This document shows, piece after piece, positions 1 through 64,000 of a stretch of DNA of 64,000 nucleotides. Source of the stretch: Mailhella massiliensis (lineage in GTDB: Bacteria; Desulfobacterota; Desulfovibrionia; Desulfovibrionales; Desulfovibrionaceae); NCBI RefSeq assembly GCF_900155525.1, contig NZ_LT706945.1, positions 64,501-128,500 on the forward strand, written 5' to 3'. The translations under genes were made by a program, and so were the position numbers. Position 1 is the first letter of the stretch; each line of letters opens with the position of its first letter. The notes under the pieces were generated by a model. The model saw only the letters and a program-made list of their open reading frames with translations. It ran no database searches and had not been told where the DNA came from.

Positions 1-411
1 ATACTCGGTCCCTCCCGCGGCAAGTCGCAGGTGGAGATTTCCAAAACCGACGCGCGCGCCCTGGGCGTGGATGCTCCGGTCCGCCAGTCCGGCGACGTGG
101 CCGGTTCTCCCGGCATCATTCTCGCCTCGGATCACGGCATCGTGGGGCTTGAGGAGGGCGTCATCGTGGCGTCCCGTCACATCCACATGTCTCCCGCCGA
201 CGCCGCCCGCTTCGGCGTGTCGGACAACGAGATGGTCAGCGTGCGCCTCAGCACGGAACGGCCCGTGGTGTTCGAAGACGTGCTCGTGCGCGTGAGCGAC
301 AAGTTCAATCTCGCCATGCACATCGACGCCGACGAAGGCAACGGTTCCGGCTGGAAGAAGGGCGTGGACGGCGTGATCGTCGGCAAGTCCGGGTGCCGTC
401 ATGGACATTGA
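1..411 (+). CDS. pduL: PduL-type phosphate acyltransferase, C-terminal part (5' end outside window)
   Basis: Transfers an acyl group from CoA to phosphate inside the BMC lumen, recycling CoA and making acyl-phosphate for ATP synthesis. The frame is open from base 1 and ends with TGA at 409-411, giving 136 residues. Visible family motifs are VEISKTDA, GVDAPVRQSGD and AGSPG, then RHIHMSP (zinc-binding histidines of the second PduL barrel) and MHIDADEGN near the end. A full PduL is about 210-230 residues, so the first third, with any encapsulation peptide, lies upstream. Its stop overlaps the start of eutJ by 11 nt, so the two are translationally coupled. Assignment is firm; the natural acyl group (acetyl or propionyl) cannot be read from the fragment. 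Confidence 0.93.
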   Translation: MLGPSRGKSQVEISKTDARALGVDAPVRQSGDVAGSPGIILASDHGIVGLEEGVIVASRHIHMSPADAARFGVSDNEMVSVRLSTERPVVFEDVLVRVSDKFNLAMHIDADEGNGSGWKKGVDGVIVGKSGCRHGH

Positions 412-1237
412 GGCCGTCAACCGCCGTATAGGCGAGCTTGAGGCATGCATAGGCCATGCCGTAAAGCCTGAAAGCGGCGAACCTCTCTTTGTGGGCGTGG
501 ACCTCGGCACGGCCTATATCGTTGTGGTCGTGGTCGATGCCGGGGGCCGCCCCATGGGCTGCGCGCTGGAATTTGCCCAGGTGGTGCGCGACGGCCTGGT
601 GGTGGATTACATCGGCGCAACGACCATCGTGCGCAGACTTGTCCGCCAGCTTGAGGAGAGCCTCGGCCGTGAACTCGAATGCGCGGCCATCGCCGTTCCT
701 CCGGGGACGGGCGAACGTGAATGCGCCACGCACCGCCATGTGGTGGAAAGCGCAGGGCTCACCGTCACCTCCATTCTCGACGAGCCCACAGCGGCCAACG
801 CCGTGCTCGGCGTGGAGAACGGGGCCATCGTGGACATCGGCGGCGGTACCACCGGTCTTTCCCTGCTCAGGGACGGCAAGGTGGTCTATGTGGCCGACGA
901 ACCTACCGGGGGCACGCATCTTTCCCTGGTGCTGGCGGGCAACTACGGCGTAAGCTTCGAAGAGGCGGAAGAGATCAAGAAGGACCCCTCCCGCCAGAAG
1001 GAGATTCTGCCCGTGGTGAAGCCGGTGCTTGAAAAGATGGCCTCCATCATCAACAGACACATCGCCGGGCGCGACGTGTCGGAAGTGTATCTGGTAGGCG
1101 GTACCTGCTGTCTGAAGGATATGGAAAAGGTCATCGCCAGGGAAACGGGCAAGACCGTGTGCAAGCCCGCCAATCCCTTCCTGGTCACGCCTCTGGGCAT
1201 TGCGCTCAACTGTGCGGCCGGAAAGGGCGGGGCATAG
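401..1237 (+). CDS. eutJ: EutJ-like ASKHA-fold chaperone of the BMC operon
   Basis: EutJ is an Hsp70/actin-fold (ASKHA) protein found in many BMC loci; it is thought to help assembly or reactivation of cargo, but its exact role is unproven. The 278-residue protein has the phosphate-1 motif FVGVDLGTAYIV near residue 30, the phosphate-2 region IVDIGGGTTGLSL near 145, LDEPTAANA between them, and YLVGGTC in the adenosine-binding part. It starts inside the end of pduL and is followed 12 nt later by the next BMC gene. It has no transmembrane segment. The length is typical for EutJ. Confidence 0.9.
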   Translation: MDIEAVNRRIGELEACIGHAVKPESGEPLFVGVDLGTAYIVVVVVDAGGRPMGCALEFAQVVRDGLVVDYIGATTIVRRLVRQLEESLGRELECAAIAVPPGTGERECATHRHVVESAGLTVTSILDEPTAANAVLGVENGAIVDIGGGTTGLSLLRDGKVVYVADEPTGGTHLSLVLAGNYGVSFEEAEEIKKDPSRQKEILPVVKPVLEKMASIINRHIAGRDVSEVYLVGGTCCLKDMEKVIARETGKTVCKPANPFLVTPLGIALNCAAGKGGA

Positions 1238-1249
1238 CGGAGAAACGGC

Positions 1250-1858
1250 ATGATGGACATGGCGGAACTGGTTCGTACCATTGTTCAGGAAGTTCTGGAG
1301 CGCACCGAGGCGGCCAGGGCGAAGGCCTGCGTGAAGGTTCTCGCCCCCCGCGAAGAGGCTCTCGAGCGGCGCATGGCCGCGCTCATCTCTCCGTTCTACG
1401 CGGAGGGGGCGGACATGGTTTTTCAGGGCGAAGGAACCGGAGGGCGCACTCCCGTACGGTATATTCTGCCCGAGCTTTCCTGTTCCGACATGGCCGACCT
1501 TGCGGCGGGGAAGGCTTCCTCTCCCCTCATGGAGGAAGTGCTCGGCCTGCTTCTTTCCGGCATTGCGGTGGAGATTGCGGAGTTTTCCTACCGCGCCTTT
1601 GCCGAGACGGCTCCCGGCCCGCTGTACGAGCGATATGTCGCCTATGAGAAGGTGCTGGCCGGGTACGGACTCCGGGCCTTCCGACCCTGGGTGCCCGAAA
1701 AGGCCATGGTGCGGGAAAAGCTCATCACCGCCGCCATGGTGGAAAAGGCGGGAGTCGAGGGTCGGCGCGCCCTGGTCGTTCCCGCAGGAGCCAGCATCAC
1801 GCCTCTAGCGGCGGAAAAGGCGGAAGAGCTGCACATAAGCATCGTGAAGGAAGGATAG
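1250..1858 (+). CDS. BMC-associated protein with EutQ-N-like module, function unknown
   Basis: A 202-residue protein I cannot name. The first 20 residues (MMDMAELVRTIVQEVLERTE) can form an amphipathic helix like BMC encapsulation peptides, so it is a candidate lumen protein. The last 50 residues (REKLITAAMVEKAG ... ASITPLAAEKAEELHISIV) resemble the start of EutQ, which also begins with a KLITA segment followed by a TP-A-x-x-A element. The middle is alpha-helix rich with no catalytic motif I recognise. An RBS-like GGAG lies about 7 nt before the ATG. It sits between eutJ and the vertex gene in one operon, 12 nt from eutJ and 10 nt from the next gene. A scaffold or cofactor-related role is possible but is inference. 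Confidence 0.72.
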   Translation: MMDMAELVRTIVQEVLERTEAARAKACVKVLAPREEALERRMAALISPFYAEGADMVFQGEGTGGRTPVRYILPELSCSDMADLAAGKASSPLMEEVLGLLLSGIAVEIAEFSYRAFAETAPGPLYERYVAYEKVLAGYGLRAFRPWVPEKAMVREKLITAAMVEKAGVEGRRALVVPAGASITPLAAEKAEELHISIVKEG

Positions 1859-1868
1859 GCGGGGCAGG

Positions 1869-2144
1869 ATGATTATAGGCATTGTGATCGGCAACGTATG
1901 GGCCACCAAGAAGGAAGAGTCGCTCAACGGCTTCAAGCTCATGGTCGTGCAGCGCATCGATCCTGCGGACGGCGGCAGGCATGAAAGCCTTGTGGCCGCC
2001 GACTGCGTGGGCGCGGGCATAGGCGAACAGGTGCTTGTCGTGACCGGTTCCTCCGCGCGCATGGCCCTTGCATCGTCCGACATTCCCATGGATGCCGCCA
2101 TAGTGGGCATTCTGGATGAAGTAGAGATCACAAAGGGTCTGTGA
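1869..2144 (+). CDS. eutN: BMC vertex protein, EutN/CcmL family (BMC-P)
   Basis: Forms the pentamers that cap the vertices of the BMC shell. The 91-residue protein shows the family pattern from its first residue: IIGIVIGNVWATKKEESLNG, then LMVVQRID, AADCVGAGIGEQVLVVTGSSAR and DAAIVGILDEVEI. It is full length for the family. It is one of the shell genes of this operon, followed after 7 nt by a BMC-T gene. No other BMC-P gene is visible in the window; upstream copies cannot be excluded. Confidence 0.95.
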   Translation: MIIGIVIGNVWATKKEESLNGFKLMVVQRIDPADGGRHESLVAADCVGAGIGEQVLVVTGSSARMALASSDIPMDAAIVGILDEVEITKGL

Positions 2145-2151
2145 GGCTTGT

Positions 2152-2700
2152 ATGGACAGTCTCGGGGTTGTGGAAGTTTCCAGCATCGCTTCCGGCGCGG
2201 AGCTTGCCGACTTCATGGTCAAGGCGGCCGACGTGGAGCTTCTGCGTGCGGGAACTCTCTGTTCCGGGCGTTTCCTCATCTACGTTGCGGGAGACCGTGA
2301 AGCAGTGGAAACCTCCGTGAACCTTGCCCGGGACTCGGAGCGGAAAATCGCCGGCTCTTTTGTGATTTCCCATATTTCTCCCCAGGTGACGGCCGCGCTG
2401 AAAAAAAGCGAGGCGGCGCTGCCCGGGGAAGCGCTGGGCGTGGTGGAAAGCCGTTTCGTGTCCCCGGCCATTCAGGCCGCCGACAGGGCGGTGAAGCGTT
2501 CCGAGGTCCGGCTGCTGAAATTCGTGTCCGGCCAGGGCATTGCCGGCAAGGCGTTCTTCGTGCTCGCGGGCGACGTGGCCGCCGTGCGCGAGTCCGTGGA
2601 TGCAGCCCGCGAGGCCCTCGGGTCCAGACTTGTGGAAGCCGTGGTCATTCCCAGTCCCGCCGAGTCGCTGGCAAGGGCATTGACGGGCGCAGTGAGGTAA
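2152..2700 (+). CDS. pduT: Tandem-domain BMC shell protein, PduT-like (BMC-T)
   Basis: A 182-residue protein of two BMC domains in tandem (about 2-90 and 94-180), which forms pseudohexameric trimers. The first domain has LLRAGTLCSGRFLIYVAGD; its Cys37 lines up with the Cys38 of PduT that binds a [4Fe-4S] cluster in the trimer pore. The second begins with ALGVVESRFVSPAIQAADRAV. A second PduT-like gene lies at 6265-6825 and a PduS electron-transfer protein lies between them, so the pair plausibly carries electrons across the shell. The role is by homology; the cluster is inferred from one conserved Cys. Confidence 0.9.
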   Translation: MDSLGVVEVSSIASGAELADFMVKAADVELLRAGTLCSGRFLIYVAGDREAVETSVNLARDSERKIAGSFVISHISPQVTAALKKSEAALPGEALGVVESRFVSPAIQAADRAVKRSEVRLLKFVSGQGIAGKAFFVLAGDVAAVRESVDAAREALGSRLVEAVVIPSPAESLARALTGAVR

Positions 2701-2702
2701 GC

Positions 2703-3080
2703 ATGAAAAAAGAACTGATCAGTGTGGAGAATCTCGACGCTTTCATCTGTCGGCAGGACGGCAAGGTCTACGTCGGCAGCAACCGGATTCTGACTCCGGG
2801 CGCGAAGGATGAGCTCGCCCGCCGCAAGGTGAGCGTCGTGTACGGCGAGGAACCGGCTCCGGTGGAACAGCCGCAGGCTCCCTGCCGCGGCGGCTGCGGA
2901 GCGGGAAAGACCTTTTTCGTCGGTCCCGAGGAAGGGTGCGGCCTTTCTTCCGCGGGCAGTCTGGAGAGTCTGTCTCTGGCGGTGGCGCACATGCTGAGAA
3001 CTCAGTACGGCGAAACCGACCCCGCGCGCATCCGCGCCATGACGGTGGAAGCGCTCAAGACCATCAAGGACAACATCTGA
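2703..3080 (+). CDS. Small Cys-rich BMC-operon protein, function unknown
   Basis: A 125-residue protein lodged between two shell genes and starting 2 nt after the upstream stop, so it is certainly part of the operon. I do not recognise the family. The N-terminal 45 residues hold NRILTPGAKDELARRKVSVVYG, which resembles the TP-x-A module at the C terminus of the protein at 1250-1858. It is followed by a Pro/Cys/Gly-rich linker (CRGGCGAGK ... EEGCG) that could bind a metal, and a helical tail (SLESLSLAVAHMLRTQYGE ... ALKTIKDNI) that could be an interaction or targeting helix. Function unknown. Confidence 0.72.
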   Translation: MKKELISVENLDAFICRQDGKVYVGSNRILTPGAKDELARRKVSVVYGEEPAPVEQPQAPCRGGCGAGKTFFVGPEEGCGLSSAGSLESLSLAVAHMLRTQYGETDPARIRAMTVEALKTIKDNI

Positions 3081-3162
3081 GTCACGCGGCGCGCCGCATG
3101 ACATGACCAATCAGCCGTGCCCCTCGAAGGCACGCCACAGCTAAAACATAAGGAGATCATCC

Positions 3163-3453
3163 ATGAAACTTGACGCACTCGGCATGATTGAAACGAGGGG
3201 CCTTGTCGGCGCCATTGAAGCCGCCGACGCCATGGTCAAGGCTGCCAACGTGACGCTTATCGGCCGTGAACAGGTGGGCGGCGGCCTTGTCACCGTGATG
3301 GTTCGCGGCGACGTGGGCGCGGTGAAGGCCGCTACCGACGCGGGCGCCGCCGCGGCTGAACGCGTGGGCGAACTGCGCAGCGTGCACGTCATTCCCCGCC
3401 CCCACAGCGAAGTGGAAATGATCCTGCCCCATCGTCCCGAAGAGGCCGAATAG
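3163..3453 (+). CDS. pduA: Hexameric BMC shell protein, PduA/EutM type (BMC-H)
   Basis: The main facet protein of the shell. The 96-residue sequence is canonical: [20 protein letters not shown], Lys26 in [26 protein letters not shown], and an [13 protein letters not shown] end. The pore loop reads Q37-V-G-G-G, with Gly at position 40 where PduA has Ser, which should widen or alter the pore. A strong AAGGAG ribosome-binding site sits just before the ATG, fitting high expression, and a hairpin at 3465-3502 directly after the stop may stabilise the 5' half of the transcript. Confidence 0.96.
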
Positions 3454-3464
3454 TTTCTGTTCCC

Positions 3465-3502
3465 CTCATCCGGGAAGAGGCTTGTGCCCCTTCCCGGATG
3501 AG
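3465..3502 (+). other. Intercistronic hairpin after the BMC-H gene
   Basis: CTCATCCGGGAAG (3465-3477) pairs with CTTCCCGGATGAG (3490-3502). No T-run follows, so it is more likely an mRNA-stabilising or processing hairpin than a terminator; the operon continues into the alcohol dehydrogenase gene. Confidence 0.6.
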
Positions 3503-3658
3503 CGCGTCCGAAAGACGTTCCTGGGCTGAAGCATGTTTTCCGGGGAAAATCCCCGGACAGGCTCTGCCCGGACAAAGCGTTTCAGAGAAGAGCGCGTGCC
3601 GGAAACGCAGAGCGGCCGGATGCGCGAAGGACTCTGACCTATTTTGCGGAGAATCAGC

Positions 3659-4768
3659 GTGACCCAGTTCCACGGAAAGACAAAGATCTGTTACGGCAAG
3701 TATGCCCTTGATACCCTGGAGGAACTGCCCTGCACCCGCGCCTTCGTGGTGACGGACCCGTTCATGGTCAAGAGCGGTTTCGCCGACCAGATCACCAGCC
3801 ATCTGGAACGGCGCGACATCCCGCACCGCATTTTTTCCAGCGTGGAGCCCGATCCTTCTCTGGAAACGGTGAAGCAGGGCACCGTTGAATTCGTGGCCAG
3901 TCGTGCCGACCTCATCGTGGCTCTCGGCGGCGGTTCCGCCATCGACACGGCAAAGGCCATCGCCTTTTTCGCCCGCAAGGCCGCGCCCGGCCTTGCCCAT
4001 CCGCTTCTGGCCGCCATTCCCACCACGAGCGGCACGGGCTCCGAAGTCACGGCCATTTCCGTGGTCACGGACAAGCTGCACGGTGTGAAGATTCCGCTGA
4101 ACGACGAGCTGCTCATTCCCGACGTGGCCATTCTCGACGCGCGCTTCACGCGTACCGTGCCCCCATCGGTCACGGCGGCCACGGGCATGGACGTGCTCAC
4201 CCATGCCGTGGAGGCCTATACTTCGCGCGACAACAACGCCTTTACCGACATCCTTGCCGTACAGGCCATACGTTATGTATTCTCCTACCTGCTCAAGGCC
4301 TATCAGCAGATGGAGGACATGGAGGCAAGGGAAATGATGCTGCTCGGCTCCTGCATGGCGGGCATGGCCTTCAACAACAGCGGCCTCGGCATCACGCACA
4401 GCATGGCACATGCACTCGGCGGGCAGTTCCATATTCCCCACGGGCTGGCCAACGCCGTGCTTCTTCCCTACGCCATCCGCTTCAACAGTTTCGATGCGGG
4501 CGTCCGCTACCGGGAGCTTGCGCGCATCATCGGGCTTCCCCATTCCAATGTGGAAGAAGGGACCAACGGCCTGCTTACGGCCATACGCGGCCTGAATGAA
4601 GCCATGGGCATTCCGGCGCGCATACGCGAACTCAAGGTGGAGGAATCCGCCTTTGCCGCCGCGCTCGACAGCATGGCGGCCCATGCGCTGGAGGATATGT
4701 GCACGAAGAGCAATCCCCGGCGTCCTTCCGTGGCCGACATCAGGCAGCTCTTCGAGCAGGCCTGGTAA
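3659..4768 (+). CDS. pduQ: Iron-containing alcohol dehydrogenase, PduQ-like BMC enzyme
   Basis: Reduces the BMC aldehyde to its alcohol, regenerating NAD+ inside the shell. The 369-residue protein (from the GTG at 3659, preceded by GGAG at 7 nt; a TTG at 3644 is in frame) has the family motifs ALGGGSAIDTAKAIA, PTTSGTGSEVTAISVV and the iron ligands in DVLTHAVEAY (Asp and His) and HSMAHALGGQFHIPHG (two His). It lies between BMC-H and pduS, the position expected for PduQ. A second iron alcohol dehydrogenase at 24980 is a different branch and outside the BMC operon. Confidence 0.92.
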   Translation: MTQFHGKTKICYGKYALDTLEELPCTRAFVVTDPFMVKSGFADQITSHLERRDIPHRIFSSVEPDPSLETVKQGTVEFVASRADLIVALGGGSAIDTAKAIAFFARKAAPGLAHPLLAAIPTTSGTGSEVTAISVVTDKLHGVKIPLNDELLIPDVAILDARFTRTVPPSVTAATGMDVLTHAVEAYTSRDNNAFTDILAVQAIRYVFSYLLKAYQQMEDMEAREMMLLGSCMAGMAFNNSGLGITHSMAHALGGQFHIPHGLANAVLLPYAIRFNSFDAGVRYRELARIIGLPHSNVEEGTNGLLTAIRGLNEAMGIPARIRELKVEESAFAAALDSMAAHALEDMCTKSNPRRPSVADIRQLFEQAW

Positions 4769-4925
4769 GACAGGATGTTCCCCGTGAGACGGGGAGAGAA
4801 TATTTGGTGCCCGTGCTGTCCCTTGCCGGAACGATGCGCGGGAAAAAAGGCGCTTTTCATGTACTGCGCGCCGGGCACGGCCCGGGCGGCACGACCGGCG
4901 TCATGCCATGCCAGAGGACAGAAAA

Positions 4926-6254
4926 ATGGGAAATCAGATTGTTGACAGAATACGGGAAGCCGGCGTCGTCGGCGCGGGCGGCGCAGGCCTGCCCACGCAC
5001 GTCAAGGCCGACGCCACGGTGGACACGGTTCTTGTGAACGGGGCCTCCTGTGAGCCTTTGCTCATGAGCGATCCGCATCTCATGGAACATGAGGTGGATA
5101 CCATGCTTCGCGGGCTTAAGGCCGTTATGGAATGCACCGGCGCGAAGAAAGGCATGGTCTGCCTGAAGGGCAAGCATGTCAAGGCCATGGCTTCGGTGCG
5201 CGAAGCCGTCGCCCGTGAGGGAAGCGGTACGCTGGAAGCCTTCGAGCTCGGGGATTTCTATCCTGCGGGCGACGAACAGGTGCTGGTGTATGAAGCTCTC
5301 GGACGCATCGTGCCCGAACGCGGTCTGCCTCTTCAGGTGGGCGCCGTGGTGAGCAACGTGGAAACGCTGTACAACGTGGCCCGCGCCATGGACGGCATCC
5401 CCGTGACGGAGCGTTACCTCACCGTGGCGGGCGAAGTGCGCCGTCCCATGGTGGTCAAGGCCCCCGTGGGAACTCCCGTGGCCGATGTCATCGCCTTTGC
5501 CGGCGGCGCGACCATCTCGGAATACCGCGTGGTGGACGGCGGTCCCATGATGGGCAAGGTGCTGCCCGATGTTTCCCGCGCCGTGGTCACCAAGACCACG
5601 AGCGGCCTTCTGGTGCTGCCCCCCGATCACAACGTGGTGGCCCGCAAGGTCATGGATCCCGCCCGCGTTCGTCAGATCACCAACACCATCTGCTGCCAGT
5701 GCTCCCGCTGTACGGATCTGTGCCCGCGGCACATGCTCGGCCATTCCCTGCATCCCAACAAGCTCATGCGCGTATTCGCCGGGCAGGATCTGGCGAGCGA
5801 AACGGCGAAGGAAGCGCTTCTGTGCTCCGAATGCGGCCTGTGCGAAAAGTTCGCCTGCCCCATGATGATTTCCCCGCGCGAAGTCAACGCGCAGATCAAG
5901 AAGGAACTGATGAAGGCGGGCGTGAAGTGGGCCTCCTCCGGCCGCGCGCTTGAACCGAACGCCTTCCGTGAAGAACGCCGCGTGCCCACCGCGCGGCTCA
6001 TCCAGCGTCTGGATCTTGTGGAATACGATACGCATCCCGGCTATGCCGGAGAAATCGTCCCCTCCAGAGTGAGCATTCCGCTGCGCCAGCATATCGGCGC
6101 GCCCGCTGTGTGCCTCGTTTCCGAGGGTATGCGTGTGAAACGCGGCGATCTCATCGGGGAGATTCCTGAAAAAGCCATGGGCGCGAGGGTGCATGCCAGC
6201 ATCGACGGCGTGGTGGAGTCCGTTGCGGACGGAATGATAACTATCAAGGCGTGA
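4926..6254 (+). CDS. pduS: PduS-like RnfC-family electron transfer flavoprotein of the BMC
   Basis: A 442-residue RnfC-like protein that carries electrons for BMC enzymes (cobalamin reductase in the Pdu system). The N terminus has the NADH/FMN-binding region GVVGAGGAGLPTHVKA with LVNGASCEPLL, then an SLBB-like section, then two cysteine clusters: CCQCSRCTDLCP near residue 256 and CSECGLCEKFACP near 300, fitting two [4Fe-4S] clusters. The C terminus (VKRGDLIGEIPE ... VHASIDGVVESV) is a barrel-sandwich fold. The start at 4926 is chosen because AGAGG lies 8 nt upstream; ATG 4908 is also in frame. It is flanked by PduT-like proteins, its usual partners. No B12 enzyme is visible here, so the electron acceptor is open. 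Confidence 0.92.
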   Translation: MGNQIVDRIREAGVVGAGGAGLPTHVKADATVDTVLVNGASCEPLLMSDPHLMEHEVDTMLRGLKAVMECTGAKKGMVCLKGKHVKAMASVREAVAREGSGTLEAFELGDFYPAGDEQVLVYEALGRIVPERGLPLQVGAVVSNVETLYNVARAMDGIPVTERYLTVAGEVRRPMVVKAPVGTPVADVIAFAGGATISEYRVVDGGPMMGKVLPDVSRAVVTKTTSGLLVLPPDHNVVARKVMDPARVRQITNTICCQCSRCTDLCPRHMLGHSLHPNKLMRVFAGQDLASETAKEALLCSECGLCEKFACPMMISPREVNAQIKKELMKAGVKWASSGRALEPNAFREERRVPTARLIQRLDLVEYDTHPGYAGEIVPSRVSIPLRQHIGAPAVCLVSEGMRVKRGDLIGEIPEKAMGARVHASIDGVVESVADGMITIKA

Positions 6255-6264
6255 GGAACTTGTG

Positions 6265-6825
6265 ATGAAATTACGCACTATCGGCTGCGTGGAACTGAAC
6301 AGCATCAGCGCGGGTCTGCATGTCGCGGACGAAATGGTGAAGGCCGCCGAGGTACAGCTCGTCCTTTCCCGCCCCACCTGCCCGGGCCGTTATCTTGTCA
6401 TCGTTACCGGCGATACCGGCGCGGTGAAGAGTTCCGTGGCCCACGGACGTGAAATCGGCGCAGACATGGTGGTGGACTGGTTCGTCATTCCCAGCGTTCA
6501 TGAGGCCGTGATACCCGCCATGAACGGCACCGCCGTCTGCCCCCGCATCGATGCGCTGGGCTGCATTGAAACCTGCACCACGGCGGCCTGCGTGCTTGCC
6601 GCCGATGCCGCGGCCAAGGCGGGCCAGGTGCATCTTATCGAACTGCGTTTCGCCGCCGGTCTCGGCGGCAAGGCGTTCATCGTCATGACCGGGGAAGTCA
6701 GCTCCGTGCAGGCTTCCGTGGATGCGGGCGTGGCCGTTGTGGAAGGCGAAGGCTCCGGCCCCGTGCTCAGCCACATCGTCATTCCCTCGCCCAGCGAGGA
6801 TCTCAAAAAGCATCTTCTCGGCTGA
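6265..6825 (+). CDS. pduT: Second tandem-domain BMC-T shell protein with pore cysteine, PduT-like
   Basis: A 186-residue tandem BMC protein. Domain 1 reads TIGCVELNSISAGLHVADEM and LVLSRPTCPGRYLVIVTGD; the T-C-P-G motif matches the [4Fe-4S] Cys38 motif of PduT (T-I-C-P-G-K) even better than the copy at 2152. Domain 2 has ALGCIETCTTAACVLAADAA and GLGGKAFIVMTGEVSSV. It starts 10 nt after pduS, with AGGA 7 nt before the ATG (a GTG 3 nt earlier is in frame). Adjacent placement to pduS supports an electron relay through the shell. Confidence 0.92.
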   Translation: MKLRTIGCVELNSISAGLHVADEMVKAAEVQLVLSRPTCPGRYLVIVTGDTGAVKSSVAHGREIGADMVVDWFVIPSVHEAVIPAMNGTAVCPRIDALGCIETCTTAACVLAADAAAKAGQVHLIELRFAAGLGGKAFIVMTGEVSSVQASVDAGVAVVEGEGSGPVLSHIVIPSPSEDLKKHLLG

Positions 6826-6882
6826 TGTGATGCGGGGAGGCCCGGCCCTCCCCGCTCATGCCGGGATATATGAGGCGGTACC

Positions 6883-7242
6883 ATGGGCAGAATCAGCGAT
6901 GAACCGAAACAGCGAGTCATCCAGGAATACGTTCCGGGGAAGCAGATCACGCTCGCCCATGTGATCGCCAGCCCTCACCGGGGCATTTACCTCAAGCTGG
7001 GGCTGGACGACACCGTGAGCGATGCTCTCGGCATACTGACCATCACCCCGGCGGAAGGCGTCATCATTGCGGCGGACATCGCCACCAAGGCCGGTTCCGT
7101 GGACATAGGCTTTCTGGACCGTTTCGGCGGTTCCCTGCTTCTTGTGGGGGATGTGGCCAGCGTGGAATCGGCGCTGAAAAGCGTTATCGCCTACTTCGAC
7201 GGCGTGCTGCATTACGCCTCCGTGGACATGACCCGGACCTGA
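6883..7242 (+). CDS. pduU: Circularly permuted BMC-H shell protein, PduU/EutS family
   Basis: A 119-residue permuted BMC-domain protein. The N-terminal RVIQEYVPGKQITLAH forms the small beta-barrel that plugs the pore in PduU/EutS, followed by LGILTITPAEGVIIAADIAT, GFLDRFGGSLLLVGDV and a SVDMTRT end, all strongly family-typical. It is the last shell gene, and a terminator at 7351-7374 follows. Such hexamers probably close or gate the shell rather than pass substrate. Confidence 0.95.
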   Translation: MGRISDEPKQRVIQEYVPGKQITLAHVIASPHRGIYLKLGLDDTVSDALGILTITPAEGVIIAADIATKAGSVDIGFLDRFGGSLLLVGDVASVESALKSVIAYFDGVLHYASVDMTRT

Positions 7243-7350
7243 GCGGGCCGGAGCGTGGACGGGCGAAGCTCCGGCATGAGGGGGCGCACCTTTCATGCGG
7301 GCGGTCCGCGGTTATGGCGGGCCGCTCAGAAAAGGGACAGAAGGGCGGAA

Positions 7351-7374
7351 AAGCGCGTACAACGCGCTTTTTTT
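7351..7374 (+). terminator. Rho-independent terminator of the BMC operon
   Basis: AGCGCGT-ACA-ACGCGCT stem-loop immediately followed by a run of seven T. It ends the shell operon and leaves eutP/pduV downstream with its own or a read-through promoter. The rest of 7243-7608 holds nothing else I can support. Confidence 0.8.
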
Positions 7375-7608
7375 GTTGCTGTCGCATCAGACCAGAACGG
7401 GAGCGGCCTGTATTCACCCTGAGGTCGTTTTTTACCGCGGCGTCCCTGCTCGCAGATAAAGCATGTACACTGGGACAAGAACGCGCCATAGGCCTGCCGA
7501 GGCTGCCGTGCGGCCCCGGCAAGGAATACAGGTGCGGTGCGCGTCATGCCTTTGCCGGTACATTGTCGATGAAAAAGAGTACGGGAATCTGCGGACACAA
7601 GGAAAATC

Positions 7609-8034
7609 ATGCTGAAAACCATGTTCATAGGAGAGTGGCGTTCGGGCAAAAGCTCGCTCATACGCGCTCTTTCCGGGGCGGAATACGCGCCGCGCAAGGT
7701 GCTGGCCGTGGATTTTTTCCGTGAGTTCGTCAACACCCCCAGCGAATTTCTGGAAAACCGCCGTTTCTATCCTGCGCTCATCACCGCTTCGGCGGACTGC
7801 GACGTGCTCGTCTTCGTGCAGGACGCCACGCGTACCTTTTGTCAGATTCCTCCGGGCTTTGCCTCCATGTTCAACCGCCGCGTCATCGGCGTGATTACGA
7901 AAATCGACCTGCCGGAAGCGAATGTCGAACGCGCACGCCGTTTTCTGCGCAATGCGGGCGTGAGGGACATGTTCTGCGTCAGCGTGACGCTGGGCACGGG
8001 CATGGAGGCTCTTGCGGCCGTACTCGCCTGCTGA
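7609..8034 (+). CDS. pduV: EutP/PduV-family small GTPase-like protein
   Basis: A 141-residue Ras-like P-loop protein of the EutP/PduV family, associated with BMC loci and proposed to affect BMC positioning or to act as an acetate kinase in some species. Seen: Walker A/G1 GEWRSGKSS at residues 8-16, a G3-like NTPSEFLEN (family DTPGE) near 42-50, and G4 TKID at 97-100. It is separated from the shell operon by 366 nt and a terminator, so may be expressed separately. Full length for the family. Confidence 0.88.
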   Translation: MLKTMFIGEWRSGKSSLIRALSGAEYAPRKVLAVDFFREFVNTPSEFLENRRFYPALITASADCDVLVFVQDATRTFCQIPPGFASMFNRRVIGVITKIDLPEANVERARRFLRNAGVRDMFCVSVTLGTGMEALAAVLAC

Positions 8035-9121
8035 ACGGAAAACTGCCGGGCGGCATCATGGTATGAAAAGGCCGCCGAGGGAAAGAGCAAAGGCGGAGGA
8101 AGTGTCCCGGGAAGGGGAGACAGGCTGTTTTGCCTGAGCGTCGGCAGGGGAGTCTGTGTTCGTCGATGCGTTTACAGGAAAGACCGTGCCGTCGCCGGAG
8201 TATCCGGCAACACGGAGAATATTTTTTTCGTGCTGCTTCGGCGGGAAAGGATAATGCCCGAACAGGCGGCAGCGGAACTGCATATTGAAAAGCGACGGGC
8301 AATCTGCTGGAATCTGAAAAGACAGCCTTCAAAAATGGAGCCGCTCCGACTGCATCGGGGCGGCTCTTCTGTTTTGGAAAAGGAAAAACATACATTTTTG
8401 CGTTGTGTCATTTTCTCCAGTCAATGGAACGCTGCGGAACAGGTATGCTCCGGGTCGGGTCTTTTGTTGAAAGAAGCGTAAGAAAAAGCATCAGTTCTTC
8501 AGTACCTGCCTGTTTCACGAAAAGTCGTCCGAAGGAAAAAAGTCCGTTTGCCTTATGCCGGGGAAAGGTATTTCGCCCTGCAGATGGTTTGAATGATGGG
8601 CTGAACATTTTTGTGATGTTAATATGACCTTCAGGATATGCTGTTTTTTTTTGAAGTATCGGTGTCTTTTCTGTAGTGCCGGAGGCAAAGTTTATGGACA
8701 AAATCCGCACGAACGCTCATTATCGGAAGCAAGAAACCGAATATCGGTATCCGGTATGTCCACGGCCGGAAGAGAAGAGGAGAAAGACGGCTGCCGTCAA
8801 GGTGCACCGATAAGCACGGTATGACCGGGGTCTCCGGCGTACGCGGGAGCGGATGTCGGAATCCGAGAGAACAACATGCGTTCCGCCCTGCGGAAAGGAG
8901 GATTTCAACAACGGGGTGTTTTCTGTAGAAAATCCGCTCCAGAGACATATGCCATTGCGTACGGTTCTGACCACATATGAATATCTATAAATTATATTCC
9001 TAATGCGGAGACGAAAGATCCTTGTTGAGAGTTTTTGGATGGCGGAACATGTCGGGATAGTCGTTGCCGGACTGAACTATGTTATTTCATGCTTCGACTG
9101 GAGTATGAAGAAGGTACGGGA
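8035..9121 (+). other. Gene-poor interval with one terminator-like hairpin
   Basis: About 1.1 kb without a convincing gene; short frames here lack ribosome-binding sites or family motifs. The only clear element is the hairpin at 8338-8375. By eye it is less GC-rich than the BMC operon, and may be a scar of gene loss. Confidence 0.5.
8338..8375 (+). terminator. Candidate rho-independent terminator
   Basis: GAGCCGCTCCGA pairs with TCGGGGCGGCTC around a short loop (one G-U pair) and is followed by TTCTGTTTT. It lies about 300 nt after the EutP/PduV gene and would end that transcript. Confidence 0.65.
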
Positions 9122-10858
9122 ATGTGTATGGCGAGTCAGCCGTCTTGGAAGTATTACAGTAAACTGAGTGAGATGTCCCGCCTTCGGGCCATTGCCGAGT
9201 CCCTGTTCAACAACCGCAATCATGGAAACGGCCTCCGTTATGTTTCTCCGGCGGAAGCCTACGAAATGTCCTGCCGGCTTCCCTGGGTGACGGTGACGGA
9301 TCTGCCCATGGATGAAAGCACGGTCAGGCGTCTGGGGTTGCCTCCCGATGCCAGAGTGTTCAACGACAACTGCGGCAAAACCGTCGGGCGCAGCGCGGAG
9401 GCCCGTATTTTCTATAACCGTCTCGCTTCGGATGAAAAACTTGCCCTGGAGGAGATGCTCCGCGAAGCCGTGTATCAGATGCAGGAAGGAAACAGGCTGG
9501 TCTATGCGGAAGCCGTCATCGGTCTGGATGCCCATCTGATGCTCAAGGCGCGCATGATTGCACCGGAAAGCGATATTTCCAATATTTTTCACTGGTATGC
9601 CAATTTTACCCCTCTCGCATCCGTGCCGGAGTATGAGAAAAGCGCGGAACTGCCGGTTCAGGATATTCTTTTCGTTTCCTTCCCCGGCTGGAAGTCCGAG
9701 GAAAAGCGCTGGAGCAAGGGGTGTGTGGCCGTTGATGAAGAGCATATGACCATTTTCAATCTCGGGATGCGTTACTTCGGCGAGCGCAAGAAGGGAACCC
9801 TCACCATGGCATGGACCGCAGGTATGCGTATGGGCATGGTGGCCGCACATGCAGGCATCAAGGAAGTCGATTTTACGCAGGTGCCGGGGCTGGAGCAGCG
9901 CGGAAAGCAGATTATTGCATTTTATGGATTGTCCGGGTCTGGAAAGTCATCGCACATCAATACGATGGATAACGGCGGAACCCTCCCCCGGGAGGCCGTG
10001 TGCCGCATCGCCCATGATGACGCCTTTCAGATCGATTGCAGAAACCGGCGGAGCTATGTGTGGGAACCGGCTCTTTACGACAAAACGGACAGCCGGGACG
10101 AGAAGCATCAGGACTGGAAGTACTGCATCACCACTCAGAATATGCTGGTGATTGATTATAAGGGCAGGATCATTCCTGTGGGGCAGGATATACGCAACAA
10201 TAACGGGCGCGCCCTGTTCAGTCGTGATCTGCTGGGGAAGACCACGGACAGAATCGGTTTTCCGAATGTCATAGGCTGGCTGATGAAGGATTCCACTCTG
10301 CCGCCTCTGGTACGTCTGACGTCTCCCGCTCTGGCCGTGGCCATGGGCGCCACGCTCATGACCAAGCGCAGCAGTGCGGAAAACGTCAGTGCGGAAGATA
10401 TGGAGAAGCTGATTTTCGTGCCTTTTGCCAATCCGTTCAGAGTCTACCCGCTGGCGAAGGACTGTCTGGGCTATATCGAGATATTCCGTTCCGGGTGCGA
10501 CTGCTATATATGGTCGGGCGGCGGGGGCGGCATGTGGAACGGCTCCGACAATACCCTGAAAACCGTGCCGCTGAATGTTTCCCTTACGCTTCAGACGGCC
10601 GTTCTTGAGGGGACGCTGGAGTGGGAAGACTGGGAGCTGGTGGAAGGGGCCCGCATTCCCACGCGTGCTTCCATAGAGAAGATTCTCCCCGGATATTACG
10701 ACAGATACAATCCGCGTACGGTTCCGAATAAGGCGGATTTCATCAGTACGCTGAAAAAAAGGTTCCAGCAGCGGCGTAATTTCATCATGGACAGCGATAT
10801 CCGGGAATACCCTGACCTTATGGAAGAACTTGTACAGTCCATGAAGGTGAACGCATAA
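9122..10858 (+). CDS. Divergent ATP-dependent PEP carboxykinase family protein
   Basis: A 578-residue protein that looks like the ATP-type phosphoenolpyruvate carboxykinase family (oxaloacetate + ATP to PEP + CO2 + ADP). Visible: YFGERKKGTLTM (family GEMKKG lysines), the P-loop GLSGSGKSS at about 269-277, IAHDDAF in the place of the metal-binding DDE segment, and EPALYDKTD in the place of the EG-x-CYAKT motif. It is longer than the usual ~540 residues and its motifs are altered, so it may be a divergent subfamily or have another substrate. Start 9122 is chosen for AAGG 7 nt upstream; 9128 is also possible. It stands alone between the BMC operon and the GRE island. Confidence 0.75.
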   Translation: MCMASQPSWKYYSKLSEMSRLRAIAESLFNNRNHGNGLRYVSPAEAYEMSCRLPWVTVTDLPMDESTVRRLGLPPDARVFNDNCGKTVGRSAEARIFYNRLASDEKLALEEMLREAVYQMQEGNRLVYAEAVIGLDAHLMLKARMIAPESDISNIFHWYANFTPLASVPEYEKSAELPVQDILFVSFPGWKSEEKRWSKGCVAVDEEHMTIFNLGMRYFGERKKGTLTMAWTAGMRMGMVAAHAGIKEVDFTQVPGLEQRGKQIIAFYGLSGSGKSSHINTMDNGGTLPREAVCRIAHDDAFQIDCRNRRSYVWEPALYDKTDSRDEKHQDWKYCITTQNMLVIDYKGRIIPVGQDIRNNNGRALFSRDLLGKTTDRIGFPNVIGWLMKDSTLPPLVRLTSPALAVAMGATLMTKRSSAENVSAEDMEKLIFVPFANPFRVYPLAKDCLGYIEIFRSGCDCYIWSGGGGGMWNGSDNTLKTVPLNVSLTLQTAVLEGTLEWEDWELVEGARIPTRASIEKILPGYYDRYNPRTVPNKADFISTLKKRFQQRRNFIMDSDIREYPDLMEELVQSMKVNA

Positions 10859-11452
10859 TTCTTTCTGAGCCGTTGCCGAAACAGCTCTGTGGGAAAAGGT
10901 CTGCCTTCCGCCTTGTCCGGGCGGAAGACGGACCTTTTTGAAGTTCGGGCAGGTAAATGTGCAGGAGAGAAAACGGAGGGCGGTGCGGTACATCGCTGCC
11001 CGGCGGATCGTTTATTTCCATGAACGGGGAAAACGATATGCGGAAACTCTGAGGATGCGGGATGCTGTACGGAAGAGCCTGCCCAGAGGGGAACGGCGTG
11101 CTGAAAAACATCTTTTCGGCCCAGCGGCCCCCGCGAAGCGCGGCATTTTGCGAGCTTGCTGAGTTTTCAAGGGATGTGTTCAGACAGGTCCGTTTTTTCT
11201 CCATACCCGTCACCGATTCAGTGGACAACGGCCTTGGCTGGGGCGTAATATCCATGTATTTCTGCAGGAGGCGATACTCCATGCTTAATCGCCGGTCATC
11301 AATGGGCATATACGGATCGACCTGTCAGAAACGGACCTTGAACGTCCTCAGCAGGACAGCTCTGCGCCTGAGGGGCGCAGAAGATGATTGCGCTTCAGCC
11401 GTATCTGTTTTTTGACAGCGTGCGGACACTCTTGAGTTGTCCTGCATCCTGC

Positions 11453-11479
11453 GGAACGGTGAGAGGAGACTGAGGGAGA
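11453..11479 (+). repeat. 27-bp repeat, copy 1 (left of the GRE island)
   Basis: A 27-bp sequence, beginning GGAACGGTGAGAGG and ending ACTGAGGGAGA, that is identical to 32750-32776 in the same orientation. The two copies lie outside the two ends of the 12.1-32.4 kb island. The rest of the 10859-12077 interval has no gene I can support. Confidence 0.8.
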
Positions 11480-11903
11480 TCTGTTGTCTGGCCAACCTCG
11501 TACAGGGAGAACGACGACAGTTTTCCTTTCAGAGAGCGACATGATCGTAGGAGAAAATGCACATGGCGCGTCATAATGAAAATTATATAATTATTTGAAA
11601 TAAAAAACTATTTTGTCTGACATGCGTTTTGATTTCAAGATGTTATCTTGTATCAAGATAAGTCATCAAAAATAGATGCCTGTTTAAAACTGTCCTCCTG
11701 TGCCCTCGCAGAAATCGAGGCTTTTATATCGCTTGCTGGTCATGCTGGAGAAGTCGAAAAGTTTTTTCTGATTCTGAATCGGTCCGTTTCATGTGACGCT
11801 GCCGTTTACCGAAAGCAGGAAATGAATTGCGTAACCTCATGTTATGTGTGTAATCTTCTTTAACTGAAGTTGAGTTTTTGCTGTCTGAAAAAGGGACATG
11901 AAT

Positions 11904-11943
11904 ATGTCCGTGATAAGAACATGTATGTTCTTATCACGGACAT
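11904..11943 (+). promoter_or_regulatory. Perfect 40-bp palindrome upstream of the GRE gene (enhancer site and/or terminator)
   Basis: Two 19-nt arms, beginning ATGTCCGTGATAAG and ending CTTATCACGGACAT, separated by GT. A further GGACAT half-site lies just before it (11894-11899). The outer half-sites ATGTCC/GGACAT recur in the upstream regions at 20063-20135 and 24749-24794, so it may bind the sigma-54 activator. The T-rich tract that follows (11945-11960) also allows it to act as a terminator. Confidence 0.6.
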
Positions 11944-12016
11944 ATTTTTTTCTTTTTTTTAAAACATGAATAAAAAATATAATTTATTTCACATAGTTAC
12001 AAAAATAAATCGTTTT

Positions 12017-12032
12017 TGGCACGGTTTATGAA
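12017..12032 (+). promoter_or_regulatory. Weak sigma-54-like promoter for the GRE gene
   Basis: TGGCAC at 12017-12022 is a perfect -24 element, but the -12 position reads ATGAA instead of TTGCT. It lies about 74 nt downstream of the palindrome and 45 nt before the GRE start. Given the good sites at 20195 and 24880, a degraded sigma-54 promoter is plausible but unproven. Confidence 0.35.
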
Positions 12033-12077
12033 AAGAAGGAGGTAAAACGTGAACCTTTTTTTATGAGGAGTTCTCTT

Positions 12078-14579
12078 ATGCTCGATATGGGTTGTTGTTG
12101 CTGTACTCCGCAGGAGCAATGGATAGAGGATGCCGCAAAGGGTAAGCCCAGTCCGTTCCGTGCCGAGCAGCCCCGCGTCATTGACATGCTTGAATCGTTT
12201 GACTGCACTCCCCCCGTCATCGACGTGGAACGCGCAAGGTATTTCACGGAATCCATGCGGGAAACCGAGGGACAGCATCTGACTCTTCGCTGGGCGAAGG
12301 CTCTGATGAATGTTGCCCGGAAGATGCCTGTCTACATTGAAGATACCCAGCTCATCGTGGGGCGTCTCGGTCGTGATCACTGCCGATACGGTATTCTGTA
12401 CCCCGAACTCGACGGCGATTTTTACAAGAGCGTTCTGGACGATTTCGCCACCCGCGAAAATCCCCCCATCCGCGTCATGGATGAGGATATCAAGGTCATC
12501 GTCGATGAAATCGGCGCCTACTGGAACGGCAAGACCTATCATCACGAACTGTTCAAGAAGATGCCCGAACGCTGCAAGCACATGGCCTACGGCGATCAGG
12601 AAGGACTCCAGCCCCGTTATGTGGTGGCGGAATCTTCTTCGCTCCGTTCCAGCCTGCAGTGGGTACTGGACTTCGACAAGGTGCTGAAGCTCGGTTTCAA
12701 GGGGGTGAAGGAAAACGCCAGACGTCGCCTTGAGGCTTTGGATCAGAAGGATCCCTACAACATCGTGAACCGCATTCCCTTCCTGGAAGCGGTGATGCTG
12801 ACCTGCGACGCCGTGGTGCTGTGGGCGCATCGTCATGCCGAACTGGCCCGCGAAAAGGCGGCTGTGGAAAAGGATCCCGTACGCCGTCAGGAACTTCTGG
12901 AAATTTCCGAACGTTGCGACTGGGTACCGGAAAATCCTGCCCGCACCTTCCATGAAGCCGTGCAGGCACACTGGTTCGCGCAGGCCTTCTCCCGCCTGGA
13001 ACAGCGCACCGGCTGCATTATTTCCAACGGCCGCATGGACCAGCAGCTCATTTCGTACTATCGCCACGACATGGAATCCGGCATTCTGACGGAAAAGAAG
13101 GCCTTGGAAATCCTCGGCTGCATGTGGTGCCAGATGGCGCAGTTCATCGAACTGCCCCTTTCTCCCGGCGTTATGGACACCCAGGCCGGTTTTGCGCACT
13201 GGGAAGCCGTGACCATCGGCGGCCAGACTCCGGACGGACAGGATGCCACCAACGAGCTGACGTATCTTCTGCTGCGCTCCAAGCGCGAATTTCCCACCCA
13301 TTATCCCGACCTGGCCGTGCGCGTGCATACCCGCTCGCCCAAGCGTTATCTCTGGGATATCGCGGAAACCATCAAGCAGGGGCAGGGCTATCCCAAGCTG
13401 GTCAACGACGAGGAGCTCATTCCCCGTATGCTGGCCAAGGGAGCTCCCGTCAGCGAAGTGTACGACTATGTGGTGAGCGGCTGCAACGAGACCCGTCTGA
13501 TCAACCGCGAAAGCTACATGAGCCCCGGCACGCAGGTGAACCTCTGCGCAGCGCTGGAACTGACGTTGCGCAACGGTCGCCTGAAGAAGTTCGGCGACGA
13601 GCTGTTCACTTTCGAAACCGGCGATCCATGCACCTTCAAGACCTGGGAAGAGTTCTGGAATGCCTATGTGGCGCAGCAGAACAACCTTATCACCACGGCA
13701 TTTGTACTGCAGGACACCATTCATCATACCCGCGCCAAGTACTTCGCCAGTCCTCTGGCCTCCGGTCTGCACAACCTGTGTGTGGAATCCTGCGTGGATC
13801 TGAACAGCGACCAGGCTCCCGAGGGCGCGCTGGATCTCGCTTTCTTCGACGCCATCGGCTTCGGCACTCTGGTGGACTCGCTTTCCGTCATCAAGAAGCT
13901 GGTCTATGAGGAAGGCGTCATCACCATGCAGGAACTTCTGGAAGCTCTGGATTGCAACTTTGAGGGCAAGGAAGCGCTTCAGGCCATGCTGCAGCGTGCG
14001 CCGCGTTTCGGCAACGGCGACGACTACGCGGATAATCTGTACAAGCAGGTGGAAAAAAGCGCCCTGGACTTCACTGGATACTACGCCAAGCAGTACGGCG
14101 TACAGCCCATTGAAATCCGTACCACTTCCGTAACGGCAAACGTGCCCCACGGCAAGTTCGTCAGCGCCATGCCCAACGGCCGCAAAGCCTGGACGCCGCT
14201 TTCCGACGGCAGCTCTCCCTCGCACGGTTCGGACGTGAACGGCCCGACGGCGGTACTCCTTTCCCAGTACAAGAGCACCAACTGGAATGCACCCAACCGC
14301 GCCTGCCGTCTGCTCAATATGAAGATCGCCCCCAAGACCGTGGAAGGCGACGAGGGCACGCAGAAGCTGGTCGACCTGTTCCGCAGCTTCATCGACCTGC
14401 GTGTCTGGCATCTGCAGATCAACGTCATCAACCGTGAGACCATGCTTGCCGCGCAGAAGGATCCGCACAAGTATCGCAACCTTGTAGTCCGTATCGCCGG
14501 CTACAGCGCCTACTTCGTGGACCTGAACACGGACCTGCAGAACGATCTCATCGACCGCACGGAACAGCAGTCGGTTTAA
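12078..14579 (+). CDS. Glycyl radical enzyme, isethionate sulfite-lyase (IslA)-like C-S lyase candidate
   Basis: An 833-residue glycyl radical enzyme of the pyruvate formate-lyase superfamily. The radical glycine is Gly808 in RIAGYSAYF; the thiyl pair is Cys469 and Glu471 in SGCNE. Arg190, Gln194, Trp375 and Arg681 fall at the positions I recall for the sulfonate pocket of IslA (Arg189, Gln193, Trp374, Cys468, Glu470, Arg678, Gly805), with offsets of +1 before and +3 after one gap. This suggests sulfite release from isethionate or a related sulfonate (DHPS is another option). Start 12078 is chosen because GAGGAG lies 8-9 nt upstream; ATG 12063 is in frame. Four consecutive cysteines (6-9) mark the N terminus, and no encapsulation peptide is obvious. 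The activase gene is at 17065. Confidence 0.82.
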   Translation: MLDMGCCCCTPQEQWIEDAAKGKPSPFRAEQPRVIDMLESFDCTPPVIDVERARYFTESMRETEGQHLTLRWAKALMNVARKMPVYIEDTQLIVGRLGRDHCRYGILYPELDGDFYKSVLDDFATRENPPIRVMDEDIKVIVDEIGAYWNGKTYHHELFKKMPERCKHMAYGDQEGLQPRYVVAESSSLRSSLQWVLDFDKVLKLGFKGVKENARRRLEALDQKDPYNIVNRIPFLEAVMLTCDAVVLWAHRHAELAREKAAVEKDPVRRQELLEISERCDWVPENPARTFHEAVQAHWFAQAFSRLEQRTGCIISNGRMDQQLISYYRHDMESGILTEKKALEILGCMWCQMAQFIELPLSPGVMDTQAGFAHWEAVTIGGQTPDGQDATNELTYLLLRSKREFPTHYPDLAVRVHTRSPKRYLWDIAETIKQGQGYPKLVNDEELIPRMLAKGAPVSEVYDYVVSGCNETRLINRESYMSPGTQVNLCAALELTLRNGRLKKFGDELFTFETGDPCTFKTWEEFWNAYVAQQNNLITTAFVLQDTIHHTRAKYFASPLASGLHNLCVESCVDLNSDQAPEGALDLAFFDAIGFGTLVDSLSVIKKLVYEEGVITMQELLEALDCNFEGKEALQAMLQRAPRFGNGDDYADNLYKQVEKSALDFTGYYAKQYGVQPIEIRTTSVTANVPHGKFVSAMPNGRKAWTPLSDGSSPSHGSDVNGPTAVLLSQYKSTNWNAPNRACRLLNMKIAPKTVEGDEGTQKLVDLFRSFIDLRVWHLQINVINRETMLAAQKDPHKYRNLVVRIAGYSAYFVDLNTDLQNDLIDRTEQQSV

Positions 14580-14588
14580 CCTCATGCA

Positions 14589-14628
14589 GGGAACGGTCTT
14601 CCTGACCCGTTCCGGGAAGACCGTTCCC
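14589..14628 (+). other. Strong hairpin directly after the GRE gene
   Basis: GGGAACGGTCTTCC (14589-14602) pairs fully with GGAAGACCGTTCCC (14615-14628). No T-run follows, so it probably protects the abundant GRE mRNA and dampens expression of the next gene rather than ending transcription. Confidence 0.6.
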
Positions 14629-14648
14629 GCATATTTGTGGGAATCTCC

Positions 14649-15476
14649 ATGAAATTCATTGATTTTCGTTTTCGTCCCTGTGTCAAGGCCGTTATCGACT
14701 CCATCGTGAACAACCCTGCGTTCAGCGGCTTTGTCGCGGAAACCGGATTCGGCAGCGGACCCGCCCCCACACTTGAAGAAGAAATCAACCTGTTCCACAG
14801 CCTTGGCGGGGAAAAATTCGTCATGAACGGCCGCGACTGTGAAACCGTATCTCGTGCTGCCTCGTCCAACCCCGGTGTGCTTGAAGCCATGAAGGCCTTC
14901 CCTCAGGACGTGATCGGTTTTTACGGTTTCGATCCCTACAAGGGCATGGCCGGTATCAACGCCTTTAAGAAGGCGGTGCTTGAAGACGGTTTCGTCGGAG
15001 CATCCATTGATGCCGACATCTGTCGCCTGCCCTTGGACGATGCCCGTTTCTATCCCCTTTACACCGTATGCTGTGAACTGAATGTTCCGGTTATCATGAC
15101 TACCGGCCCTGCCCCCATGCCGCGCGTGCCCATGAAAAACACCAGCCCCGTGCTTGTCGATCATGTCGCTTCGGACTTCCCCGAACTGCGCATCGTCATG
15201 AGCCACGCCGCCTGGAACTATCCGCAGGAAGCGCTTGCCACGGTGTTCCGCAACGAAAACGTGTACATGGATATTTCCGACGTCACCATGAACATGTGGA
15301 TGGACTTCTATGTTCCCGTCATCAACAAGCGTCTGTCCGACAAGATTTTCTTCGGAAGCGCCCATCCCTTCACACATCTGAGCGAAGCGCTGGAAGTGAC
15401 GACCTCCCTCGGCTTCGACAAGGATGTTCTGGAAAAGGTGATGTACGGCAATGCCAAGAAGTTCCTGAACATCTGA
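14649..15476 (+). CDS. Amidohydrolase-2 fold protein with lost metal ligands (probable pseudoenzyme)
   Basis: A 275-residue TIM-barrel protein of the ACMSD/amidohydrolase-2 family, recognised from its end (FPELRIVMSHAAWNYPQEAL, KIFFGSAHPF, MYGNAKKFLNI). The metal-binding residues are nearly all gone: the DFHxH motif reads DFRFRP (residues 5-10), the His after the mid-barrel PV reads VPVIMTTG, and the FGSDYPF Asp reads FGSAHPF; only the SHAAW His remains. It is therefore likely not a metal hydrolase and may bind a substrate, product or the GRE. It lies 69 nt after the GRE gene and before the MATE and activase genes. The ATG at 14649 has only a weak RBS; a GTG at 14637 is in frame. Confidence 0.8.
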   Translation: MKFIDFRFRPCVKAVIDSIVNNPAFSGFVAETGFGSGPAPTLEEEINLFHSLGGEKFVMNGRDCETVSRAASSNPGVLEAMKAFPQDVIGFYGFDPYKGMAGINAFKKAVLEDGFVGASIDADICRLPLDDARFYPLYTVCCELNVPVIMTTGPAPMPRVPMKNTSPVLVDHVASDFPELRIVMSHAAWNYPQEALATVFRNENVYMDISDVTMNMWMDFYVPVINKRLSDKIFFGSAHPFTHLSEALEVTTSLGFDKDVLEKVMYGNAKKFLNI

Positions 15477-15597
15477 AGTTCAGTACGGAGTTCAGGCGGA
15501 GCCGCAGGCTGAAGACGCTTCTGCGATGAGGAAGAACGCTTCGGAAGGAGGCGCGGTTCGGCCTCGTCCTGCAAGGCTCCCCTGAATTTCATTTCCC

Positions 15598-15648
15598 ACC
15601 GGGGAGAGCGGAAGGCGTTCGGGGAACGCCTCTTCAGCTCTCCCCGGT
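15598..15648 (+). terminator. Terminator-like hairpin between amidohydrolase-like and MATE genes
   Basis: ACCGGGGAGAGC (15598-15609) pairs with GCTCTCCCCGGT (15637-15648), with an inner arm GGCGTTC/GAACGCC, followed by ATTTTA. It could partly terminate the GRE transcript so that the activase is made at a lower level. Confidence 0.6.
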
Positions 15649-15677
15649 ATTTTACGCTTATTTCAAGGAGTGTTCCG

Positions 15678-17036
15678 ATGGAAAACAAGCTGGCTGTCGG
15701 CAAAATTCCCGGCCTTCTGCTTTCCCTGGCCGTTCCCGCCATGCTGGCCCAGCTGATCACCCTGTGCTATAATCTGGTGGATCGCGTCTATATCGGGCAC
15801 ATGGACGACGGCGCCGTTGCCATGACGGCCATAGGCGTGTGTATGCCCATCGTGACCATCATGATGGCGGTGGCCAGTCTGTTCGGCAGAGGGGGAGCTC
15901 CGCTCAGCGGAATCAGTATGGGCGCGCAGGATCAGGACAGGGCGGATCACATTCTGTCCAACAGCCTTTTTCTGCTTCTTCTCTCCTCCGGGCTGATCAT
16001 GCTCGGCATACAGATTTTCTGTGAACCGCTGCTTCTGCTTTTCGGGGCAAGTGCTGCAACGCTTCCCTATGCTGAGGATTACCTGCGTATCTACAGCCTG
16101 GGCACATTTTTTTTCCAGGTGAGTCTCGGGTTGAACTACTTCATCAACACGCAGGGCTTCACGAAAATCGGCATGATGACGCCCCTTATCGGCGGAGTCG
16201 TCAACATCATTCTGGATCCCATATTTATTTTCGGCCTGGATATGGGTATCCGCGGCGCGGCCATAGCCACGGTCATAGCTCAGTTCGTATCTTTTCTGTG
16301 GGTCATGCGTTTTTACAGGGGGCCGCTGGCCCTGCTTCATATCCGTGCCCGATTCATGCCGCCCTGCTGGGATCTTGTACGGCGTATTGTGGTGCTGGGC
16401 TCTTCGCCGGCATTCATGATTTCCACGGAGGGCATACTGCTGCTCAGCTTCAACAAGCAGCTTGCATATTTCGGCGGCGACATGGCCGTGGGCGCCATGG
16501 CCATACTGGCTTCGATATTTCAGCTTGTCCTTCTGCCGATGATCGGCATCTATCAGGGCGCGCAGCCCATCGTCAGTTTCAACTACGGAGCGGGCGACTA
16601 CGGTCGTGTAAAGGAGACCATCTGGCTCGCGGGCAAGGCCACGCTTTTGTATTCGCTGGTATGCACCTGCCTTCTGGTGTCGTTTCCGCGTTTTGTGGTC
16701 AGTCTGTTCACGCAGGATCAGGCTCTTGTCGAACAGGCTGCGCCCATGCTCCGTCTGTATATTTGCGGCTGCTTTTTCCTTGGAATGACCATCGTCAGTC
16801 AGGACAGCTACAACGCACTGGGAGACGGCAAGCTTTCCCTGTTCTTTGCCTTTTTCCGTAAGGGCATACTGCTCATTCCGCTCATTTATATTCTTCCGGG
16901 CTTTGCCGAGGACAAGGTGTTCGCCGTCGTCGCCGCCGAGCCCGTGAGCGATATTCTGGCTTCCGTCGCCAGTACCGTGTACTTCGTTTACTATGTAAGG
17001 AAAAAACTCACGCCCAGGCCCTCTGCGGCAGTCTGA
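15678..17036 (+). CDS. MATE family efflux transporter
   Basis: A 452-residue multidrug and toxin extrusion (MATE) transporter with about 12 membrane helices. Seen: PGLLLSLAVPAMLAQLITLCYNLVDRVYIGH at the start (the LAVPAML...N-VDR pattern), the mirrored segment LVLLPMIGIYQGAQPIVSFNYGA in the middle, and hydrophobic helices to the end. It starts with a good AAGGAG site and is followed 28 nt later by the GRE activase, so they share an operon. MATE proteins export cationic organics by Na+ or H+ antiport; here it may export a product or toxic intermediate. That role is inference. Confidence 0.88.
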   Translation: MENKLAVGKIPGLLLSLAVPAMLAQLITLCYNLVDRVYIGHMDDGAVAMTAIGVCMPIVTIMMAVASLFGRGGAPLSGISMGAQDQDRADHILSNSLFLLLLSSGLIMLGIQIFCEPLLLLFGASAATLPYAEDYLRIYSLGTFFFQVSLGLNYFINTQGFTKIGMMTPLIGGVVNIILDPIFIFGLDMGIRGAAIATVIAQFVSFLWVMRFYRGPLALLHIRARFMPPCWDLVRRIVVLGSSPAFMISTEGILLLSFNKQLAYFGGDMAVGAMAILASIFQLVLLPMIGIYQGAQPIVSFNYGAGDYGRVKETIWLAGKATLLYSLVCTCLLVSFPRFVVSLFTQDQALVEQAAPMLRLYICGCFFLGMTIVSQDSYNALGDGKLSLFFAFFRKGILLIPLIYILPGFAEDKVFAVVAAEPVSDILASVASTVYFVYYVRKKLTPRPSAAV

Positions 17037-17064
17037 GACCGGGCGTGTTTCAAAGGAGAGGTTT

Positions 17065-17976
17065 ATGCAGGACAGAGACCGCAAGGGCATGGTTTTCAAT
17101 GTGCAGAGATTCAGTGTCCATGACGGGGACGGAATCCGCACGGTGGTCTTTCTCAAGGGATGTCCGCTTCGCTGTCGCTGGTGCAGCAACCCCGAGTCTC
17201 AACACATCACGCCGGAGCGTGCCTTCAACCCCAATCGTTGTCTGACCGCTTCGGTGTGCGGGCGCTGTGTCCGCACCTGCACGACGGGAGGGCTGACACT
17301 GACGGACGATGGACTTATCCGTTACGACCGTCTTAAATGTACGGACTGCGGCGACTGTGTGCGGCAGTGTCCTACGGGAGCGCAGTCCTGGTACGGGGAG
17401 GAACGGACCGTTGCCGACATCATGAAGAGAGTGGAGGAAGACGATGTGTTCTATACCCGCTCCGGCGGAGGGCTTACCGTTTCCGGCGGCGAGCCCCTCG
17501 CTCAGCCCGACTTCACCCACTCGCTTCTGCGAGAGGCGAAGCGGGCCCGTCTGCATACGACCATCGAAACCTGTGGGCAGTGTGCTACGGAAGACCTGGA
17601 TCTGGCCTGCAGAATGCTGGATTCGCTCATCATGGACGTGAAGAGCCTCGATGCTGCCAAACATAAGGAGTACACGGGGCAGAGCAATGTGCAGATTCTC
17701 AAGAATCTTGATCATGTATTGACGCATTTCCCCGATCTTCCCGTGCTTGTCCGTACACCGGTCATTCCGGGATTCAACGATACGGAGGAAGAGATCATGG
17801 CCATACGCCGTATGCTGCCGGATCGTCCCAACGTGAGGTATGAGGTGCTGACCTATCACCGGCTGGGAATGCCCAAGTATGGATATATCGGCCGCCCCTG
17901 GCTTATGGGAGACGTCAAGGCGGATGAAGTGTTCATGAAAGCGTTGAGGGAAAAGCTGGCGGCTTTTTCCCGCTGA
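17065..17976 (+). CDS. Radical SAM glycyl radical enzyme-activating enzyme
   Basis: Installs the glycyl radical on the GRE at 12078. The 303-residue protein has the S-adenosylmethionine-binding CxxxCxxC (GCPLRCRWCSNPES near 32-45), a two-cluster ferredoxin insert (CLTASVCGRCVRTC and CTDCGDCVRQCP at about 55-110), the SGGEPL motif, and the ETCGQ and DVKSLD strand motifs. This insert is typical of activases of the IslB/HpdA/CutD class rather than PflA. It is separated from its GRE by two genes, which is unusual. It ends at a bidirectional terminator. Confidence 0.93.
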   Translation: MQDRDRKGMVFNVQRFSVHDGDGIRTVVFLKGCPLRCRWCSNPESQHITPERAFNPNRCLTASVCGRCVRTCTTGGLTLTDDGLIRYDRLKCTDCGDCVRQCPTGAQSWYGEERTVADIMKRVEEDDVFYTRSGGGLTVSGGEPLAQPDFTHSLLREAKRARLHTTIETCGQCATEDLDLACRMLDSLIMDVKSLDAAKHKEYTGQSNVQILKNLDHVLTHFPDLPVLVRTPVIPGFNDTEEEIMAIRRMLPDRPNVRYEVLTYHRLGMPKYGYIGRPWLMGDVKADEVFMKALREKLAAFSR

Positions 17977-17982
17977 GGTTTC

Positions 17983-18020
17983 TTTTTTCGCAGAGCCTTC
18001 ACGGAGGCTCTGCGAAAAAA
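17983..18020. terminator. Bidirectional terminator between the activase and the sigma-54 regulator
   Basis: TTTTTTCGCAGAGCC at 17983-17997 pairs with GGCTCTGCGAAAAAA at 18006-18020, giving a T-run in both directions. It ends the plus-strand activase operon and the convergent minus-strand regulator gene. Confidence 0.88.
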
Positions 18021-18023
18021 GGC

Positions 18024-19904
18024 TCAGCGGTATTTATGCCGGAATTTCGTATAGTCTATACCGAAGCGCGTCAGCTTGCCGTACAGAGCGCTGCGTGCAA
18101 TACCGAGTTCCTGTGCCGTCAGACGTATGTTGCCGTTGCAGTGGGTGAGGGTGTCCACAATGGTCTGATATTCACGCTGGTAGAGGTTGCTTCCCGTGTA
18201 TTCGCTGGGGGGAACTGCCGGCGTCGCAGGCTGGGGAGTATCCTGCCGGTGGGGGAGAAAGTCCGGCAGATCAGCATCTGTAATGTGCGTTCCCTTTGCC
18301 AGGTTCACCGCCCGCTCTATGATGTTTTCCAGTTCCCGTATATTGCCGGGCCAGGAGTACTGCTGCATAACCTGAAGCGCCTTTGTGCTGAAGCCTGCGA
18401 TGGGGCGGTTCAGAGCCGAGGCATATTTGTGCAGAAAATGTTCGGCCAGCAGAATGATGTCGGTGGATCGGTTTCGCAGAGCCGGAATATTGATGACGAG
18501 CACGCTGAGCCGGTAGAAGAGGTCGGAACGGAAGGTGCCTCCGGCCACGGCCTCGCTCAGATTTCTGTTGGTGGCGGCGACGATGCGTACATCCACACTT
18601 TTGGTCGTCGTTCCTCCCACACGGCTGACTTCCTTGTTCTGAATGAGGCGCAAAAGGTTGGTTTGTGCCTCCATGGGCATTTCTCCGATTTCATCCAGAA
18701 AGATGGTGCCGCCGTCCGCGAGTTCGAATTTCCCGGGTTTGCCGTTTTTTGCCGCCCCTGTAAAGGCTCCGGCCTCATAACCGAACAGCTCAGACTGTAC
18801 CAGGTCGCGTGGCAGAGCTCCGCAGTTCACTACTACAAAGGGACCGTTTCTTCGGGAGCTGCCGTTATGTATGGCATGGGCGAACAATTCCTTGCCCGTA
18901 CCGCTTTCTCCCAGCAGGAGGGTTGTGATATCGCTTTGTGCAGCTACCTTGGCCAGCTGCACGGCGTTGACGATGATATCCGATTCGCCGAGTATGTCGG
19001 AAAAACGGTAAATGGCTTTGGACCCCGCTGTACGCACGGCGAATTTCTGCATTCTGGCAGTCTCGGCCAGAGTACAGACGACACCCTTGTCTTCGGGAAT
19101 GAAGGACGCGGAGAGAATATAGCGGTTCTGCGAGTTGCCCACGCGCAGCGTCACTTCCTCATCCATGACGTTGCGCTTGCGCCGTAGAATCTGCATGAAA
19201 GGCTCGCCGTCCTGCACAAAGGAGGAAATCGGCCCCAGGGTGATGCTTTCCTCTCCCGGAATACCCAGTATGCGGCGGGCGTTGGCATTGGCAGCCTTGA
19301 TGCCTCCCTGTCTGTCAAGAATGACGATGCCGTCGGTCAGCAGCTCTAGAACCGTGGACTGGTCGCTTAAAAGATCGTGAAGATGGTGATGATTGTGGAT
19401 GTTGGCGGCAAGAGAGCGGATCAGGGCGGCGGTAGCGTCATGAAAGGCTTCGCGGGGCAGAATCAGGCCGAGAAATCCGATGATCCGGTTCTTCCCGCCC
19501 TGAAGAGGTTCTATGCAGCAGCCCCAGTGGCGGAGGCCGTCCTCTTCTCTGCATTCTTCCATGAGAGTACCGGGTTGAAAGGCCCTGCTCTGCGTCAGCT
19601 CCACCGCTCCCGCGCCGTGCAGAAGCGTGCCGTCGAGCGTGAGCAGAATCAGGATTCCGTGTTCCTTCATGAAGCATTCTTCGTATTCCTTCATGACAGG
19701 GACAGCAGCATGAACAAGTTCGTGATTCGCCTGAAGTGTTTCCTGCAGTCTGCTTAAAGGCAGCGTCCGGCATCGGGTGAGTCCGTCGGCTCCGGCAGCA
19801 AAGTTGCGCTTCCATGTTTCGAGCCGGGCCTGCGTCGGGATATGGATGTCCTCTTCTCGGGAACCCTGTTTTTCTGTGGCAGCTGTGTCGTTTCGATACC
19901 TCAT
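18024..19904 (-). CDS. Sigma-54-dependent activator (GAF/PAS-AAA+-Fis HTH) of the GRE island
   Basis: A 626-residue enhancer-binding protein. The order is a GAF-like sensor (about 20-180), a PAS domain (about 190-300, [22 protein letters not shown]), the AAA+ domain with [21 protein letters not shown] and the [12 protein letters not shown] Walker B, and a Fis-type HTH at the end ([20 protein letters not shown]). This is the AcoR-like layout used to sense small molecules in the cytoplasm. The start is placed at 19904 because AAAGGAG lies 7 nt upstream. It is divergent from TRAP system 1, whose promoter region contains a perfect sigma-54 site and repeated operator-like motifs. Confidence 0.92.
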
Positions 19905-20062
19905 GGAAACTCCTTTGTTTTTTCCGACCAGCTGGACGCATTCCATCAGTCTGACTCTGTTTTCTCCCTTACGCGGAAAATCCGTGGAAAGGCTCTTTCT
20001 TCAGGAAGCGGCAGGAGGTCTGCATGGCGTGATGAGCAGCATGAAGAGGATATTTTGTTGTG

Positions 20063-20135
20063 ACCTAAATCAGGACATTGTCAAGTTATTATGTCCTGAA
20101 TCAGGATATTCATGTCCTGATCGCAAAAAGGACAT
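20063..20135 (+). promoter_or_regulatory. Three operator-like sites upstream of TRAP system 1
   Basis: Three copies of a dyad related to ATGTCCTGAATCAGGACAT: ACCTAAATCAGGACAT (20063-20078), ATGTCCTGAATCAGGATAT (20091-20109) and ATGTCC...GGACAT (20112-20135). They sit 60-130 nt before the -24 element at 20195, the usual distance for an enhancer-binding protein. Related sites precede the alcohol dehydrogenase at 24980. Confidence 0.72.
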
Positions 20136-20194
20136 TTTTATGTGCTGTATAATAAAAACAAGTTATTTTAGAAGGTTGTAGAATATGTGATTTT

Positions 20195-20210
20195 TGGCAT
20201 AATTATTGCT
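20195..20210 (+). promoter_or_regulatory. Sigma-54 promoter of TRAP system 1
   Basis: TGGCATAATTATTGCT matches the -24 (TGGCA) and -12 (TTGCT) consensus with GG-N10-GC spacing. It lies about 70 nt before the solute-binding protein start and downstream of the operator-like sites. Confidence 0.85.
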
Positions 20211-20280
20211 TGTCCGACAACATGGTTGGGCCCATAACGGGCCGCAGAAAAGGAACATGTTTAACAGAAGAGGTTCGAGC

Positions 20281-21279
20281 ATGGCAAAATTCTTTCTTTC
20301 TATTTCTCTCCTGGCCCTGATGCTGGGTGTGGGGACTTCCTCTGCGTATGCTGCTGAGTATAATATCCGCTTCGCACACGACGGCGCTCCCGATGCCGTG
20401 TACTCCCAGACATTCAGAAAATTCGGTGAACTTGCTTCCTCCTATTCCGACGGCAGAGTTGCCGTAAAACTTTATGAGAACGCCGTGCTTGGCGGTGACC
20501 GCGAAGTCACGGAATCAACCCAGCGCGGCGACCTTCAGATGGGCGGTTGCGGTACTTCCAATCTCGGAATCTTCTGGCCTTCCGCCATGGCATTCGATCT
20601 GCCCTTCATCATTGATCCCGCGAAAAAAGAAGCCCTGTACAAAGAGCTCAATGAAGGCAAACTCGGTCAGTACATGAATGAACAGCTGGCCAAGGTCAAC
20701 CTCATGGCTCTGGTATATGCCGACTGCCCCAACCGCCATTATATGACGAACAAGCGCGCCATTCCCGACCTCGCTTCTCTCAAGGGAATCAAGATGCGCA
20801 CGACGGCTTCCCCTGTCGACAACATGCTGGCGGAAACGTTGAAGATGATTCCCGCCCCCATGGGCTTTGCGGAAATATACACCGCACTTCAGCAGGGAAC
20901 CATTGACGGCGAACTTCTCAGCTTCGCCGACTATTACACGTCCCGCCGCGGCGATGTGCTGCATTACGCTCTTCCGACTTCCCACAGCTATACCAGCATG
21001 GTGGGGCTCATCAGCAAATCCTACTGGGATTCCCTTCCCTCCGACGTACAGGCCGCTTTGAAGAAGGCCGCCGTGGAAGCCTGTTCCTTCGGCCAGGATC
21101 TGGTGGACAGGATGGATGCCGACGGTCTGAAGTACGGTGAACAGAACAAGATGACGGTCTATGCGTTCCCCGAAGATGTCAGGGCCACCTTCCTTGAGGC
21201 GGTGAAGCCCGTGTACGACAGGTTTGTGCCGGACATCGACGCCGAATTCTATTCCCTGCTGACGGCAACTCAGAAGTAA
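20281..21279 (+). CDS. TRAP transporter solute-binding protein (DctP family), system 1
   Basis: Periplasmic receptor that delivers an organic acid to the membrane subunits. The 332-residue protein has a signal peptide MAKFFLSISLLALMLGVGTS... cut after SAYA, then the mature start AEYNIRFAHDGAPDAVYSQ. The GIKMRTTASPVD segment holds the conserved arginine that binds the ligand carboxylate (or a sulfonate). Start 20281 has AGAAGAGG 7 nt upstream; ATG 20257 is in frame with a weaker reason. Expression is probably sigma-54 dependent. The ligand cannot be read from sequence. Confidence 0.9.
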   Translation: MAKFFLSISLLALMLGVGTSSAYAAEYNIRFAHDGAPDAVYSQTFRKFGELASSYSDGRVAVKLYENAVLGGDREVTESTQRGDLQMGGCGTSNLGIFWPSAMAFDLPFIIDPAKKEALYKELNEGKLGQYMNEQLAKVNLMALVYADCPNRHYMTNKRAIPDLASLKGIKMRTTASPVDNMLAETLKMIPAPMGFAEIYTALQQGTIDGELLSFADYYTSRRGDVLHYALPTSHSYTSMVGLISKSYWDSLPSDVQAALKKAAVEACSFGQDLVDRMDADGLKYGEQNKMTVYAFPEDVRATFLEAVKPVYDRFVPDIDAEFYSLLTATQK

Positions 21280-21294
21280 CAACGTTTTTCAGCT

Positions 21295-21327
21295 GGACGG
21301 CGGGGGAGCAAGCCTGCCGTCCTTTTT
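21295..21327 (+). terminator. Attenuator-like terminator between dctP and dctQM, system 1
   Basis: GGACGGC...GCCGTCC stem followed by TTTTT. Partial termination here would keep the binding protein more abundant than the membrane subunits, as is common in binding-protein operons. Confidence 0.7.
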
Positions 21328-21367
21328 GCGACGTTCTGCTTTTACGTTCTTTTGCAGCGAGGTCTCC

Positions 21368-23209
21368 ATGCGCGCTTTTCTTCACTGGCTGGATGAAAAT
21401 TTTGAAAAACCCTTCCTTGTTCTGGGGCTGCTGACTTCCATCATCCTCATCACCTGGCAGGTGCTGTTCCGTTATATCTTTTCCGACGTCTTCGGTATGG
21501 AGGGCAATACCGCCTGGGCTGAAGAACTGTCCCTCATGTGCTTTATCTGGTGTTCCTATCTGGCCGTTCCCATTGCGATCAAGAAGCGCGACAATCTTTC
21601 CGTGACGGCTCTGGTAAGCCGTTTCGGCGAAAGGGGACAGAACATTTTCTGGATCATCAACGAGGGCGCATTTCTTGTGCTTGCCGTGGTGATCATCATT
21701 CTTTCCTGTCAGACCATTTCCATGCAGATGCGTTTTCCGCAGCTTACAACGGCTCTGCGTCTGCCCTATTATGTGTGCTATCTTTCTCTGCCCGTCAGCT
21801 TCGGACTCATGGCGGTGCGTCTGATCCAGAATCTTGTTCGGCAGATGCGCGTGTGCGGCTGGAAGGATTCGCTGATAGGTATTGCCGTGCTTGCCGTACT
21901 TGCTGCCCCCATGGTGCTGAAAGTGGACGTGAGCACCATAGCCGTGCTCATGGTGAGTCTGGTTGTCTTTCTTCTGCTCGGTATTCCCATTGCCGTCTGT
22001 CTCGCTCTGTCCGGCCTTGCAGCCATAGCCTGTTCCGGCGATCTGCCGTGGGGCAACGTGGCGCAGACCGCCTATTCATCGCTCAACTCCTTCCCCTTTC
22101 TGGCCATATTCTTCTTCATCGCCTCCGGCATCATGATGGGGGTGGGGGGCATCAGTCGTCAGCTTTTTGAGCTTGCCGACGAAGTCGTGGGCGGTATGCA
22201 CGGCGGCATCGCCATCGCCACGATTCTTACCTGCATGTTTTTTGCCGCCATCAGCGGTTCCGGTCCCGCTACCGTGGCCTCCATAGGTATGATGAGTATT
22301 CCCGCCATGGTGGAGCGCGGGTATGGAAAGGTGTTTTCCGCCACCATCGTGGCCTGTGCGGGCATCATCGGCGTTCTCATTCCGCCGAGTAATCCCTTCA
22401 TCGTGTACGGTGTGCTGGCCAAAGTGTCCATCGGCAAGCTGTTCATGGCGGGTGTCCTTCCCGGTATTCTGACGGGCGGCGCGCTCATGGTCTACAGCTA
22501 CTTTTATTGCAAAAAGCGCGGCTGGAAGGGGGAAGACCGCAAGTTCAGCCTTCCCCGGCTGCTGAAGGCCGTCAATAACGCCAAGTGGGGCCTCATGGTT
22601 CCCGTCATCATCCTCGGCGGTATCTACGGCGGCGTGATGACGCCCACGGAATCCGCGGCCATCGCCGCGGCCTACGGGCTGCTTGTCGGCGTGTTCGTGT
22701 ATAAGGGCATCAATCGTTCCAACTTCGTTTCCATCATGGTGGACTGCTGCGTCACGAGCGCCGTGGTCATCATGCTTCAGGCCATGGCCGGCATTTTCGG
22801 TTTCGTTGTGGCCATCGAATCCATTCCCCAGCAGGTGGCGCACATCATGCTGGGCTTGTCTGAAAACAAGTGGGTGGTGCTGATCATCATCAACCTTTTC
22901 CTGCTGTTCATCGGCACCTTCATGGAACCGGCTCCGGCCACCGTCATCCTTACCCCCATTCTCGTGCCCATCATGGTGTCGCTGGGCGTGGATCCCATTC
23001 ACTTCGGCGTCATCATGACCATGAACCTTGCCATAGCCTTCGTCACTCCGCCTGTCGGTCCCAACCTGTTTGTGGCGAGCAGCGTCAGCGGGTGCAGTCT
23101 GGGAGCCATGAGCAAAGAAGTGTTCCCCATGATTCTTGTTCTTCTGCTCGTTCTCATTGCCATCATTATTTTCCCCGAGATCAGTCTGCTCCTGACTCAC
23201 AACATGTAG
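21368..23209 (+). CDS. Fused TRAP transporter membrane protein DctQM, system 1
   Basis: A 613-residue fusion of the small (DctQ, about residues 1-175, four helices) and large (DctM, about 190-613, 12 or more helices) TRAP subunits. DctQ begins MRAFLHWLDENFEKPFLVLGLL with W and E residues typical of the family (NTAWAEELSLMCFIW). DctM has LGIPIAVCLALSGL, the NSFPFLAIFFFIASGIMM segment, ISGSGPATVASIG and LIPPSNPFIVYG, known motifs of the sodium-driven elevator. It follows the binding-protein gene after an attenuator-like hairpin. The ligand is unknown. Confidence 0.92.
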   Translation: MRAFLHWLDENFEKPFLVLGLLTSIILITWQVLFRYIFSDVFGMEGNTAWAEELSLMCFIWCSYLAVPIAIKKRDNLSVTALVSRFGERGQNIFWIINEGAFLVLAVVIIILSCQTISMQMRFPQLTTALRLPYYVCYLSLPVSFGLMAVRLIQNLVRQMRVCGWKDSLIGIAVLAVLAAPMVLKVDVSTIAVLMVSLVVFLLLGIPIAVCLALSGLAAIACSGDLPWGNVAQTAYSSLNSFPFLAIFFFIASGIMMGVGGISRQLFELADEVVGGMHGGIAIATILTCMFFAAISGSGPATVASIGMMSIPAMVERGYGKVFSATIVACAGIIGVLIPPSNPFIVYGVLAKVSIGKLFMAGVLPGILTGGALMVYSYFYCKKRGWKGEDRKFSLPRLLKAVNNAKWGLMVPVIILGGIYGGVMTPTESAAIAAAYGLLVGVFVYKGINRSNFVSIMVDCCVTSAVVIMLQAMAGIFGFVVAIESIPQQVAHIMLGLSENKWVVLIIINLFLLFIGTFMEPAPATVILTPILVPIMVSLGVDPIHFGVIMTMNLAIAFVTPPVGPNLFVASSVSGCSLGAMSKEVFPMILVLLLVLIAIIIFPEISLLLTHNM

Positions 23210-23226
23210 CAGAAACATACGGCGGC

Positions 23227-23260
23227 CCGTACGGAAAAACAGACTCCGCTTTCCGTACGG
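23227..23260 (+). other. Intercistronic hairpin before the peptidase gene
   Basis: CCGTACGGAAA (23227-23237) pairs with TTTCCGTACGG (23250-23260). No T-run follows, so it is more likely an mRNA-processing or partial attenuation site inside the operon. Confidence 0.5.
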
Positions 23261-23322
23261 CCGCTCTGTTCCGGCGTGGTTTTCATATGCTGTTCTTCAC
23301 CTGAAACGATGAGGAGAAAGTC

Positions 23323-24534
23323 ATGATTCGCAGAGACTTCATAAAAGGCTCCGCAGCCGTTGCGGCCGTGGGAGCACTGTCCGCCGTGTCCGGTCGTGTG
23401 GCGGAAGCTTCCCCTGCCGCTTCCATACCGGAAGGCAAACGTATGCGGGCAAGGGAACTCGGGCTGAACATCGGACGTTATCCGTGCGGCAGGTATAATG
23501 CCATTACCGACGTCTCCGGGGTCAGAGTCGGGCATACCACCATCATCAAGGATGGAGAAGGGCCGGTGAGCGGCATTGCGCGAACCGGGGTTTCCGCCGT
23601 CATTCCCGGCGACGACATCATCAATCATCCTTTTTATGCCGGTATGCACAGCCTGAACGGCAACGGTGAGATGACAGGTTCCTGGTGGGTGGAGGAATCC
23701 GGCCTGCTCGGTTCCCCCATTATGCTGACCAATACGCACAGTGTGGGCGTGGTGCGCGATACCGTCATTGATTATTACTGCCGCAAGTATCCCGGCGCCC
23801 TTGACTGGATGCTTCCTGTGGTTGCCGAAACCTGGGACGGATTCCTTTCCGATATCAACGGGTTCCATGTCAAACCCGAACATGTGATTTCCGCGCTGGA
23901 CAACGCGGCTTCCGGCCCTGTTGCCGAAGGCTGTGTGGGCGGCGGAACGGGAATGTGCTGTCATGAGTTCAAGGGCGGCATAGGTACAAGTTCCCGCGTA
24001 CTTCCTCCGGAAGAAGGCGGTTATACCATAGGTGTCATGGTACAGGCCAATTATGGCCGCCGTCCTGAGCTGACCATTGCCGGAGCGCCCGTGGGGCGGG
24101 AAATTCCCGTTTCGGAAGTGCCGGGTCGGGATAATCCTACAGAACCGGTCAGGCCTTACCAAGGGGACGGCTCCATCATCGTCATCGTTGCTACCGATGC
24201 GCCGCTGCTGGCGGATCAGTGTAAAAGGCTCGCCCGCAGAGCAGGACTCGGTGTCGGTATTACCGGCAGTACGGCTGCAGACGGTTCGGGTGATATTTTC
24301 ATTGCCTTCTCTACGGGAAACAGGCTCGATAATTCCAGCGGACAGTTCCAGGTGACGACGTTGAACCATGCCCGGATGAATGCTCTTTTCACCGCCACCG
24401 TGGAAGCTACGCATGAGGCCATCATCAACGCCCTGTGCATGGCGACCACCACGAAGGGGATCAAGGGACGCTACGCCCATGCCATACCTCTTAACCGGTT
24501 GCGCGATATTTTGAAGAAGTACAATTGCATGTAA
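23323..24534 (+). CDS. Tat-exported P1/S58 family aminopeptidase (DmpA-like)
   Basis: A 403-residue member of the self-cleaving P1 (DmpA/BapA) family of N-terminal nucleophile aminopeptidases, which release N-terminal L-, D- or beta-amino acids. The N terminus IRRDFIKGSAAVAAVGALSA is a clear Tat signal, so the enzyme works folded in the periplasm. Family motifs are ITDVSGVRVGHTTI, TNTHSVGVVRD, GGGTGMCCHEFKGGIGTSSRV (self-cleavage and nucleophile region, Gly-Thr-Ser-Ser at 221-224) and ATDAPLLADQCKRLARRA. It follows TRAP system 1 and ends at a terminator, so it may free a transportable acid or amine from a conjugate. The substrate is inference. Confidence 0.9.
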   Translation: MIRRDFIKGSAAVAAVGALSAVSGRVAEASPAASIPEGKRMRARELGLNIGRYPCGRYNAITDVSGVRVGHTTIIKDGEGPVSGIARTGVSAVIPGDDIINHPFYAGMHSLNGNGEMTGSWWVEESGLLGSPIMLTNTHSVGVVRDTVIDYYCRKYPGALDWMLPVVAETWDGFLSDINGFHVKPEHVISALDNAASGPVAEGCVGGGTGMCCHEFKGGIGTSSRVLPPEEGGYTIGVMVQANYGRRPELTIAGAPVGREIPVSEVPGRDNPTEPVRPYQGDGSIIVIVATDAPLLADQCKRLARRAGLGVGITGSTAADGSGDIFIAFSTGNRLDNSSGQFQVTTLNHARMNALFTATVEATHEAIINALCMATTTKGIKGRYAHAIPLNRLRDILKKYNCM

Positions 24535-24559
24535 AACGGCATAACGGAAGATAACCACC

Positions 24560-24607
24560 GGCGGGGTAAGACTGCACATCGCGAGCCATACCCCGCCTTT
24601 ATTTTTT
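24560..24607 (+). terminator. Terminator of the TRAP 1-peptidase operon
   Basis: GGCGGGGTA (24560-24568) pairs with TACCCCGCC (24589-24597), followed by TTTATTTTTT. Good rho-independent terminator shape. Confidence 0.82.
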
Positions 24608-24748
24608 ATGACATGCGCCATTTCTGGAGAGACGGAGGGACGTTCCGGTGATGGTTTCGGTTTTTCTTTTTCATGGAGTCTACGCATAGGAGAGCAAGTG
24701 ACCTTGCCTGCTGATTGTGAATGATGAGTTGGGAGCGGTCTTGGTTTG

Positions 24749-24794
24749 ACCTGAATCAGTACATGCTTGCCTGTAATGACCTGAATAAGGACAT
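24749..24794 (+). promoter_or_regulatory. Two operator-like sites upstream of the alcohol dehydrogenase
   Basis: ACCTGAATCAGTACAT (24749-24764) and ACCTGAATAAGGACAT (24779-24794), exactly 30 nt apart, match the sites before TRAP system 1. An extra TGTCCTG follows at 24798. They lie 85-130 nt upstream of the sigma-54 promoter at 24880. Confidence 0.72.
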
Positions 24795-24879
24795 GATTGT
24801 CCTGTGAAAAACGTCGATTCGCAGGCGGAACTTTTGAGAAGGTATGTTATTTTTACAGGTTATACGCTTGGTAAAATTA

Positions 24880-24895
24880 TGGCATAATAATTGCT
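24880..24895 (+). promoter_or_regulatory. Sigma-54 promoter of the alcohol dehydrogenase
   Basis: TGGCATAATAATTGCT, a full -24/-12 match with GG-N10-GC spacing and nearly identical to the TRAP system 1 promoter at 20195. It lies about 85 nt before the start codon. Confidence 0.85.
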
Positions 24896-24979
24896 TTGCT
24901 GGTTGATATCGACTCCGTCCGTGTCTGCACCAGGTATCGGCACGGCGTAGATTCCGTCCCCCAACCGAAAGAGGAATAC

Positions 24980-26134
24980 ATGAATTTTACTCTTACACAG
25001 CATGTGAAGGTTTTGGAGAAGTATGGAGCACTCCAGCATATCGGTGAACTGATGAAGGATGCCGGTTTTCATAAGGCGTTTCTGGTCTGTGACGAAGGGA
25101 TAGTGAAGCTTGGTATTGCTGACCGTATTCAGCATATTCTTGAAAAAGAGGGACTCGGTTGCGTGCTTTATGCTGAAGTACAGCCGGATCCACCTTCCGA
25201 AATCATTGACGATGGCGCAAAGATCTGCCGTGCGGAACGGTGTGACTGTGTCATTGCCGTAGGCGGCGGCAGTTCGATAGATACTGCCAAGGGTATCAAT
25301 ATCCTTCGTTTCAATGAAGGAAAGATTCTCGACTATGCGGACATGTCCCGTTCCATGATTCCTTCTCCCGGGCTTATTGCTGTTCCCACGACTTCCGGGA
25401 CCGGGAGCGAGCTTTCCAACGGGCTCATTATTTCCGACATCAAAAATGCTGTGAAAGTTCCCATCCTTGCGGTTGCGGGCATGAGCGAGTTTGCCGTGCT
25501 TGATGCTTCTCTGACGGAAGGCATGCCCGCCTCTCTGACCATGGTGACGGGGCTTGACGTGTTTTCTCATGCCTGTGAAGCGTACATGTCCGTTCTGTCT
25601 TGTGTGGCAACCGACCTTGTCTGCGAAAAAATCATGGAAGAGGTCATTGAATGTCTGCCCAGAGCAGTGAAGAACGGTTCCGACGGAGAGGCGAGAAGGA
25701 GAATGCTGTCCTGTGCGAGCCTCGGCGGCTGGATGCTGGCCTGCGCCTCGGCACATGTGGGGCACTCCGTAGCTCATGTCATCGGTGCGCGCTATCATAT
25801 TCCGCACGGCAAGGCCTGCGCGTATTCTCTTCCTTCCACGATCAGATTCGTGGCGGAAGCCTGTCCGGAAAAGGTACGGCGTGTAGGGAGGCTGCTTGGC
25901 GTATCCTTCTGCGGCGATGAAAGTGCGGAAGAAGCGGGACTGATGACGGCGAAGGCGTACAGGAGCTTCTGCGAAGGTATCGGCCTGACGCCGCTTTCCC
26001 TGAAAAGAGCCGACGAGGAGGAGCTTCAGAAACTGGCGGACGCCGTCGTGCATGAGCCTCTGGCATCGCTGTCCCCCGTCCCCGTGACCATGGACAACGT
26101 CATGCCTCTGCTGCGTGACATGTTCTGCATGTAA
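24980..26134 (+). CDS. Iron-containing alcohol dehydrogenase, candidate sulfoacetaldehyde/aldehyde reductase
   Basis: A 384-residue group III alcohol dehydrogenase that would interconvert an aldehyde and an alcohol with NAD(H). Seen: IAVGGGSSIDTAKGINIL, PTTSGTGSELSNGLIIS, the iron ligands in DVFSHACEAY and HSVAHVIGARYHIPHG. The sulfoacetaldehyde reductase SarD, which makes isethionate for IslA, belongs to this family, so such a role is attractive but not shown by the sequence. Start 24980 has GAGG about 6 nt upstream. It is under its own sigma-54 promoter with the same operators as TRAP system 1 and is unlike the BMC PduQ at 3659. Confidence 0.88.
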   Translation: MNFTLTQHVKVLEKYGALQHIGELMKDAGFHKAFLVCDEGIVKLGIADRIQHILEKEGLGCVLYAEVQPDPPSEIIDDGAKICRAERCDCVIAVGGGSSIDTAKGINILRFNEGKILDYADMSRSMIPSPGLIAVPTTSGTGSELSNGLIISDIKNAVKVPILAVAGMSEFAVLDASLTEGMPASLTMVTGLDVFSHACEAYMSVLSCVATDLVCEKIMEEVIECLPRAVKNGSDGEARRRMLSCASLGGWMLACASAHVGHSVAHVIGARYHIPHGKACAYSLPSTIRFVAEACPEKVRRVGRLLGVSFCGDESAEEAGLMTAKAYRSFCEGIGLTPLSLKRADEEELQKLADAVVHEPLASLSPVPVTMDNVMPLLRDMFCM

Positions 26135-26302
26135 TCGTCAGCCATTTCGTAAATTTTTATTAACTCATGTATTAATAATGTAATAATATGCTGTTGTTTT
26201 ATTTTACCTGTGATGTATGGGGAGGTGTAAAAGGAGAAAAATAGCATTTTGTGTTTTTGCAGAGGAAATGATGTTTCATTATTTTTAGTACGGAGTGTGT
26301 TT

Positions 26303-27379
<1,077 letters not shown>

Positions 27380-27398
27380 AACCTGTCGAGCTGTCATC

Positions 27399-27437
27399 CC
27401 TCTCCGTTTTCCGCTTTTGCTGCGGAAAGCGGAGAGG
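27399..27437 (+). other. Intercistronic hairpin between dctP and dctQM, system 2
   Basis: CCTCTCCG..TTCCGC (27399-27414) pairs with GCGGAAAGCGGAGAGG (27422-27437). It occupies the same position as the attenuator in system 1 and probably gives excess binding protein. Confidence 0.6.
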
Positions 27438-27476
27438 CAAGTCGGAGCCTTCATACAAGGTGTACGGGATAATCTC

Positions 27477-29378
27477 ATGAGTGAGTTTTTGGACAAAGTT
27501 GCAGGCCGACTGTCAGAACAGTCCAATCGCCTGAACGGCTTGCTGTTCTGTATTTCCACCCTTTCCCTGCTGGCCATGTGCGCGCCCACCGTCATCGACG
27601 TGGTCTCCAGAATGGCGTTTTCCCGCTCCGTGCCCGGAGCTATAGAACTGGTGGAATTTTCTCTGGTGACCATGGTTTTTGCCGGATTCGGCTATGTTCA
27701 GGACAGGCGTGCCCATATCCGCGTCACCCTGCTTACGGAACATCTGAATCCTGCCGTGGGCAAGCTTATGGACATGGTTGCCTGCATTGCTTCGAGCCTG
27801 CTTGTCTGTCTTATGGCCTGGTCGCTTTTCAAGCTTGGTCTGGGGCGCTTCGACAGCAATGAAGCCAGTCCGCAGCTGGCCATTCCCCTTTACGGATTTA
27901 CGTTTTTTGCCTGCATCGGGCTGTTGTTCCTTGCTTTTTCTCTGGTTGCCAACGCCATGGAGCTGATCGCAGCCAGCGTGCGGGAAAAGCAGGGCTATCT
28001 CATAGTGCTTGCGCTGCTTGTCAGCGTCGGACTGGCCGTTCTTCCTTTCCTGTGCAGGGATACCGCGTTTTCGGAAAATCTGTTTGCTTTCGGTCTCAGC
28101 GGAATGGCTTTTCTTATGGTACTCATCCTGCTGGGGGTACCCATGGGATATGCCATGACGCTCGTGGGCTTCATCGGCATGATTTCCATTTATCCTTCCC
28201 TGACGCCTCCCATGGAAATGCTGGGGCGTGCGGCCTACAGTACATCCGCCACGTATACGTTCAGCGTGGTGCCCATGTTTGTTCTCATGGGTGAACTTGC
28301 CAAACACAGCGGCATCAGCCGCGATCTGTTCACGGCGTGCAGCGTATGGCTGGGGAGAACGCCCGGTGGTATGCTCGTGGCTTCCATAGGCGGCTGCGCA
28401 GGCTTCGCAGCCGTGGCGGGCGACTCCATGGCTACAGCCGTGACCATGGGGTCGGTGGCTCTGCCTGAAATGAAAAAGAAAGGCTACGATTCAGCCACAG
28501 CCTGCGGTGCGCTTGCTGCAGGCGGAACGCTCGGCATTCTTATTCCTCCGAGCACGGGGTTCATTTTTTACGCCCTGGTTACCGAAACCTCCATAGGACA
28601 GCTGTTCATGGCAGGCGTGGTTCCCGGACTGGTACTGACCGGATTATTCATGACATATGCGGTCTTTCTGGCCATGCGTCATCCTGAACTGGCTCCTGCC
28701 GGTCAGCGTTATACGCTGGAGGAAAAGCTGCGCGCCAGTCTCGGTATCTTTCCCATGCTGGGGCTTATCCTTCTGGTTCTCGGCGGTATTCTTGCCGGAT
28801 GGTACAGCCCCAACGAAGGCGGCGCCGTGGGGGCTGCGGGCACGATGTTTTACGCGGCCGTACGCAGGCGTCTGACCTGGGCCACCTTCCTGGAGTCCCT
28901 GCGTTCCTCCGCACAGGTCACGGCTACCTGCCTGCTCATTCTCATCGGCGTTGGTCTGCTCGGATACTTTTTTGCCGCAACGGGCCTGCCGTATGAACTT
29001 GCCGACATTGTCGTGGGCTGGGACACGAACCGTTATGTGATCCTGCTTGGCGTGGTGATTCTGTACCTTATCCTCGGATGTATGCTCAGCGTCACTCCCA
29101 TGATTCTGCTCACTCTGCCCGCAATTTTCCCCTCCATCATGGCCCTGGGATTTGACCCCGTGTGGTTCGGCGTGTGTGTCGTCATTCTCATGGAGTGCGG
29201 TCAGATTACACCCCCCGTGGGGATCAATGTTTTTGCCATGAGCATCATGGTGTCCGAAATACCCATGGCGGCCATATTCCGGCGCATCGTTCCCTACTTC
29301 TTCCTCATGCTTTTCATGGTGCTTCTGCTGACCATTTTCCCTCAGCTGGCGCTGTGGCTGCCCGGAATTCTGTTCTAG
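27477..29378 (+). CDS. Fused TRAP transporter membrane protein DctQM, system 2
   Basis: A 633-residue fusion of DctQ (about 1-170) and DctM (about 200-633) TRAP subunits. Motifs include GAIELVEFSLVTMVFAGFG and RRAHIRVTLL in DctQ, and LGVPMGYAMTLVGFIG, GMLVASIGGCAGFAAVAGDS, GTLGILIPPSTGFIFYA, TPMILLTLPAIFPSIMALG and CGQITPPVGINVF in DctM. It resembles system 1 in architecture but not closely in sequence. The ATG at 27477 has no strong ribosome-binding site, so translation may be coupled or low. The gene lies downstream of the alcohol dehydrogenase and upstream of two amidohydrolases. Confidence 0.9.
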   Translation: MSEFLDKVAGRLSEQSNRLNGLLFCISTLSLLAMCAPTVIDVVSRMAFSRSVPGAIELVEFSLVTMVFAGFGYVQDRRAHIRVTLLTEHLNPAVGKLMDMVACIASSLLVCLMAWSLFKLGLGRFDSNEASPQLAIPLYGFTFFACIGLLFLAFSLVANAMELIAASVREKQGYLIVLALLVSVGLAVLPFLCRDTAFSENLFAFGLSGMAFLMVLILLGVPMGYAMTLVGFIGMISIYPSLTPPMEMLGRAAYSTSATYTFSVVPMFVLMGELAKHSGISRDLFTACSVWLGRTPGGMLVASIGGCAGFAAVAGDSMATAVTMGSVALPEMKKKGYDSATACGALAAGGTLGILIPPSTGFIFYALVTETSIGQLFMAGVVPGLVLTGLFMTYAVFLAMRHPELAPAGQRYTLEEKLRASLGIFPMLGLILLVLGGILAGWYSPNEGGAVGAAGTMFYAAVRRRLTWATFLESLRSSAQVTATCLLILIGVGLLGYFFAATGLPYELADIVVGWDTNRYVILLGVVILYLILGCMLSVTPMILLTLPAIFPSIMALGFDPVWFGVCVVILMECGQITPPVGINVFAMSIMVSEIPMAAIFRRIVPYFFLMLFMVLLLTIFPQLALWLPGILF

Positions 29379-29554
29379 CAGTTCTGAAGAGCAAGGCATT
29401 TCAACACGTCTGTTGTTTTCAGCTTCAGCCTCCACCGGACTGCCGGGACTCAGACTGTCGGCGGTTCAGGTGGAGGACTGTTGCGCATCTCTGCGAAAAA
29501 GTTTCGCCATGCAGTGCATGCGGCTTTTCAAAAATTGTTCAGAAGGTATGTGTT

Positions 29555-30466
29555 ATGAGGGAACTTATAGATTTCCATGCTCATCTCGGCGATATTTTCA
29601 CGGGAAACAATGTTTCTTTCCGTACCGGCCTTGTCCGCCCGGAGGATCTGGGCGACTGTTTTGCGGAAAACGACCGCAACGGATTTACCTATACTGCTCA
29701 GGGTAAGCCCGCCGAAGAACTGCAGGAACGTATGATGGCCGGACAGCGGAGGCTTCAGTTTGCCACATGCGAGAACATAGGCCGTACACTGGATAAGGAA
29801 GGATGCGTATATTCTGTTCTTCTCCCTATTTATCCCTATACCTCCTTTGAAGAGTATGTTGCCGCCTCACGCTGTGATCCGCGTTTCATTCCGTTTACGA
29901 GCATGGATTTTTCACGCCCGGAGAAGGAGATCATCGACAAGCTGCGTTCAGATATCGAACATGGGGCGAAGGGCCTGAAGCTTCACCCCGTGATTCAGAA
30001 CAGAAGGCTGCTCGATCCTATCGTGCTTGAAGCTGTGGAACTTTTCGGAAAAGCGGGACTGCCTGTCGTGACGCATGTCGGAAAAAGCAATTACTATGTG
30101 CGCAGCCAGGAAGAAAAATATCCGACGACCATAGAATTCGGCGCCATAGAAGACTTTGTCGAGCTTGCCCGGACGTTCCCTCATTATGATCTCGTGGCGG
30201 CGCACTGCTGCCGCAATTATCCGTCGGCCCTGGCGGAAATGACAAGGGGGCTGGACCATGTCTATACCGATACGACCTTTGCAGGCGCGGCACATATCAG
30301 GGAGACGGTGGATGCTCTCGGCGAGGATAGGCTCCTTTTCGGTACGGATTATCCCTTCTCCGACATGCATTACGCAGCCCTCCAGGTGGAACTGGCCTTC
30401 GGAGAGAATTCGGATGTTGCCGGAAAGATTTTCTCCGGTAACGCCAGACGTCTGCTTAACCTTTAG
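29555..30466 (+). CDS. Amidohydrolase-2 family metal-dependent hydrolase or decarboxylase, copy A
   Basis: A 303-residue TIM-barrel protein of the ACMSD/amidohydrolase-2 family, whose members hydrolyse lactones and amides or decarboxylate acids. All expected metal and catalytic residues are present: LIDFHAHLGD, GLKLHP, VVTHVGKS, VAAHCCRNYP and LLFGTDYPFS. Start 29555 has AGAAGG at 9 nt. It is followed 71 nt later by copy B of exactly the same length. Both differ from the degenerate family member at 14649. The substrate is unknown; the context suggests an intermediate of the imported compound. Confidence 0.87.
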   Translation: MRELIDFHAHLGDIFTGNNVSFRTGLVRPEDLGDCFAENDRNGFTYTAQGKPAEELQERMMAGQRRLQFATCENIGRTLDKEGCVYSVLLPIYPYTSFEEYVAASRCDPRFIPFTSMDFSRPEKEIIDKLRSDIEHGAKGLKLHPVIQNRRLLDPIVLEAVELFGKAGLPVVTHVGKSNYYVRSQEEKYPTTIEFGAIEDFVELARTFPHYDLVAAHCCRNYPSALAEMTRGLDHVYTDTTFAGAAHIRETVDALGEDRLLFGTDYPFSDMHYAALQVELAFGENSDVAGKIFSGNARRLLNL

Positions 30467-30537
30467 TATGCTGTGAATGTGCACGTTTTTCCATATGTGC
30501 TGATTTATTTCATTCTTTGCAGCATGGAGGAACTGCC

Positions 30538-31449
30538 GTGAGAAAGGTTATCGATATTCACGTACACATGGGAGATATCTTTCTCGGTGGTAATGTCGGC
30601 TTTCGAACCTTTCAGCCCCGTCCAGAATTCATGGACGATCATTTTGCGGAAAATGGACGCCGTGGATTCCATTTCACTGCGGTCGGGAAAACCTCCTCCG
30701 AACTGGAAGAGCGTATGCGGCAGGGGCAGAAACGTCTGCTCGGAGCTACGCTGGAAAATATCGGTGCGAGCATGGATGAAGAGCATGTGACCTGTTCCGT
30801 TCTGCTTCCCGTATATCCTTATACGAGTTTTGAGGAGTACCTTGCGGCATCGAGGCTGGATTCCCGTATGATTCCTTTTTCCAGTCCGGATTTCAGTCTG
30901 CCTGTGGATGACATGGTGAAAAAGCTGAAAAGAGATATCGTCCGCGGGGCAAAGGGACTCAAAATTCATTCCGTTCTTCAGAATGCCGGAATGAAGGATG
31001 ACCGTACCCGGGCGGCTGTGGAGGTGTTCGGCAAAGCCGGACTGCCCGTCATGTTTCATATAGGCATAAGCTATTACTATCTGCCGGAACAGGAGGCCTC
31101 CTATCCGTCCATGCCTGAAGCCGGGGCCATAGAGGATTTTTTCGATCTTGCACGCAGGTATCCAGATTTTCCGCTTATTGCCGCACACTGTGCGAACAAG
31201 TATGCGGCGGAACTTGCGGAAGGGACACGGGGGCTGCACAACGTCTATACGGACACGACGCTGTGTTCGGCTGACAGGATGCTGGAAAGCGTAGAAAAAC
31301 TGGGGGCGGACAAGGTTCTTTTTGGTACGGATTATCCGTTCAGTACGCTTCATGATGCGCTGAGGGAGGTGGATACGGCCTTCGGAAACAATGAGTCCGT
31401 CAAAAACGGCATTCTGTACGGCAACGCCTCCCGTCTGCTGCGTCTGTAG
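30538..31449 (+). CDS. Amidohydrolase-2 family metal-dependent hydrolase or decarboxylase, copy B
   Basis: A 303-residue paralogue of the preceding protein, aligned without length change. Metal motifs are intact: VIDIHVHMGD, GLKIHS, VMFHIGIS, IAAHCANKYA and LFGTDYPFS. The GTG at 30538 is chosen because GGAGG lies 7 nt upstream and because the start then matches copy A (MRELIDFHAH against VRKVIDIHVH). Differences include LHP to IHS and the residues after the third His, so the two copies may have different substrates or form a heteromer. Confidence 0.86.
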   Translation: MRKVIDIHVHMGDIFLGGNVGFRTFQPRPEFMDDHFAENGRRGFHFTAVGKTSSELEERMRQGQKRLLGATLENIGASMDEEHVTCSVLLPVYPYTSFEEYLAASRLDSRMIPFSSPDFSLPVDDMVKKLKRDIVRGAKGLKIHSVLQNAGMKDDRTRAAVEVFGKAGLPVMFHIGISYYYLPEQEASYPSMPEAGAIEDFFDLARRYPDFPLIAAHCANKYAAELAEGTRGLHNVYTDTTLCSADRMLESVEKLGADKVLFGTDYPFSTLHDALREVDTAFGNNESVKNGILYGNASRLLRL

Positions 31450-31517
31450 CGTTTTTTCCGCGTTTCCGTCGAGGCGGCGTTTCCAATGCGGGAGCTCGGT
31501 CATTTAAGGAGAAACAC

Positions 31518-32375
31518 ATGGCAAAGATAGCATTTTTCGGACTGGGAACCATGGGAACTCCCATAGCAAAGAATCTGCTCAACGCCGGCCATGAACTGCA
31601 CGTCATGGTTTATAGGGGGATTACGGCCGGACCTCTGGAAGTGCAGAAGGCAGGCGCTGTTATTGATGAGCGCCTGGAAGACATGGTTGGAGAGGCGGAC
31701 TTCATCATCAGTGTCGTTCCCAACGATGATTCCGTCCGGGAAGTATACATGAACGAAGCCATGCACGAGGCGGTGAAAGACGGGGCGATCATCATAGAAA
31801 TGACTTCCTGCTCTCCAGCCGTGGTCCGTGAGGTGGAGGCCTATTATGCCGACCGCAATGTGCGTGTCATTGATGCTCCCATGACGGGGGCTCTGCCCAA
31901 GGCCATTGATGGTACGCTGGTGATTATGGGCGCCGGTGATCCGGACGCCTTCAAGGCAGCAGAAGGCGTGTTTGCTCCTATTGCGGAAAAGGTCTATCAG
32001 CTCGGTAAGGTCGGTAACGGCAAGCTGATAAAGGCCATGACAAATCTGCTGGGGGCCATTAATCTTGCAGCGGTAGGGGAATTCTATCGTTTTGCCGAGG
32101 CCGAGGGGCTGGACATGCAGATTCTGGCCGACGTCGTCAAGGCAAGTGCAGGCGGCTCCACGCAGTTCACGCGTAACTTTGGTAAGATGGTGGAGAACAA
32201 TTATACGCCTACCTTTGCCCTCAGTCTGCTGCGAAAGGATATGGGTATCGCTCTGGACTGCGCTTCCGTGCGGGAGGGCCTGACCATGCCTCTGGCCGCG
32301 TGTGCGTATGAACTGTATAAAAAGGCAACTGCGTTTGACCGGGAAGATTGCAGCGCCATCGCCAAGGTCAAGTAG
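31518..32375 (+). CDS. Beta-hydroxyacid dehydrogenase (3-hydroxyisobutyrate / tartronate semialdehyde reductase family)
   Basis: A 285-residue NAD(P)-dependent dehydrogenase that reduces a semialdehyde or oxidises a beta-hydroxyacid. Seen: the Rossmann start IAFFGLGTMGTPIAKNLLNAGHEL, the substrate-binding DAPMTGALPKAIDGTL (family D-A-P-V-S-G), and the catalytic GNGKLIKAMTN with Lys172 and Asn176. Sulfolactaldehyde reductases are in this family, but the family is broad and the specificity is not readable. An AAGGAG site precedes the ATG. It ends the island; a terminator-like hairpin follows at 32533. Confidence 0.88.
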   Translation: MAKIAFFGLGTMGTPIAKNLLNAGHELHVMVYRGITAGPLEVQKAGAVIDERLEDMVGEADFIISVVPNDDSVREVYMNEAMHEAVKDGAIIIEMTSCSPAVVREVEAYYADRNVRVIDAPMTGALPKAIDGTLVIMGAGDPDAFKAAEGVFAPIAEKVYQLGKVGNGKLIKAMTNLLGAINLAAVGEFYRFAEAEGLDMQILADVVKASAGGSTQFTRNFGKMVENNYTPTFALSLLRKDMGIALDCASVREGLTMPLAACAYELYKKATAFDREDCSAIAKVK

Positions 32376-32532
32376 TTCCGCAGAGCCCTGCCTTCGGAAC
32401 GGATGACGGCGGCCCGAATGGAGACCCGGGCCTGATGAGTCTGCCCCTGCTTTTGGGGCGACCTGCCTTATCATACCAACAGGGCATGGGGGAAGATCTC
32501 GATCGGAACACCTGATCTTTTCCCTCTACTCT

Positions 32533-32573
32533 CCGCCGGGATATGTTGTTCGTAAGGCAACGTATTCCGGCGG
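32533..32573 (+). terminator. Terminator-like hairpin at the end of the island
   Basis: CCGCCGGGATATGTTG pairs with CAACGTATTCCGGCGG around TTCGTAAGG (G-U pairs included), followed by ACTGTTTATTTATT. It is the only terminator-like element in the 600-nt gap before the tRNA; no gene is supported there. Confidence 0.6.
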
Positions 32574-32749
32574 ACTGTTTATTTATTCGTACCTGTCAGT
32601 GAAGATAGTGGGTAACGGTTTATCAGAGGGCGTTCTCGAGAAAGCTTGTGCTTATTTCATACGTTTTGCTTCCAGTCATGAGAAGCGATGCGGAAAGCCG
32701 GTAAAAAGAGGCGTGATTTTTCTTTTCAGGCAAGAACTGTTTTGCAGAT

Positions 32750-32776
32750 GGAACGGTGAGAGGAGACTGAGGGAGA
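32750..32776 (+). repeat. 27-bp repeat, copy 2 (right of the GRE island, near tRNA-Thr)
   Basis: Identical to 11453-11479 and in the same orientation. It lies about 200 nt from the 3' end of the tRNA-Thr gene. Confidence 0.8.
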
Positions 32777-32940
32777 AAATGCAGGAGGGAAACATGGTGC
32801 GTGCGATCAGTACAGGGAATGCCGTTTATGGCGGTGCCGGAGTGCTGATGCGGGAAATGCCGCGTTGCCTCCGGCAGAAAGCGGAGCGGTAAAGCCAAGA
32901 GGGCGTACAGGCCCTGAATGGAGACGCAGGCTTTTTGTAC

Positions 32941-32974
32941 AAAAAAAAGCACCTGCATTTGCATACAGGTGCTT
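32941..32974 (-). terminator. Terminator of the tRNA-Thr gene
   Basis: On the minus strand AAGCACCTGT pairs with CAGGTGCTT and is followed by a run of T. It directly follows the tRNA. Confidence 0.85.
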
Positions 32975-32982
32975 GAAATTCA

Positions 32983-33058
<76 letters not shown>

Positions 33059-33509
33059 GCTTCGGACATTCTTTTTATGGATTTTCGGGGGGCTTGTCAA
33101 CACCGGAAAACGGCATTTCCCGCAGAGGGGAAAGATGAGATGGTTTTTTCGCGGATCTTCCGCTTCCGAAAAACGGCAGGGAGGGGAGGGCGGAGGCACG
33201 AGTAGTCCCGGAGTGAGTTTTTCGGTGGTATTTTGGGGGAGGGGATATCCTTAATGCGTTTCTGTGGACCGGCATCATCCGCGAAGGCGGATATTTTTAA
33301 TGATGAGACGGCGGTTCATGGAACCCGGATATTTGAGGGGAGAAAAGAGGCGGCCTGAGCTTTCCCTTTGCCGCATAGCAGAAGCCGGCACGGAGCAGCG
33401 AAGGGCAGAGAGGCCGGAAAAGCGGCGGATATGCCGTACCGGTCTCTGTCGACAGGTCCGGCGTCAGTGACATGCCGCCCCTTTCCTTCAGGGAAGAGGC
33501 GGCACGGGG
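33059..33509. other. Intergenic interval without recognised features
   Basis: 450 nt between the tRNA and the histidine kinase. It must hold the tRNA promoter on the minus strand. I see no gene with a supported start, no repeat and no strong hairpin. Confidence 0.5.
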
Positions 33510-34646
33510 CTATTGAGCCAGAGGAATGGTGAAGAGGAACATGCCGCCCGGCCCCTTTTCCGCCCGGATCATGCCGCCGTGCCTTTCCACGATATGCTTG
33601 CAGATGGCAAGACCCAGCCCTGTGGAGGAAGGAGAGACCCTTTCCTTTTCCACTCTGTAGAAGCGTTCAAAAATGCGCTCGCAGTCGGATTCCGGGATAC
33701 CCGGTCCCTGATCGGACACGGTGAACACGGCCATGGACTCAAAGGGCGAGGGTTCGCCCGTGATGGTGATGACGCTGCCTTTCGGAGCGTAGCGGCAGGA
33801 GTTTTCCAGAAGGTTGCGGAACACCTGGGTGATGTAGTGGGCGTCGGCCCGGATGTTCATGCTCCGGTCGATATGAATGTCGGCTGTGAGTTCCTTGGCT
33901 TCCATGTGGCGGGAGCAGGTATCCAGCGCGTCTTCCAGGACGAAGGCCGCACGCACGCAGGTGGGCTTGAGGGGCACGGTACCGCTTTCCAGCCGGGAAA
34001 GGTGCAGCATGTCTTCCACAAGCAGCGCCATGTGCCTTGCGCTTCGCAGTATGGTACCGGTGAACTTCTGCCTGTCTTCGGTGTGATGCGGCGGCAGGTC
34101 GAGTATGGTTTCGGCAAAGCCTATGATGGTGGTGAGGGGCGTGCGCAGCTCGTGCGCCACTTCTCCCATGAACTCCCTGCGCCGGCGGTTCAGGCGGACA
34201 AGGTCGCTGATGTTGTGGAAGACCACCACGGCGTAGGGAGCCGAAGGGCTTGCAAAGAGCAGATCGTTGTTTTTGAGCGGGGTGATGCGCACGCTGAGCA
34301 CGATATCTTTTTCCATGCTGATGCGGAACGCCGGTGAGGAATGGTGTTCGGGCAGAAAATCGTGCAGAAACGCATCCAGCATTTCCCGGAAGGTGGATCC
34401 GGGTACCACGGATGCGGCGGGCATACCTACGGCGTTTTTGGCGAACAGACGGCAGAACGAGGGGTTCGCCTTGAGCACGATGCCCTGCCTGTCGAGAATG
34501 ATGACGCCTTCGTCCAGGCTGTCGAGAATGCTGTCGAGAGGAATGGACTGCTCCATGAGCGGCGTCTGCGGCGGAGCGGGCTTTTCCGGGGCGGTGAGAT
34601 CGGTGAAGCAGGATTCTCTGTTGGCGATGATGGAGGGAGCCTTCAT
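33510..34646 (-). CDS. Soluble PhoR-like sensor histidine kinase
   Basis: A 378-residue PAS-HisKA-HATPase kinase paired with the response regulator 3 nt upstream. The PAS domain (about 35-150, SILDSLDEGVIILDRQGIVLKAN) is followed by the H-box GEVAHELRTPL with His165, the N-box NLLENSCRYAPKG, and the G-boxes DQGPGIPE and STGLGLAICKHIVERHGG. The C-terminal part is most like PhoR of the phosphate regulon. There is no membrane helix or periplasmic domain, so it must sense a cytoplasmic or protein-borne signal. The natural symbol would be phoR, but the regulon is not proven. Confidence 0.9.
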   Translation of the reverse strand: MKAPSIIANRESCFTDLTAPEKPAPPQTPLMEQSIPLDSILDSLDEGVIILDRQGIVLKANPSFCRLFAKNAVGMPAASVVPGSTFREMLDAFLHDFLPEHHSSPAFRISMEKDIVLSVRITPLKNNDLLFASPSAPYAVVVFHNISDLVRLNRRRREFMGEVAHELRTPLTTIIGFAETILDLPPHHTEDRQKFTGTILRSARHMALLVEDMLHLSRLESGTVPLKPTCVRAAFVLEDALDTCSRHMEAKELTADIHIDRSMNIRADAHYITQVFRNLLENSCRYAPKGSVITITGEPSPFESMAVFTVSDQGPGIPESDCERIFERFYRVEKERVSPSSTGLGLAICKHIVERHGGMIRAEKGPGGMFLFTIPLAQ

Positions 34647-34649
34647 GTG

Positions 34650-35333
34650 CTAGCCTTTGCAGCGGTAGCCTATGCCGCGTACGGTTTCAATGATGTCCGC
34701 CGCTTCTCCGAGACGGGCGCGCAGGCGTTTGATGTGCGTGTCCACCGTACGGTCGTAGCCGTCGAACTGGTAATCCCACACGGAACCGAGCAGTTCCTCG
34801 CGGGAGCGGACGCAGCCGGGGTTCTTCATGAGGTCTTCCAGCAGGCAGAACTGTATGGCCGTAAGTTCCACGGGCTTGTCGTTCACCGTGACCTTGTGGG
34901 CCTGCGGGTCGAGGCATACGCCGTGGCAGCGGAGCAAGGGGTCGTCTTCCTTCTGTACGGCGCGGCGGCGCAGCATGGCCTTGATGCGGAGGAGCAGCTC
35001 GCGGGTGTTGAAGGGTTTGACCACATAGTCGTCCGCTCCGAGTTCGAAGCCCACGATGCGGTCCACATCGTCGCCGCGCGCGGTGAGCATGATGATGGGA
35101 ATATGCTCCGTGCTTCTGTCCTTGCCGAGTTCGCGGCACACGGCCAGCCCGTCCATGCCCGGAAGCATGACGTCCAGCAGAATGAGCGCGGGTTTCCTGC
35201 TCCGTGCCAGTTCCAGCGCGGTATTGCCGTCTGCCGCCTCCAGTGTGGCGTATCCATCGCGTTTCAGATTGAATACCAGTAAATCGCGTATATCCTGTTC
35301 GTCGTCGACGACGAGAATGAGGCTTTCACTCAT
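34650..35333 (-). CDS. PhoB-like OmpR-family response regulator
   Basis: A 227-residue regulator. The receiver domain has the acidic pair Asp10/Asp11, the phospho-acceptor Asp54 in LILLDVMLPGMDG, and the KPF lysine in VVKPFNTRELL. The C-terminal winged helix (LTAIQFCLLEDLMKNPGCV ... VDTHIKRLRARLG) is OmpR-like, with a final TVRGIGYRCKG typical of PhoB. The ATG at 35333 has GAGGAAAAT upstream. Its gene precedes the kinase by 3 nt in one operon. Tandem 11-bp repeats upstream look like a Pho box. Confidence 0.92.
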   Translation of the reverse strand: MSESLILVVDDEQDIRDLLVFNLKRDGYATLEAADGNTALELARSRKPALILLDVMLPGMDGLAVCRELGKDRSTEHIPIIMLTARGDDVDRIVGFELGADDYVVKPFNTRELLLRIKAMLRRRAVQKEDDPLLRCHGVCLDPQAHKVTVNDKPVELTAIQFCLLEDLMKNPGCVRSREELLGSVWDYQFDGYDRTVDTHIKRLRARLGEAADIIETVRGIGYRCKG

Positions 35334-35415
35334 ATTTTCCTCAACCGGTGAAACAAAAAATTTCGGAACCTGTATCTTACGCGCACAATGCCACACTTTT
35401 ATGAAAAAGAGAAGA

Positions 35416-35442
35416 CTGACACACAACTGACACACAACTGAC
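35416..35442. promoter_or_regulatory. Candidate Pho box (tandem CTGACAC repeats)
   Basis: CTGACAC-ACAA-CTGACAC-ACAA-CTGAC, that is 7-nt units with 4-nt spacers, the same geometry as the PhoB box (two CTGTCAT-like units 11 nt apart). It lies about 80 nt before the phoB-like gene, which reads on the other strand. Autoregulation is suggested, not shown. Confidence 0.5.
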
Positions 35443-35585
35443 CTCATGCGGACACTGATTGCCGGTATCTTGCTTTCTCAAGAGGGAACAGCCAAACCTC
35501 AGAGAACAGAATGGGCCTGCATATCCTTCTGTGGCAACAGGATATGCGGCAGCGCCGGCTCCAGACCCGCAGGATGCCGGATGGA

Positions 35586-35625
35586 ACCGACCCGGGATTT
35601 TCCTTTCCGTCCCGGGCCGGTTTTG
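35586..35625 (+). terminator. Terminator or leader hairpin before the GAPDH gene
   Basis: ACCGACCCGGGA pairs with TCCCGGGCCGGT with one mismatch, then TTTTG follows. In this 460-nt gap it could end an upstream transcript or act as an attenuator for the GAPDH gene; nothing else is evident apart from the Pho-box-like repeats. Confidence 0.5.
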
Positions 35626-35795
35626 TATTTAAGGCCCGCCCTGTTCCCCGGACCCTTGTCACGCAACTGCCATGATTCTGCCGTTCTCCCGACACGGGGC
35701 TTTTGTATGGTGCCTTCCATCGGGCGCGCGATGCACTCCTGACCGTCAGGGGAGGCGGATGTTCGCCGTATGGCCGTCAAACAAAGGGTTCTGTC

Positions 35796-36803
35796 ATGAT
35801 CAGAATAGGCATCAACGGGTTTGGGCGTATCGGCAGATATCTGCTTCGTGTCATGCATCTCTTCCCTCAGTGCGAGGTGGTGGTCATCAACGGCCATCGC
35901 GCCACCAACGAGGAAATGGGCTACCTGCTCAAGTATGATTCCGTGCACGGCCGCTTCCCCGGCAAGGTGGAGGTCACGGAAAACGGTCTCAGACTCGACG
36001 GCCGTGAAATTGCCATCACCCGTTGCGACAAGGGCGAATGGAAGTGGGCCGACTACGGCGTGGATATTGTGGTGGATACCTCGGGCACGCTGAGAAAGCG
36101 CGAACTTCTGGCGATGCACCTTGCCTGCGGCGCGAAGAAAGTCATCATTTCCGCTCCCTGCAACGATGCCGACGCCACCATCGTCATGGGCGTGAACCAG
36201 GATATTTACGATCCTGCCCGGCACGACGTCATTTCCGCGGCCTCCTGTACCACCAACTGTCTTGCTCCCGCCGTCAAGGTGCTGCACAACGAGTTCGGCA
36301 TTCTGCACGGTCTCATGACCACCATCCATTCCTATACCATGAGTCAGCGTCTGCTCGACGGCACGCAGAAGGATCTGCGTCGCGGTCGTGCGGCCGGACT
36401 TTCCATCATCCCCACCACTACGGGTGCGGCTGCCGCCGTGGGACTCATCATTCCCGAACTCAACGGGCTGCTCAACGGCGGCGCGCTGCGCGTACCCACG
36501 CCCGACGTGTCCCTTGTGGACTTCACCTGCGAACTCAAGACGGAAGTGACCGCGCAGGAAGTGAACGCCGCGCTCAAGTATGCTTCCGAAACCTGGCTTT
36601 ACGAGGCCCTCGGCTACTGCGACGAGCCGCTGGTTTCCATCGACTATGTGGGCGATACCCACGGCGGCACCGTGGATGCCTCCTTCACCACGGTCATGAA
36701 CAAGACCATGCTCAAGATCGTGGTCTGGTACGACAACGAATCCGGCTTCACCCATCAGCTCGCCCGTCTGATACGCCTTGTGGCTTCCCATCTGGAAGCG
36801 TAG
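35796..36803 (+). CDS. gap: Glyceraldehyde-3-phosphate dehydrogenase
   Basis: A 335-residue GAPDH for glycolysis or gluconeogenesis. It begins IRIGINGFGRIGRYLLRV and has the catalytic SAASCTTNCLAP with Cys151, the His segment MTTIHSYTMSQRLLDG, and WYDNESGFTHQLARL. The residues that choose the cofactor are unusual: after the second beta strand it has VVINGHRATN, with Gly33-His34-Arg35 where NAD-dependent enzymes have Asp. This suggests NADP use or dual use. It is followed 63 nt later by a PEP synthase gene, pointing to gluconeogenesis. Confidence 0.93.
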   Translation: MIRIGINGFGRIGRYLLRVMHLFPQCEVVVINGHRATNEEMGYLLKYDSVHGRFPGKVEVTENGLRLDGREIAITRCDKGEWKWADYGVDIVVDTSGTLRKRELLAMHLACGAKKVIISAPCNDADATIVMGVNQDIYDPARHDVISAASCTTNCLAPAVKVLHNEFGILHGLMTTIHSYTMSQRLLDGTQKDLRRGRAAGLSIIPTTTGAAAAVGLIIPELNGLLNGGALRVPTPDVSLVDFTCELKTEVTAQEVNAALKYASETWLYEALGYCDEPLVSIDYVGDTHGGTVDASFTTVMNKTMLKIVVWYDNESGFTHQLARLIRLVASHLEA

Positions 36804-36866
36804 CGGCAACGCGGCGTCATCGGAACGGAATGCGTTTTTCCCTGAAAAAATGACCGAGAGGCTTTT

Positions 36867-39800
36867 ATGAGCATGGATACGACGAACGAAACTGGCTCCC
36901 GTTTTATCATGACCGGCGCGGATATCGTGCGCATGGGCGAACCCGCGGAAATGCTGGTGGGCGGCAAGAACTACAATACCGCCCTGATCAGCCGCGTGGA
37001 AGGCATCCGTACCCCGCAGTTCCGCGCCATCCCCGCCACGGCCTTTCATGTGGTGCTTGATGAAAGCCGCGTGAACGCCGCTCTTATTTACGACGTGGTG
37101 GACAGAGCCCTTTCCGAGGTGGACTGGACCGCTCCGGCCGTTGCTTCCGACCACGGATTTTTCGGCAACTTCGTGCGCCGTGCCGCCGCCGAAATACGCG
37201 AGCGCGGAGCGGGCAAGAGCGCCAGTACCTGCCTGCGCGATTTCGTGAATCAGGTGGTGCACGGCTTTGCGGAATCGCGCGAGAACATCGACCAGCTGCG
37301 CCGTCGTTCCATGCTGGTGCAGGCCGCCATCTTGTCCATCAATCTTCCTGCCGAAGTGGATGAGGCCGTGCGCCGTGCCTACCGCGACATGTGCGACGAG
37401 GCCGGAGAAGGGGAATTCCCCGTGGCCGTGCGTTCCTCCGCCGCCGGAGAAGACTCCCGCAAGAAGGCCTTCGCCGGTCTGCAGGATACCTTCCTGAATA
37501 TTACCGGTGAGGACGCCGTGGCCGAAGCCTACCTCTGGGACTGCGCCTCCGCCTACAATCTGCGTTCCATGACCTACCGGCGCGAAGCCATTCTCGACGC
37601 CGTGGCCCACGCCGAAAAGGAGGGCGATCCTTCCATTGCGGAAGCGGCCCGCAAGGAATGGGCCATTGAAAATACGGCGCTTTCCGTGTGCATCATGCGC
37701 ATGATCCGTCCCGTGGTGGCCGGTACCGCCTTTTCCGCCGATACGGCCACGGGCTGCCGCGGCACCTCGCGCAACGATCTGGTGAGCATCGACTCCAGCT
37801 ACGGACTCGGGGAATCCATCGTGGGCGGCATGGTGACGCCCGACAAGTTCTATGTGTTCCAGCGTGACGACGGCACCGACGTGGTGCTGCGTTTCATGGG
37901 CCGCAAGACCGTGCGCATGGTGTACAATGAAGAAGGCGGCGGCACCCACATCGAACCCGTTCCCGCCGATGAAGTGAACCAGTGGGCCCTTGGGGAAAAT
38001 CAGCCCATTGAGGTGGCCCAGGGCGTGCGAGCCATCAGCCGTGCCTACGGCGGCATCATCATGGATACGGAGTTCTGCATCGACGACAAGCAGCGTCTCT
38101 GGTTCGTGCAGGCCCGCCCGGAAACGCGCTGGAATGCGGAACTCGACGAACACCCCCACACCATTTTCATGCGCCGCAAGGAAGTGGCGCCCGAAGCCGC
38201 GGCCAAGGGCGAGGTTCTTCTTTCCGGCAACGGCGCTTCCCGCGGCGCGGGACAGGGTACGGTGCGCTTCCTGCGTTCCGCCCTTGAACTGAACCGCATA
38301 CACCCCGGCGATATTCTTGCCGCCGAACGTACCGATCCCGACATGGTGCCCGGGATGCGCGTGGCTTCCGCCATTATCGCCAACGTGGGCGGCGACACCA
38401 GCCATGCGGCCATTAGCTCCCGTGAACTGGGCATTGCCGCCGTCATCGGCGTGCAGAATCCCCTTGCCATGCGTGCCATGGACGGTATGCCCGTTACCGT
38501 GGACGGCACGCGCGGCCTTGTATATCGCGGACTTCTGCCTCTGTGCGACGTGGGCGGCGAGCTCGACATCGCCAAGCTTCCCAGAACGCGCACGCATGTG
38601 GGCATAGTGCTGGCCGACGTGAATCAGGCCCTGTTCCTTTCCCGCCTGCGCGGCGTGCCCGATTTTGAAGTGGGACTTCTGCGTGCGGAATTCATGCTGG
38701 GCAACATCGGCGCGCATCCCGCGGCCCTGGAAGCCTACGACAACGGCACGCTGGAAGGCTTTGTGGAACGCCGTCTCGCCGAACTGGAAGACCAGGTCAG
38801 CCGCCGCGTTTCCGAGCAGATCGCCGTGGGCCAGGTACATGCTCCCTTTGCCGAAGTGCAGCTCAAGCCCTATGTGGTTCAGCTCATGGACATGGCCTCC
38901 CTCTATGCCAATACCTCCAGCGTGCCCCGTGCGGAAGCGCTCATGGCGGAATACATGCAGCGCGCCGAAATGAACCGCGAGCTTCTGCAGACTTCCGACG
39001 ATCTGCGCACGCATATCCGTGCCGTCATGGGGGCGGACGAACCCGGCTCCACGGTGACGGAAGAAGAGGTGAAGGCCGCCATGGCCGCCGCTTCCAAGAA
39101 GCCTCTGGTGCAGGAAGTTCTGGTGCGCATAGGGGCCATACGCCGCAGCGTGGCCGCCCGCACGCGCCTCGGCAAGGAAATAGAGGAAGTACGCAGCATT
39201 CCTGAAAAGATCGAGCAGCTCATCGTGACCAACGGCCATGTGAGCGGCCGCGATCACTATATCCGTACCCTGGGCCGCAACCTTGCCCTCTTCGCCATGG
39301 CCTTCTACGGCAAGGACATCGTGTACCGCACCACGGACTTCAAGAGCAACGAGTACCGCAACCTGCTGGGCGGCTGCCTGTTCGAGCATACGGAAGACAA
39401 CCCCATGCTCGGCTACCGCGGCGTTTCCCGCGATATTCACGACTGGGAAATCGAAGCCTTCAAGCGTGCCCGTACCCTGTACGGCGGCACCAACCTCATG
39501 CTCATGCTGCCCTTCGTGCGTACGCTGGAACAGGCCCGCTCCATGCGTGCCTATCTGGCCGACGTGCACGGCCTGAAGAGCGGCGAGGACGGGCTCAAGA
39601 TTCTGCTCATGTCGGAACTGCCTTCCAACGCCATTCTGGCGCGTCAGTTCATCAGCGAGTTCGACGGCTTCTCCATCGGCTCCAACGACATGACGCAGAT
39701 GGTGCTTGCCACGGACAGAGACAACGCGGAACTCACGCATATCTACGATGAGGAAGATCCCGCCGTCATCTGGGCCATACTCACCACCATCTTCACCGGT

Positions 39801-40325
39801 CAGAAGTTCTGCAAGAAGGTGGGCTTCTGCGGACAGGGCGTGGCCAACAGCGCCATCCTGCGCGGCATGGTGGCCATTGCGGGCATTGTGTCCGCCTCCG
39901 TGGTACCCGATACCTACATGCGCACCAAGGCCGACTTCGCAGCCGTGGAAGCGGAACATATTCCCAGTTCCGGCCTCGGTGCATGGCTCAGCCGTCAGCA
40001 CTGCGCCAAACTGCGCGCGCTTCTGGAAAAGCACGGCTATGCCGAGGCTGCCGGGATTAAGGAGCCGGAAGGCTTCCGTACCTGGTATGATGAGGAGGTG
40101 GGCCGCCTGCACAAGGAACTTTCCGCCTGCTTCAGCACGCCGTTTGAACACGACGCGCGTCATAAGCTTGCGGAATTCCGCAGAACCTTCCACAAGCCCG
40201 TGACCTATGCGGCCTGGGACTGGGATGCTACGGTGTTCGACGCCCTTCAGCAGGCGGGATTCGCAAGCTGGGAGGAACAGGCCGAGGCTCTCAGAATTCA
40301 GCAGGAAAAATTCGCGGCCGAGTAA
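36867..40325 (+). CDS. PEP synthase-type pyruvate, water dikinase (long form)
   Basis: A 1152-residue member of the PEP synthase/PPDK family, which makes PEP from pyruvate with ATP. The ATP-grasp domain is at about 20-430 (GGKNYNTALISRV, FPVAVRSSAAGEDS, FAGLQDTFLN), the phosphohistidine domain has GGDTSHAAISSRELG with His513, and the C-terminal PEP/pyruvate barrel has MLPFVRT, SIGSNDMTQMVLATDRD and FCGQG with Cys988. It is much longer than PpsA of E. coli (~790) owing to inserts between the domains and a ~130-residue tail; such long forms occur in Desulfovibrio relatives. It is cotranscribed with, or just after, GAPDH and ends at a terminator. Confidence 0.9.
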   Translation: MSMDTTNETGSRFIMTGADIVRMGEPAEMLVGGKNYNTALISRVEGIRTPQFRAIPATAFHVVLDESRVNAALIYDVVDRALSEVDWTAPAVASDHGFFGNFVRRAAAEIRERGAGKSASTCLRDFVNQVVHGFAESRENIDQLRRRSMLVQAAILSINLPAEVDEAVRRAYRDMCDEAGEGEFPVAVRSSAAGEDSRKKAFAGLQDTFLNITGEDAVAEAYLWDCASAYNLRSMTYRREAILDAVAHAEKEGDPSIAEAARKEWAIENTALSVCIMRMIRPVVAGTAFSADTATGCRGTSRNDLVSIDSSYGLGESIVGGMVTPDKFYVFQRDDGTDVVLRFMGRKTVRMVYNEEGGGTHIEPVPADEVNQWALGENQPIEVAQGVRAISRAYGGIIMDTEFCIDDKQRLWFVQARPETRWNAELDEHPHTIFMRRKEVAPEAAAKGEVLLSGNGASRGAGQGTVRFLRSALELNRIHPGDILAAERTDPDMVPGMRVASAIIANVGGDTSHAAISSRELGIAAVIGVQNPLAMRAMDGMPVTVDGTRGLVYRGLLPLCDVGGELDIAKLPRTRTHVGIVLADVNQALFLSRLRGVPDFEVGLLRAEFMLGNIGAHPAALEAYDNGTLEGFVERRLAELEDQVSRRVSEQIAVGQVHAPFAEVQLKPYVVQLMDMASLYANTSSVPRAEALMAEYMQRAEMNRELLQTSDDLRTHIRAVMGADEPGSTVTEEEVKAAMAAASKKPLVQEVLVRIGAIRRSVAARTRLGKEIEEVRSIPEKIEQLIVTNGHVSGRDHYIRTLGRNLALFAMAFYGKDIVYRTTDFKSNEYRNLLGGCLFEHTEDNPMLGYRGVSRDIHDWEIEAFKRARTLYGGTNLMLMLPFVRTLEQARSMRAYLADVHGLKSGEDGLKILLMSELPSNAILARQFISEFDGFSIGSNDMTQMVLATDRDNAELTHIYDEEDPAVIWAILTTIFTGQKFCKKVGFCGQGVANSAILRGMVAIAGIVSASVVPDTYMRTKADFAAVEAEHIPSSGLGAWLSRQHCAKLRALLEKHGYAEAAGIKEPEGFRTWYDEEVGRLHKELSACFSTPFEHDARHKLAEFRRTFHKPVTYAAWDWDATVFDALQQAGFASWEEQAEALRIQQEKFAAE

Positions 40326-40441
40326 TGCCGCAGGGAGGCCCTCCGGGGCCTCCCCCGCGCAGGAGCAGGCGCGTTTTCCGGCCTTTGGCCGGACTGTTCC
40401 GACATGAGGCGGATACCGGCGTTTTTCCGCCTTCTCAGACG

Positions 40442-40476
40442 GCCGGCCCTTTCCCCCGAAGGGCCGGCTTTCGTTT
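40442..40476 (+). terminator. Terminator of the PEP synthase gene
   Basis: GCCGGCCCTT pairs with AAGGGCCGGC, then TTTCGTTTT. Confidence 0.78.
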
Positions 40477-40479
40477 TAA

Positions 40480-41172
40480 GACTGAAAACTCCCCGCTATG
40501 CGGGGAGTTCCAAAAAGGCGAAGCCTTTACATAAGTTAAAAAAGGGGTTCCTTTGTGAGATAACCAGTTGTCTCGACTCGAAATCTATACACAAAGGAAC
40601 CCAATAATGAATGACCAGAGTTTAAACCATACCCGTTGGAGCTGCAAGTATCACATCGTTTTCGCTCCGAAATTCAGACGCAAGCTGGTATACGGAAGGT
40701 ATCGCAGAACGATCGGCGAATTTCTGAGAAAACTGTGTGAATACAAAGGAATAGAGATAGTGGAAGCAAATGCGTGTGTGGACCATATTCATATGTGCGT
40801 CAAGATTCCGCCCAAGTATAGCGTGGCGCAGATCATGGGGTATTTGAAAGGGAAGAGTTCTCTGATGATATTCGAGAGTTTTCCGCATCTGCGCTACAAG
40901 TTCGGCAATCGCCATTTCTGGTGTACCGGTTATTTTGTCAGCACGGTGGGAGTAAATGAGGCGACCATCATCAAATATGTGAGAGAGCAGGAAGAACGAG
41001 ACAAAATAACAGACCAGTATAGCCTGGTAGAACGGCCCGTCAGCTCGTTTACGAGCAGCAGGAAATAACTCTTCGGCAAGAGTCGAGACAGAGCCCTCTT
41101 AAGAGGGCAGCCGGGTAACAGACCCTTATAGGGTCAAATCAAACCGCCCCTTGAAGGGGCGGTCCTGACTTT
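40480..41172 (+). mobile_element. IS200/IS605-family insertion sequence (IS200 group)
   Basis: A single-transposase element without terminal inverted repeats. The left end has the hairpin AACTCCCCGC/GCGGGGAGTT (40487-40509). The 5' leader has a long-range stem GGGTTCCTTTGTG (40545-40557) with CACAAAGGAACCC (40590-40602) that hides the ribosome-binding site. The right end carries several hairpins, the last at 41144-41162 (CCGCCCC/GGGGCGG). Exact ends need comparison with an empty site. Confidence 0.85.
40607..41068 (+). CDS. tnpA: IS200-type Y1/HUH transposase TnpA
   Basis: A 153-residue Y1 transposase that cuts single-stranded DNA at the IS ends. Seen: the start WSCKYHIVFAPKFRRK, the HUH pair in VDHIHMCVKI, and the nucleophilic tyrosine in VREQE context after WCTGYFVSTVG. 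Full length for the IS200 group, with no obvious disruption, so it may be active. Its RBS lies within the leader stem, which is the known brake on translation from outside transcripts. Confidence 0.93.
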   Translation: MNDQSLNHTRWSCKYHIVFAPKFRRKLVYGRYRRTIGEFLRKLCEYKGIEIVEANACVDHIHMCVKIPPKYSVAQIMGYLKGKSSLMIFESFPHLRYKFGNRHFWCTGYFVSTVGVNEATIIKYVREQEERDKITDQYSLVERPVSSFTSSRK

Positions 41173-41335
41173 TCCGTAGTAATTCATCACAGAGTCCTGC
41201 AATATTTTCATACAGAAAAATAACAATGTTGCTTGACCGTACGGAGCTTTTTTCCATCATGGAAGAATGGATGATTTTTGGAGTGCCGCTTTGCGGCCTT
41301 CCGTAATCGGGTATTTCCATGCATGGAGGAACAAA

Positions 41336-42585
41336 ATGAGAAGAAGCAGTATTGCTGCGGCCGTTCTGATGGCGTTCTGGCCGCGCCCGCCTGCGGAGCG
41401 GAGGGGAAGAAGGATGAGGCGCTTCATGAGGCGTGCCGGAATGCCGTTCCTGAATATGTGGAGCTTTTCAAATCCATCATCAATATCGATTCCGGTTCGG
41501 AGGATGTGAAGGGGCTTAACCGGAAAAAGGATTTTCTCGTCGATTATCTGAAAAAGCTCGGCGCCGAAGTGGAAACCGTGGAAGCCGCGGGTGACAGAAA
41601 GGGGACCAGCAACATCATTGCACGCATACGCGGCAAGGGAAAGGCCAGAATACTGCTGTGCAGCCATTATGATACGGTGTGGCCTGCCGGAGAGGCCGCG
41701 GCGCGCCCCTTCCGCATGGAAGAGGGGAGAATGTTCGGCCCCGGTGCGGGAGATACGCAGAGCGGCGTTGCCGGAAGCATTATCGTTTTGCGTATTCTGA
41801 AGACGCTGAACTACGACGATTTCAACGTCATTACGCTCTTTCTCAATGCCGATGAGAAACTGGGATCCGCAGGAGCGAAGGAACAGCTTCTCCGGGAAGC
41901 GGCCCGGCATGACGTGGCCTTTTCCACGGAAGGCGGCGGAGCGGACGGAGAAAGCGTGGCCGTCAGTTGCCGCGGCGGCAGCGACGCCGTACTGACGGTA
42001 AAGGGAAAGCGTGCGCACTCCGGCCGGCCGCATCTCGGCCATAATGCCGGTGTCGAGCTGGTGCGCCAGATAAACAACATGCTGGATCTGGCCGATAAGG
42101 AAAAGCGTACCGACTGTACCTGGACCATGGGCAGCTTCGGTACCAATACCAACGTCGTGCCCGACAGCGCCACGGCGGTCATGGACATTCGTGCGGCAAG
42201 CCTTGCCGAGTTTGAACGGGTGAAGACGGAACTGATGAAGCGCTCCGCGCAGGTGACGGATAAGGGCTGCACGGTCGAGCTGAAATTCACGCTGGGCAAG
42301 CCGCCCTTTGAATACAGCAGTTCCACGGCGGTTCTGGCCGATGCGGCGGAACGTATTTATGCGGAACTCGGGCGTACGCTCGTCAAAATGCATGTTCCGG
42401 CAAGTTCCGACGCCAACTGGATTTCTCAGGAAATCCCCACGCTGGAAGGACTCGGCATCAGCAACGCCAATCCCCATCAGAAGGATGAATTTTCTTCGGT
42501 CAAACCTGCGCCGGACCGCTTTTATCTGCTGGCCAGGCTGATTCAGGAAACCTGCCGGGGCAATACCGTGCCGCTTGGTGAATAA
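41336..42585 (+). pseudogene. M20 family peptidase (glutamate carboxypeptidase-like), frameshifted near the signal peptide
   Basis: The body (41390-42585) is an M20 zinc peptidase like carboxypeptidase G2: LLCSHYDTVWPAG, GAGDTQSGVAGSI, FLNADEKLGSAG, STEGGGADGE, RAHSGRPHLGHN, and an end NPHQKDEFSSVKPAPDR. The best start (ATG 41336, with GGAGGA 6 nt upstream) gives a signal-like MRRSSIAAAVLMA in another frame; the frame of the body continues it as VLAAPACGAEGKKDE from about 41371. One missing base between 41336 and 41400 joins them. The only in-frame ATG (41323) gives a non-signal N terminus. The normal active-site Glu-Glu pair reads ADEK, so activity is doubtful too. Confidence 0.7.
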
Positions 42586-42800
42586 GAAGCCTTTACTGCG
42601 TTATCAGCCGTAAGGACAGGAAAAAGGGGACCGCAGCGCACGCACCGCGCCGCAGGTTCCTTTTTTGCATCCGATCCGGCGCGCAGTCCGTATGCGGATA
42701 CGGAGGCGTGATGTCTCGAGAGGCTGCGGCGACGCCGAAAGTCCTGCCGGGAACCGGACTCGTGTCGGGCGAAGGGGCGGGAGGGAAGGAGGCTCCGCAG

Positions 42801-42836
42801 AAAAAGAGGCCGCCGGACATGTTCCGGCGGCCTCTG
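42801..42836 (-). terminator. Terminator of the PutP-like gene
   Basis: On the minus strand AGAGGCCGCCGG pairs with CCGGCGGCCTCT, then TTTTCTG follows. It lies 25 nt after the stop of the sodium symporter gene. Confidence 0.85.
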
Positions 42837-42860
42837 GTATTTCCGAGGGGGAAAACGGGG

Positions 42861-44393
42861 TTACTTCGTGCCGTTCACGGCGTCGAATTCTTCCTGAATT
42901 TCCTTCTCCGGTTCGCCGGTCATGAGACTGACCACCACGATGGCGGCGCAGGCCGCGAGGAAGGCGGGCAGAAGTTCATAGATGCCCCACACGCCGCCCA
43001 TGGGCTTGACGAGGTACTTCCATACAAAGACCATGATGCCGCCCACGGCCATGCCGGAAAGCGCACCCCAGCGGTTGCAGCGCTTCCAGAACAGGGCGAA
43101 GAGCATGACCGGGCCGAAGGACGCGCCGAAGCCCGCCCAGGCGAAGGAGACGATCTGGAAGATGGAGCTTTCCGGGTCGCAGGCGATGACGGTACCGATG
43201 ATGGAGATGAGCAGCACGGTGCCGCGCGCGGAAATCATGGTGAACCTGTCGGTCATCTGAATGCGGAGCACGCCCTTGAAGAGGTTTTCCGACACGCTGG
43301 AGGCCGCGGCCAGAAGCTGACCGGAAGCCGTGGACATGGTGCTGGCCAGAATGCCCGCGAGCACAAGACCGGCCATGAAGGCGGGAATGACGCCGTAGGT
43401 GCTGAGCAGGCTGCTTATCTTGATGATGATGGTTTCCGCGGCGGAACCGGTCTGATAGGCTTCGAGGGCTCCGGCCTGAATCATGGCGTAGCCGATGACG
43501 CCGATGAAGATGGCGCAGCCCATGGCGATGACCACCCAGGTGGAGCCGATGCGGCGGGAAATGGCGATTTCGTCTTCATGGCGTATGGCCATGAAGCGCA
43601 GCAGGATGTGGGGCATACCGAAGTAGCCGAGCCCCCAGGCCAGCGTGGAGAATATGGTCAGGGTGTTGTATTCGGAAATGGCGTGGGTCACCACGTTGGT
43701 GGAGTGGGAAAGGCTGATGTAGCCTTCCAGACCGGCGGAAGCCTTCACCGCATCCCAGCCGCCGGCCACATGAATGCCGAAGGCCACGATGATGAACAGC
43801 GCAAGCGTCATGATGATGGACTGCACAAGGTCGGTCATGGAGGCGGCGAGGAAGCCGCCCAGAATGGTGTAGCCCGCAATGACCACGGTGCCGATGAGCA
43901 TACCGGTCACATAGTCGAGCCCGCACAGCGTGGAGAAGAGCTTTCCGCAGGAGGCGAATCCGGCGGCGGTGTAGGGGATGAAGAACACCACGATGACCAG
44001 CGCGGAAATGCCCACGAGCAGACTGCTCGTGTCATGGAAGCGGCGGGCGAAGAAGTCGGGAATGGTGATGGCATGGATTTTTTCACTGTACACGCGGAGC
44101 CGCCTTGCCACGATGAGCCAGTTCAGATAGGTGCCGATGGCGAGTCCGATGGCCGTCCATGCCGGTTCCGCAATGCCGGTGAAGAGGGCAAGTCCCGGCA
44201 GGCCCATGAGCAGCCAGGAGGACATGTCGGAGGCTTCCGCGCTCATGGCGGTGACGATGGGGCCCATCTTGCGGCCGCCCAGGTAATATTCGTGGGCGTT
44301 GTTGTTGCGTTTGGCGCAGACAAGGCCGATGTAGAGCATGAGAACAAGATAGATGCCGATGGCGATGTAGATGAATATCTGGTGATCGTTCAC
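42861..44393 (-). CDS. putP: Sodium/proline symporter (SSS family)
   Basis: A 510-residue solute:sodium symporter with about 13 helices. The PutP pattern is clear: LYLVL-like first helix, NNNAHEYYLGGRKMGPIVTAMSAEASDMSSWLLMGLPG, the WLIVARRLRVYSE segment, ITIPDFFARRF and FGASFGPVMLFALFWKRCNRWGAL. The Na+ and proline contact motif ASDMSSW is intact. It starts at a GTG (44393) preceded by GAGAAG. It is a single gene ending at a strong terminator. Members may also carry other amino or organic acids, but proline is the best call. Confidence 0.9.
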   Translation of the reverse strand: MNDHQIFIYIAIGIYLVLMLYIGLVCAKRNNNAHEYYLGGRKMGPIVTAMSAEASDMSSWLLMGLPGLALFTGIAEPAWTAIGLAIGTYLNWLIVARRLRVYSEKIHAITIPDFFARRFHDTSSLLVGISALVIVVFFIPYTAAGFASCGKLFSTLCGLDYVTGMLIGTVVIAGYTILGGFLAASMTDLVQSIIMTLALFIIVAFGIHVAGGWDAVKASAGLEGYISLSHSTNVVTHAISEYNTLTIFSTLAWGLGYFGMPHILLRFMAIRHEDEIAISRRIGSTWVVIAMGCAIFIGVIGYAMIQAGALEAYQTGSAAETIIIKISSLLSTYGVIPAFMAGLVLAGILASTMSTASGQLLAAASSVSENLFKGVLRIQMTDRFTMISARGTVLLISIIGTVIACDPESSIFQIVSFAWAGFGASFGPVMLFALFWKRCNRWGALSGMAVGGIMVFVWKYLVKPMGGVWGIYELLPAFLAACAAIVVVSLMTGEPEKEIQEEFDAVNGTK

Positions 44394-44852
44394 GATACTT
44401 CTCGCAATGCGGAGGAAATTCAGGGGAAAACCGGAAGTCCGGGGCCGCGGACGCGCGTTTCCGGAGCCTGATGCGGCAGCGTCGCGGAATGTGCAGGGAA
44501 AGGACAGCCCCGCGTTTCAAAAGCGGACAGGAGCGCGGGCGTCATGCGCCCATGCGGCTCTTCGTGAAACGCGTCAGTTCACCGGGAGACTCCATGGCGG
44601 GATCAGACCGTCGCCGGCTGACTTTGGGAGGTGAGAGGTGTTCATGGCATATCCCTTGCGGAAAGGTTGAGGGCATATTCCCTTGGGGAACCATACGTCC
44701 TTTTTCAAAAAAATAAAATCAAAAAGTTTCGCGGGACGCGTTATGGAAAAGGGGAGTTTTCCCTTTTATGCAACAGAGCGAAACCAAAGGATATACCCGG
44801 GATTTCCGGCGGGGCGGAACGCTTTTTGCCTTTATGGACGGTGACAGAATTG
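44394..44852. other. Intergenic interval without recognised features
   Basis: 460 nt upstream of putP and downstream of folE2, both on the minus strand. It should contain the putP promoter. I see no supported gene or strong terminator-like hairpin in it. Confidence 0.45.
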
Positions 44853-45689
44853 TTATTTCTGCGCGCCGAGCGAGCGCTCTATGCTTGCAAAGGCATTGTG
44901 GCCGTGTATGGATTCCTCGCTTTCCACTTCCACGGAGAACCACGTCACATGGGTGTGGCTTTCGAGCTTGGCGGCCACGTTGCGCACCACGTCTTCCACG
45001 AACAGCGCGTTGTCGTAGGCCTGTTCGGTGACGAATTTTTCATCCGGTCTCTTGAGCAGCGTATGGATGGGGGCGGAACCCGAAGCCTCGGCAATATCGA
45101 TGAAGCCTTCCAGCCATTCGAAACGGCTCATGCGGACGGCCATGCGCACCATGGCCCGCTGGCCGTGGGCTCCGGCCCGGCTGATGGCCTTGGAACAGGG
45201 GCATACCGTGGTGACGGGCACTTCGAGTTCCAGCAGAAAACGCGGGCCCTCCCTGCCTTCCTCCAGTTCTCCGGTAAGACGGCAGAGATAGCGCACCGGC
45301 GCGGAGCGGCCCGAAACGGGGGCCTTGCGCATACGGAAATACGGAAAGCTGAACATGGCGTAGGCGCGCCGTGCATGAAGGCGCGTGAGCACGTCGGAAA
45401 GCAGGCGCTTCATGGAAGCGTAATCCAGCTCTTCGGCGCTTGCCTCACGCCAGTTTTCCAGAGCTTCCAGAAAGCGGCTCATGTGCGTGCCCTTGAACGC
45501 GGCGGGCAGATCGACCCCCATGTCCACGGAAGCCACGGTGTGCTGGCGGCCCCTGTCGCGGTCCTTGACCACGAGGGGCATTTCCACATGCTTGACGCCC
45601 ACGCGGTCGATATCCAGCGCGACGCTGGAAGGGCTGCTCTGAACGTCCGTCAGCGAGTGTTCGCATCCGGCGGGTGATGTCATGGTCAT
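44853..45689 (-). CDS. folE2: GTP cyclohydrolase I type IB (FolE2)
   Basis: Makes 7,8-dihydroneopterin triphosphate from GTP, the first step of folate and of queuosine-type pathways. The 278-residue protein has the FolE2 hallmark [15 protein letters not shown] (catalytic Cys), then [25 protein letters not shown] and the SIHGHNAFA end. FolE2 enzymes work with several metals and are often controlled by Zn supply. Its ATG overlaps the stop of nikR by 4 nt, so expression is coupled to a nickel regulator, which is unusual. Confidence 0.94.
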
Positions 45690-46144
45690 GCGTGCTCCTT
45701 ATGTTCGTGATCGTGGAAGATGTGACGCTCGGGGGCGGCCTCTATGGCGGTGAGGGAGCACGAGCTTTGCAGAACGCCGCGAGAGGAACGGAGCCTGTCG
45801 GCAAGTTCGGTGACGGCGGCGGCCGGACCCCGCAGGGCCATGGTTTCCAGGCAGTGATGTTCGTCCAGATGCACATGCATGGTGGCGAGCACCATGCCGT
45901 GAGCCTCATGCTGGAGGGAGGTGAGGCGACCGGGCAGGTCGTTGTCGTGATGGTCGTACACCAGCGTCAGCACACCCGCCACCGGCGCGTCGGGGTCGGA
46001 AACGATTTCTTCCGAAAGCTCGCGCCGTATGCAGTGGCGCAGCGCTTCGGAACGGTTGGCAAAGCCCTTGCGTTCGCTGTGCCTGTCGAAGGCGGTGAGA
46101 AGCTCACGCTCCAGAGACACCCCAAAACGTACCAGTTCGCTCAT
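45686..46144 (-). CDS. nikR: Nickel-responsive regulator NikR
   Basis: A 152-residue ribbon-helix-helix regulator. The N-terminal RHH domain is [38 protein letters not shown]. The C-terminal ACT-like domain keeps the high-affinity nickel ligands: His79 (LQHEAH), His90 and His92 (MHVHLDE) and Cys98 (HCLE), in the spacing of E. coli His76, His87, His89 and Cys95. The start at 46144 has GGGAGAA upstream. It is the first gene of a coupled pair with folE2. No nickel uptake gene is visible nearby. Confidence 0.93.
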
Positions 46145-46234
46145 GATTTCTCCCTGTGGAAAAGCTTTTTTAGCAATACACCAGCAAGGCCCGCGTCTCA
46201 AGTGCCGCTTTTCCGGCGCGGTGTTTTGTGGCTT

Positions 46235-47260
46235 TCAGCGGGGAAGCGGCTCTTTATTTTGCCGCTCATGCGCGCACAGCTTCGAGGCCATGGCCTCCAT
46301 GTGGCGGTCCGTGGTGCCGCAGCAGCCGCCGAAAATACGCAGTCCGCATTCCTTTCGCAGCAGAACCATGCCTTCGGCCAGTTTTTCCGGTGCAGACTGC
46401 CGCGTGACCTTCGAGCCTTCCAGTTCCCGGAAGGAAAGGGGGGAGGCGTTGGCCTGCAGGCCCAGGAAACGGGAACGTACGCGCAGGGTTTGATTGAAGG
46501 GGGAAGCGAGCGCCTGCCGTACCGGGGCGGGGTGTACGCAGTTGGTCATGAAGCAGAGGGCGCGGGGGGAGGTTTCGGCGTCGATGACGGCAATGGCCGT
46601 ATCAAGGGGCGTACCGTCCGCAAGGCGTCCGTCGGCGCGAAGGGTGAAGCTCACGATATAGGGCAGGCCCGTTTCCGCCATGGCCTGCGCCATGCCGACG
46701 CTCTCGGGCAGGCTGGGCATGAGGGCGGCATACAGAAAATCCGCCCCTGCCTCCTGAAAACGTCCGGCCTGCCAGCGGTGCAGGCGCAGGGCCTCGGGGG
46801 CGGAAAGGCAGCCTTCGCCCGTGTAGGCGTCGCCCTTGCAGCCCATCATGCCTCCCGCGAACATGAGAGCGCCGCGCGCATCGGCTTCATGTTGTATTTC
46901 GCGCAGCAGCGCCATGTTTTCCCGAAGGATGGAGCTTTCGCCGTTTTCATCGACAAAGCCCGCCCGTGAGGCCCTTTCCCTGTCGCAGCGCCGCGTGGGC
47001 GTGGCGGCGAGAAAGGGCAGGCCGTACTTTTCGGCTATGGCGAGATACTGCCGCCACAGAAAGCCGAGGGCCGCGCGGCCTTTTTCTTCCCGCACAAGAC
47101 CGGCCATGTCCGCCGGGCCTTCGGTGCAGAGGTGGAATTCATGCTTCAGTCTTTCGGAAAGAGCGCCTTCCATGAGAAAAAGAGGATGCTTTTCCCAGCA
47201 GTTTCTAAAATCTTCGCCCCGGGATGGCTCAGCCGCGGCTTGTGCCGCGTTGCTCTTCAT
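46235..47260 (-). CDS. Homocysteine S-methyltransferase family protein
   Basis: A 341-residue zinc-dependent methyltransferase domain protein of the MmuM/MetH-N family. The zinc cysteines are in FMTNCVHP and IFGGCCGTTDRHM; the start region (LFLMEGALSERL) is the usual G-A-x-x-(T) strand. It moves a methyl group to or from homocysteine or a related thiol. It begins with a 4-nt overlap (ATGA) with the preceding MFS transporter gene, so both are coupled and the transported compound may be its methyl donor. That link is inference. Confidence 0.85.
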   Translation of the reverse strand: MKSNAAQAAAEPSRGEDFRNCWEKHPLFLMEGALSERLKHEFHLCTEGPADMAGLVREEKGRAALGFLWRQYLAIAEKYGLPFLAATPTRRCDRERASRAGFVDENGESSILRENMALLREIQHEADARGALMFAGGMMGCKGDAYTGEGCLSAPEALRLHRWQAGRFQEAGADFLYAALMPSLPESVGMAQAMAETGLPYIVSFTLRADGRLADGTPLDTAIAVIDAETSPRALCFMTNCVHPAPVRQALASPFNQTLRVRSRFLGLQANASPLSFRELEGSKVTRQSAPEKLAEGMVLLRKECGLRIFGGCCGTTDRHMEAMASKLCAHERQNKEPLPR

Positions 47261-48429
47261 GCGGTTTTCTCCGCTTTTGTGATTTCCCTGTCCATGAACT
47301 GGAAGAGCAGCAGCGAAAGCACCGTAAGCGCCATGCCGCAGTAGAAGGGAAGCTGGTAGCCGAAGCTTACCCACAGCCAGCCGCCGAGGGGCGGAATGAG
47401 CACCGCGGCGATGTGGTTGATGGTCTGGGCAAGCCCCATGCTGGGGGCCACGTCGGCGGGGTCGGCGATTTTCTGGAAAAAGGTGCGTACGGCGATGGCG
47501 AAGTTGAAGGTGAGGCTGTCGAGAACATACATGGCGCCGGCAAGGTACGCGCTGTCCGTCCAAGCATAGCCGAGAAAGATGAAGAAGGCGGAGGTGTATT
47601 CTATGGTAAGCAGTCTTCTTTCGCCGATGCGGTTGATGATGCGGCCGATGAGCGGGTTGAAGAACCAGTTCACGGCATAGTTCACCATATAGAGCACGGC
47701 CACGGCGCGCACGGAAAAGCCGAATTTTTCCACGAGCAGGAAAAGGGAAAAGACGGTGAAGATCTGCCTGCGTCCTCCCATGAGCAGCGTAAGCGCGTAG
47801 AAGAGCCAGTACCTGCCGCGGAAAACCATGCCTTTTTTCTGGGGGACGACCTTCGGACTGGAAGGGTCGAAGAAAAGGCAGGCCGCGCCGAGAGCCACGA
47901 CCACCACGCCGGTTGCGGCAAACATGGTTTCGTAGGAAAGGTGTCCCGCACAGAAAAAGACCATGAGCGAGGCGGCAAGGCTCCCCCCGGCGGCCAGACC
48001 GCGCATACGTCCCATGACGATGGGCGTGCTTGCGAGGTCGTAATACTGTATCATCAGCGACTGATTGATGGTTTCAAAGAAATGAAACCCCGCCGACATG
48101 ACGAACACCGCCCCCGCAATGCCCCAGAAGGAGGTGAACAGACCGATGACGGCCGTACCCGCTCCGCAGATGATGACGGAGAGCACGCAGAGCCTGTGTT
48201 CGCGTATGACGAGCATGAGCGGCACGACGAGAAAGCACAGAAAGCCCGGCACCTCGCGCAGGGCGACCACGAGGCCGTTGTCTGCGGCGGAAAATCCGCC
48301 CACCTCCACGGCATAGTTGGTGTAGAGCAGCGACGAACCCTGAAGGCCCAGCGTACTGCCCAGAGTGAGCAGAAAAAGAAAGAGATACATGCGGGTATTG
48401 CCCGACACGTTGGAAACAATGGCTTTCAT
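47257..48429 (-). CDS. MFS transporter coupled to the methyltransferase gene
   Basis: A 390-residue major facilitator with about 12 helices. It begins MKAIVSNVSGNTRMYLFLFLLTLGSTLGLQGSSLLY and has the loop PLMLVIREHRL in place of the classic GxLaDrxGrr and MGLAQTINHIAAVLIPPLGGWLW near the end. The family is not specific enough for a substrate. Its stop overlaps the methyltransferase start. An S-methylated compound would fit the pair, but nothing in the sequence proves it. Confidence 0.85.
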   Translation of the reverse strand: MKAIVSNVSGNTRMYLFLFLLTLGSTLGLQGSSLLYTNYAVEVGGFSAADNGLVVALREVPGFLCFLVVPLMLVIREHRLCVLSVIICGAGTAVIGLFTSFWGIAGAVFVMSAGFHFFETINQSLMIQYYDLASTPIVMGRMRGLAAGGSLAASLMVFFCAGHLSYETMFAATGVVVVALGAACLFFDPSSPKVVPQKKGMVFRGRYWLFYALTLLMGGRRQIFTVFSLFLLVEKFGFSVRAVAVLYMVNYAVNWFFNPLIGRIINRIGERRLLTIEYTSAFFIFLGYAWTDSAYLAGAMYVLDSLTFNFAIAVRTFFQKIADPADVAPSMGLAQTINHIAAVLIPPLGGWLWVSFGYQLPFYCGMALTVLSLLLFQFMDREITKAEKTA

Positions 48430-48589
48430 GGCAATGCCTTGGGATGGGGACGGAGAGGTTCCGGGGACTTGTGTGCGAAAGAGAAGAGAGGGGGGCGGCT
48501 TCCCGGTCGCGGGAGAGCCCCTGAAGGCCGGGCGGCCTGAGCTCCCGGGCGTTTTTTGTTTCTGCCGGCGGGAATGCGGCCCGCCAAGC

Positions 48590-48618
48590 AGAAAGCCGCG
48601 GACGGACCGCGGCTTTCT
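48590..48618 (-). terminator. Terminator-like hairpin of the pyrophosphatase gene
   Basis: AGAAAGCCGCGG pairs with CCGCGGCTTTCT. It lies 40 nt after the stop of hppA; only a short T-rich tail follows. Confidence 0.6.
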
Positions 48619-48658
48619 GAAAGGTACGCGATGCGGGGGCGTTTCCGCCCCCGGCTTC

Positions 48659-50737
48659 TCAGGCGAGAGCCTGCAGAAGCAGCAGCGCGACGATGTTGAT
48701 GATCTTGATCATGGGGTTGACGGCGGGGCCGGCGGTGTCCTTGTAGGGGTCGCCCACGGTGTCGCCGGTAACGGCGGCCTTGTGAGCTTCGGAACCCTTG
48801 CCGCCGAAGTTGCCTTCTTCAATGTACTTCTTGGCGTTGTCCCAGGCTCCGCCGCCGGAGGTCATGGAAATGGCCACGAACAGACCGGTGACGATGGTGC
48901 CCATGAGCATGGCGCCCAGGGAGGCGAAGGCCGCAGCCTGGCCGCCGCAGAGCTTGATCACATAGTACACGACCACGGGGGCGAGCACGGGCAGCAGGGA
49001 GGGCAGGATCATTTCCTTGATGGCGGACTTGGTGAGCATGTCCACGCAGGCGCTGTAGTCGGGCTTGCCGGTGCCTTCCATGATGCCGGGAATGTTGTGG
49101 AACTGACGGCGCACTTCAACCACCACGGCGGCGCCGGCGCGGCCCACGGCCTTCATGCCCATGGCGCCGAACAGATAGGGGAGCAGACCGCCGACGAACA
49201 GGCCGACGAGAACGTACGGATCCTGCAGGGCGAAGGTCACGTCGAGGTTGGGGAAGTAGCGGCTCAGGTCTTCGGTGTAGGAGGCGAAGAGCACGAGAGC
49301 GGCCAGAGCGGCGGAACCGATGGCGTAACCCTTGGTGACGGCCTTGGTGGTGTTGCCCACGGCGTCGAGGGCGTCGGTGGTTTCGCGGATGTCTTCGGGC
49401 AGACCGGACATTTCGGCAATGCCGCCGGCGTTGTCGGTCACGGGGCCGTAGGCGTCAAGAGCGACGATCATGCCGGCGAGGGCCAGCATGGTGGTGGCGG
49501 CGAGGGAGATGCCGAACAGACCGGCCTGGGTGTAGGCGAAGAGGATGCCGGCGCAGATGATGATCACGGGAGCGGCGCAGGCTTCCATGGAGACGGCGAG
49601 GCCCTGGATCACGTTGGTGCCGTGACCGGTGGTGGACGCCTTGGAAATGCTGCGCACGGGGCGGTAGGAAGTGGAGGTGTAGTATTCGGTGACCAGCACG
49701 ATGAGGCCGGTGACGATGAGACCGGTGAGGCAGCACAGCAGCAGGCTGAAGCCGTTGAAGCTGATGCCCTGAATGGTCATGTCGCCTTCGCTCCAGAACA
49801 CGAACATGGTCACGACGGCGATGAGCACGGCGGAGAGCACGGCGGTGGCGATGAGGCCCTTGTACAGAGCACGCATGATCTTGCCGTCGGAACCGAGCTT
49901 CACGAAGAAGGTGCCGGCCACCGAGGCCACGATGCACACGCCGCTGATGAGCAGCGGGAACATCATCATCTTGGTCTGCAGAGCGCCTTCGAAGAAGATG
50001 GAGGCCAGAAGCATGGTGGCCACCACGGTCACGGCGTAGGTTTCAAAAAGGTCGGCGGCCATGCCGGCGCAGTCGCCCACGTTGTCGCCCACGTTGTCGG
50101 CGATAACGGCGGGGTTGCGGGGGTCGTCTTCAGGAATGCCGGCTTCCACCTTGCCCACGAGGTCGGCACCCACGTCGGCGCCCTTGGTGAAGATGCCGCC
50201 GCCGAGACGGGCGAAGATGGAGATGAGGGAGGCGCCGAAGGAGAGAGCCACCAGAGCCTGCATGGTCTGTTCGGTGGACACGCCGAAGATGGAGAGAACG
50301 GCGTAGTACACGGAAACGCCGAGCAGGCCGAGACCCACCACCAGCATACCGGTGATGGCGCCGGACTGGAAGGAGATGTTCAGCGCGGGAACCATGCCCT
50401 TTTCGGCGGCAGCGGCGGTGCGCACGTTGGCGCGCACGGACACGTTCATGCCGATGAAGCCGGCGAGGCCGGACAGCACGGCGCCGAGCACGAAGCCCAG
50501 GGCGGTGAGGAAGGACATGGTGAACAGAAGCAGCACGGCCACCACCACGCCCACGATGGCGATGGTGCGGTACTGGCGCTTCAGATAGGCCTGAGCGCCT
50601 TCCTGAATGGCGCCGGCGATACGCTGCATATCCTCATTGCCGGTGGAGGCGGCGAGGATGTTTTTGGCCGTCTTGAACGCGTAGTACAGCGCAAAGGCCG
50701 CGCACGCGAAGACGATCACCAGAGAAAAGAAAGTCAT
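48659..50737 (-). CDS. hppA: Membrane H+-translocating pyrophosphatase, K+-independent type
   Basis: Pumps protons by hydrolysing pyrophosphate. The 692-residue protein has about 16 helices and all catalytic segments: [57 protein letters not shown] and [18 protein letters not shown]. The K+ switch site reads GNTTKA with Lys465, the residue of K+-independent enzymes (K+-dependent ones have Ala there). It is a single gene ending at a hairpin. It would save energy from pyrophosphate-making reactions, such as sulfate activation, if present. Confidence 0.96.
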
Positions 50738-51096
50738 ACATACCCCCGACAGGTAGGCTGAAAGTGGAAAAACCGAACATTGGACGGGCAGGCCCGCCTG
50801 CCCGTGACTCCCTGTGATTTAAGGAACGTCAAGAATATATAAATTCCCTGCCGATGACAAGCCTTGCCCGTTGGGAACGGGAAGGCGCGCATGGACTTTT
50901 TTTTCGCTTGAAGGTACAGGAAAACAGAGTCTTCCTTCCCTGAAAAAGAGCGGGAAGAGCAGCGTTTTTATCATGTTGCGGGCCGGGCGGCGAATATTGC
51001 TCCGCCGTTGGAGCATCCGGGAGCCTTTCCGTCTCGCCCCGTCGCGCATTCCGCCCCGGGATGATTGCCCGGAAGGAAACAACACAAGGAACAGCC
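50738..51096. other. Divergent intergenic region
   Basis: 360 nt between the hppA (minus) and aldo/keto reductase (plus) starts. It must hold both promoters; I see no repeat, hairpin or RNA gene that I can support. Confidence 0.4.
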
Positions 51097-51936
51097 ATGG
51101 AATCAAACGCGTTCGTGATGCATAACGGAATTGCCGTGCCTCATCCGGGCTTCGGCACCTGCAAGATACCGGAAGAGGACGTCTGCGGAACCGTGCTGCG
51201 CGCTCTGGAGGTCGGGTATCGTCATTTCGACACCGCCGCGCTGTACGGCAACGAGGTACAGGTGGGGGAAGGCTTGCGCAAAAGCGCTTTTCCGCGCGAG
51301 GAACTCTTTGTCGTGAGCAAGGTATGGAACACGGAACGGGGATACGAGCGCACGAAGGCGGCCTTTGAGGCCTCGCTGGAAAGGCTGGGACTTGATTATC
51401 TCGATCTGTACCTCATCCACTGGCCCGCCAACAGAAAGCAGTTCGGCGACGAGGCGGAAAACATCAACGCGCAGACGTGGCGCGCGCTGGAAGATCTGTA
51501 TGCCGAAGGCCGTGTGCGCGCCATAGGGGTGAGCAATTTTCTGCCCCATCATCTGGAGGCCCTTGCCCGGACGGCACGCGTGCTGCCCATGGTGAACCAG
51601 ATAGAATGTCATCCCGGCTGGCTTCAGTTGCCGGTGGTGGAATACTGCCATGAGCACGGCATCGTGGTGGAGGCCTGGAGTCCCCTCGGGCGCAGGGCCG
51701 TGCTCGATCATCCTGTGCTTCGGGAAGTGGCGGAGAAAAGGGGCATGACCACGGCGCAGGTATGCCTTGCCTGGCTGCTCGGCCACGGCGTGCTGCCTCT
51801 TCCCAAGAGTGTGGACCCGGTGCGCATGGAGCAGAATTTCCATGCGGAGGCCGTGCTCGACGAAAGGGAGATAAGGGCCGTGGACGCGCTCGCGCCCATG
51901 GGCAACTGCGACGACCCGGACTCCGTGGACTTCTGA
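51097..51936 (+). CDS. Aldo/keto reductase
   Basis: A 279-residue NADPH-dependent reductase of small aldehydes and ketones (AKR5-like, such as 2,5-diketo-gluconate reductase or methylglyoxal reductase). Catalytic residues are seen: DTAALYGNE (Asp, Tyr), VVSKVWNTE (Lys) and YLIHWP (His), plus GVSNF, NQIECHPGW and LPKSVDPVRMEQNF (NADP-binding). ATG 51097 is preceded by AAGGA. It is a single gene with its own promoter; the physiological substrate is not inferable. Confidence 0.92.
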   Translation: MESNAFVMHNGIAVPHPGFGTCKIPEEDVCGTVLRALEVGYRHFDTAALYGNEVQVGEGLRKSAFPREELFVVSKVWNTERGYERTKAAFEASLERLGLDYLDLYLIHWPANRKQFGDEAENINAQTWRALEDLYAEGRVRAIGVSNFLPHHLEALARTARVLPMVNQIECHPGWLQLPVVEYCHEHGIVVEAWSPLGRRAVLDHPVLREVAEKRGMTTAQVCLAWLLGHGVLPLPKSVDPVRMEQNFHAEAVLDEREIRAVDALAPMGNCDDPDSVDF

Positions 51937-52128
51937 TCCCGTCCGGGAGCGCACAGAGACGGGGCCCGGCAGGATTTTTCTCCGGCGGAAAGGCTGCTCC
52001 GGTTCGCGTTCCGGGGCCTTCCGCCGGAAAACATGCAGACTTTTCCCGCCTTCGGGGCGGGACAGGCACGGGCGGCGGGATGGCGCCTTGAAAAGCACCG
52101 CCGCCGGGGTGCCATACAGGAGAACGAG

Positions 52129-54783
52129 ATGTCATTGAAAGAGCGCCTCGGCCTAAACGGGGCCCCCCTTTATGTGATGGACGGCAACGCCTTTCTGTTC
52201 CGGGGATATTTCGCCAATGCCGGAATGACGCGTTCCGACGGCTTCCCCACGGGCGCGCTGCACATCGTGGGCCGGGTGCTGCTCAAGCTTCTCAGAGAGG
52301 AGCGGCCCGAACACTTCGTCTTTGTCATGGACGGGCACGGCAGGCATTTCAGACATGAGATATTTCCGGCCTACAAGGCCAACCGTCCCACGCCGCCGGA
52401 GGGGCTTGTCGCGCAGATAGAGCCCCTGCAGGACATGGTGCGCGCGCTGGGCATGAAGGTGGTGGTTTCCGAGGGATGCGAAGCGGACGACTGCATTGCG
52501 AGCCTTGCCTCCCGATACGCCGGGGAACGCCCCGTCGTCATCATCGGCATGGACAAGGACCTGCGTCAGTGTCTCGCTCCCGGAGTGGTCATGTGGGACC
52601 CCGCCTCCCGCGAGGAAAAGATCATCACTCTGGAATCCTTCCGCAGGGAAACGGGGCTTGAACCTTCCCAGTGGCCGGACGTGCAGGCCCTCATCGGCGA
52701 TTCTTCCGACAACGTGCCCGGAGTGAAGGGCATAGGCGAGAAGACGGCGGAAAAGCTGTTCCGTGATTTTAAGAATCTGGAAGACGTGCGCGACCGCATG
52801 GCCGACGTTCCCCCTTCCGTACGCAGGAAGCTGGAAGGCAACGAAGAGGCCATGTTCCTCTACCGCGATCTGACGCGGCTCCATACGGACTGCTGCGCCC
52901 ATACGCTGGAAGAGATGGCGGTGCGTCCTCTGGACAGACAGAAGGCGCGCACCTTCCTGCGGGAATTTGAAATGAATTTCCTGCTGCGCGAACTGGGCAG
53001 CCTTGTCCGTCAGGGCATCGTCGCTTCCACGGGAGAAGAGGAGCAGGCTCCCGCACCCGGAACCAGAGCGGGACGGCAGCTTTCGCTTTTCGACGTCGCG
53101 CCCGCCGTGCCTGCCATGGAAAGCGTGGAGGATGCGTCCGCGCTTCCTTCCTGTGCGGGCAGGGAGGCGGCCGTCACTCCGGCTCCCGCGGTGGGAGGAT
53201 TCCACGGCGCCGGTCTCTGCGTGGCCGTGCGCACGCCTTCCGGCGTGAAGGAAACGCTCTTTTCCGGCGATCCGCGCGCGCTTGCGGCATGGGCCGGCGA
53301 GGCGTCGCTTCTGGTGACGCCGGACATGAAGCGCCTTCTGCACGGACACAGGGCCTTCGGCACCATTGCTCCCGCGCGCTGTTTCGACCTCGGGCTTGCC
53401 GCGTACCTGCTGGCTCCGGAAGACAGAGATTACGGATGGCCCAGCCTTTCGGCCCGTCATGCGGAAAGGAGCGGTCTGCCCATGGAGCGGCCCGCCTCCA
53501 TGGCTCTTTCCCTGTACGACGACATGGTGAAGCGCCTGGAACACGACGGACTTCTGCCCCTGCTCCGGGACATGGAAATGCCCCTTATTCCCGTTCTTGC
53601 CTCCATGGAGGATGCGGGCATCACCATCGACAGGCAGGCCCTCAGGCAGTTCCTCGACGAGGTGCAGGAAGAGCTGGACGCGCTGACGCTGCGCATCTAC
53701 AAGGAGGCGGGGCAGGAATTCAATATCCGCTCCGCCCAGCAGATAGGCGAAATACTTTTTAAAAAGCTGGGGCTTGCCGCAGCCAGGTCCACCAAGGGAG
53801 GGCAGGCTTCCACCTCGCAGGCGGTGCTGGAAAAGCTTTCCGGCAAACACCCCGTGGTGGACGCGCTGCTGGAATTCCGCAAGCTGGAGAAAATGCGTTC
53901 CACCTATCTGGAGCCGCTCCCCCGCCTTGCAGGGCCTGACAGCCGCATACACACCACCTTCAACCAGACGGCTACGGCCACGGGCAGGCTTTCTTCCAGC
54001 AACCCCAACCTCCAGAACATTCCCGTGCGCGGCGATCTGGGGCGGCGTATGCGCACCTGCTTCACCGCAGGGCCGGGCATGAGCCTTGTTTCCGCCGACT
54101 ATTCGCAGGTGGAACTTCGGGTGCTCGCCCATTATTCCCAGGACCCGACGCTGCTTTCCGCCTTCCGCAATGGGGAGGACATTCATACCCGCACGGCCGC
54201 GCTTCTGTATGATGTGGATCCTTCGCAGATAGGGCCGGATGAACGCCGCAGGGCCAAGACCATCAACTTCGGCCTCATTTACGGCATGGGTGCGCGCAAG
54301 CTCGGGCAGGATCTGGGTATTCCCCTTTCGGAAGCGCGCATGTTCATCGAGCGCTACTTCGCCCGCTTTGCCCACATCAAGGAATTTTTCGACAGCGTGG
54401 AGGAAGAGGCGCGCAAAAACGGTTATGTGACCACCATTTCCGGTCGTCGCCGCCCCCTGCCCGACATGCTCTCCCAGAGCGGGCAGGCCCGGGCCCTCGC
54501 CGAGAGGCAGGCCGTGAACACCCTTATTCAGGGGTCCGCCGCCGACCTCATCAAGTTCGCCATGCTGGCGGTGTACCGTGATGAGGAACTCCGGCGCAGA
54601 AAGGCGCGCCTGCTGCTTCAGATACACGACGAACTCATTGTGGAAGCGCCGGAAGCGGAGGCGCAGGCCGTGGCCTCGCGCCTTGCCGCGCTCATGACCG
54701 ACACCTCGGCCTGGGGCATGGAACTTCGCGTCCCCCTTGTGGCCGATGCGGGTGTGGGCCATAACTGGGGCGAGGCGCACTAG
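52129..54783 (+). CDS. polA: DNA polymerase I
   Basis: An 884-residue family A polymerase for repair and lagging-strand maturation. The 5'-3' exonuclease domain is at 1-290 (PLYVMDGNAFLFRGYFA, FPAYKANRP, GCEADDCIASLA, DSSDNVPGVKGIGEKTA). The central 3'-5' exonuclease domain is degenerate: the first motif reads GLCVAVRTPSG where DTET is expected, so proofreading is probably absent. The polymerase domain is intact, with motif A ADYSQVELRVL (Asp657), motif B RRRAKTINFGLIYGM and motif C IHDELIVE (Asp834). Start 52129 has AGGAG upstream. Confidence 0.95.
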   Translation: MSLKERLGLNGAPLYVMDGNAFLFRGYFANAGMTRSDGFPTGALHIVGRVLLKLLREERPEHFVFVMDGHGRHFRHEIFPAYKANRPTPPEGLVAQIEPLQDMVRALGMKVVVSEGCEADDCIASLASRYAGERPVVIIGMDKDLRQCLAPGVVMWDPASREEKIITLESFRRETGLEPSQWPDVQALIGDSSDNVPGVKGIGEKTAEKLFRDFKNLEDVRDRMADVPPSVRRKLEGNEEAMFLYRDLTRLHTDCCAHTLEEMAVRPLDRQKARTFLREFEMNFLLRELGSLVRQGIVASTGEEEQAPAPGTRAGRQLSLFDVAPAVPAMESVEDASALPSCAGREAAVTPAPAVGGFHGAGLCVAVRTPSGVKETLFSGDPRALAAWAGEASLLVTPDMKRLLHGHRAFGTIAPARCFDLGLAAYLLAPEDRDYGWPSLSARHAERSGLPMERPASMALSLYDDMVKRLEHDGLLPLLRDMEMPLIPVLASMEDAGITIDRQALRQFLDEVQEELDALTLRIYKEAGQEFNIRSAQQIGEILFKKLGLAAARSTKGGQASTSQAVLEKLSGKHPVVDALLEFRKLEKMRSTYLEPLPRLAGPDSRIHTTFNQTATATGRLSSSNPNLQNIPVRGDLGRRMRTCFTAGPGMSLVSADYSQVELRVLAHYSQDPTLLSAFRNGEDIHTRTAALLYDVDPSQIGPDERRRAKTINFGLIYGMGARKLGQDLGIPLSEARMFIERYFARFAHIKEFFDSVEEEARKNGYVTTISGRRRPLPDMLSQSGQARALAERQAVNTLIQGSAADLIKFAMLAVYRDEELRRRKARLLLQIHDELIVEAPEAEAQAVASRLAALMTDTSAWGMELRVPLVADAGVGHNWGEAH

Positions 54784-54974
54784 ACGGCGGAAAGCCGGGA
54801 ATGCGTCTTCTCTGGAAGGCAGGGGCGGAGAGACAAGGGAGAGCGCGTTCTTTTCCGGGAACCTTCCGGCCGTACTCCGGCGGGATGCCGCCCGGCCGTT
54901 TGCCGCCCTCTTCGGCGTGTTTGCCGGAAACGATTCGGATTCATGGGCTTTTGCCCTCAACAGACGAGAACAGT

Positions 54975-56882
54975 ATGGCACTTCTTTCCCTTCAGAACGC
55001 CTGCCTCACGCTGGGCAGCAAACAGCTTCTGGATCATACCGAAATTTATGTGGAGCAGGGCGACAGGCTCTGCATCGTGGGCCGCAACGGCGTGGGCAAG
55101 TCCTCCCTTCTTTCCGTGCTGGCCGGGCGTCTGCCTCTGGACGCCGGGGAACGGCACGAGGAACCGGGCCTGCGCATCGGCTATGTGCAGCAGGCCGTGC
55201 CCGATCACTGGCGCGGTTTCGTATTCGGCGTGACGGCCGACGCGCTGGGCAGGGAAGGGCATCTTCTGGCTGCGGCGCATCTCATCGCTTCCGACAGGCG
55301 CGATCTGCTGCCCCCGGACCTTGCCCGTGAGGCGGACATGGTCATGGAGCACGGCGAGGTGTGGGAACGGCACGGCGAGGTGCTCGGCGTCATCAACAGC
55401 CTGGGGCTCGACCCGGAGGCGGATTTTTCCACCCTTTCCGGCGGAACGCGCCGCCGCGTCGCCCTTGCCCGGGCGCTCATCGCCTCGGATGTGCTTCTGC
55501 TCGACGAACCTACGAACCATCTGGACATCAGCACCATAAGCTGGCTGGAAGAATATCTGGCAAGGCAGGCCCGTACGCTGGTTTTCATCAGCCACGACCG
55601 TGCGTTCGTGCGTCGTCTGGCCACGCGCATGGTGGAGCTCGACCGTGCGAAGCTCTACAGCTATGCCTGCAACTTCGATGCCTTTCTGGAGCGCCGGGAA
55701 GAACGTCTTCATGCGGAAGACATGCAGAACGCCGTGTTCGACAAGAAGCTCGCACAGGAGGAAGTGTGGATACGGCAGGGCATCAAGGCCCGCCGTACCC
55801 GCAACATGGGCCGCGTGCGGGAACTTCTGAAAATGCGCGAGGAGCGCGCCGCGCGCAAGGCGAGAATGGGCACGGCCACGTTCAATGTGCAGGAGGCCGA
55901 AAAGTCGGGCAGACTGGTGGCGGAGATGAAGGATGTTTCCTTCACCTGGCCGGACGGTTACAAGGTGTTCGAGGGCGCTTCGCTCATCATTCAGCGCGGC
56001 GACAAGATAGGCCTCATCGGCGACAACGGCGCAGGCAAGACCACCTTCCTGCGCGTGCTTCTCGGCGAACTTCCCCCTTCTTCCGGCACGGTCCGCCTCG
56101 GCACCGGGCTGGAAATCGCCTATTTCGACCAGTTGCGCGATTCGCTGGACGATGAAAAGAGCGTGATGGACAGCGTGGCCGAAGGCAACGACAGAGTGAC
56201 CATCAACGGCGAACCGCGCCATGTGGCAAGCTATCTTCAGGATTTTCTCTTTGATTCCAGCAGGCTGAGAACTCCCGTAGGCCTTCTTTCCGGCGGGGAG
56301 CGCAACCGCCTTTTGCTGGCGAAGCTCTTTACCCGGCCTTCCAACCTGCTGGTGCTCGACGAACCCACCAACGACCTGGATGCGGAAACGCTGGAACTTC
56401 TGGAGGAAATGCTTTCCTCCTACAAGGGAACCGTCATCGTGGTCAGCCACGACCGTGCCTTCCTCGACGAACTTGTGACCGGTACCATCGCCCTTGAAGG
56501 CGACGGCAGGGTGCGCGAATATGTGGGCGGCTATACCGACTGGCTGCGCCAGCGCGACAGGCCGGAGGAAAAGAAGCCGGCTTCGTCCTCCAGAGAGACG
56601 TGGAAGGAGAACGCCCCCAAAAAGCGCCGCCTTTCCTACAAGGAACAACGCGAGCAGGAGGCGCTGCAGAAGGAGCAGGAGGAACTTCCCGCAAGGCTGG
56701 AGGCTCTGGAGCAGGAGCAGAAGAAGCTTGAGGCGGCCCTTGCCGACCCCGACCTTTTCGGCCGCGACCCGGAAGCATTCAATACCATGATCGCCCGTCT
56801 GCCCGAGGTGGAGGAGGAGCAGCTTGCCCTTCTGGAGCGCAGCGAGGAAATTGAGGCACGACTCAAGGAACTTGAGCTTTAG
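54975..56882 (+). CDS. uup: ABC-F ATPase, Uup-like
   Basis: A 635-residue soluble protein of two ABC domains and a C-terminal coiled coil. Domain 1 has GRNGVGKSS, LSGGTRRRVALARAL and LLLDEPTNHLD; domain 2 has GDNGAGKTT, LSGGERNRLLLAKLF and LVLDEPTNDLD. The linker (about 235-310) is rich in Arg/Glu (WIRQGIKARRTRNMGRVRELLKMRE). The 80-residue tail (KEQREQEALQKEQEELPARLEALEQ) is a coiled coil, typical of Uup, which acts on ribosomes and branched DNA. A hairpin at 56934-56967 ends it. Confidence 0.93.
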   Translation: MALLSLQNACLTLGSKQLLDHTEIYVEQGDRLCIVGRNGVGKSSLLSVLAGRLPLDAGERHEEPGLRIGYVQQAVPDHWRGFVFGVTADALGREGHLLAAAHLIASDRRDLLPPDLAREADMVMEHGEVWERHGEVLGVINSLGLDPEADFSTLSGGTRRRVALARALIASDVLLLDEPTNHLDISTISWLEEYLARQARTLVFISHDRAFVRRLATRMVELDRAKLYSYACNFDAFLERREERLHAEDMQNAVFDKKLAQEEVWIRQGIKARRTRNMGRVRELLKMREERAARKARMGTATFNVQEAEKSGRLVAEMKDVSFTWPDGYKVFEGASLIIQRGDKIGLIGDNGAGKTTFLRVLLGELPPSSGTVRLGTGLEIAYFDQLRDSLDDEKSVMDSVAEGNDRVTINGEPRHVASYLQDFLFDSSRLRTPVGLLSGGERNRLLLAKLFTRPSNLLVLDEPTNDLDAETLELLEEMLSSYKGTVIVVSHDRAFLDELVTGTIALEGDGRVREYVGGYTDWLRQRDRPEEKKPASSSRETWKENAPKKRRLSYKEQREQEALQKEQEELPARLEALEQEQKKLEAALADPDLFGRDPEAFNTMIARLPEVEEEQLALLERSEEIEARLKELEL

Positions 56883-56933
56883 CATGGTTCCGGGCCCTCT
56901 GGCGGGAGCGCCCGTACCGGATGTCCCTGAGAG

Positions 56934-56967
56934 AAAAGCGGGGCGGCCGTTTTCCGGCCGCCCCGCT
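56934..56967. terminator. Bidirectional terminator between uup and the MerR gene
   Basis: AAAAGCGGGGCGGCCG pairs with CGGCCGCCCCGCTT around TTTTC. It lies between the convergent stops at 56882 (plus) and 57026 (minus) and suits both. Confidence 0.75.
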
Positions 56968-57025
56968 TCGTATGCTCTGCGCATGGGGAAAGGAAATTTT
57001 TTCGTCCCTGTCTTCGGGGGAAGGC

Positions 57026-57892
57026 TCAGATTTTTTCTTCGGCCTTGTGTTCCATCTGATGGCGGGACACCTTCACCATGAGTTCCGTGACGTGGAAGTC
57101 GCTGTTGCTGGTGGTCCAGTAATCGGTGACGTAGCGCTCGTAGCAGTCTTCGCCCATGGCGTAGCCGTGGCGTCGCATCCAGCCTATGAAGCGTTTGTAG
57201 GTTTCGCCTATGCGTTCCTGCGGGCCTACATGGTAGCAGGATGCCATCATGCAGCCGCCGAAATCCACTCTGCCGCCTCCGCCGCTGGGTTCGAGCACGC
57301 GCTGCATGATGCGCACGGTCTGCGCGTTGCCCTCCACCCTGTCCTTCATGCTGGAAAAATGGATATACACCGGTCCGGTGATGGCGTTGTTCGTTTTTTC
57401 CACATAGCTCATGAAGTCGAGATTGATGATGGCGGATTTGATGTCGCCGTCGAAGGGCTGTTCCTGAAAAAGAAGCTGCCTGCCCTCCACATATTTGACC
57501 GAGACTTCGCTCACGCCTTCGGTGATGACGGTTTCCGCCTCCCGGATGAGATCCTGCCAGTCGCGCACCGATTCCTCGCAGCGCCTGAGTTCTATCTGCG
57601 CCTTCTGCAGTTCGTCGAGCTTCTGTTCGAAGGCCGCGCGCAAGGCGCCGTACACGTTGCCCTGACTGCCGGAAATGAAACGCCGCATTTCATCGAGCTT
57701 GAACCCCATCTGCTTGTAGTATTTGAGCACGGGCACAAGAAGCAGTTCGTCATGCGTGTACATGCGATAGTTGTTGTAGTCGTGGCGCAGCGAGGAGATG
57801 AGCCCTATCTTGTCGTAGAAACGCAGGGCTTTTTTCGACACGTTGCAAAGCTGGCTCAGTTCGCCGATGGAGTATTGTTGCTTGCGCGGCAT
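57026..57892 (-). CDS. MerR-family regulator with C-terminal effector-binding domain
   Basis: A 288-residue regulator. The MerR HTH is at the start (QYSIGELSQLCNVSKKALRFYDKIGLI, then YRMYTHDEL), followed by a dimerisation coiled coil (about 75-125, FEQKLDELQKAQIELRRCE) and a GyrI/BmrR-like effector domain (about 130-280) that binds small hydrophobic or cationic compounds. It is divergent from the sigma-54 regulator gene at 58121. The nearby SMR exporter at 59648 may be a target, by function rather than by seen operator. Confidence 0.88.
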   Translation of the reverse strand: MPRKQQYSIGELSQLCNVSKKALRFYDKIGLISSLRHDYNNYRMYTHDELLLVPVLKYYKQMGFKLDEMRRFISGSQGNVYGALRAAFEQKLDELQKAQIELRRCEESVRDWQDLIREAETVITEGVSEVSVKYVEGRQLLFQEQPFDGDIKSAIINLDFMSYVEKTNNAITGPVYIHFSSMKDRVEGNAQTVRIMQRVLEPSGGGGRVDFGGCMMASCYHVGPQERIGETYKRFIGWMRRHGYAMGEDCYERYVTDYWTTSNSDFHVTELMVKVSRHQMEHKAEEKI

Positions 57893-58120
57893 GAAGAATC
57901 CTTCCGGGAAGGGCGATGGCGGGGAAAAACGGCCTTAGCCATATCAATCATAGCTCTTTTCATGTGTTTTTGCCAGAGGCGGCAGCGGCTCTCCGCGGAG
58001 GGGCAGACAGGAGAAAAGTCCCTGCTTGACGCTCCGGGCGGGGCGGCTTAGAACCGATGATAATCCCCTGAATATCGTGATATGTCTTTTGGATGGCGCC
58101 GCCGTGCGGAGGAGATGAGC

Positions 58121-59560
58121 ATGATGGAACAGCCGTATTTCGCCCCGACGGTGGAAGAGAGTTATTACCGCCTTCTTACGCATATTCCCGGCATGGTGTA
58201 CCGCTGCCGCGCCGAAAAGGTGGTGGAAAGCGACGGCGGCCAGCACTTTGAATATGTGCTGGAGTTCGTCAGCGAAGGGAGCGAGCGGCTCATCGGCATT
58301 GCCGCAGGCGTCATGCTCGGCCAGAACCAGAACGTCATCGAACGCATGACGCATCCCGACGATCTGCAGAGGCAGCGCCAGGAGATATACGACAGGGTGG
58401 TGGCCCATGAGCCGTATCAGGTCATGTACAGGCTGCTTCTGCCCGGCAACGTGACCAAATGGGTGTGGGATCAGGGCGAGGGCGTCTACGGGCCGGACGA
58501 CGGGTTGTGGTATCTGGAAGGCCTCATCATGGATGTGAGCGAGCAGAAGCTCATGGAGCTGAGTCTCCGTGAGGAAAACCGTCAGTTCCGGGCTTCCTCC
58601 TCCAATCTGTTCGGGCTCGGCAATCTTGTGGGCCAGAGCGAAAGTATGCGCCGCGTGTACGAGCTTATTCTGAAGGCGGCGGAAACCGATACCAACGTCA
58701 TCATTTACGGGGAAACCGGTGCGGGAAAGGACGTGGCGGCGCGCGCCATCCATGCCCTTAGCGGCAGAAAGGGCCCCTATGTGCCCGTGAACTGCGGAGC
58801 CATTCCCGAAACGCTCATGGAAAGCGAGTTCTTCGGGCACACCAAGGGGGCGTTCACCGGCGCTACCGGCAGCAAGGAGGGGTATATCGCCGCCGCCGAC
58901 GGGGGAACGCTTTTTCTTGACGAAATAGGGGAACTGCCGCTGCATCTTCAGGTAAAGCTTCTGCGTACGCTGGAAAACAAGATGTACACGCCCGTGGGAA
59001 GCCATACGCCGAAGACGTCGAGCTTCCGTCTCGTGGCCGCCACCAATCAGGACCTGCGGAAAATGGTCAGGGAAAAGAAGATGCGCGCAGATTTTTATTA
59101 TCGCGTGCATGTTCTGGCCATTACCATTCCTCCCCTCAGAGACAGACTCGGTGACCTGCCTCTGCTTACGGCCGCATGGCAGGAGAGGCGCGGACTTCAG
59201 ATGGATATTCCGCTCAATGTGCGTCTTGCCATGGAGCGTTATCCCTGGCCGGGCAATATTCGAGAGCTTTACAACTTCCTCGACCGTTACGCGGCCTTCG
59301 GCGACGCGGCGCTGGATTCTCTGGGCGATGCCGCCCGGTCTTCGCTCTCCCTTCTGCCGCCGGAGCTGGAAGAAGGGGTGACGCTGGAGGAAGCCACCCT
59401 TCAACTGGAGGAAAAGCTCATCCGCAAGACGCTGGAAGCCTGCCGCTGGCACAGGGGAGAGGCCGCCAAACGTCTGGGCCTCAACGTGCGTACCCTGCAG
59501 AGGAAAATGAAGCGCCTGGGGCTCGGCGGCAGGGGCGGCAGGGACGGGGCGGACATGTAG
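58121..59560 (+). CDS. PAS domain sigma-54-dependent activator
   Basis: A 479-residue enhancer-binding protein. The PAS domain (about 15-150, [20 protein letters not shown] ... [13 protein letters not shown]) is followed by the AAA+ domain ([51 protein letters not shown]) and a Fis-type HTH ([23 protein letters not shown]). The start is set at 58121 because GGAGGAG lies 6 nt upstream. It is divergent from the MerR gene and has no obvious sigma-54 target nearby, so the regulon is probably elsewhere. Confidence 0.92.
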
Positions 59561-59647
59561 TCCCTGTCTGTACTGTCCGGCATACCGCGGAAACTTGCGG
59601 AGCCCGGTGGAATTCCCGTTGCGGGGGAAGGCCGGGCCGTGAGTCTT

Positions 59648-59992
59648 TCAGTGTTTTACTGCGTCGGAGAAGACGTTGATGACCACCACGCCCGCGATGA
59701 TGAGTCCGAGCCCGATGTAGGCGGGCAGATCCAGATGCTGCCGGAAGTAGAAAACGCCCACGGCGGAGATGAGTACGATGCCGAGCGCGCACCAGATGGC
59801 GTAGGCAATGCCTACGGGCATGGTTTTGAGCACATGGGAAAAGGTGTAGAAGGAAACGATATAGCCTGCGATGCAGCACAGAGTGGGCACAAGCCTTGTG
59901 AACTGTTTTGAGGCATTCAGGCTGGAAGTGGCGAAGGTTTCGGCCAGAATGGCCAGCAGAAGAAGGCCGTAGGTGGTGAGTGCGCCGCGCAT
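59648..59992 (-). CDS. SMR-family small multidrug efflux protein
   Basis: A 114-residue, four-helix exporter of the EmrE/Qac type. Helix 1 holds the essential glutamate (LLAILAETFATSSL, Glu18); helix 3 has YAIWCALGIVLI and helix 4 AYIGLGLIIAGVVVINV. Length is typical. It exports cationic drugs by H+ antiport. It lies alone on the minus strand between the regulator and gcvH terminators. Confidence 0.92.
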   Translation of the reverse strand: MRGALTTYGLLLLAILAETFATSSLNASKQFTRLVPTLCCIAGYIVSFYTFSHVLKTMPVGIAYAIWCALGIVLISAVGVFYFRQHLDLPAYIGLGLIIAGVVVINVFSDAVKH

Positions 59993-60090
59993 AAGCTCTC
60001 CCGGAAGAAGGGTGAATAAGGCAGGGCGGGCATGAACCCGAAGCGGGATGAAGCAACAGCCCGGAACGGGCGGGCGAGGCTTCTCCAGGA

Positions 60091-60125
60091 AAAAAAGGGC
60101 CGTCTTTGGGAGAAAAGACGGCCCC
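60091..60125 (-). terminator. Terminator of the gcvH-side operon
   Basis: On the minus strand GGGCCGTCTTT pairs with AAAGACGGCCC, then a run of six or more T. It lies 20 nt after the gcvH stop. Confidence 0.85.
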
Positions 60126-60144
60126 GAGAGAGAGGGAATGCCCG

Positions 60145-60540
60145 TTAGAGCGCTTCCCTGTAGGCCTCGGCGGAGTGCAGGGCCTCCACGGCGGCCATGT
60201 CTTCGGGCTTCACTTTGATGAGCCAGCCCTTTTCATAACAGGATGCGTTGAGCAGGGTGGGGGTGTCGCCGAGTTCTTCGTTTACGGCAACGACTTCACC
60301 GGCCACGGGCATGAAGAGCTTGTTCACGGACTTGATGGATTCCACTTCGCCGAATTCGTCGCCCGCGCCGAAGCTGTCGCCTTAGGAAGGAAGGTTGACA
60401 TACACCACTTCGCCGAGCTGATCCTGAGCGTAGTCGCTCACGCCCACGACGATTTCATCGCCGTCTACGCGGACCCAGATGTGTTCGTCGGTGTACTTGA
60501 GGTTCGCGGGCAGGTTGAGTTCCGCAATGTTCCTGGCCAT
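60145..60540 (-). pseudogene. gcvH: GcvH-like lipoyl carrier protein interrupted by an in-frame TAA
   Basis: The 131-codon frame reads as a complete glycine cleavage H protein: ANLKYTDEHIWVRVDGDEIVVGVSDYAQDQLGEVVYVNLPS, then TAA at 60382-60384, then GDSFGAGDEFGEVESIKSVNKLFMPVAGEV in the same frame. The lipoyl-lysine motif ESIKS is downstream of the stop. A single-base change (for example G to T in GAA) would explain it. As written only a 52-residue N-terminal piece is made, without the lipoyl site; internal restart at 60345 would give an incomplete lipoyl fold. It could also be a sequencing error. The gene is 22 nt downstream of lpd. No GcvP or GcvT gene is in the window. Confidence 0.8.
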
Positions 60541-60562
60541 GGGGGATTCCTTGGAAAAGAGG

Positions 60563-61981
60563 TTATTCCGCAATGCCTGCGGCGGCTTCCATCACGCCTT
60601 CGGCCAGCGTGGGATGGGCATGGATGGTGCGGGCGATGTCGGAAACCTTCGCTCCCATCTCAAGGGCGAGGGCGCATTCGGCAATGAGGTCCGTGGCATG
60701 GGCGCCGGCAAAGTGCGCGCCGAGGAGTCTGCCGCTTTCCTTGTCCGCCACCAGCTTGAACACGCCGGGCAGTTCGCCCATGGCCTGCGCCTTGCCCAGT
60801 TCCCGGAACTGGAATTCCGAGGTGACGACGTCGAAGCCCTTGGCCTTGGCCTGCGCTTCGGTAAGGCCCACGTCGCCGATTTCCGGCGAGCTGAAGATGC
60901 CGGAGGGGACCACGTCGTAATTGGGCTTTTCGCTCGCGCCGAAGATGTTGGCCACGGCCACATGCGCTTCGGCAGAGGCCATGTGCGCCAGCATGATGCG
61001 CGCGGGGCCGAGAATGTCGCCGATGGCGTAGATGCCGGGCACGGAGGTTTCGAGCTGGTCGTTCACGGTGATGTAGCCGCGCTTGTCGGTGGCGACTCCC
61101 GCTTCGGCAAGGCCGAGGCCGTCGGTCACGGGCACGCGGCCGATGGTCATGAAGATGCAGTCGGCCTCAAGGGTGACGGGCTTTTTGGCGGAGGCGGGCA
61201 CAAGCTCGGGAGCGAGGAAGGGAGAGGGGCCGAGGTCGGCAAAGACCCTGCCGTCTTCCACCTTCGTGGCGTTCACGGTACGGGCGAGTTCCACCTTGAT
61301 GCCCTTCTTCTTGGCTTCGCGCAGGAGGAGCCTGCTCATTTCCTCGTCCACGGAAGGCACGGGCAGAAGGCGGTTCTGCCCTTCCACGATGGTCACTTCG
61401 CTGCCGAAGGCGCGGAAGATGAAGGCCAGTTCCGTGCCGACCACGCCGCCGCCCACGATGATGAGGCGCGCGGGCACATGGTCGAGTTCCAGAGCTTCAT
61501 TGCTGGAAAGAATATATTTGCCGTCCACGGGCAGGGAGGGGAGATTCAGCACGTTGGAGCCGGTGGCGATGATGACCCTGTCGCCTTCGATGTCCTGAAC
61601 CGTGCCGTCGGCAAGGGTGGCCTGCACGAGGTTTGCGCTCACCACGCGGCCGCGGCCCATGACCACGTTGACCTTCAGCTTCCGGCAGGTCTTTTCGAGG
61701 CCCCCGCGCAGGGTTTCGGAAACCTTGCGCTTTCTGGCGATGACGGAGGGCATGTCCACGGAAGGGGCGCCTTCGCAGGAAATGCCGAATTCTCCGGCGC
61801 GGCGGATGGTTTCCAGCGCTTCTGCCGAGGATTTCAGGGTTTTGGTGGGAATGCAGCCGCAGTTGAGACAGGTGCCGCCGAGCCAGGTGGATTCCACGAG
61901 GGTGACGTCCGCGCCGCGTTTTGCGGCATCGAAGGCGGCCGTATAGCCGCCGGGGCCTGCACCGATGACGGTGATGCGCAT
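60563..61981 (-). CDS. lpd: Dihydrolipoyl dehydrogenase
   Basis: A 472-residue FAD disulfide oxidoreductase that re-oxidises protein-bound dihydrolipoate with NAD+. Seen: FAD-binding ITVIGAGPGGYTAAF, the redox pair in GGTCLNCGCIPTK (Cys38 and Cys43, with an extra Cys41 where most have Val), IIVGGGVVGTELAF for NAD, GIYAIGDI, and the catalytic HAHPTLAEGVMEA. Length is standard. It precedes gcvH on the same strand and follows an OsmC gene, so it may serve the glycine cleavage system. Confidence 0.95.
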   Translation of the reverse strand: MRITVIGAGPGGYTAAFDAAKRGADVTLVESTWLGGTCLNCGCIPTKTLKSSAEALETIRRAGEFGISCEGAPSVDMPSVIARKRKVSETLRGGLEKTCRKLKVNVVMGRGRVVSANLVQATLADGTVQDIEGDRVIIATGSNVLNLPSLPVDGKYILSSNEALELDHVPARLIIVGGGVVGTELAFIFRAFGSEVTIVEGQNRLLPVPSVDEEMSRLLLREAKKKGIKVELARTVNATKVEDGRVFADLGPSPFLAPELVPASAKKPVTLEADCIFMTIGRVPVTDGLGLAEAGVATDKRGYITVNDQLETSVPGIYAIGDILGPARIMLAHMASAEAHVAVANIFGASEKPNYDVVPSGIFSSPEIGDVGLTEAQAKAKGFDVVTSEFQFRELGKAQAMGELPGVFKLVADKESGRLLGAHFAGAHATDLIAECALALEMGAKVSDIARTIHAHPTLAEGVMEAAAGIAE

Positions 61982-62064
61982 GGGGAACCTTTCCTTGTTT
62001 TTCTGCCGCGTCCCGGGAGCGCCGCGGAGAAGCGGCCTTTCACGGGATGCGGGCAGGGGAAAAA

Positions 62065-62496
62065 TCAGTCGTCGTCGCAGACGGGATTGAGCTTGTATTC
62101 CATTTCTATGCCGTCATGGAGGGAACCGGTGACGAGGCAGCCGTTCTTCATGACGCGGGCCACGCGGTCGAAGGTGTCGAGGTCCTCTTCATCGATGCCC
62201 ACGTTGGCGGTGATGGTGATCTTCAGAACGCGGCTCTGGCCCTTTTCGTTGGCGTCCACATCCATGAGGGCGGTGAGGTCGAGACTGTTGTATTTGAGGC
62301 CTCTGGCTTCCATGGCGGCGTTGAGGGCCGCGGCGTAGCAGTACAGAGCCGCGGAACCGAGAAGCTGCTTGGCCGTGCCGCCGCGCTGATCGGCGGGCAC
62401 GTTGGTGTTGTCGATGACGATGTTGCCGAGGGCTGCGCCACCGGTTTCAATGGTGTGGACATCCCCGTTTCTGTGATAGGCGACGGTAAGCTGCAT
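62065..62496 (-). CDS. OsmC family protein
   Basis: A 143-residue OsmC/YhfA-like protein. The two family cysteines are in SAALYCYAAALNA (about residue 53) and MKNGCLVTGSL (about 119); together they reduce organic hydroperoxides in OsmC/Ohr. The N terminus (MQLTVAYHRNGDVHTI) and GTAKQLLGSAAL are typical. OsmC-type proteins often use lipoyl or dihydrolipoyl reductants, which fits the neighbour lpd. Confidence 0.86.
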   Translation of the reverse strand: MQLTVAYHRNGDVHTIETGGAALGNIVIDNTNVPADQRGGTAKQLLGSAALYCYAAALNAAMEARGLKYNSLDLTALMDVDANEKGQSRVLKITITANVGIDEEDLDTFDRVARVMKNGCLVTGSLHDGIEMEYKLNPVCDDD

Positions 62497-62533
62497 GGCT
62501 TTTTCCTTGCTGGCGGGCGGAAGAGGTAGGAAA

Positions 62534-62566
62534 GCGCCCGGAGTACGCGGCGCGTGCTCCGGGCGC
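62534..62566 (-). terminator. Hairpin between the 62590 gene and the OsmC gene
   Basis: GCGCCCGGAG pairs with CTCCGGGCGC with an inner TACGC/GCGTG pairing. No clear T-run; possibly a partial terminator. Confidence 0.5.
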
Positions 62567-62589
62567 CGGAGAGAGAAGAGAAGGCTCTT

Positions 62590-63120
62590 TTAGGCGCAGT
62601 CGTGCTTGTCCCAGGGTTCGCGGTTGTCGCGCTGGATCACGGATTCCATGCGGGCGATGGCTTCCTTGAGCTTCTTGATTTCGTCGAGCTTCAGGTTGGG
62701 GTTCTTCATCACCTGGTAGATGATGGCGCCGGTGCAGGCTTCGGAAACGGGCAGGTCGGCAATGGTGGCGATGGTGACGGCGATGTCCTCGGCCTTGACG
62801 GTACGGTCGACGCTGCCGGCCTTGCCGTTGATGGCGAGGCCCTGGAAGGCGGCACCGAAGGCGCCCGTCACCACGATGAGGGTGCGGCGGTCGGCGGCTT
62901 CGAGGGCGGCGGCGAGAGCGGCTTCGCCTTCGGCCATGACGAACACGGTTTCGGCGGAAGCTTCAAGAGCGGCGGCGATGCCTTCGGCGTCGACCTTCAC
63001 TGCGCCGAGAGCTTCGGCGGCTTCGGCCAGGCCCGCGCAGTCGGCGTTGGGCAGGAGGGCGGCCTTCTTCAGAGAGTCGGCGGAGGCGTTGAGCACGAGA
63101 ATTGCTTTCTTTTCAGCCAT
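62590..63120 (-). CDS. Unknown protein with a tail like that of the adjacent phosphatase-superfamily protein
   Basis: A 176-residue protein rich in Ala (about 25 per cent by eye) with a Rossmann-like pattern in the first 110 residues but no motif I can name. Its C-terminal part (IAVTIATIADLPVSEACTGAIIYQVMKNPNLKLDE) matches the end of the neighbouring upstream protein (IVPTLCYITGNPVPADAEGAPIYQIMEDPNL), so the tail is a shared module, probably by partial duplication. Starts 80 nt downstream of that gene and is followed by OsmC. No function is assigned. Confidence 0.75.
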   Translation of the reverse strand: MAEKKAILVLNASADSLKKAALLPNADCAGLAEAAEALGAVKVDAEGIAAALEASAETVFVMAEGEAALAAALEAADRRTLIVVTGAFGAAFQGLAINGKAGSVDRTVKAEDIAVTIATIADLPVSEACTGAIIYQVMKNPNLKLDEIKKLKEAIARMESVIQRDNREPWDKHDCA

Positions 63121-63200
63121 GACGGTATTCCTTCAAATATGGGTTGCGGGCTTTGCCCGTAGAGTTCGGGAAATCCCGGGGCAAATGCCCCGGGAGAGTG

Positions 63201-64000
63201 TTACTTGACGAGGTTCGGGTCTTCCATGATCTGGTAGATGGGCGCGCCCTCGGCATCGGCGGGAACGGGGTTGCCGGTGATGTAGCAGAGGGTGGGTACG
63301 ATGTCGGCCAGCCAGCGGGGACGGGGATAGCGGTAGCCCTTCTTGATGTTGGGGCCGCGGAACATGAGCAGGTTCTTCAGGCTGCCGCAGCCGGATTCGC
63401 CGGTGGGCAGACCGTAGCCGTGTTCGGCCATGTATTCGGGCTTGAGCACATAGACCACGTCGCCGGCCTGAGCGCCGCCCATGCCGAAGACCTTGGCGTC
63501 TTCCTTGCGCACGGCGAGCAGCACGGGACGTTCGCCGGTTTCGGGATGCTTGTAGTCGAGCAGGGCGTCGATGATGCGGTCGCGCACCTTTTCGTAGTCT
63601 TCAGGTTCCACGATGCCGCCGGGGTACTTGCCCTTGAGGTTGACGTACACGAACATGTAGCGCTGGGGCACGGCGAGAGACTTGGTAACGTCGAGAACGT
63701 AGTTGAAGCCTTCGGTTTCTTCGTAGATGTCCCAGTAGTTTTCCGACTTCTTGGGTTCGTAGGAGCAGAGACCGGCTTCCTTGAGGGCGTGAGCGGTGTT
63801 GAGGATGGGGCCCATGGGGGTGGCGCCGTGGTCGGAGCACACGCACATGAGGGTTTCATCGCCCATGAGTTCCATGAGGTTGCCGAGCAGGCGGTCTTCC
63901 ACGGTGTAGATGTGGCGTTCCATCTTTTCGGCGCGGGCGCGCACTTCGGGATCCTTGCTGTCCAGTTCGCTCAGCCAGCCGTGATAGAACCAGTCGATGG
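63201..64000 (-). CDS. Alkaline phosphatase superfamily protein (phosphodiesterase/nucleotide pyrophosphatase-like), N terminus outside window
   Basis: The C-terminal 265 residues of a metal-dependent phosphatase-superfamily enzyme; the frame is open to the window edge. Metal-binding motif LMCVCSDHGATPMGPI is near 63835; YVLKPEYMAEHGYGLPTGESGCGSLKNLLMFRGP and the end LADIVPTLCYITGNPVP follow. The nucleophile (Ser/Thr) and the first metal site would be upstream. This class includes phosphodiesterases, phosphoglycerate mutases and sulfatase-like enzymes; the substrate is unknown. Confidence 0.82.
   Translation of the reverse strand, partial: IDWFYHGWLSELDSKDPEVRARAEKMERHIYTVEDRLLGNLMELMGDETLMCVCSDHGATPMGPILNTAHALKEAGLCSYEPKKSENYWDIYEETEGFNYVLDVTKSLAVPQRYMFVYVNLKGKYPGGIVEPEDYEKVRDRIIDALLDYKHPETGERPVLLAVRKEDAKVFGMGGAQAGDVVYVLKPEYMAEHGYGLPTGESGCGSLKNLLMFRGPNIKKGYRYPRPRWLADIVPTLCYITGNPVPADAEGAPIYQIMEDPNLVK

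Follow-up and report, generated by a model that had tools for sequence, protein, structure and literature searches.

Gene content of the locus and its conservation

The window analysed here, a stretch of 64,000 nucleotides on contig C21 of the 3.47 Mb genome of Mailhella massiliensis (G000), carries on its forward strand a glycyl radical enzyme (GRE) of 833 amino acids (12078..14579), referred to as P0001 and recognised from its open reading frame, its PF02901 and PF01228 domains and alignment. It is followed on the same strand by a BB4693-like protein of the amidohydrolase-2 fold (14649..15476; start placed from the MKFIDF of its relatives), a MATE-family transporter (15678..17036) and a radical-SAM glycyl-radical activase (17065..17976; 467 bits with NF048010), which is the gene order that a preliminary description of this DNA had given. 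A sigma-54-dependent activator with PAS, AAA+ and Fis-type HTH domains (18024..19946, reverse strand) is divergent from the TRAP genes, which lie on the forward strand and encode a solute-binding protein (20281..21279; start placed downstream of a sigma-54-like site) and a fused DctQM permease (21368..23209; predicted start). Further along the forward strand are a peptidase S58 family protein with a Tat-type signal (23323..24534), a doubtful member of the set, and an iron-type alcohol dehydrogenase (Fe-ADH; 24980..26134, predicted start), which has the promoter architecture of the TRAP genes.

Among 288 genomes of the family, orthologues of P0001 with more than 80% identity were found in four others (G001, 97%; G102, 93%; G079, 83%; G115, 81%), of which G001 belongs to the same genus as G000 and the remaining three carry a different genus code. 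A search of 348 genomes of the class, a set overlapping that of the family, returned no further orthologues above 80%. The GRE is followed by the amidohydrolase-fold gene in all five clade members, and a transporter slot, the activase and the sigma-54 regulator are present in all four readable loci, the contig of the fifth member stopping after the amidohydrolase gene. The slot is occupied by a MATE gene in three loci and by a DHA2-like MFS gene in G115 (best model efflux_EmrB, 148 bits, below its cut-off of 230). TRAP genes are present in three of the clade's loci; none lie beside the GRE in G115, where another MFS gene is found downstream. The Fe-ADH was seen in two of four neighbourhoods (G000 and G079), the operons of G001 and G115 having none alongside. 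The S58 peptidase occurs in two loci (G000 and G001) and was rejected as a core member since neither G079 nor G115 was found to have it next to the operon.

The preliminary description had called this gene neighbourhood new, on the view that lyase and activase genes are adjacent in known systems. Of 29 distinct GRE loci flanked by 7 kb or more in each direction, 21 have the activase no more than 400 bp from the GRE, so adjacency is indeed the usual arrangement, but separation is a minority state that occurs elsewhere, for example in the IslA-group loci of Halodesulfovibrio. An amidohydrolase-fold gene near the GRE is likewise common (22 of the 29 loci, within 12 kb), and what stands of the claimed novelty is an exporter-type gene lying after the amidohydrolase and before the activase, an arrangement seen only in the P0001 clade among the loci compared. 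That this slot is replaceable suggests, by inference, a part in the disposal of desulfonated carbon; excretion of hydroxyacetone from DHPS is described for B. wadsworthia (PMC8397734).

Candidate promoters

Sequences resembling sigma-54 -24/-12 sites precede the GRE (12017..12032, forward strand; a weak site with two mismatches), the TRAP genes (20195..20210, forward; one mismatch) and the Fe-ADH (24880..24895, forward; one mismatch), although such matches are not above chance in the window (27 versus 35.5 expected, and 2 versus 2.9 at one mismatch). An activator-site-like palindrome, TGTCCTGAnTCAGGACA, is found with at most two mismatches as a pair before the TRAP genes (20061..20108) and as a second pair before the Fe-ADH (24747..24793), and in both cases the second palindrome of the pair stands 103 bp before the -24 element (TGGCATAATWATTGCT). 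At this stringency the window contains just four copies of the palindrome, against a mean of 0.03 and a maximum of 1 over 100 simulations, the motif having been derived from the very sites that it then matched. The predicted promoter architecture is shared by the TRAP genes and the Fe-ADH. No palindrome within four mismatches precedes the window's own GRE; in the four relatives the GRE does have looser palindromes ahead of it (up to four mismatches, for which chance gives about 1.8 per 64 kb).

Catalytic residues and active-site pocket of P0001

In an alignment with IslA (7kq3), residues R189, Q193, W374, C468, E470, R678 and G805 correspond to R190, Q194, W375, C469, E471, R681 and G808 of P0001, giving a catalytic set of the thiyl Cys469, Glu471 and the glycyl Gly808, predicted sulfonate contacts at Arg190, Gln194 and Arg681 and the aromatic site Trp375; IslA numbering and roles were checked against Dawson et al. 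2021 (PMC8473560). All seven residues stand where the preliminary description had placed them, matching IslA at offsets of +1 and then +3, and the IslA positions that it had given agree with PMC8473560; a failure of the residues to align with the IslA pocket, which it had named as grounds for abandoning its proposal, did not occur. The sequence VRIAGYSA around Gly808 is of the RVxG[FWY]-like glycyl radical type, Cys469 is mid-protein and a radical-SAM activase is encoded in the operon, while the Arg/Gln/Arg contacts and Trp expected of C-S lyases of the IslA/HpsG group are all present. A search of PDB sequences with P0001 (phmmer) gave IslA 5ymr at 1069 bits, IslA 7kq3 at 1022 and HpsG 6lon at 998, then CutC at 452, and by these scores the resemblance is homology, not chance, the preliminary description having called the fit of the IslA residues hard to explain by chance. 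All seven residues, however, are equally present in HpsG 6lon and therefore do not tell IslA from HpsG. The IslA-like pocket of the preliminary description thus stands as regards its IslA-type anion contacts but is not specific to IslA, and filing P0001 as IslA from the seven residues was rejected for this reason.

The remainder of the pocket is altered, with nine substitutions (in IslA numbering T312C, I469N, Y679T, V680T, P681S, F682V, S684A, H685N and F688H) that are identical in all five clade members, as are the three sulfonate contacts and Trp375. The packing residue Phe682 of IslA is thereby replaced by Val685 in P0001; in IslA, the F682A mutation lowers efficiency by 1-2 orders of magnitude, and the departing sulfonate is held by Arg189, Gln193 and Arg678 (PMC8473560). 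Because the new pocket set is fixed across members 81-97% identical, it argues for a different and maintained specificity. In an AlphaFold model of P0001 the mean pLDDT is 80.6 and the pocket is weak, residues 190-192 and 684-687 falling below 50.

Phylogenetic placement, paralogues and annotation models

In a tree of 44 rows the five P0001 members form one clade (support 100/100) that sits within a 17-row group (98/98) excluding both reference IslA and reference HpsG. AU tests, whose groups were defined after a first tree had been inspected, reject the union of the P0001 clade with IslA (p 0.005) and with HpsG (p 0.010); placement among arylacetate decarboxylases or diol dehydratases, the other outcome that would have spoken against the original proposal, was not obtained. 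P0001 is 54% identical to BwIslA and 52% to BwHpsG, which share 61% with each other and act on different substrates (PMC8397734). Judged by this placement, P0001 is neither IslA nor HpsG and belongs to a separate clade of GREs of the sulfonate C-S lyase type.

G000 has 10 PFL-like genes, of which seven, P0001 counted in, are of the IslA/HpsG kind (at least 50% identity to P0001). Besides P0001 these comprise a member of the IslA clade (78% to BwIslA), a near-identical pair in the HpsG clade (83% to BwHpsG) and three genes of further clades. According to a 2026 study, 75% of 48 Ca. Mailhella genomes carry homologues of hpsGH and islAB; the accessible part of its text makes no mention of further paralogues (PMC13219744).

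The NCBIfam model NF048011 bears the name (2S)-3-sulfopropanediol dehydratase, which conflicts with the sulfite release by HpsG described in PMC8397734. P0001 reaches 1245.7 bits with this model (cut-off 1000) and three other G000 paralogues reach 1329, 1326 and 1137, with crystallised IslA and HpsG as controls at 1499.4 and 1508.4. Since crystallised IslA scores so high, NF048011 cannot assign a substrate, and filing P0001 as HpsG from its match was rejected because the IslA control scored higher. The activase exceeds the cut-off of the HpsH model NF048010 (467 versus 430 bits), the IslA/HpsG-type specificity control having covered NF048011 only; with NF048009, the model of the DHPS dehydratase HpfG, P0001 obtains 445.7 bits against a cut-off of 1000. 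As IslA, HpsG and the P0001 clade alike pass NF048011, automatic annotation obscures differences in substrate as well as sulfite-lyase chemistry.

The TRAP solute-binding protein

Among solved structures, the isethionate binder IseP (8t9t; E 2.6e-64, next structure 1.3e-37) comes closest to the TRAP binding protein, with 36% identity (113/318 residues). Of 13 ligand-site positions taken from the description of IseP in PMC11668362, only four are kept (D77, N98, R156 and R177, both arginines included) and nine are changed, namely S95G, Y153C, N217L, H244M, W200F and four others, so that the IseP-like residues that would support an IslA assignment are for the most part missing; S95, Y153 and N217 are three of the IseP contacts to sulfonate (PMC11668362). 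By comparison, agreement with IseP is complete (13 of 13 sites) in 12 of the 13 IslA-group loci and extends to 12 sites in the remaining one, and the IslA-clade gene of G000 is adjoined by a binding protein that is IseP-like at 13/13. Four HpsG-group loci have the common signature ANEANGRRWN[IV]WG, TGDAITRRFLSPH is found in seven loci of the sister clade, and the window and G001 share DGDGNCRRFLDTM. The signature is not fixed within the P0001 clade, G079 having I98 and T153 versus N98 and C153 in the window (the first two sites of the G079 protein lie outside the piece compared), and in the GRE clade of loci L095, L096 and L097 that of L096 is unlike the other two. For the most part, the binding-protein signature follows the GRE clade. 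Distances between GREs and between binding proteins are correlated over 30 loci (r 0.84; none of 2000 permutations reached this value, the highest giving 0.41), in a permutation test that leaves shared species history in.

The amidohydrolase-fold companion

The metal ligands of the amidohydrolase superfamily include HxH, the beta-5 His and the beta-8 Asp. The protein at 14649..15476 has RxR for HxH, Thr at the beta-5 His and Ala at the beta-8 Asp and keeps the beta-6 His, and hence lacks the residue set of a metal-dependent amidohydrolase. This pattern recurs in BB4693 and in all 57 distinct homologues from the loci compared (the window copy counted): RxR in place of HxH, neither the beta-5 His nor the beta-8 Asp, and a retained beta-6 His. 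At 29162-31449 the window has two further amidohydrolase-2 genes, in which every one of these positions is intact. The predicted model has a pLDDT of 91, and its nearest fold is 3irs (BB4693), followed by decarboxylases of the dihydroxybenzoate/gamma-resorcylate type.

In G000 the four best of 18 homologues of this protein (at least 215 bits) all have a sulfonate-type GRE no more than 3.4 kb away, which in one case is the IslA-clade enzyme. Across the 288 family genomes, at the cut-offs applied, both genes occur in 105, the amidohydrolase only in 6, the GRE only in 8 and neither in 169 (Fisher 1.6e-60, relatedness of the genomes ignored). Among the GRE matches listed, at least 109 of 149 amidohydrolase matches share a contig with a GRE; the distance is at most 5 kb for at least 89 and at most 20 kb for at least 107 of these, and the other 40 have none of the listed GREs on their contig. 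The seven well-flanked GRE loci that lack a nearby companion include Halodesulfovibrio, where the gene sits elsewhere in the genome. A gene annotated as amidohydrolase is also listed in the islAB cluster of B. wadsworthia (PMC8667426, Table 1). The idea that the amidohydrolase is an oddity of this locus was rejected, as it accompanies many sulfonate GREs. Because the companion goes with GRE clades of differing substrate, our guess is that it acts in something common to them, e.g. on sulfite or carbonyl-bisulfite adducts. It is a testable part of a studied pathway and one that appears so far undiscussed in the openly accessible literature.

A putative module for respiration of a further sulfonate

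In 12 of 19 genomes of the genus, G000 included, DsrA exceeds its cut-off, and five of the 19 gave no match, among them G012 (100% complete) and G013 (96%). AprA is over its cut-off in none of the 19 (best G006, 381 of 641.75 bits). DsrA without AprA over cut-off fits a predicted respiration of sulfite and sulfonate rather than sulfate.

The P0001 operon is best read as a module for respiring a hydroxysulfonate distinct from isethionate and DHPS. The catalytic and anion-contact residues, the separate clade, the clade-conserved pocket, the IseP-like binding protein and the operon core are supported by sequence, and we infer from it the substrate class: P0001 is probably a C-S lyase of the IslA/HpsG kind for an anionic hydroxysulfonate that is neither isethionate nor DHPS and that probably bears a polar substituent. 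The sigma-54 activator would turn on the TRAP genes and the Fe-ADH and probably also, by a presumed control of their promoter, the GRE genes. The TRAP system would then import the sulfonate and the activase would generate the Gly808 radical, whereupon, by analogy with IslA, the Cys469 thiyl radical would abstract a hydrogen from the hydroxyl-bearing carbon, Glu471 would accept the hydroxyl proton and sulfite would depart, held by Arg190, Gln194 and Arg681. DsrAB would reduce the sulfite, and the leftover carbonyl compound may be reduced by the Fe-ADH, exported by the MATE protein, or both, the amidohydrolase-fold protein having the putative role suggested above. Naming the substrate from the neighbouring enzymes led nowhere, since the Fe-ADH resembles methanol, propanediol and lactaldehyde dehydrogenases of a general kind.

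The preliminary description had offered isethionate, DHPS or an unknown sulfonate, and the last is the best of the three and the other two less favoured, on account of the separate clade, the changed pocket and the changed TRAP binding protein. A diverged isethionate sulfite-lyase, i.e. an extra copy with the same substrate, would explain why all seven IslA residues are kept, why two IslA structures are the best PDB matches and why IseP is the closest solved relative of the binding protein; we nonetheless consider it quite unlikely, given the exclusion from the IslA clade, the replacement of Phe682 by Val at a position where Ala costs IslA so much of its efficiency, the loss of all but four of the IseP ligand-site residues and the presence in the same genome of an IslA-clade gene with a fully IseP-like binding protein adjoining. 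Cleavage of DHPS or of a DHPS stereoisomer by an HpsG-type enzyme is rather unlikely: a C3 sulfonate would fit the wider 682 position (Val here and Ile in HpsG) and the activase passes the HpsH model, but the match to NF048011 that also favours it is shared by crystallised IslA, P0001 lies outside the HpsG clade, its binding-protein signature is unlike that of the four HpsG-group loci and two HpsG-clade genes are already present.

It is also conceivable, if unlikely, that P0001 binds a sulfonate and breaks a C-O or C-N bond as a dehydratase or ammonia-lyase, the sulfonate staying on the product. The leaving group varies among GRE eliminases, HpfG turns DHPS into 3-sulfopropionaldehyde with the sulfonate kept (PMC11489063), and a sulfonated product could leave the cell through an export-type transporter. 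Set against this are the score with the HpfG model, far below cut-off, the retention of contacts that in IslA hold the leaving sulfonate, and a host with DsrAB and no AprA over cut-off, for which sulfite is a likely prize. An anion pocket that holds a carboxylate or phosphonate, with a substrate that is no sulfonate, would accommodate the loss of S95, Y153 and N217 from the binding protein and is nevertheless very improbable, as the GRE keeps its three sulfonate contacts and Trp375 in every clade member and its characterised relatives of more than 50% identity, IslA and HpsG, act on sulfonates.

Returning to a hydroxysulfonate other than isethionate and DHPS, these two are the sulfonates for which a GRE desulfonase is characterised in the literature examined. 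The existence of a third clade, whose pocket is fixed and different, in a host with DsrAB and no AprA over cut-off would imply that a further gut sulfonate feeds H2S production. As a more tentative and broader proposal, which we hold at somewhat less than even confidence, the sulfonate-cleaving GREs might be a radiation in gut sulfite respirers in which each clade has its own substrate and a co-diverged TRAP binding protein, P0001 representing a new substrate class and the arginine-bearing, metal-site-less amidohydrolase-fold protein a dedicated and unrecognised component of GRE-type desulfonation that perhaps handles sulfite or its carbonyl adducts.

Comparison with known systems

With IslA/IseG of B. 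wadsworthia (7kq3) and D. vulgaris (5ymr), P0001 shares the fold family, the Cys/Glu/Gly triad, the anion contacts, the tryptophan equivalent to Trp374 and TRAP uptake. It differs from them in its identity of 54-56%, its separate clade, the T312C, I469N, V680T, F682V and other beta-8 changes, the splitting of GRE and activase by the amidohydrolase and exporter genes, and the pocket of its binding protein. HpsG of B. wadsworthia (6lon) likewise has all seven pocket and catalytic residues, and the P0001 activase passes the HpsH model, but HpsG is 52% identical and in a separate clade, the 469-490 and 679-688 stretches are changed and the binding-protein signature is another one. A further relative is the uncharacterised sister clade rich in Mailhella (C28:1003868 of G000; loci L005 and L091), which is 59% identical and shares the RTxSVTANVPHG strand and an IseP-like binding protein with F200 and L217, and which in G000 has an amidohydrolase, an Fe-ADH and a regulator nearby; unlike P0001 it has T at 312, A at 469 and V at 680, an adjacent activase and its own signature, TGDAITRRFLSPH. 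Finally, the amidohydrolase-fold protein of the window resembles BB4693 of Bordetella bronchiseptica (3irs), a TIM-barrel protein uncharacterised according to its PDB title, in its amidohydrolase-2 fold, R-x-R, beta-6 His and lack of the beta-8 Asp, while the two are only 30% identical.

Genes flanking the glycyl radical enzyme operon

The start of the window adjoins another glycyl radical enzyme (GRE) gene: a PFL-like GRE lies immediately upstream on the same contig of the M. massiliensis genome (G000 C21:58324-60270) and is the genome's best match to PF02901. Downstream of it, at window positions 3644-8034, are genes that we infer to be alcohol-dehydrogenase-like and RnfC/PduS-like, along with BMC shell and PduV/EutP-type genes, which together with the PFL-like GRE probably constitute a microcompartment locus that we infer to be of the choline type. 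Upstream of the window's GRE operon is also a gene for a distant, 607-residue PEP-carboxykinase-like protein (9035-10858; PF01293, 46 bits). The GRE gene itself (12078-14579, forward strand) is preceded by a possible leader ORF of five residues (GTG...TGA, 12050-12065), which follows a GGAGG motif and overlaps an alternative GRE start at 12063. Further along (26249-32375) is a second TRAP system, after which come two amidohydrolase-2 genes that both keep the usual His/Asp positions, and a 3-hydroxyisobutyrate-dehydrogenase-like gene.

Other GRE paralogues

Elsewhere in the genome, two near-identical HpsG-clade genes (C28:1140648-1143104 and 1147783-1150239) are spaced approximately 5 kb apart. 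The same contig encodes a GRE homologue lacking the catalytic Cys (C28:683969-686281; L087:4910-7351, reverse strand), with counterparts at L179, L180 and L181 and a relative at L027:3389-6175. The Cys position is occupied by Tyr in all four aligned Mailhella copies and by Ser in Desulfovibrio An276, and the glycyl site is Gly or Ser. This homologue was present in 5 of the 288 family genomes (E <= 1e-240), the copies in the other four being stop-free and 79-81% identical. An intact L006-clade GRE is found nearby, and the Cys-less protein may be a non-catalytic partner.

Two further paralogue clades carry altered active sites by IslA numbering. In one (C18:1227-3704, L007/L090, together with L102), Gln193 is substituted (RAGTN, RGGTT) while Trp374 and Arg678 are retained. 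In the other, a Mailhella clade (L068, L072, L083 and L094), the Glu470 base is replaced by Ser in every one of the four members, which read SGCASVR in contrast to SGCIEIR in IslA.
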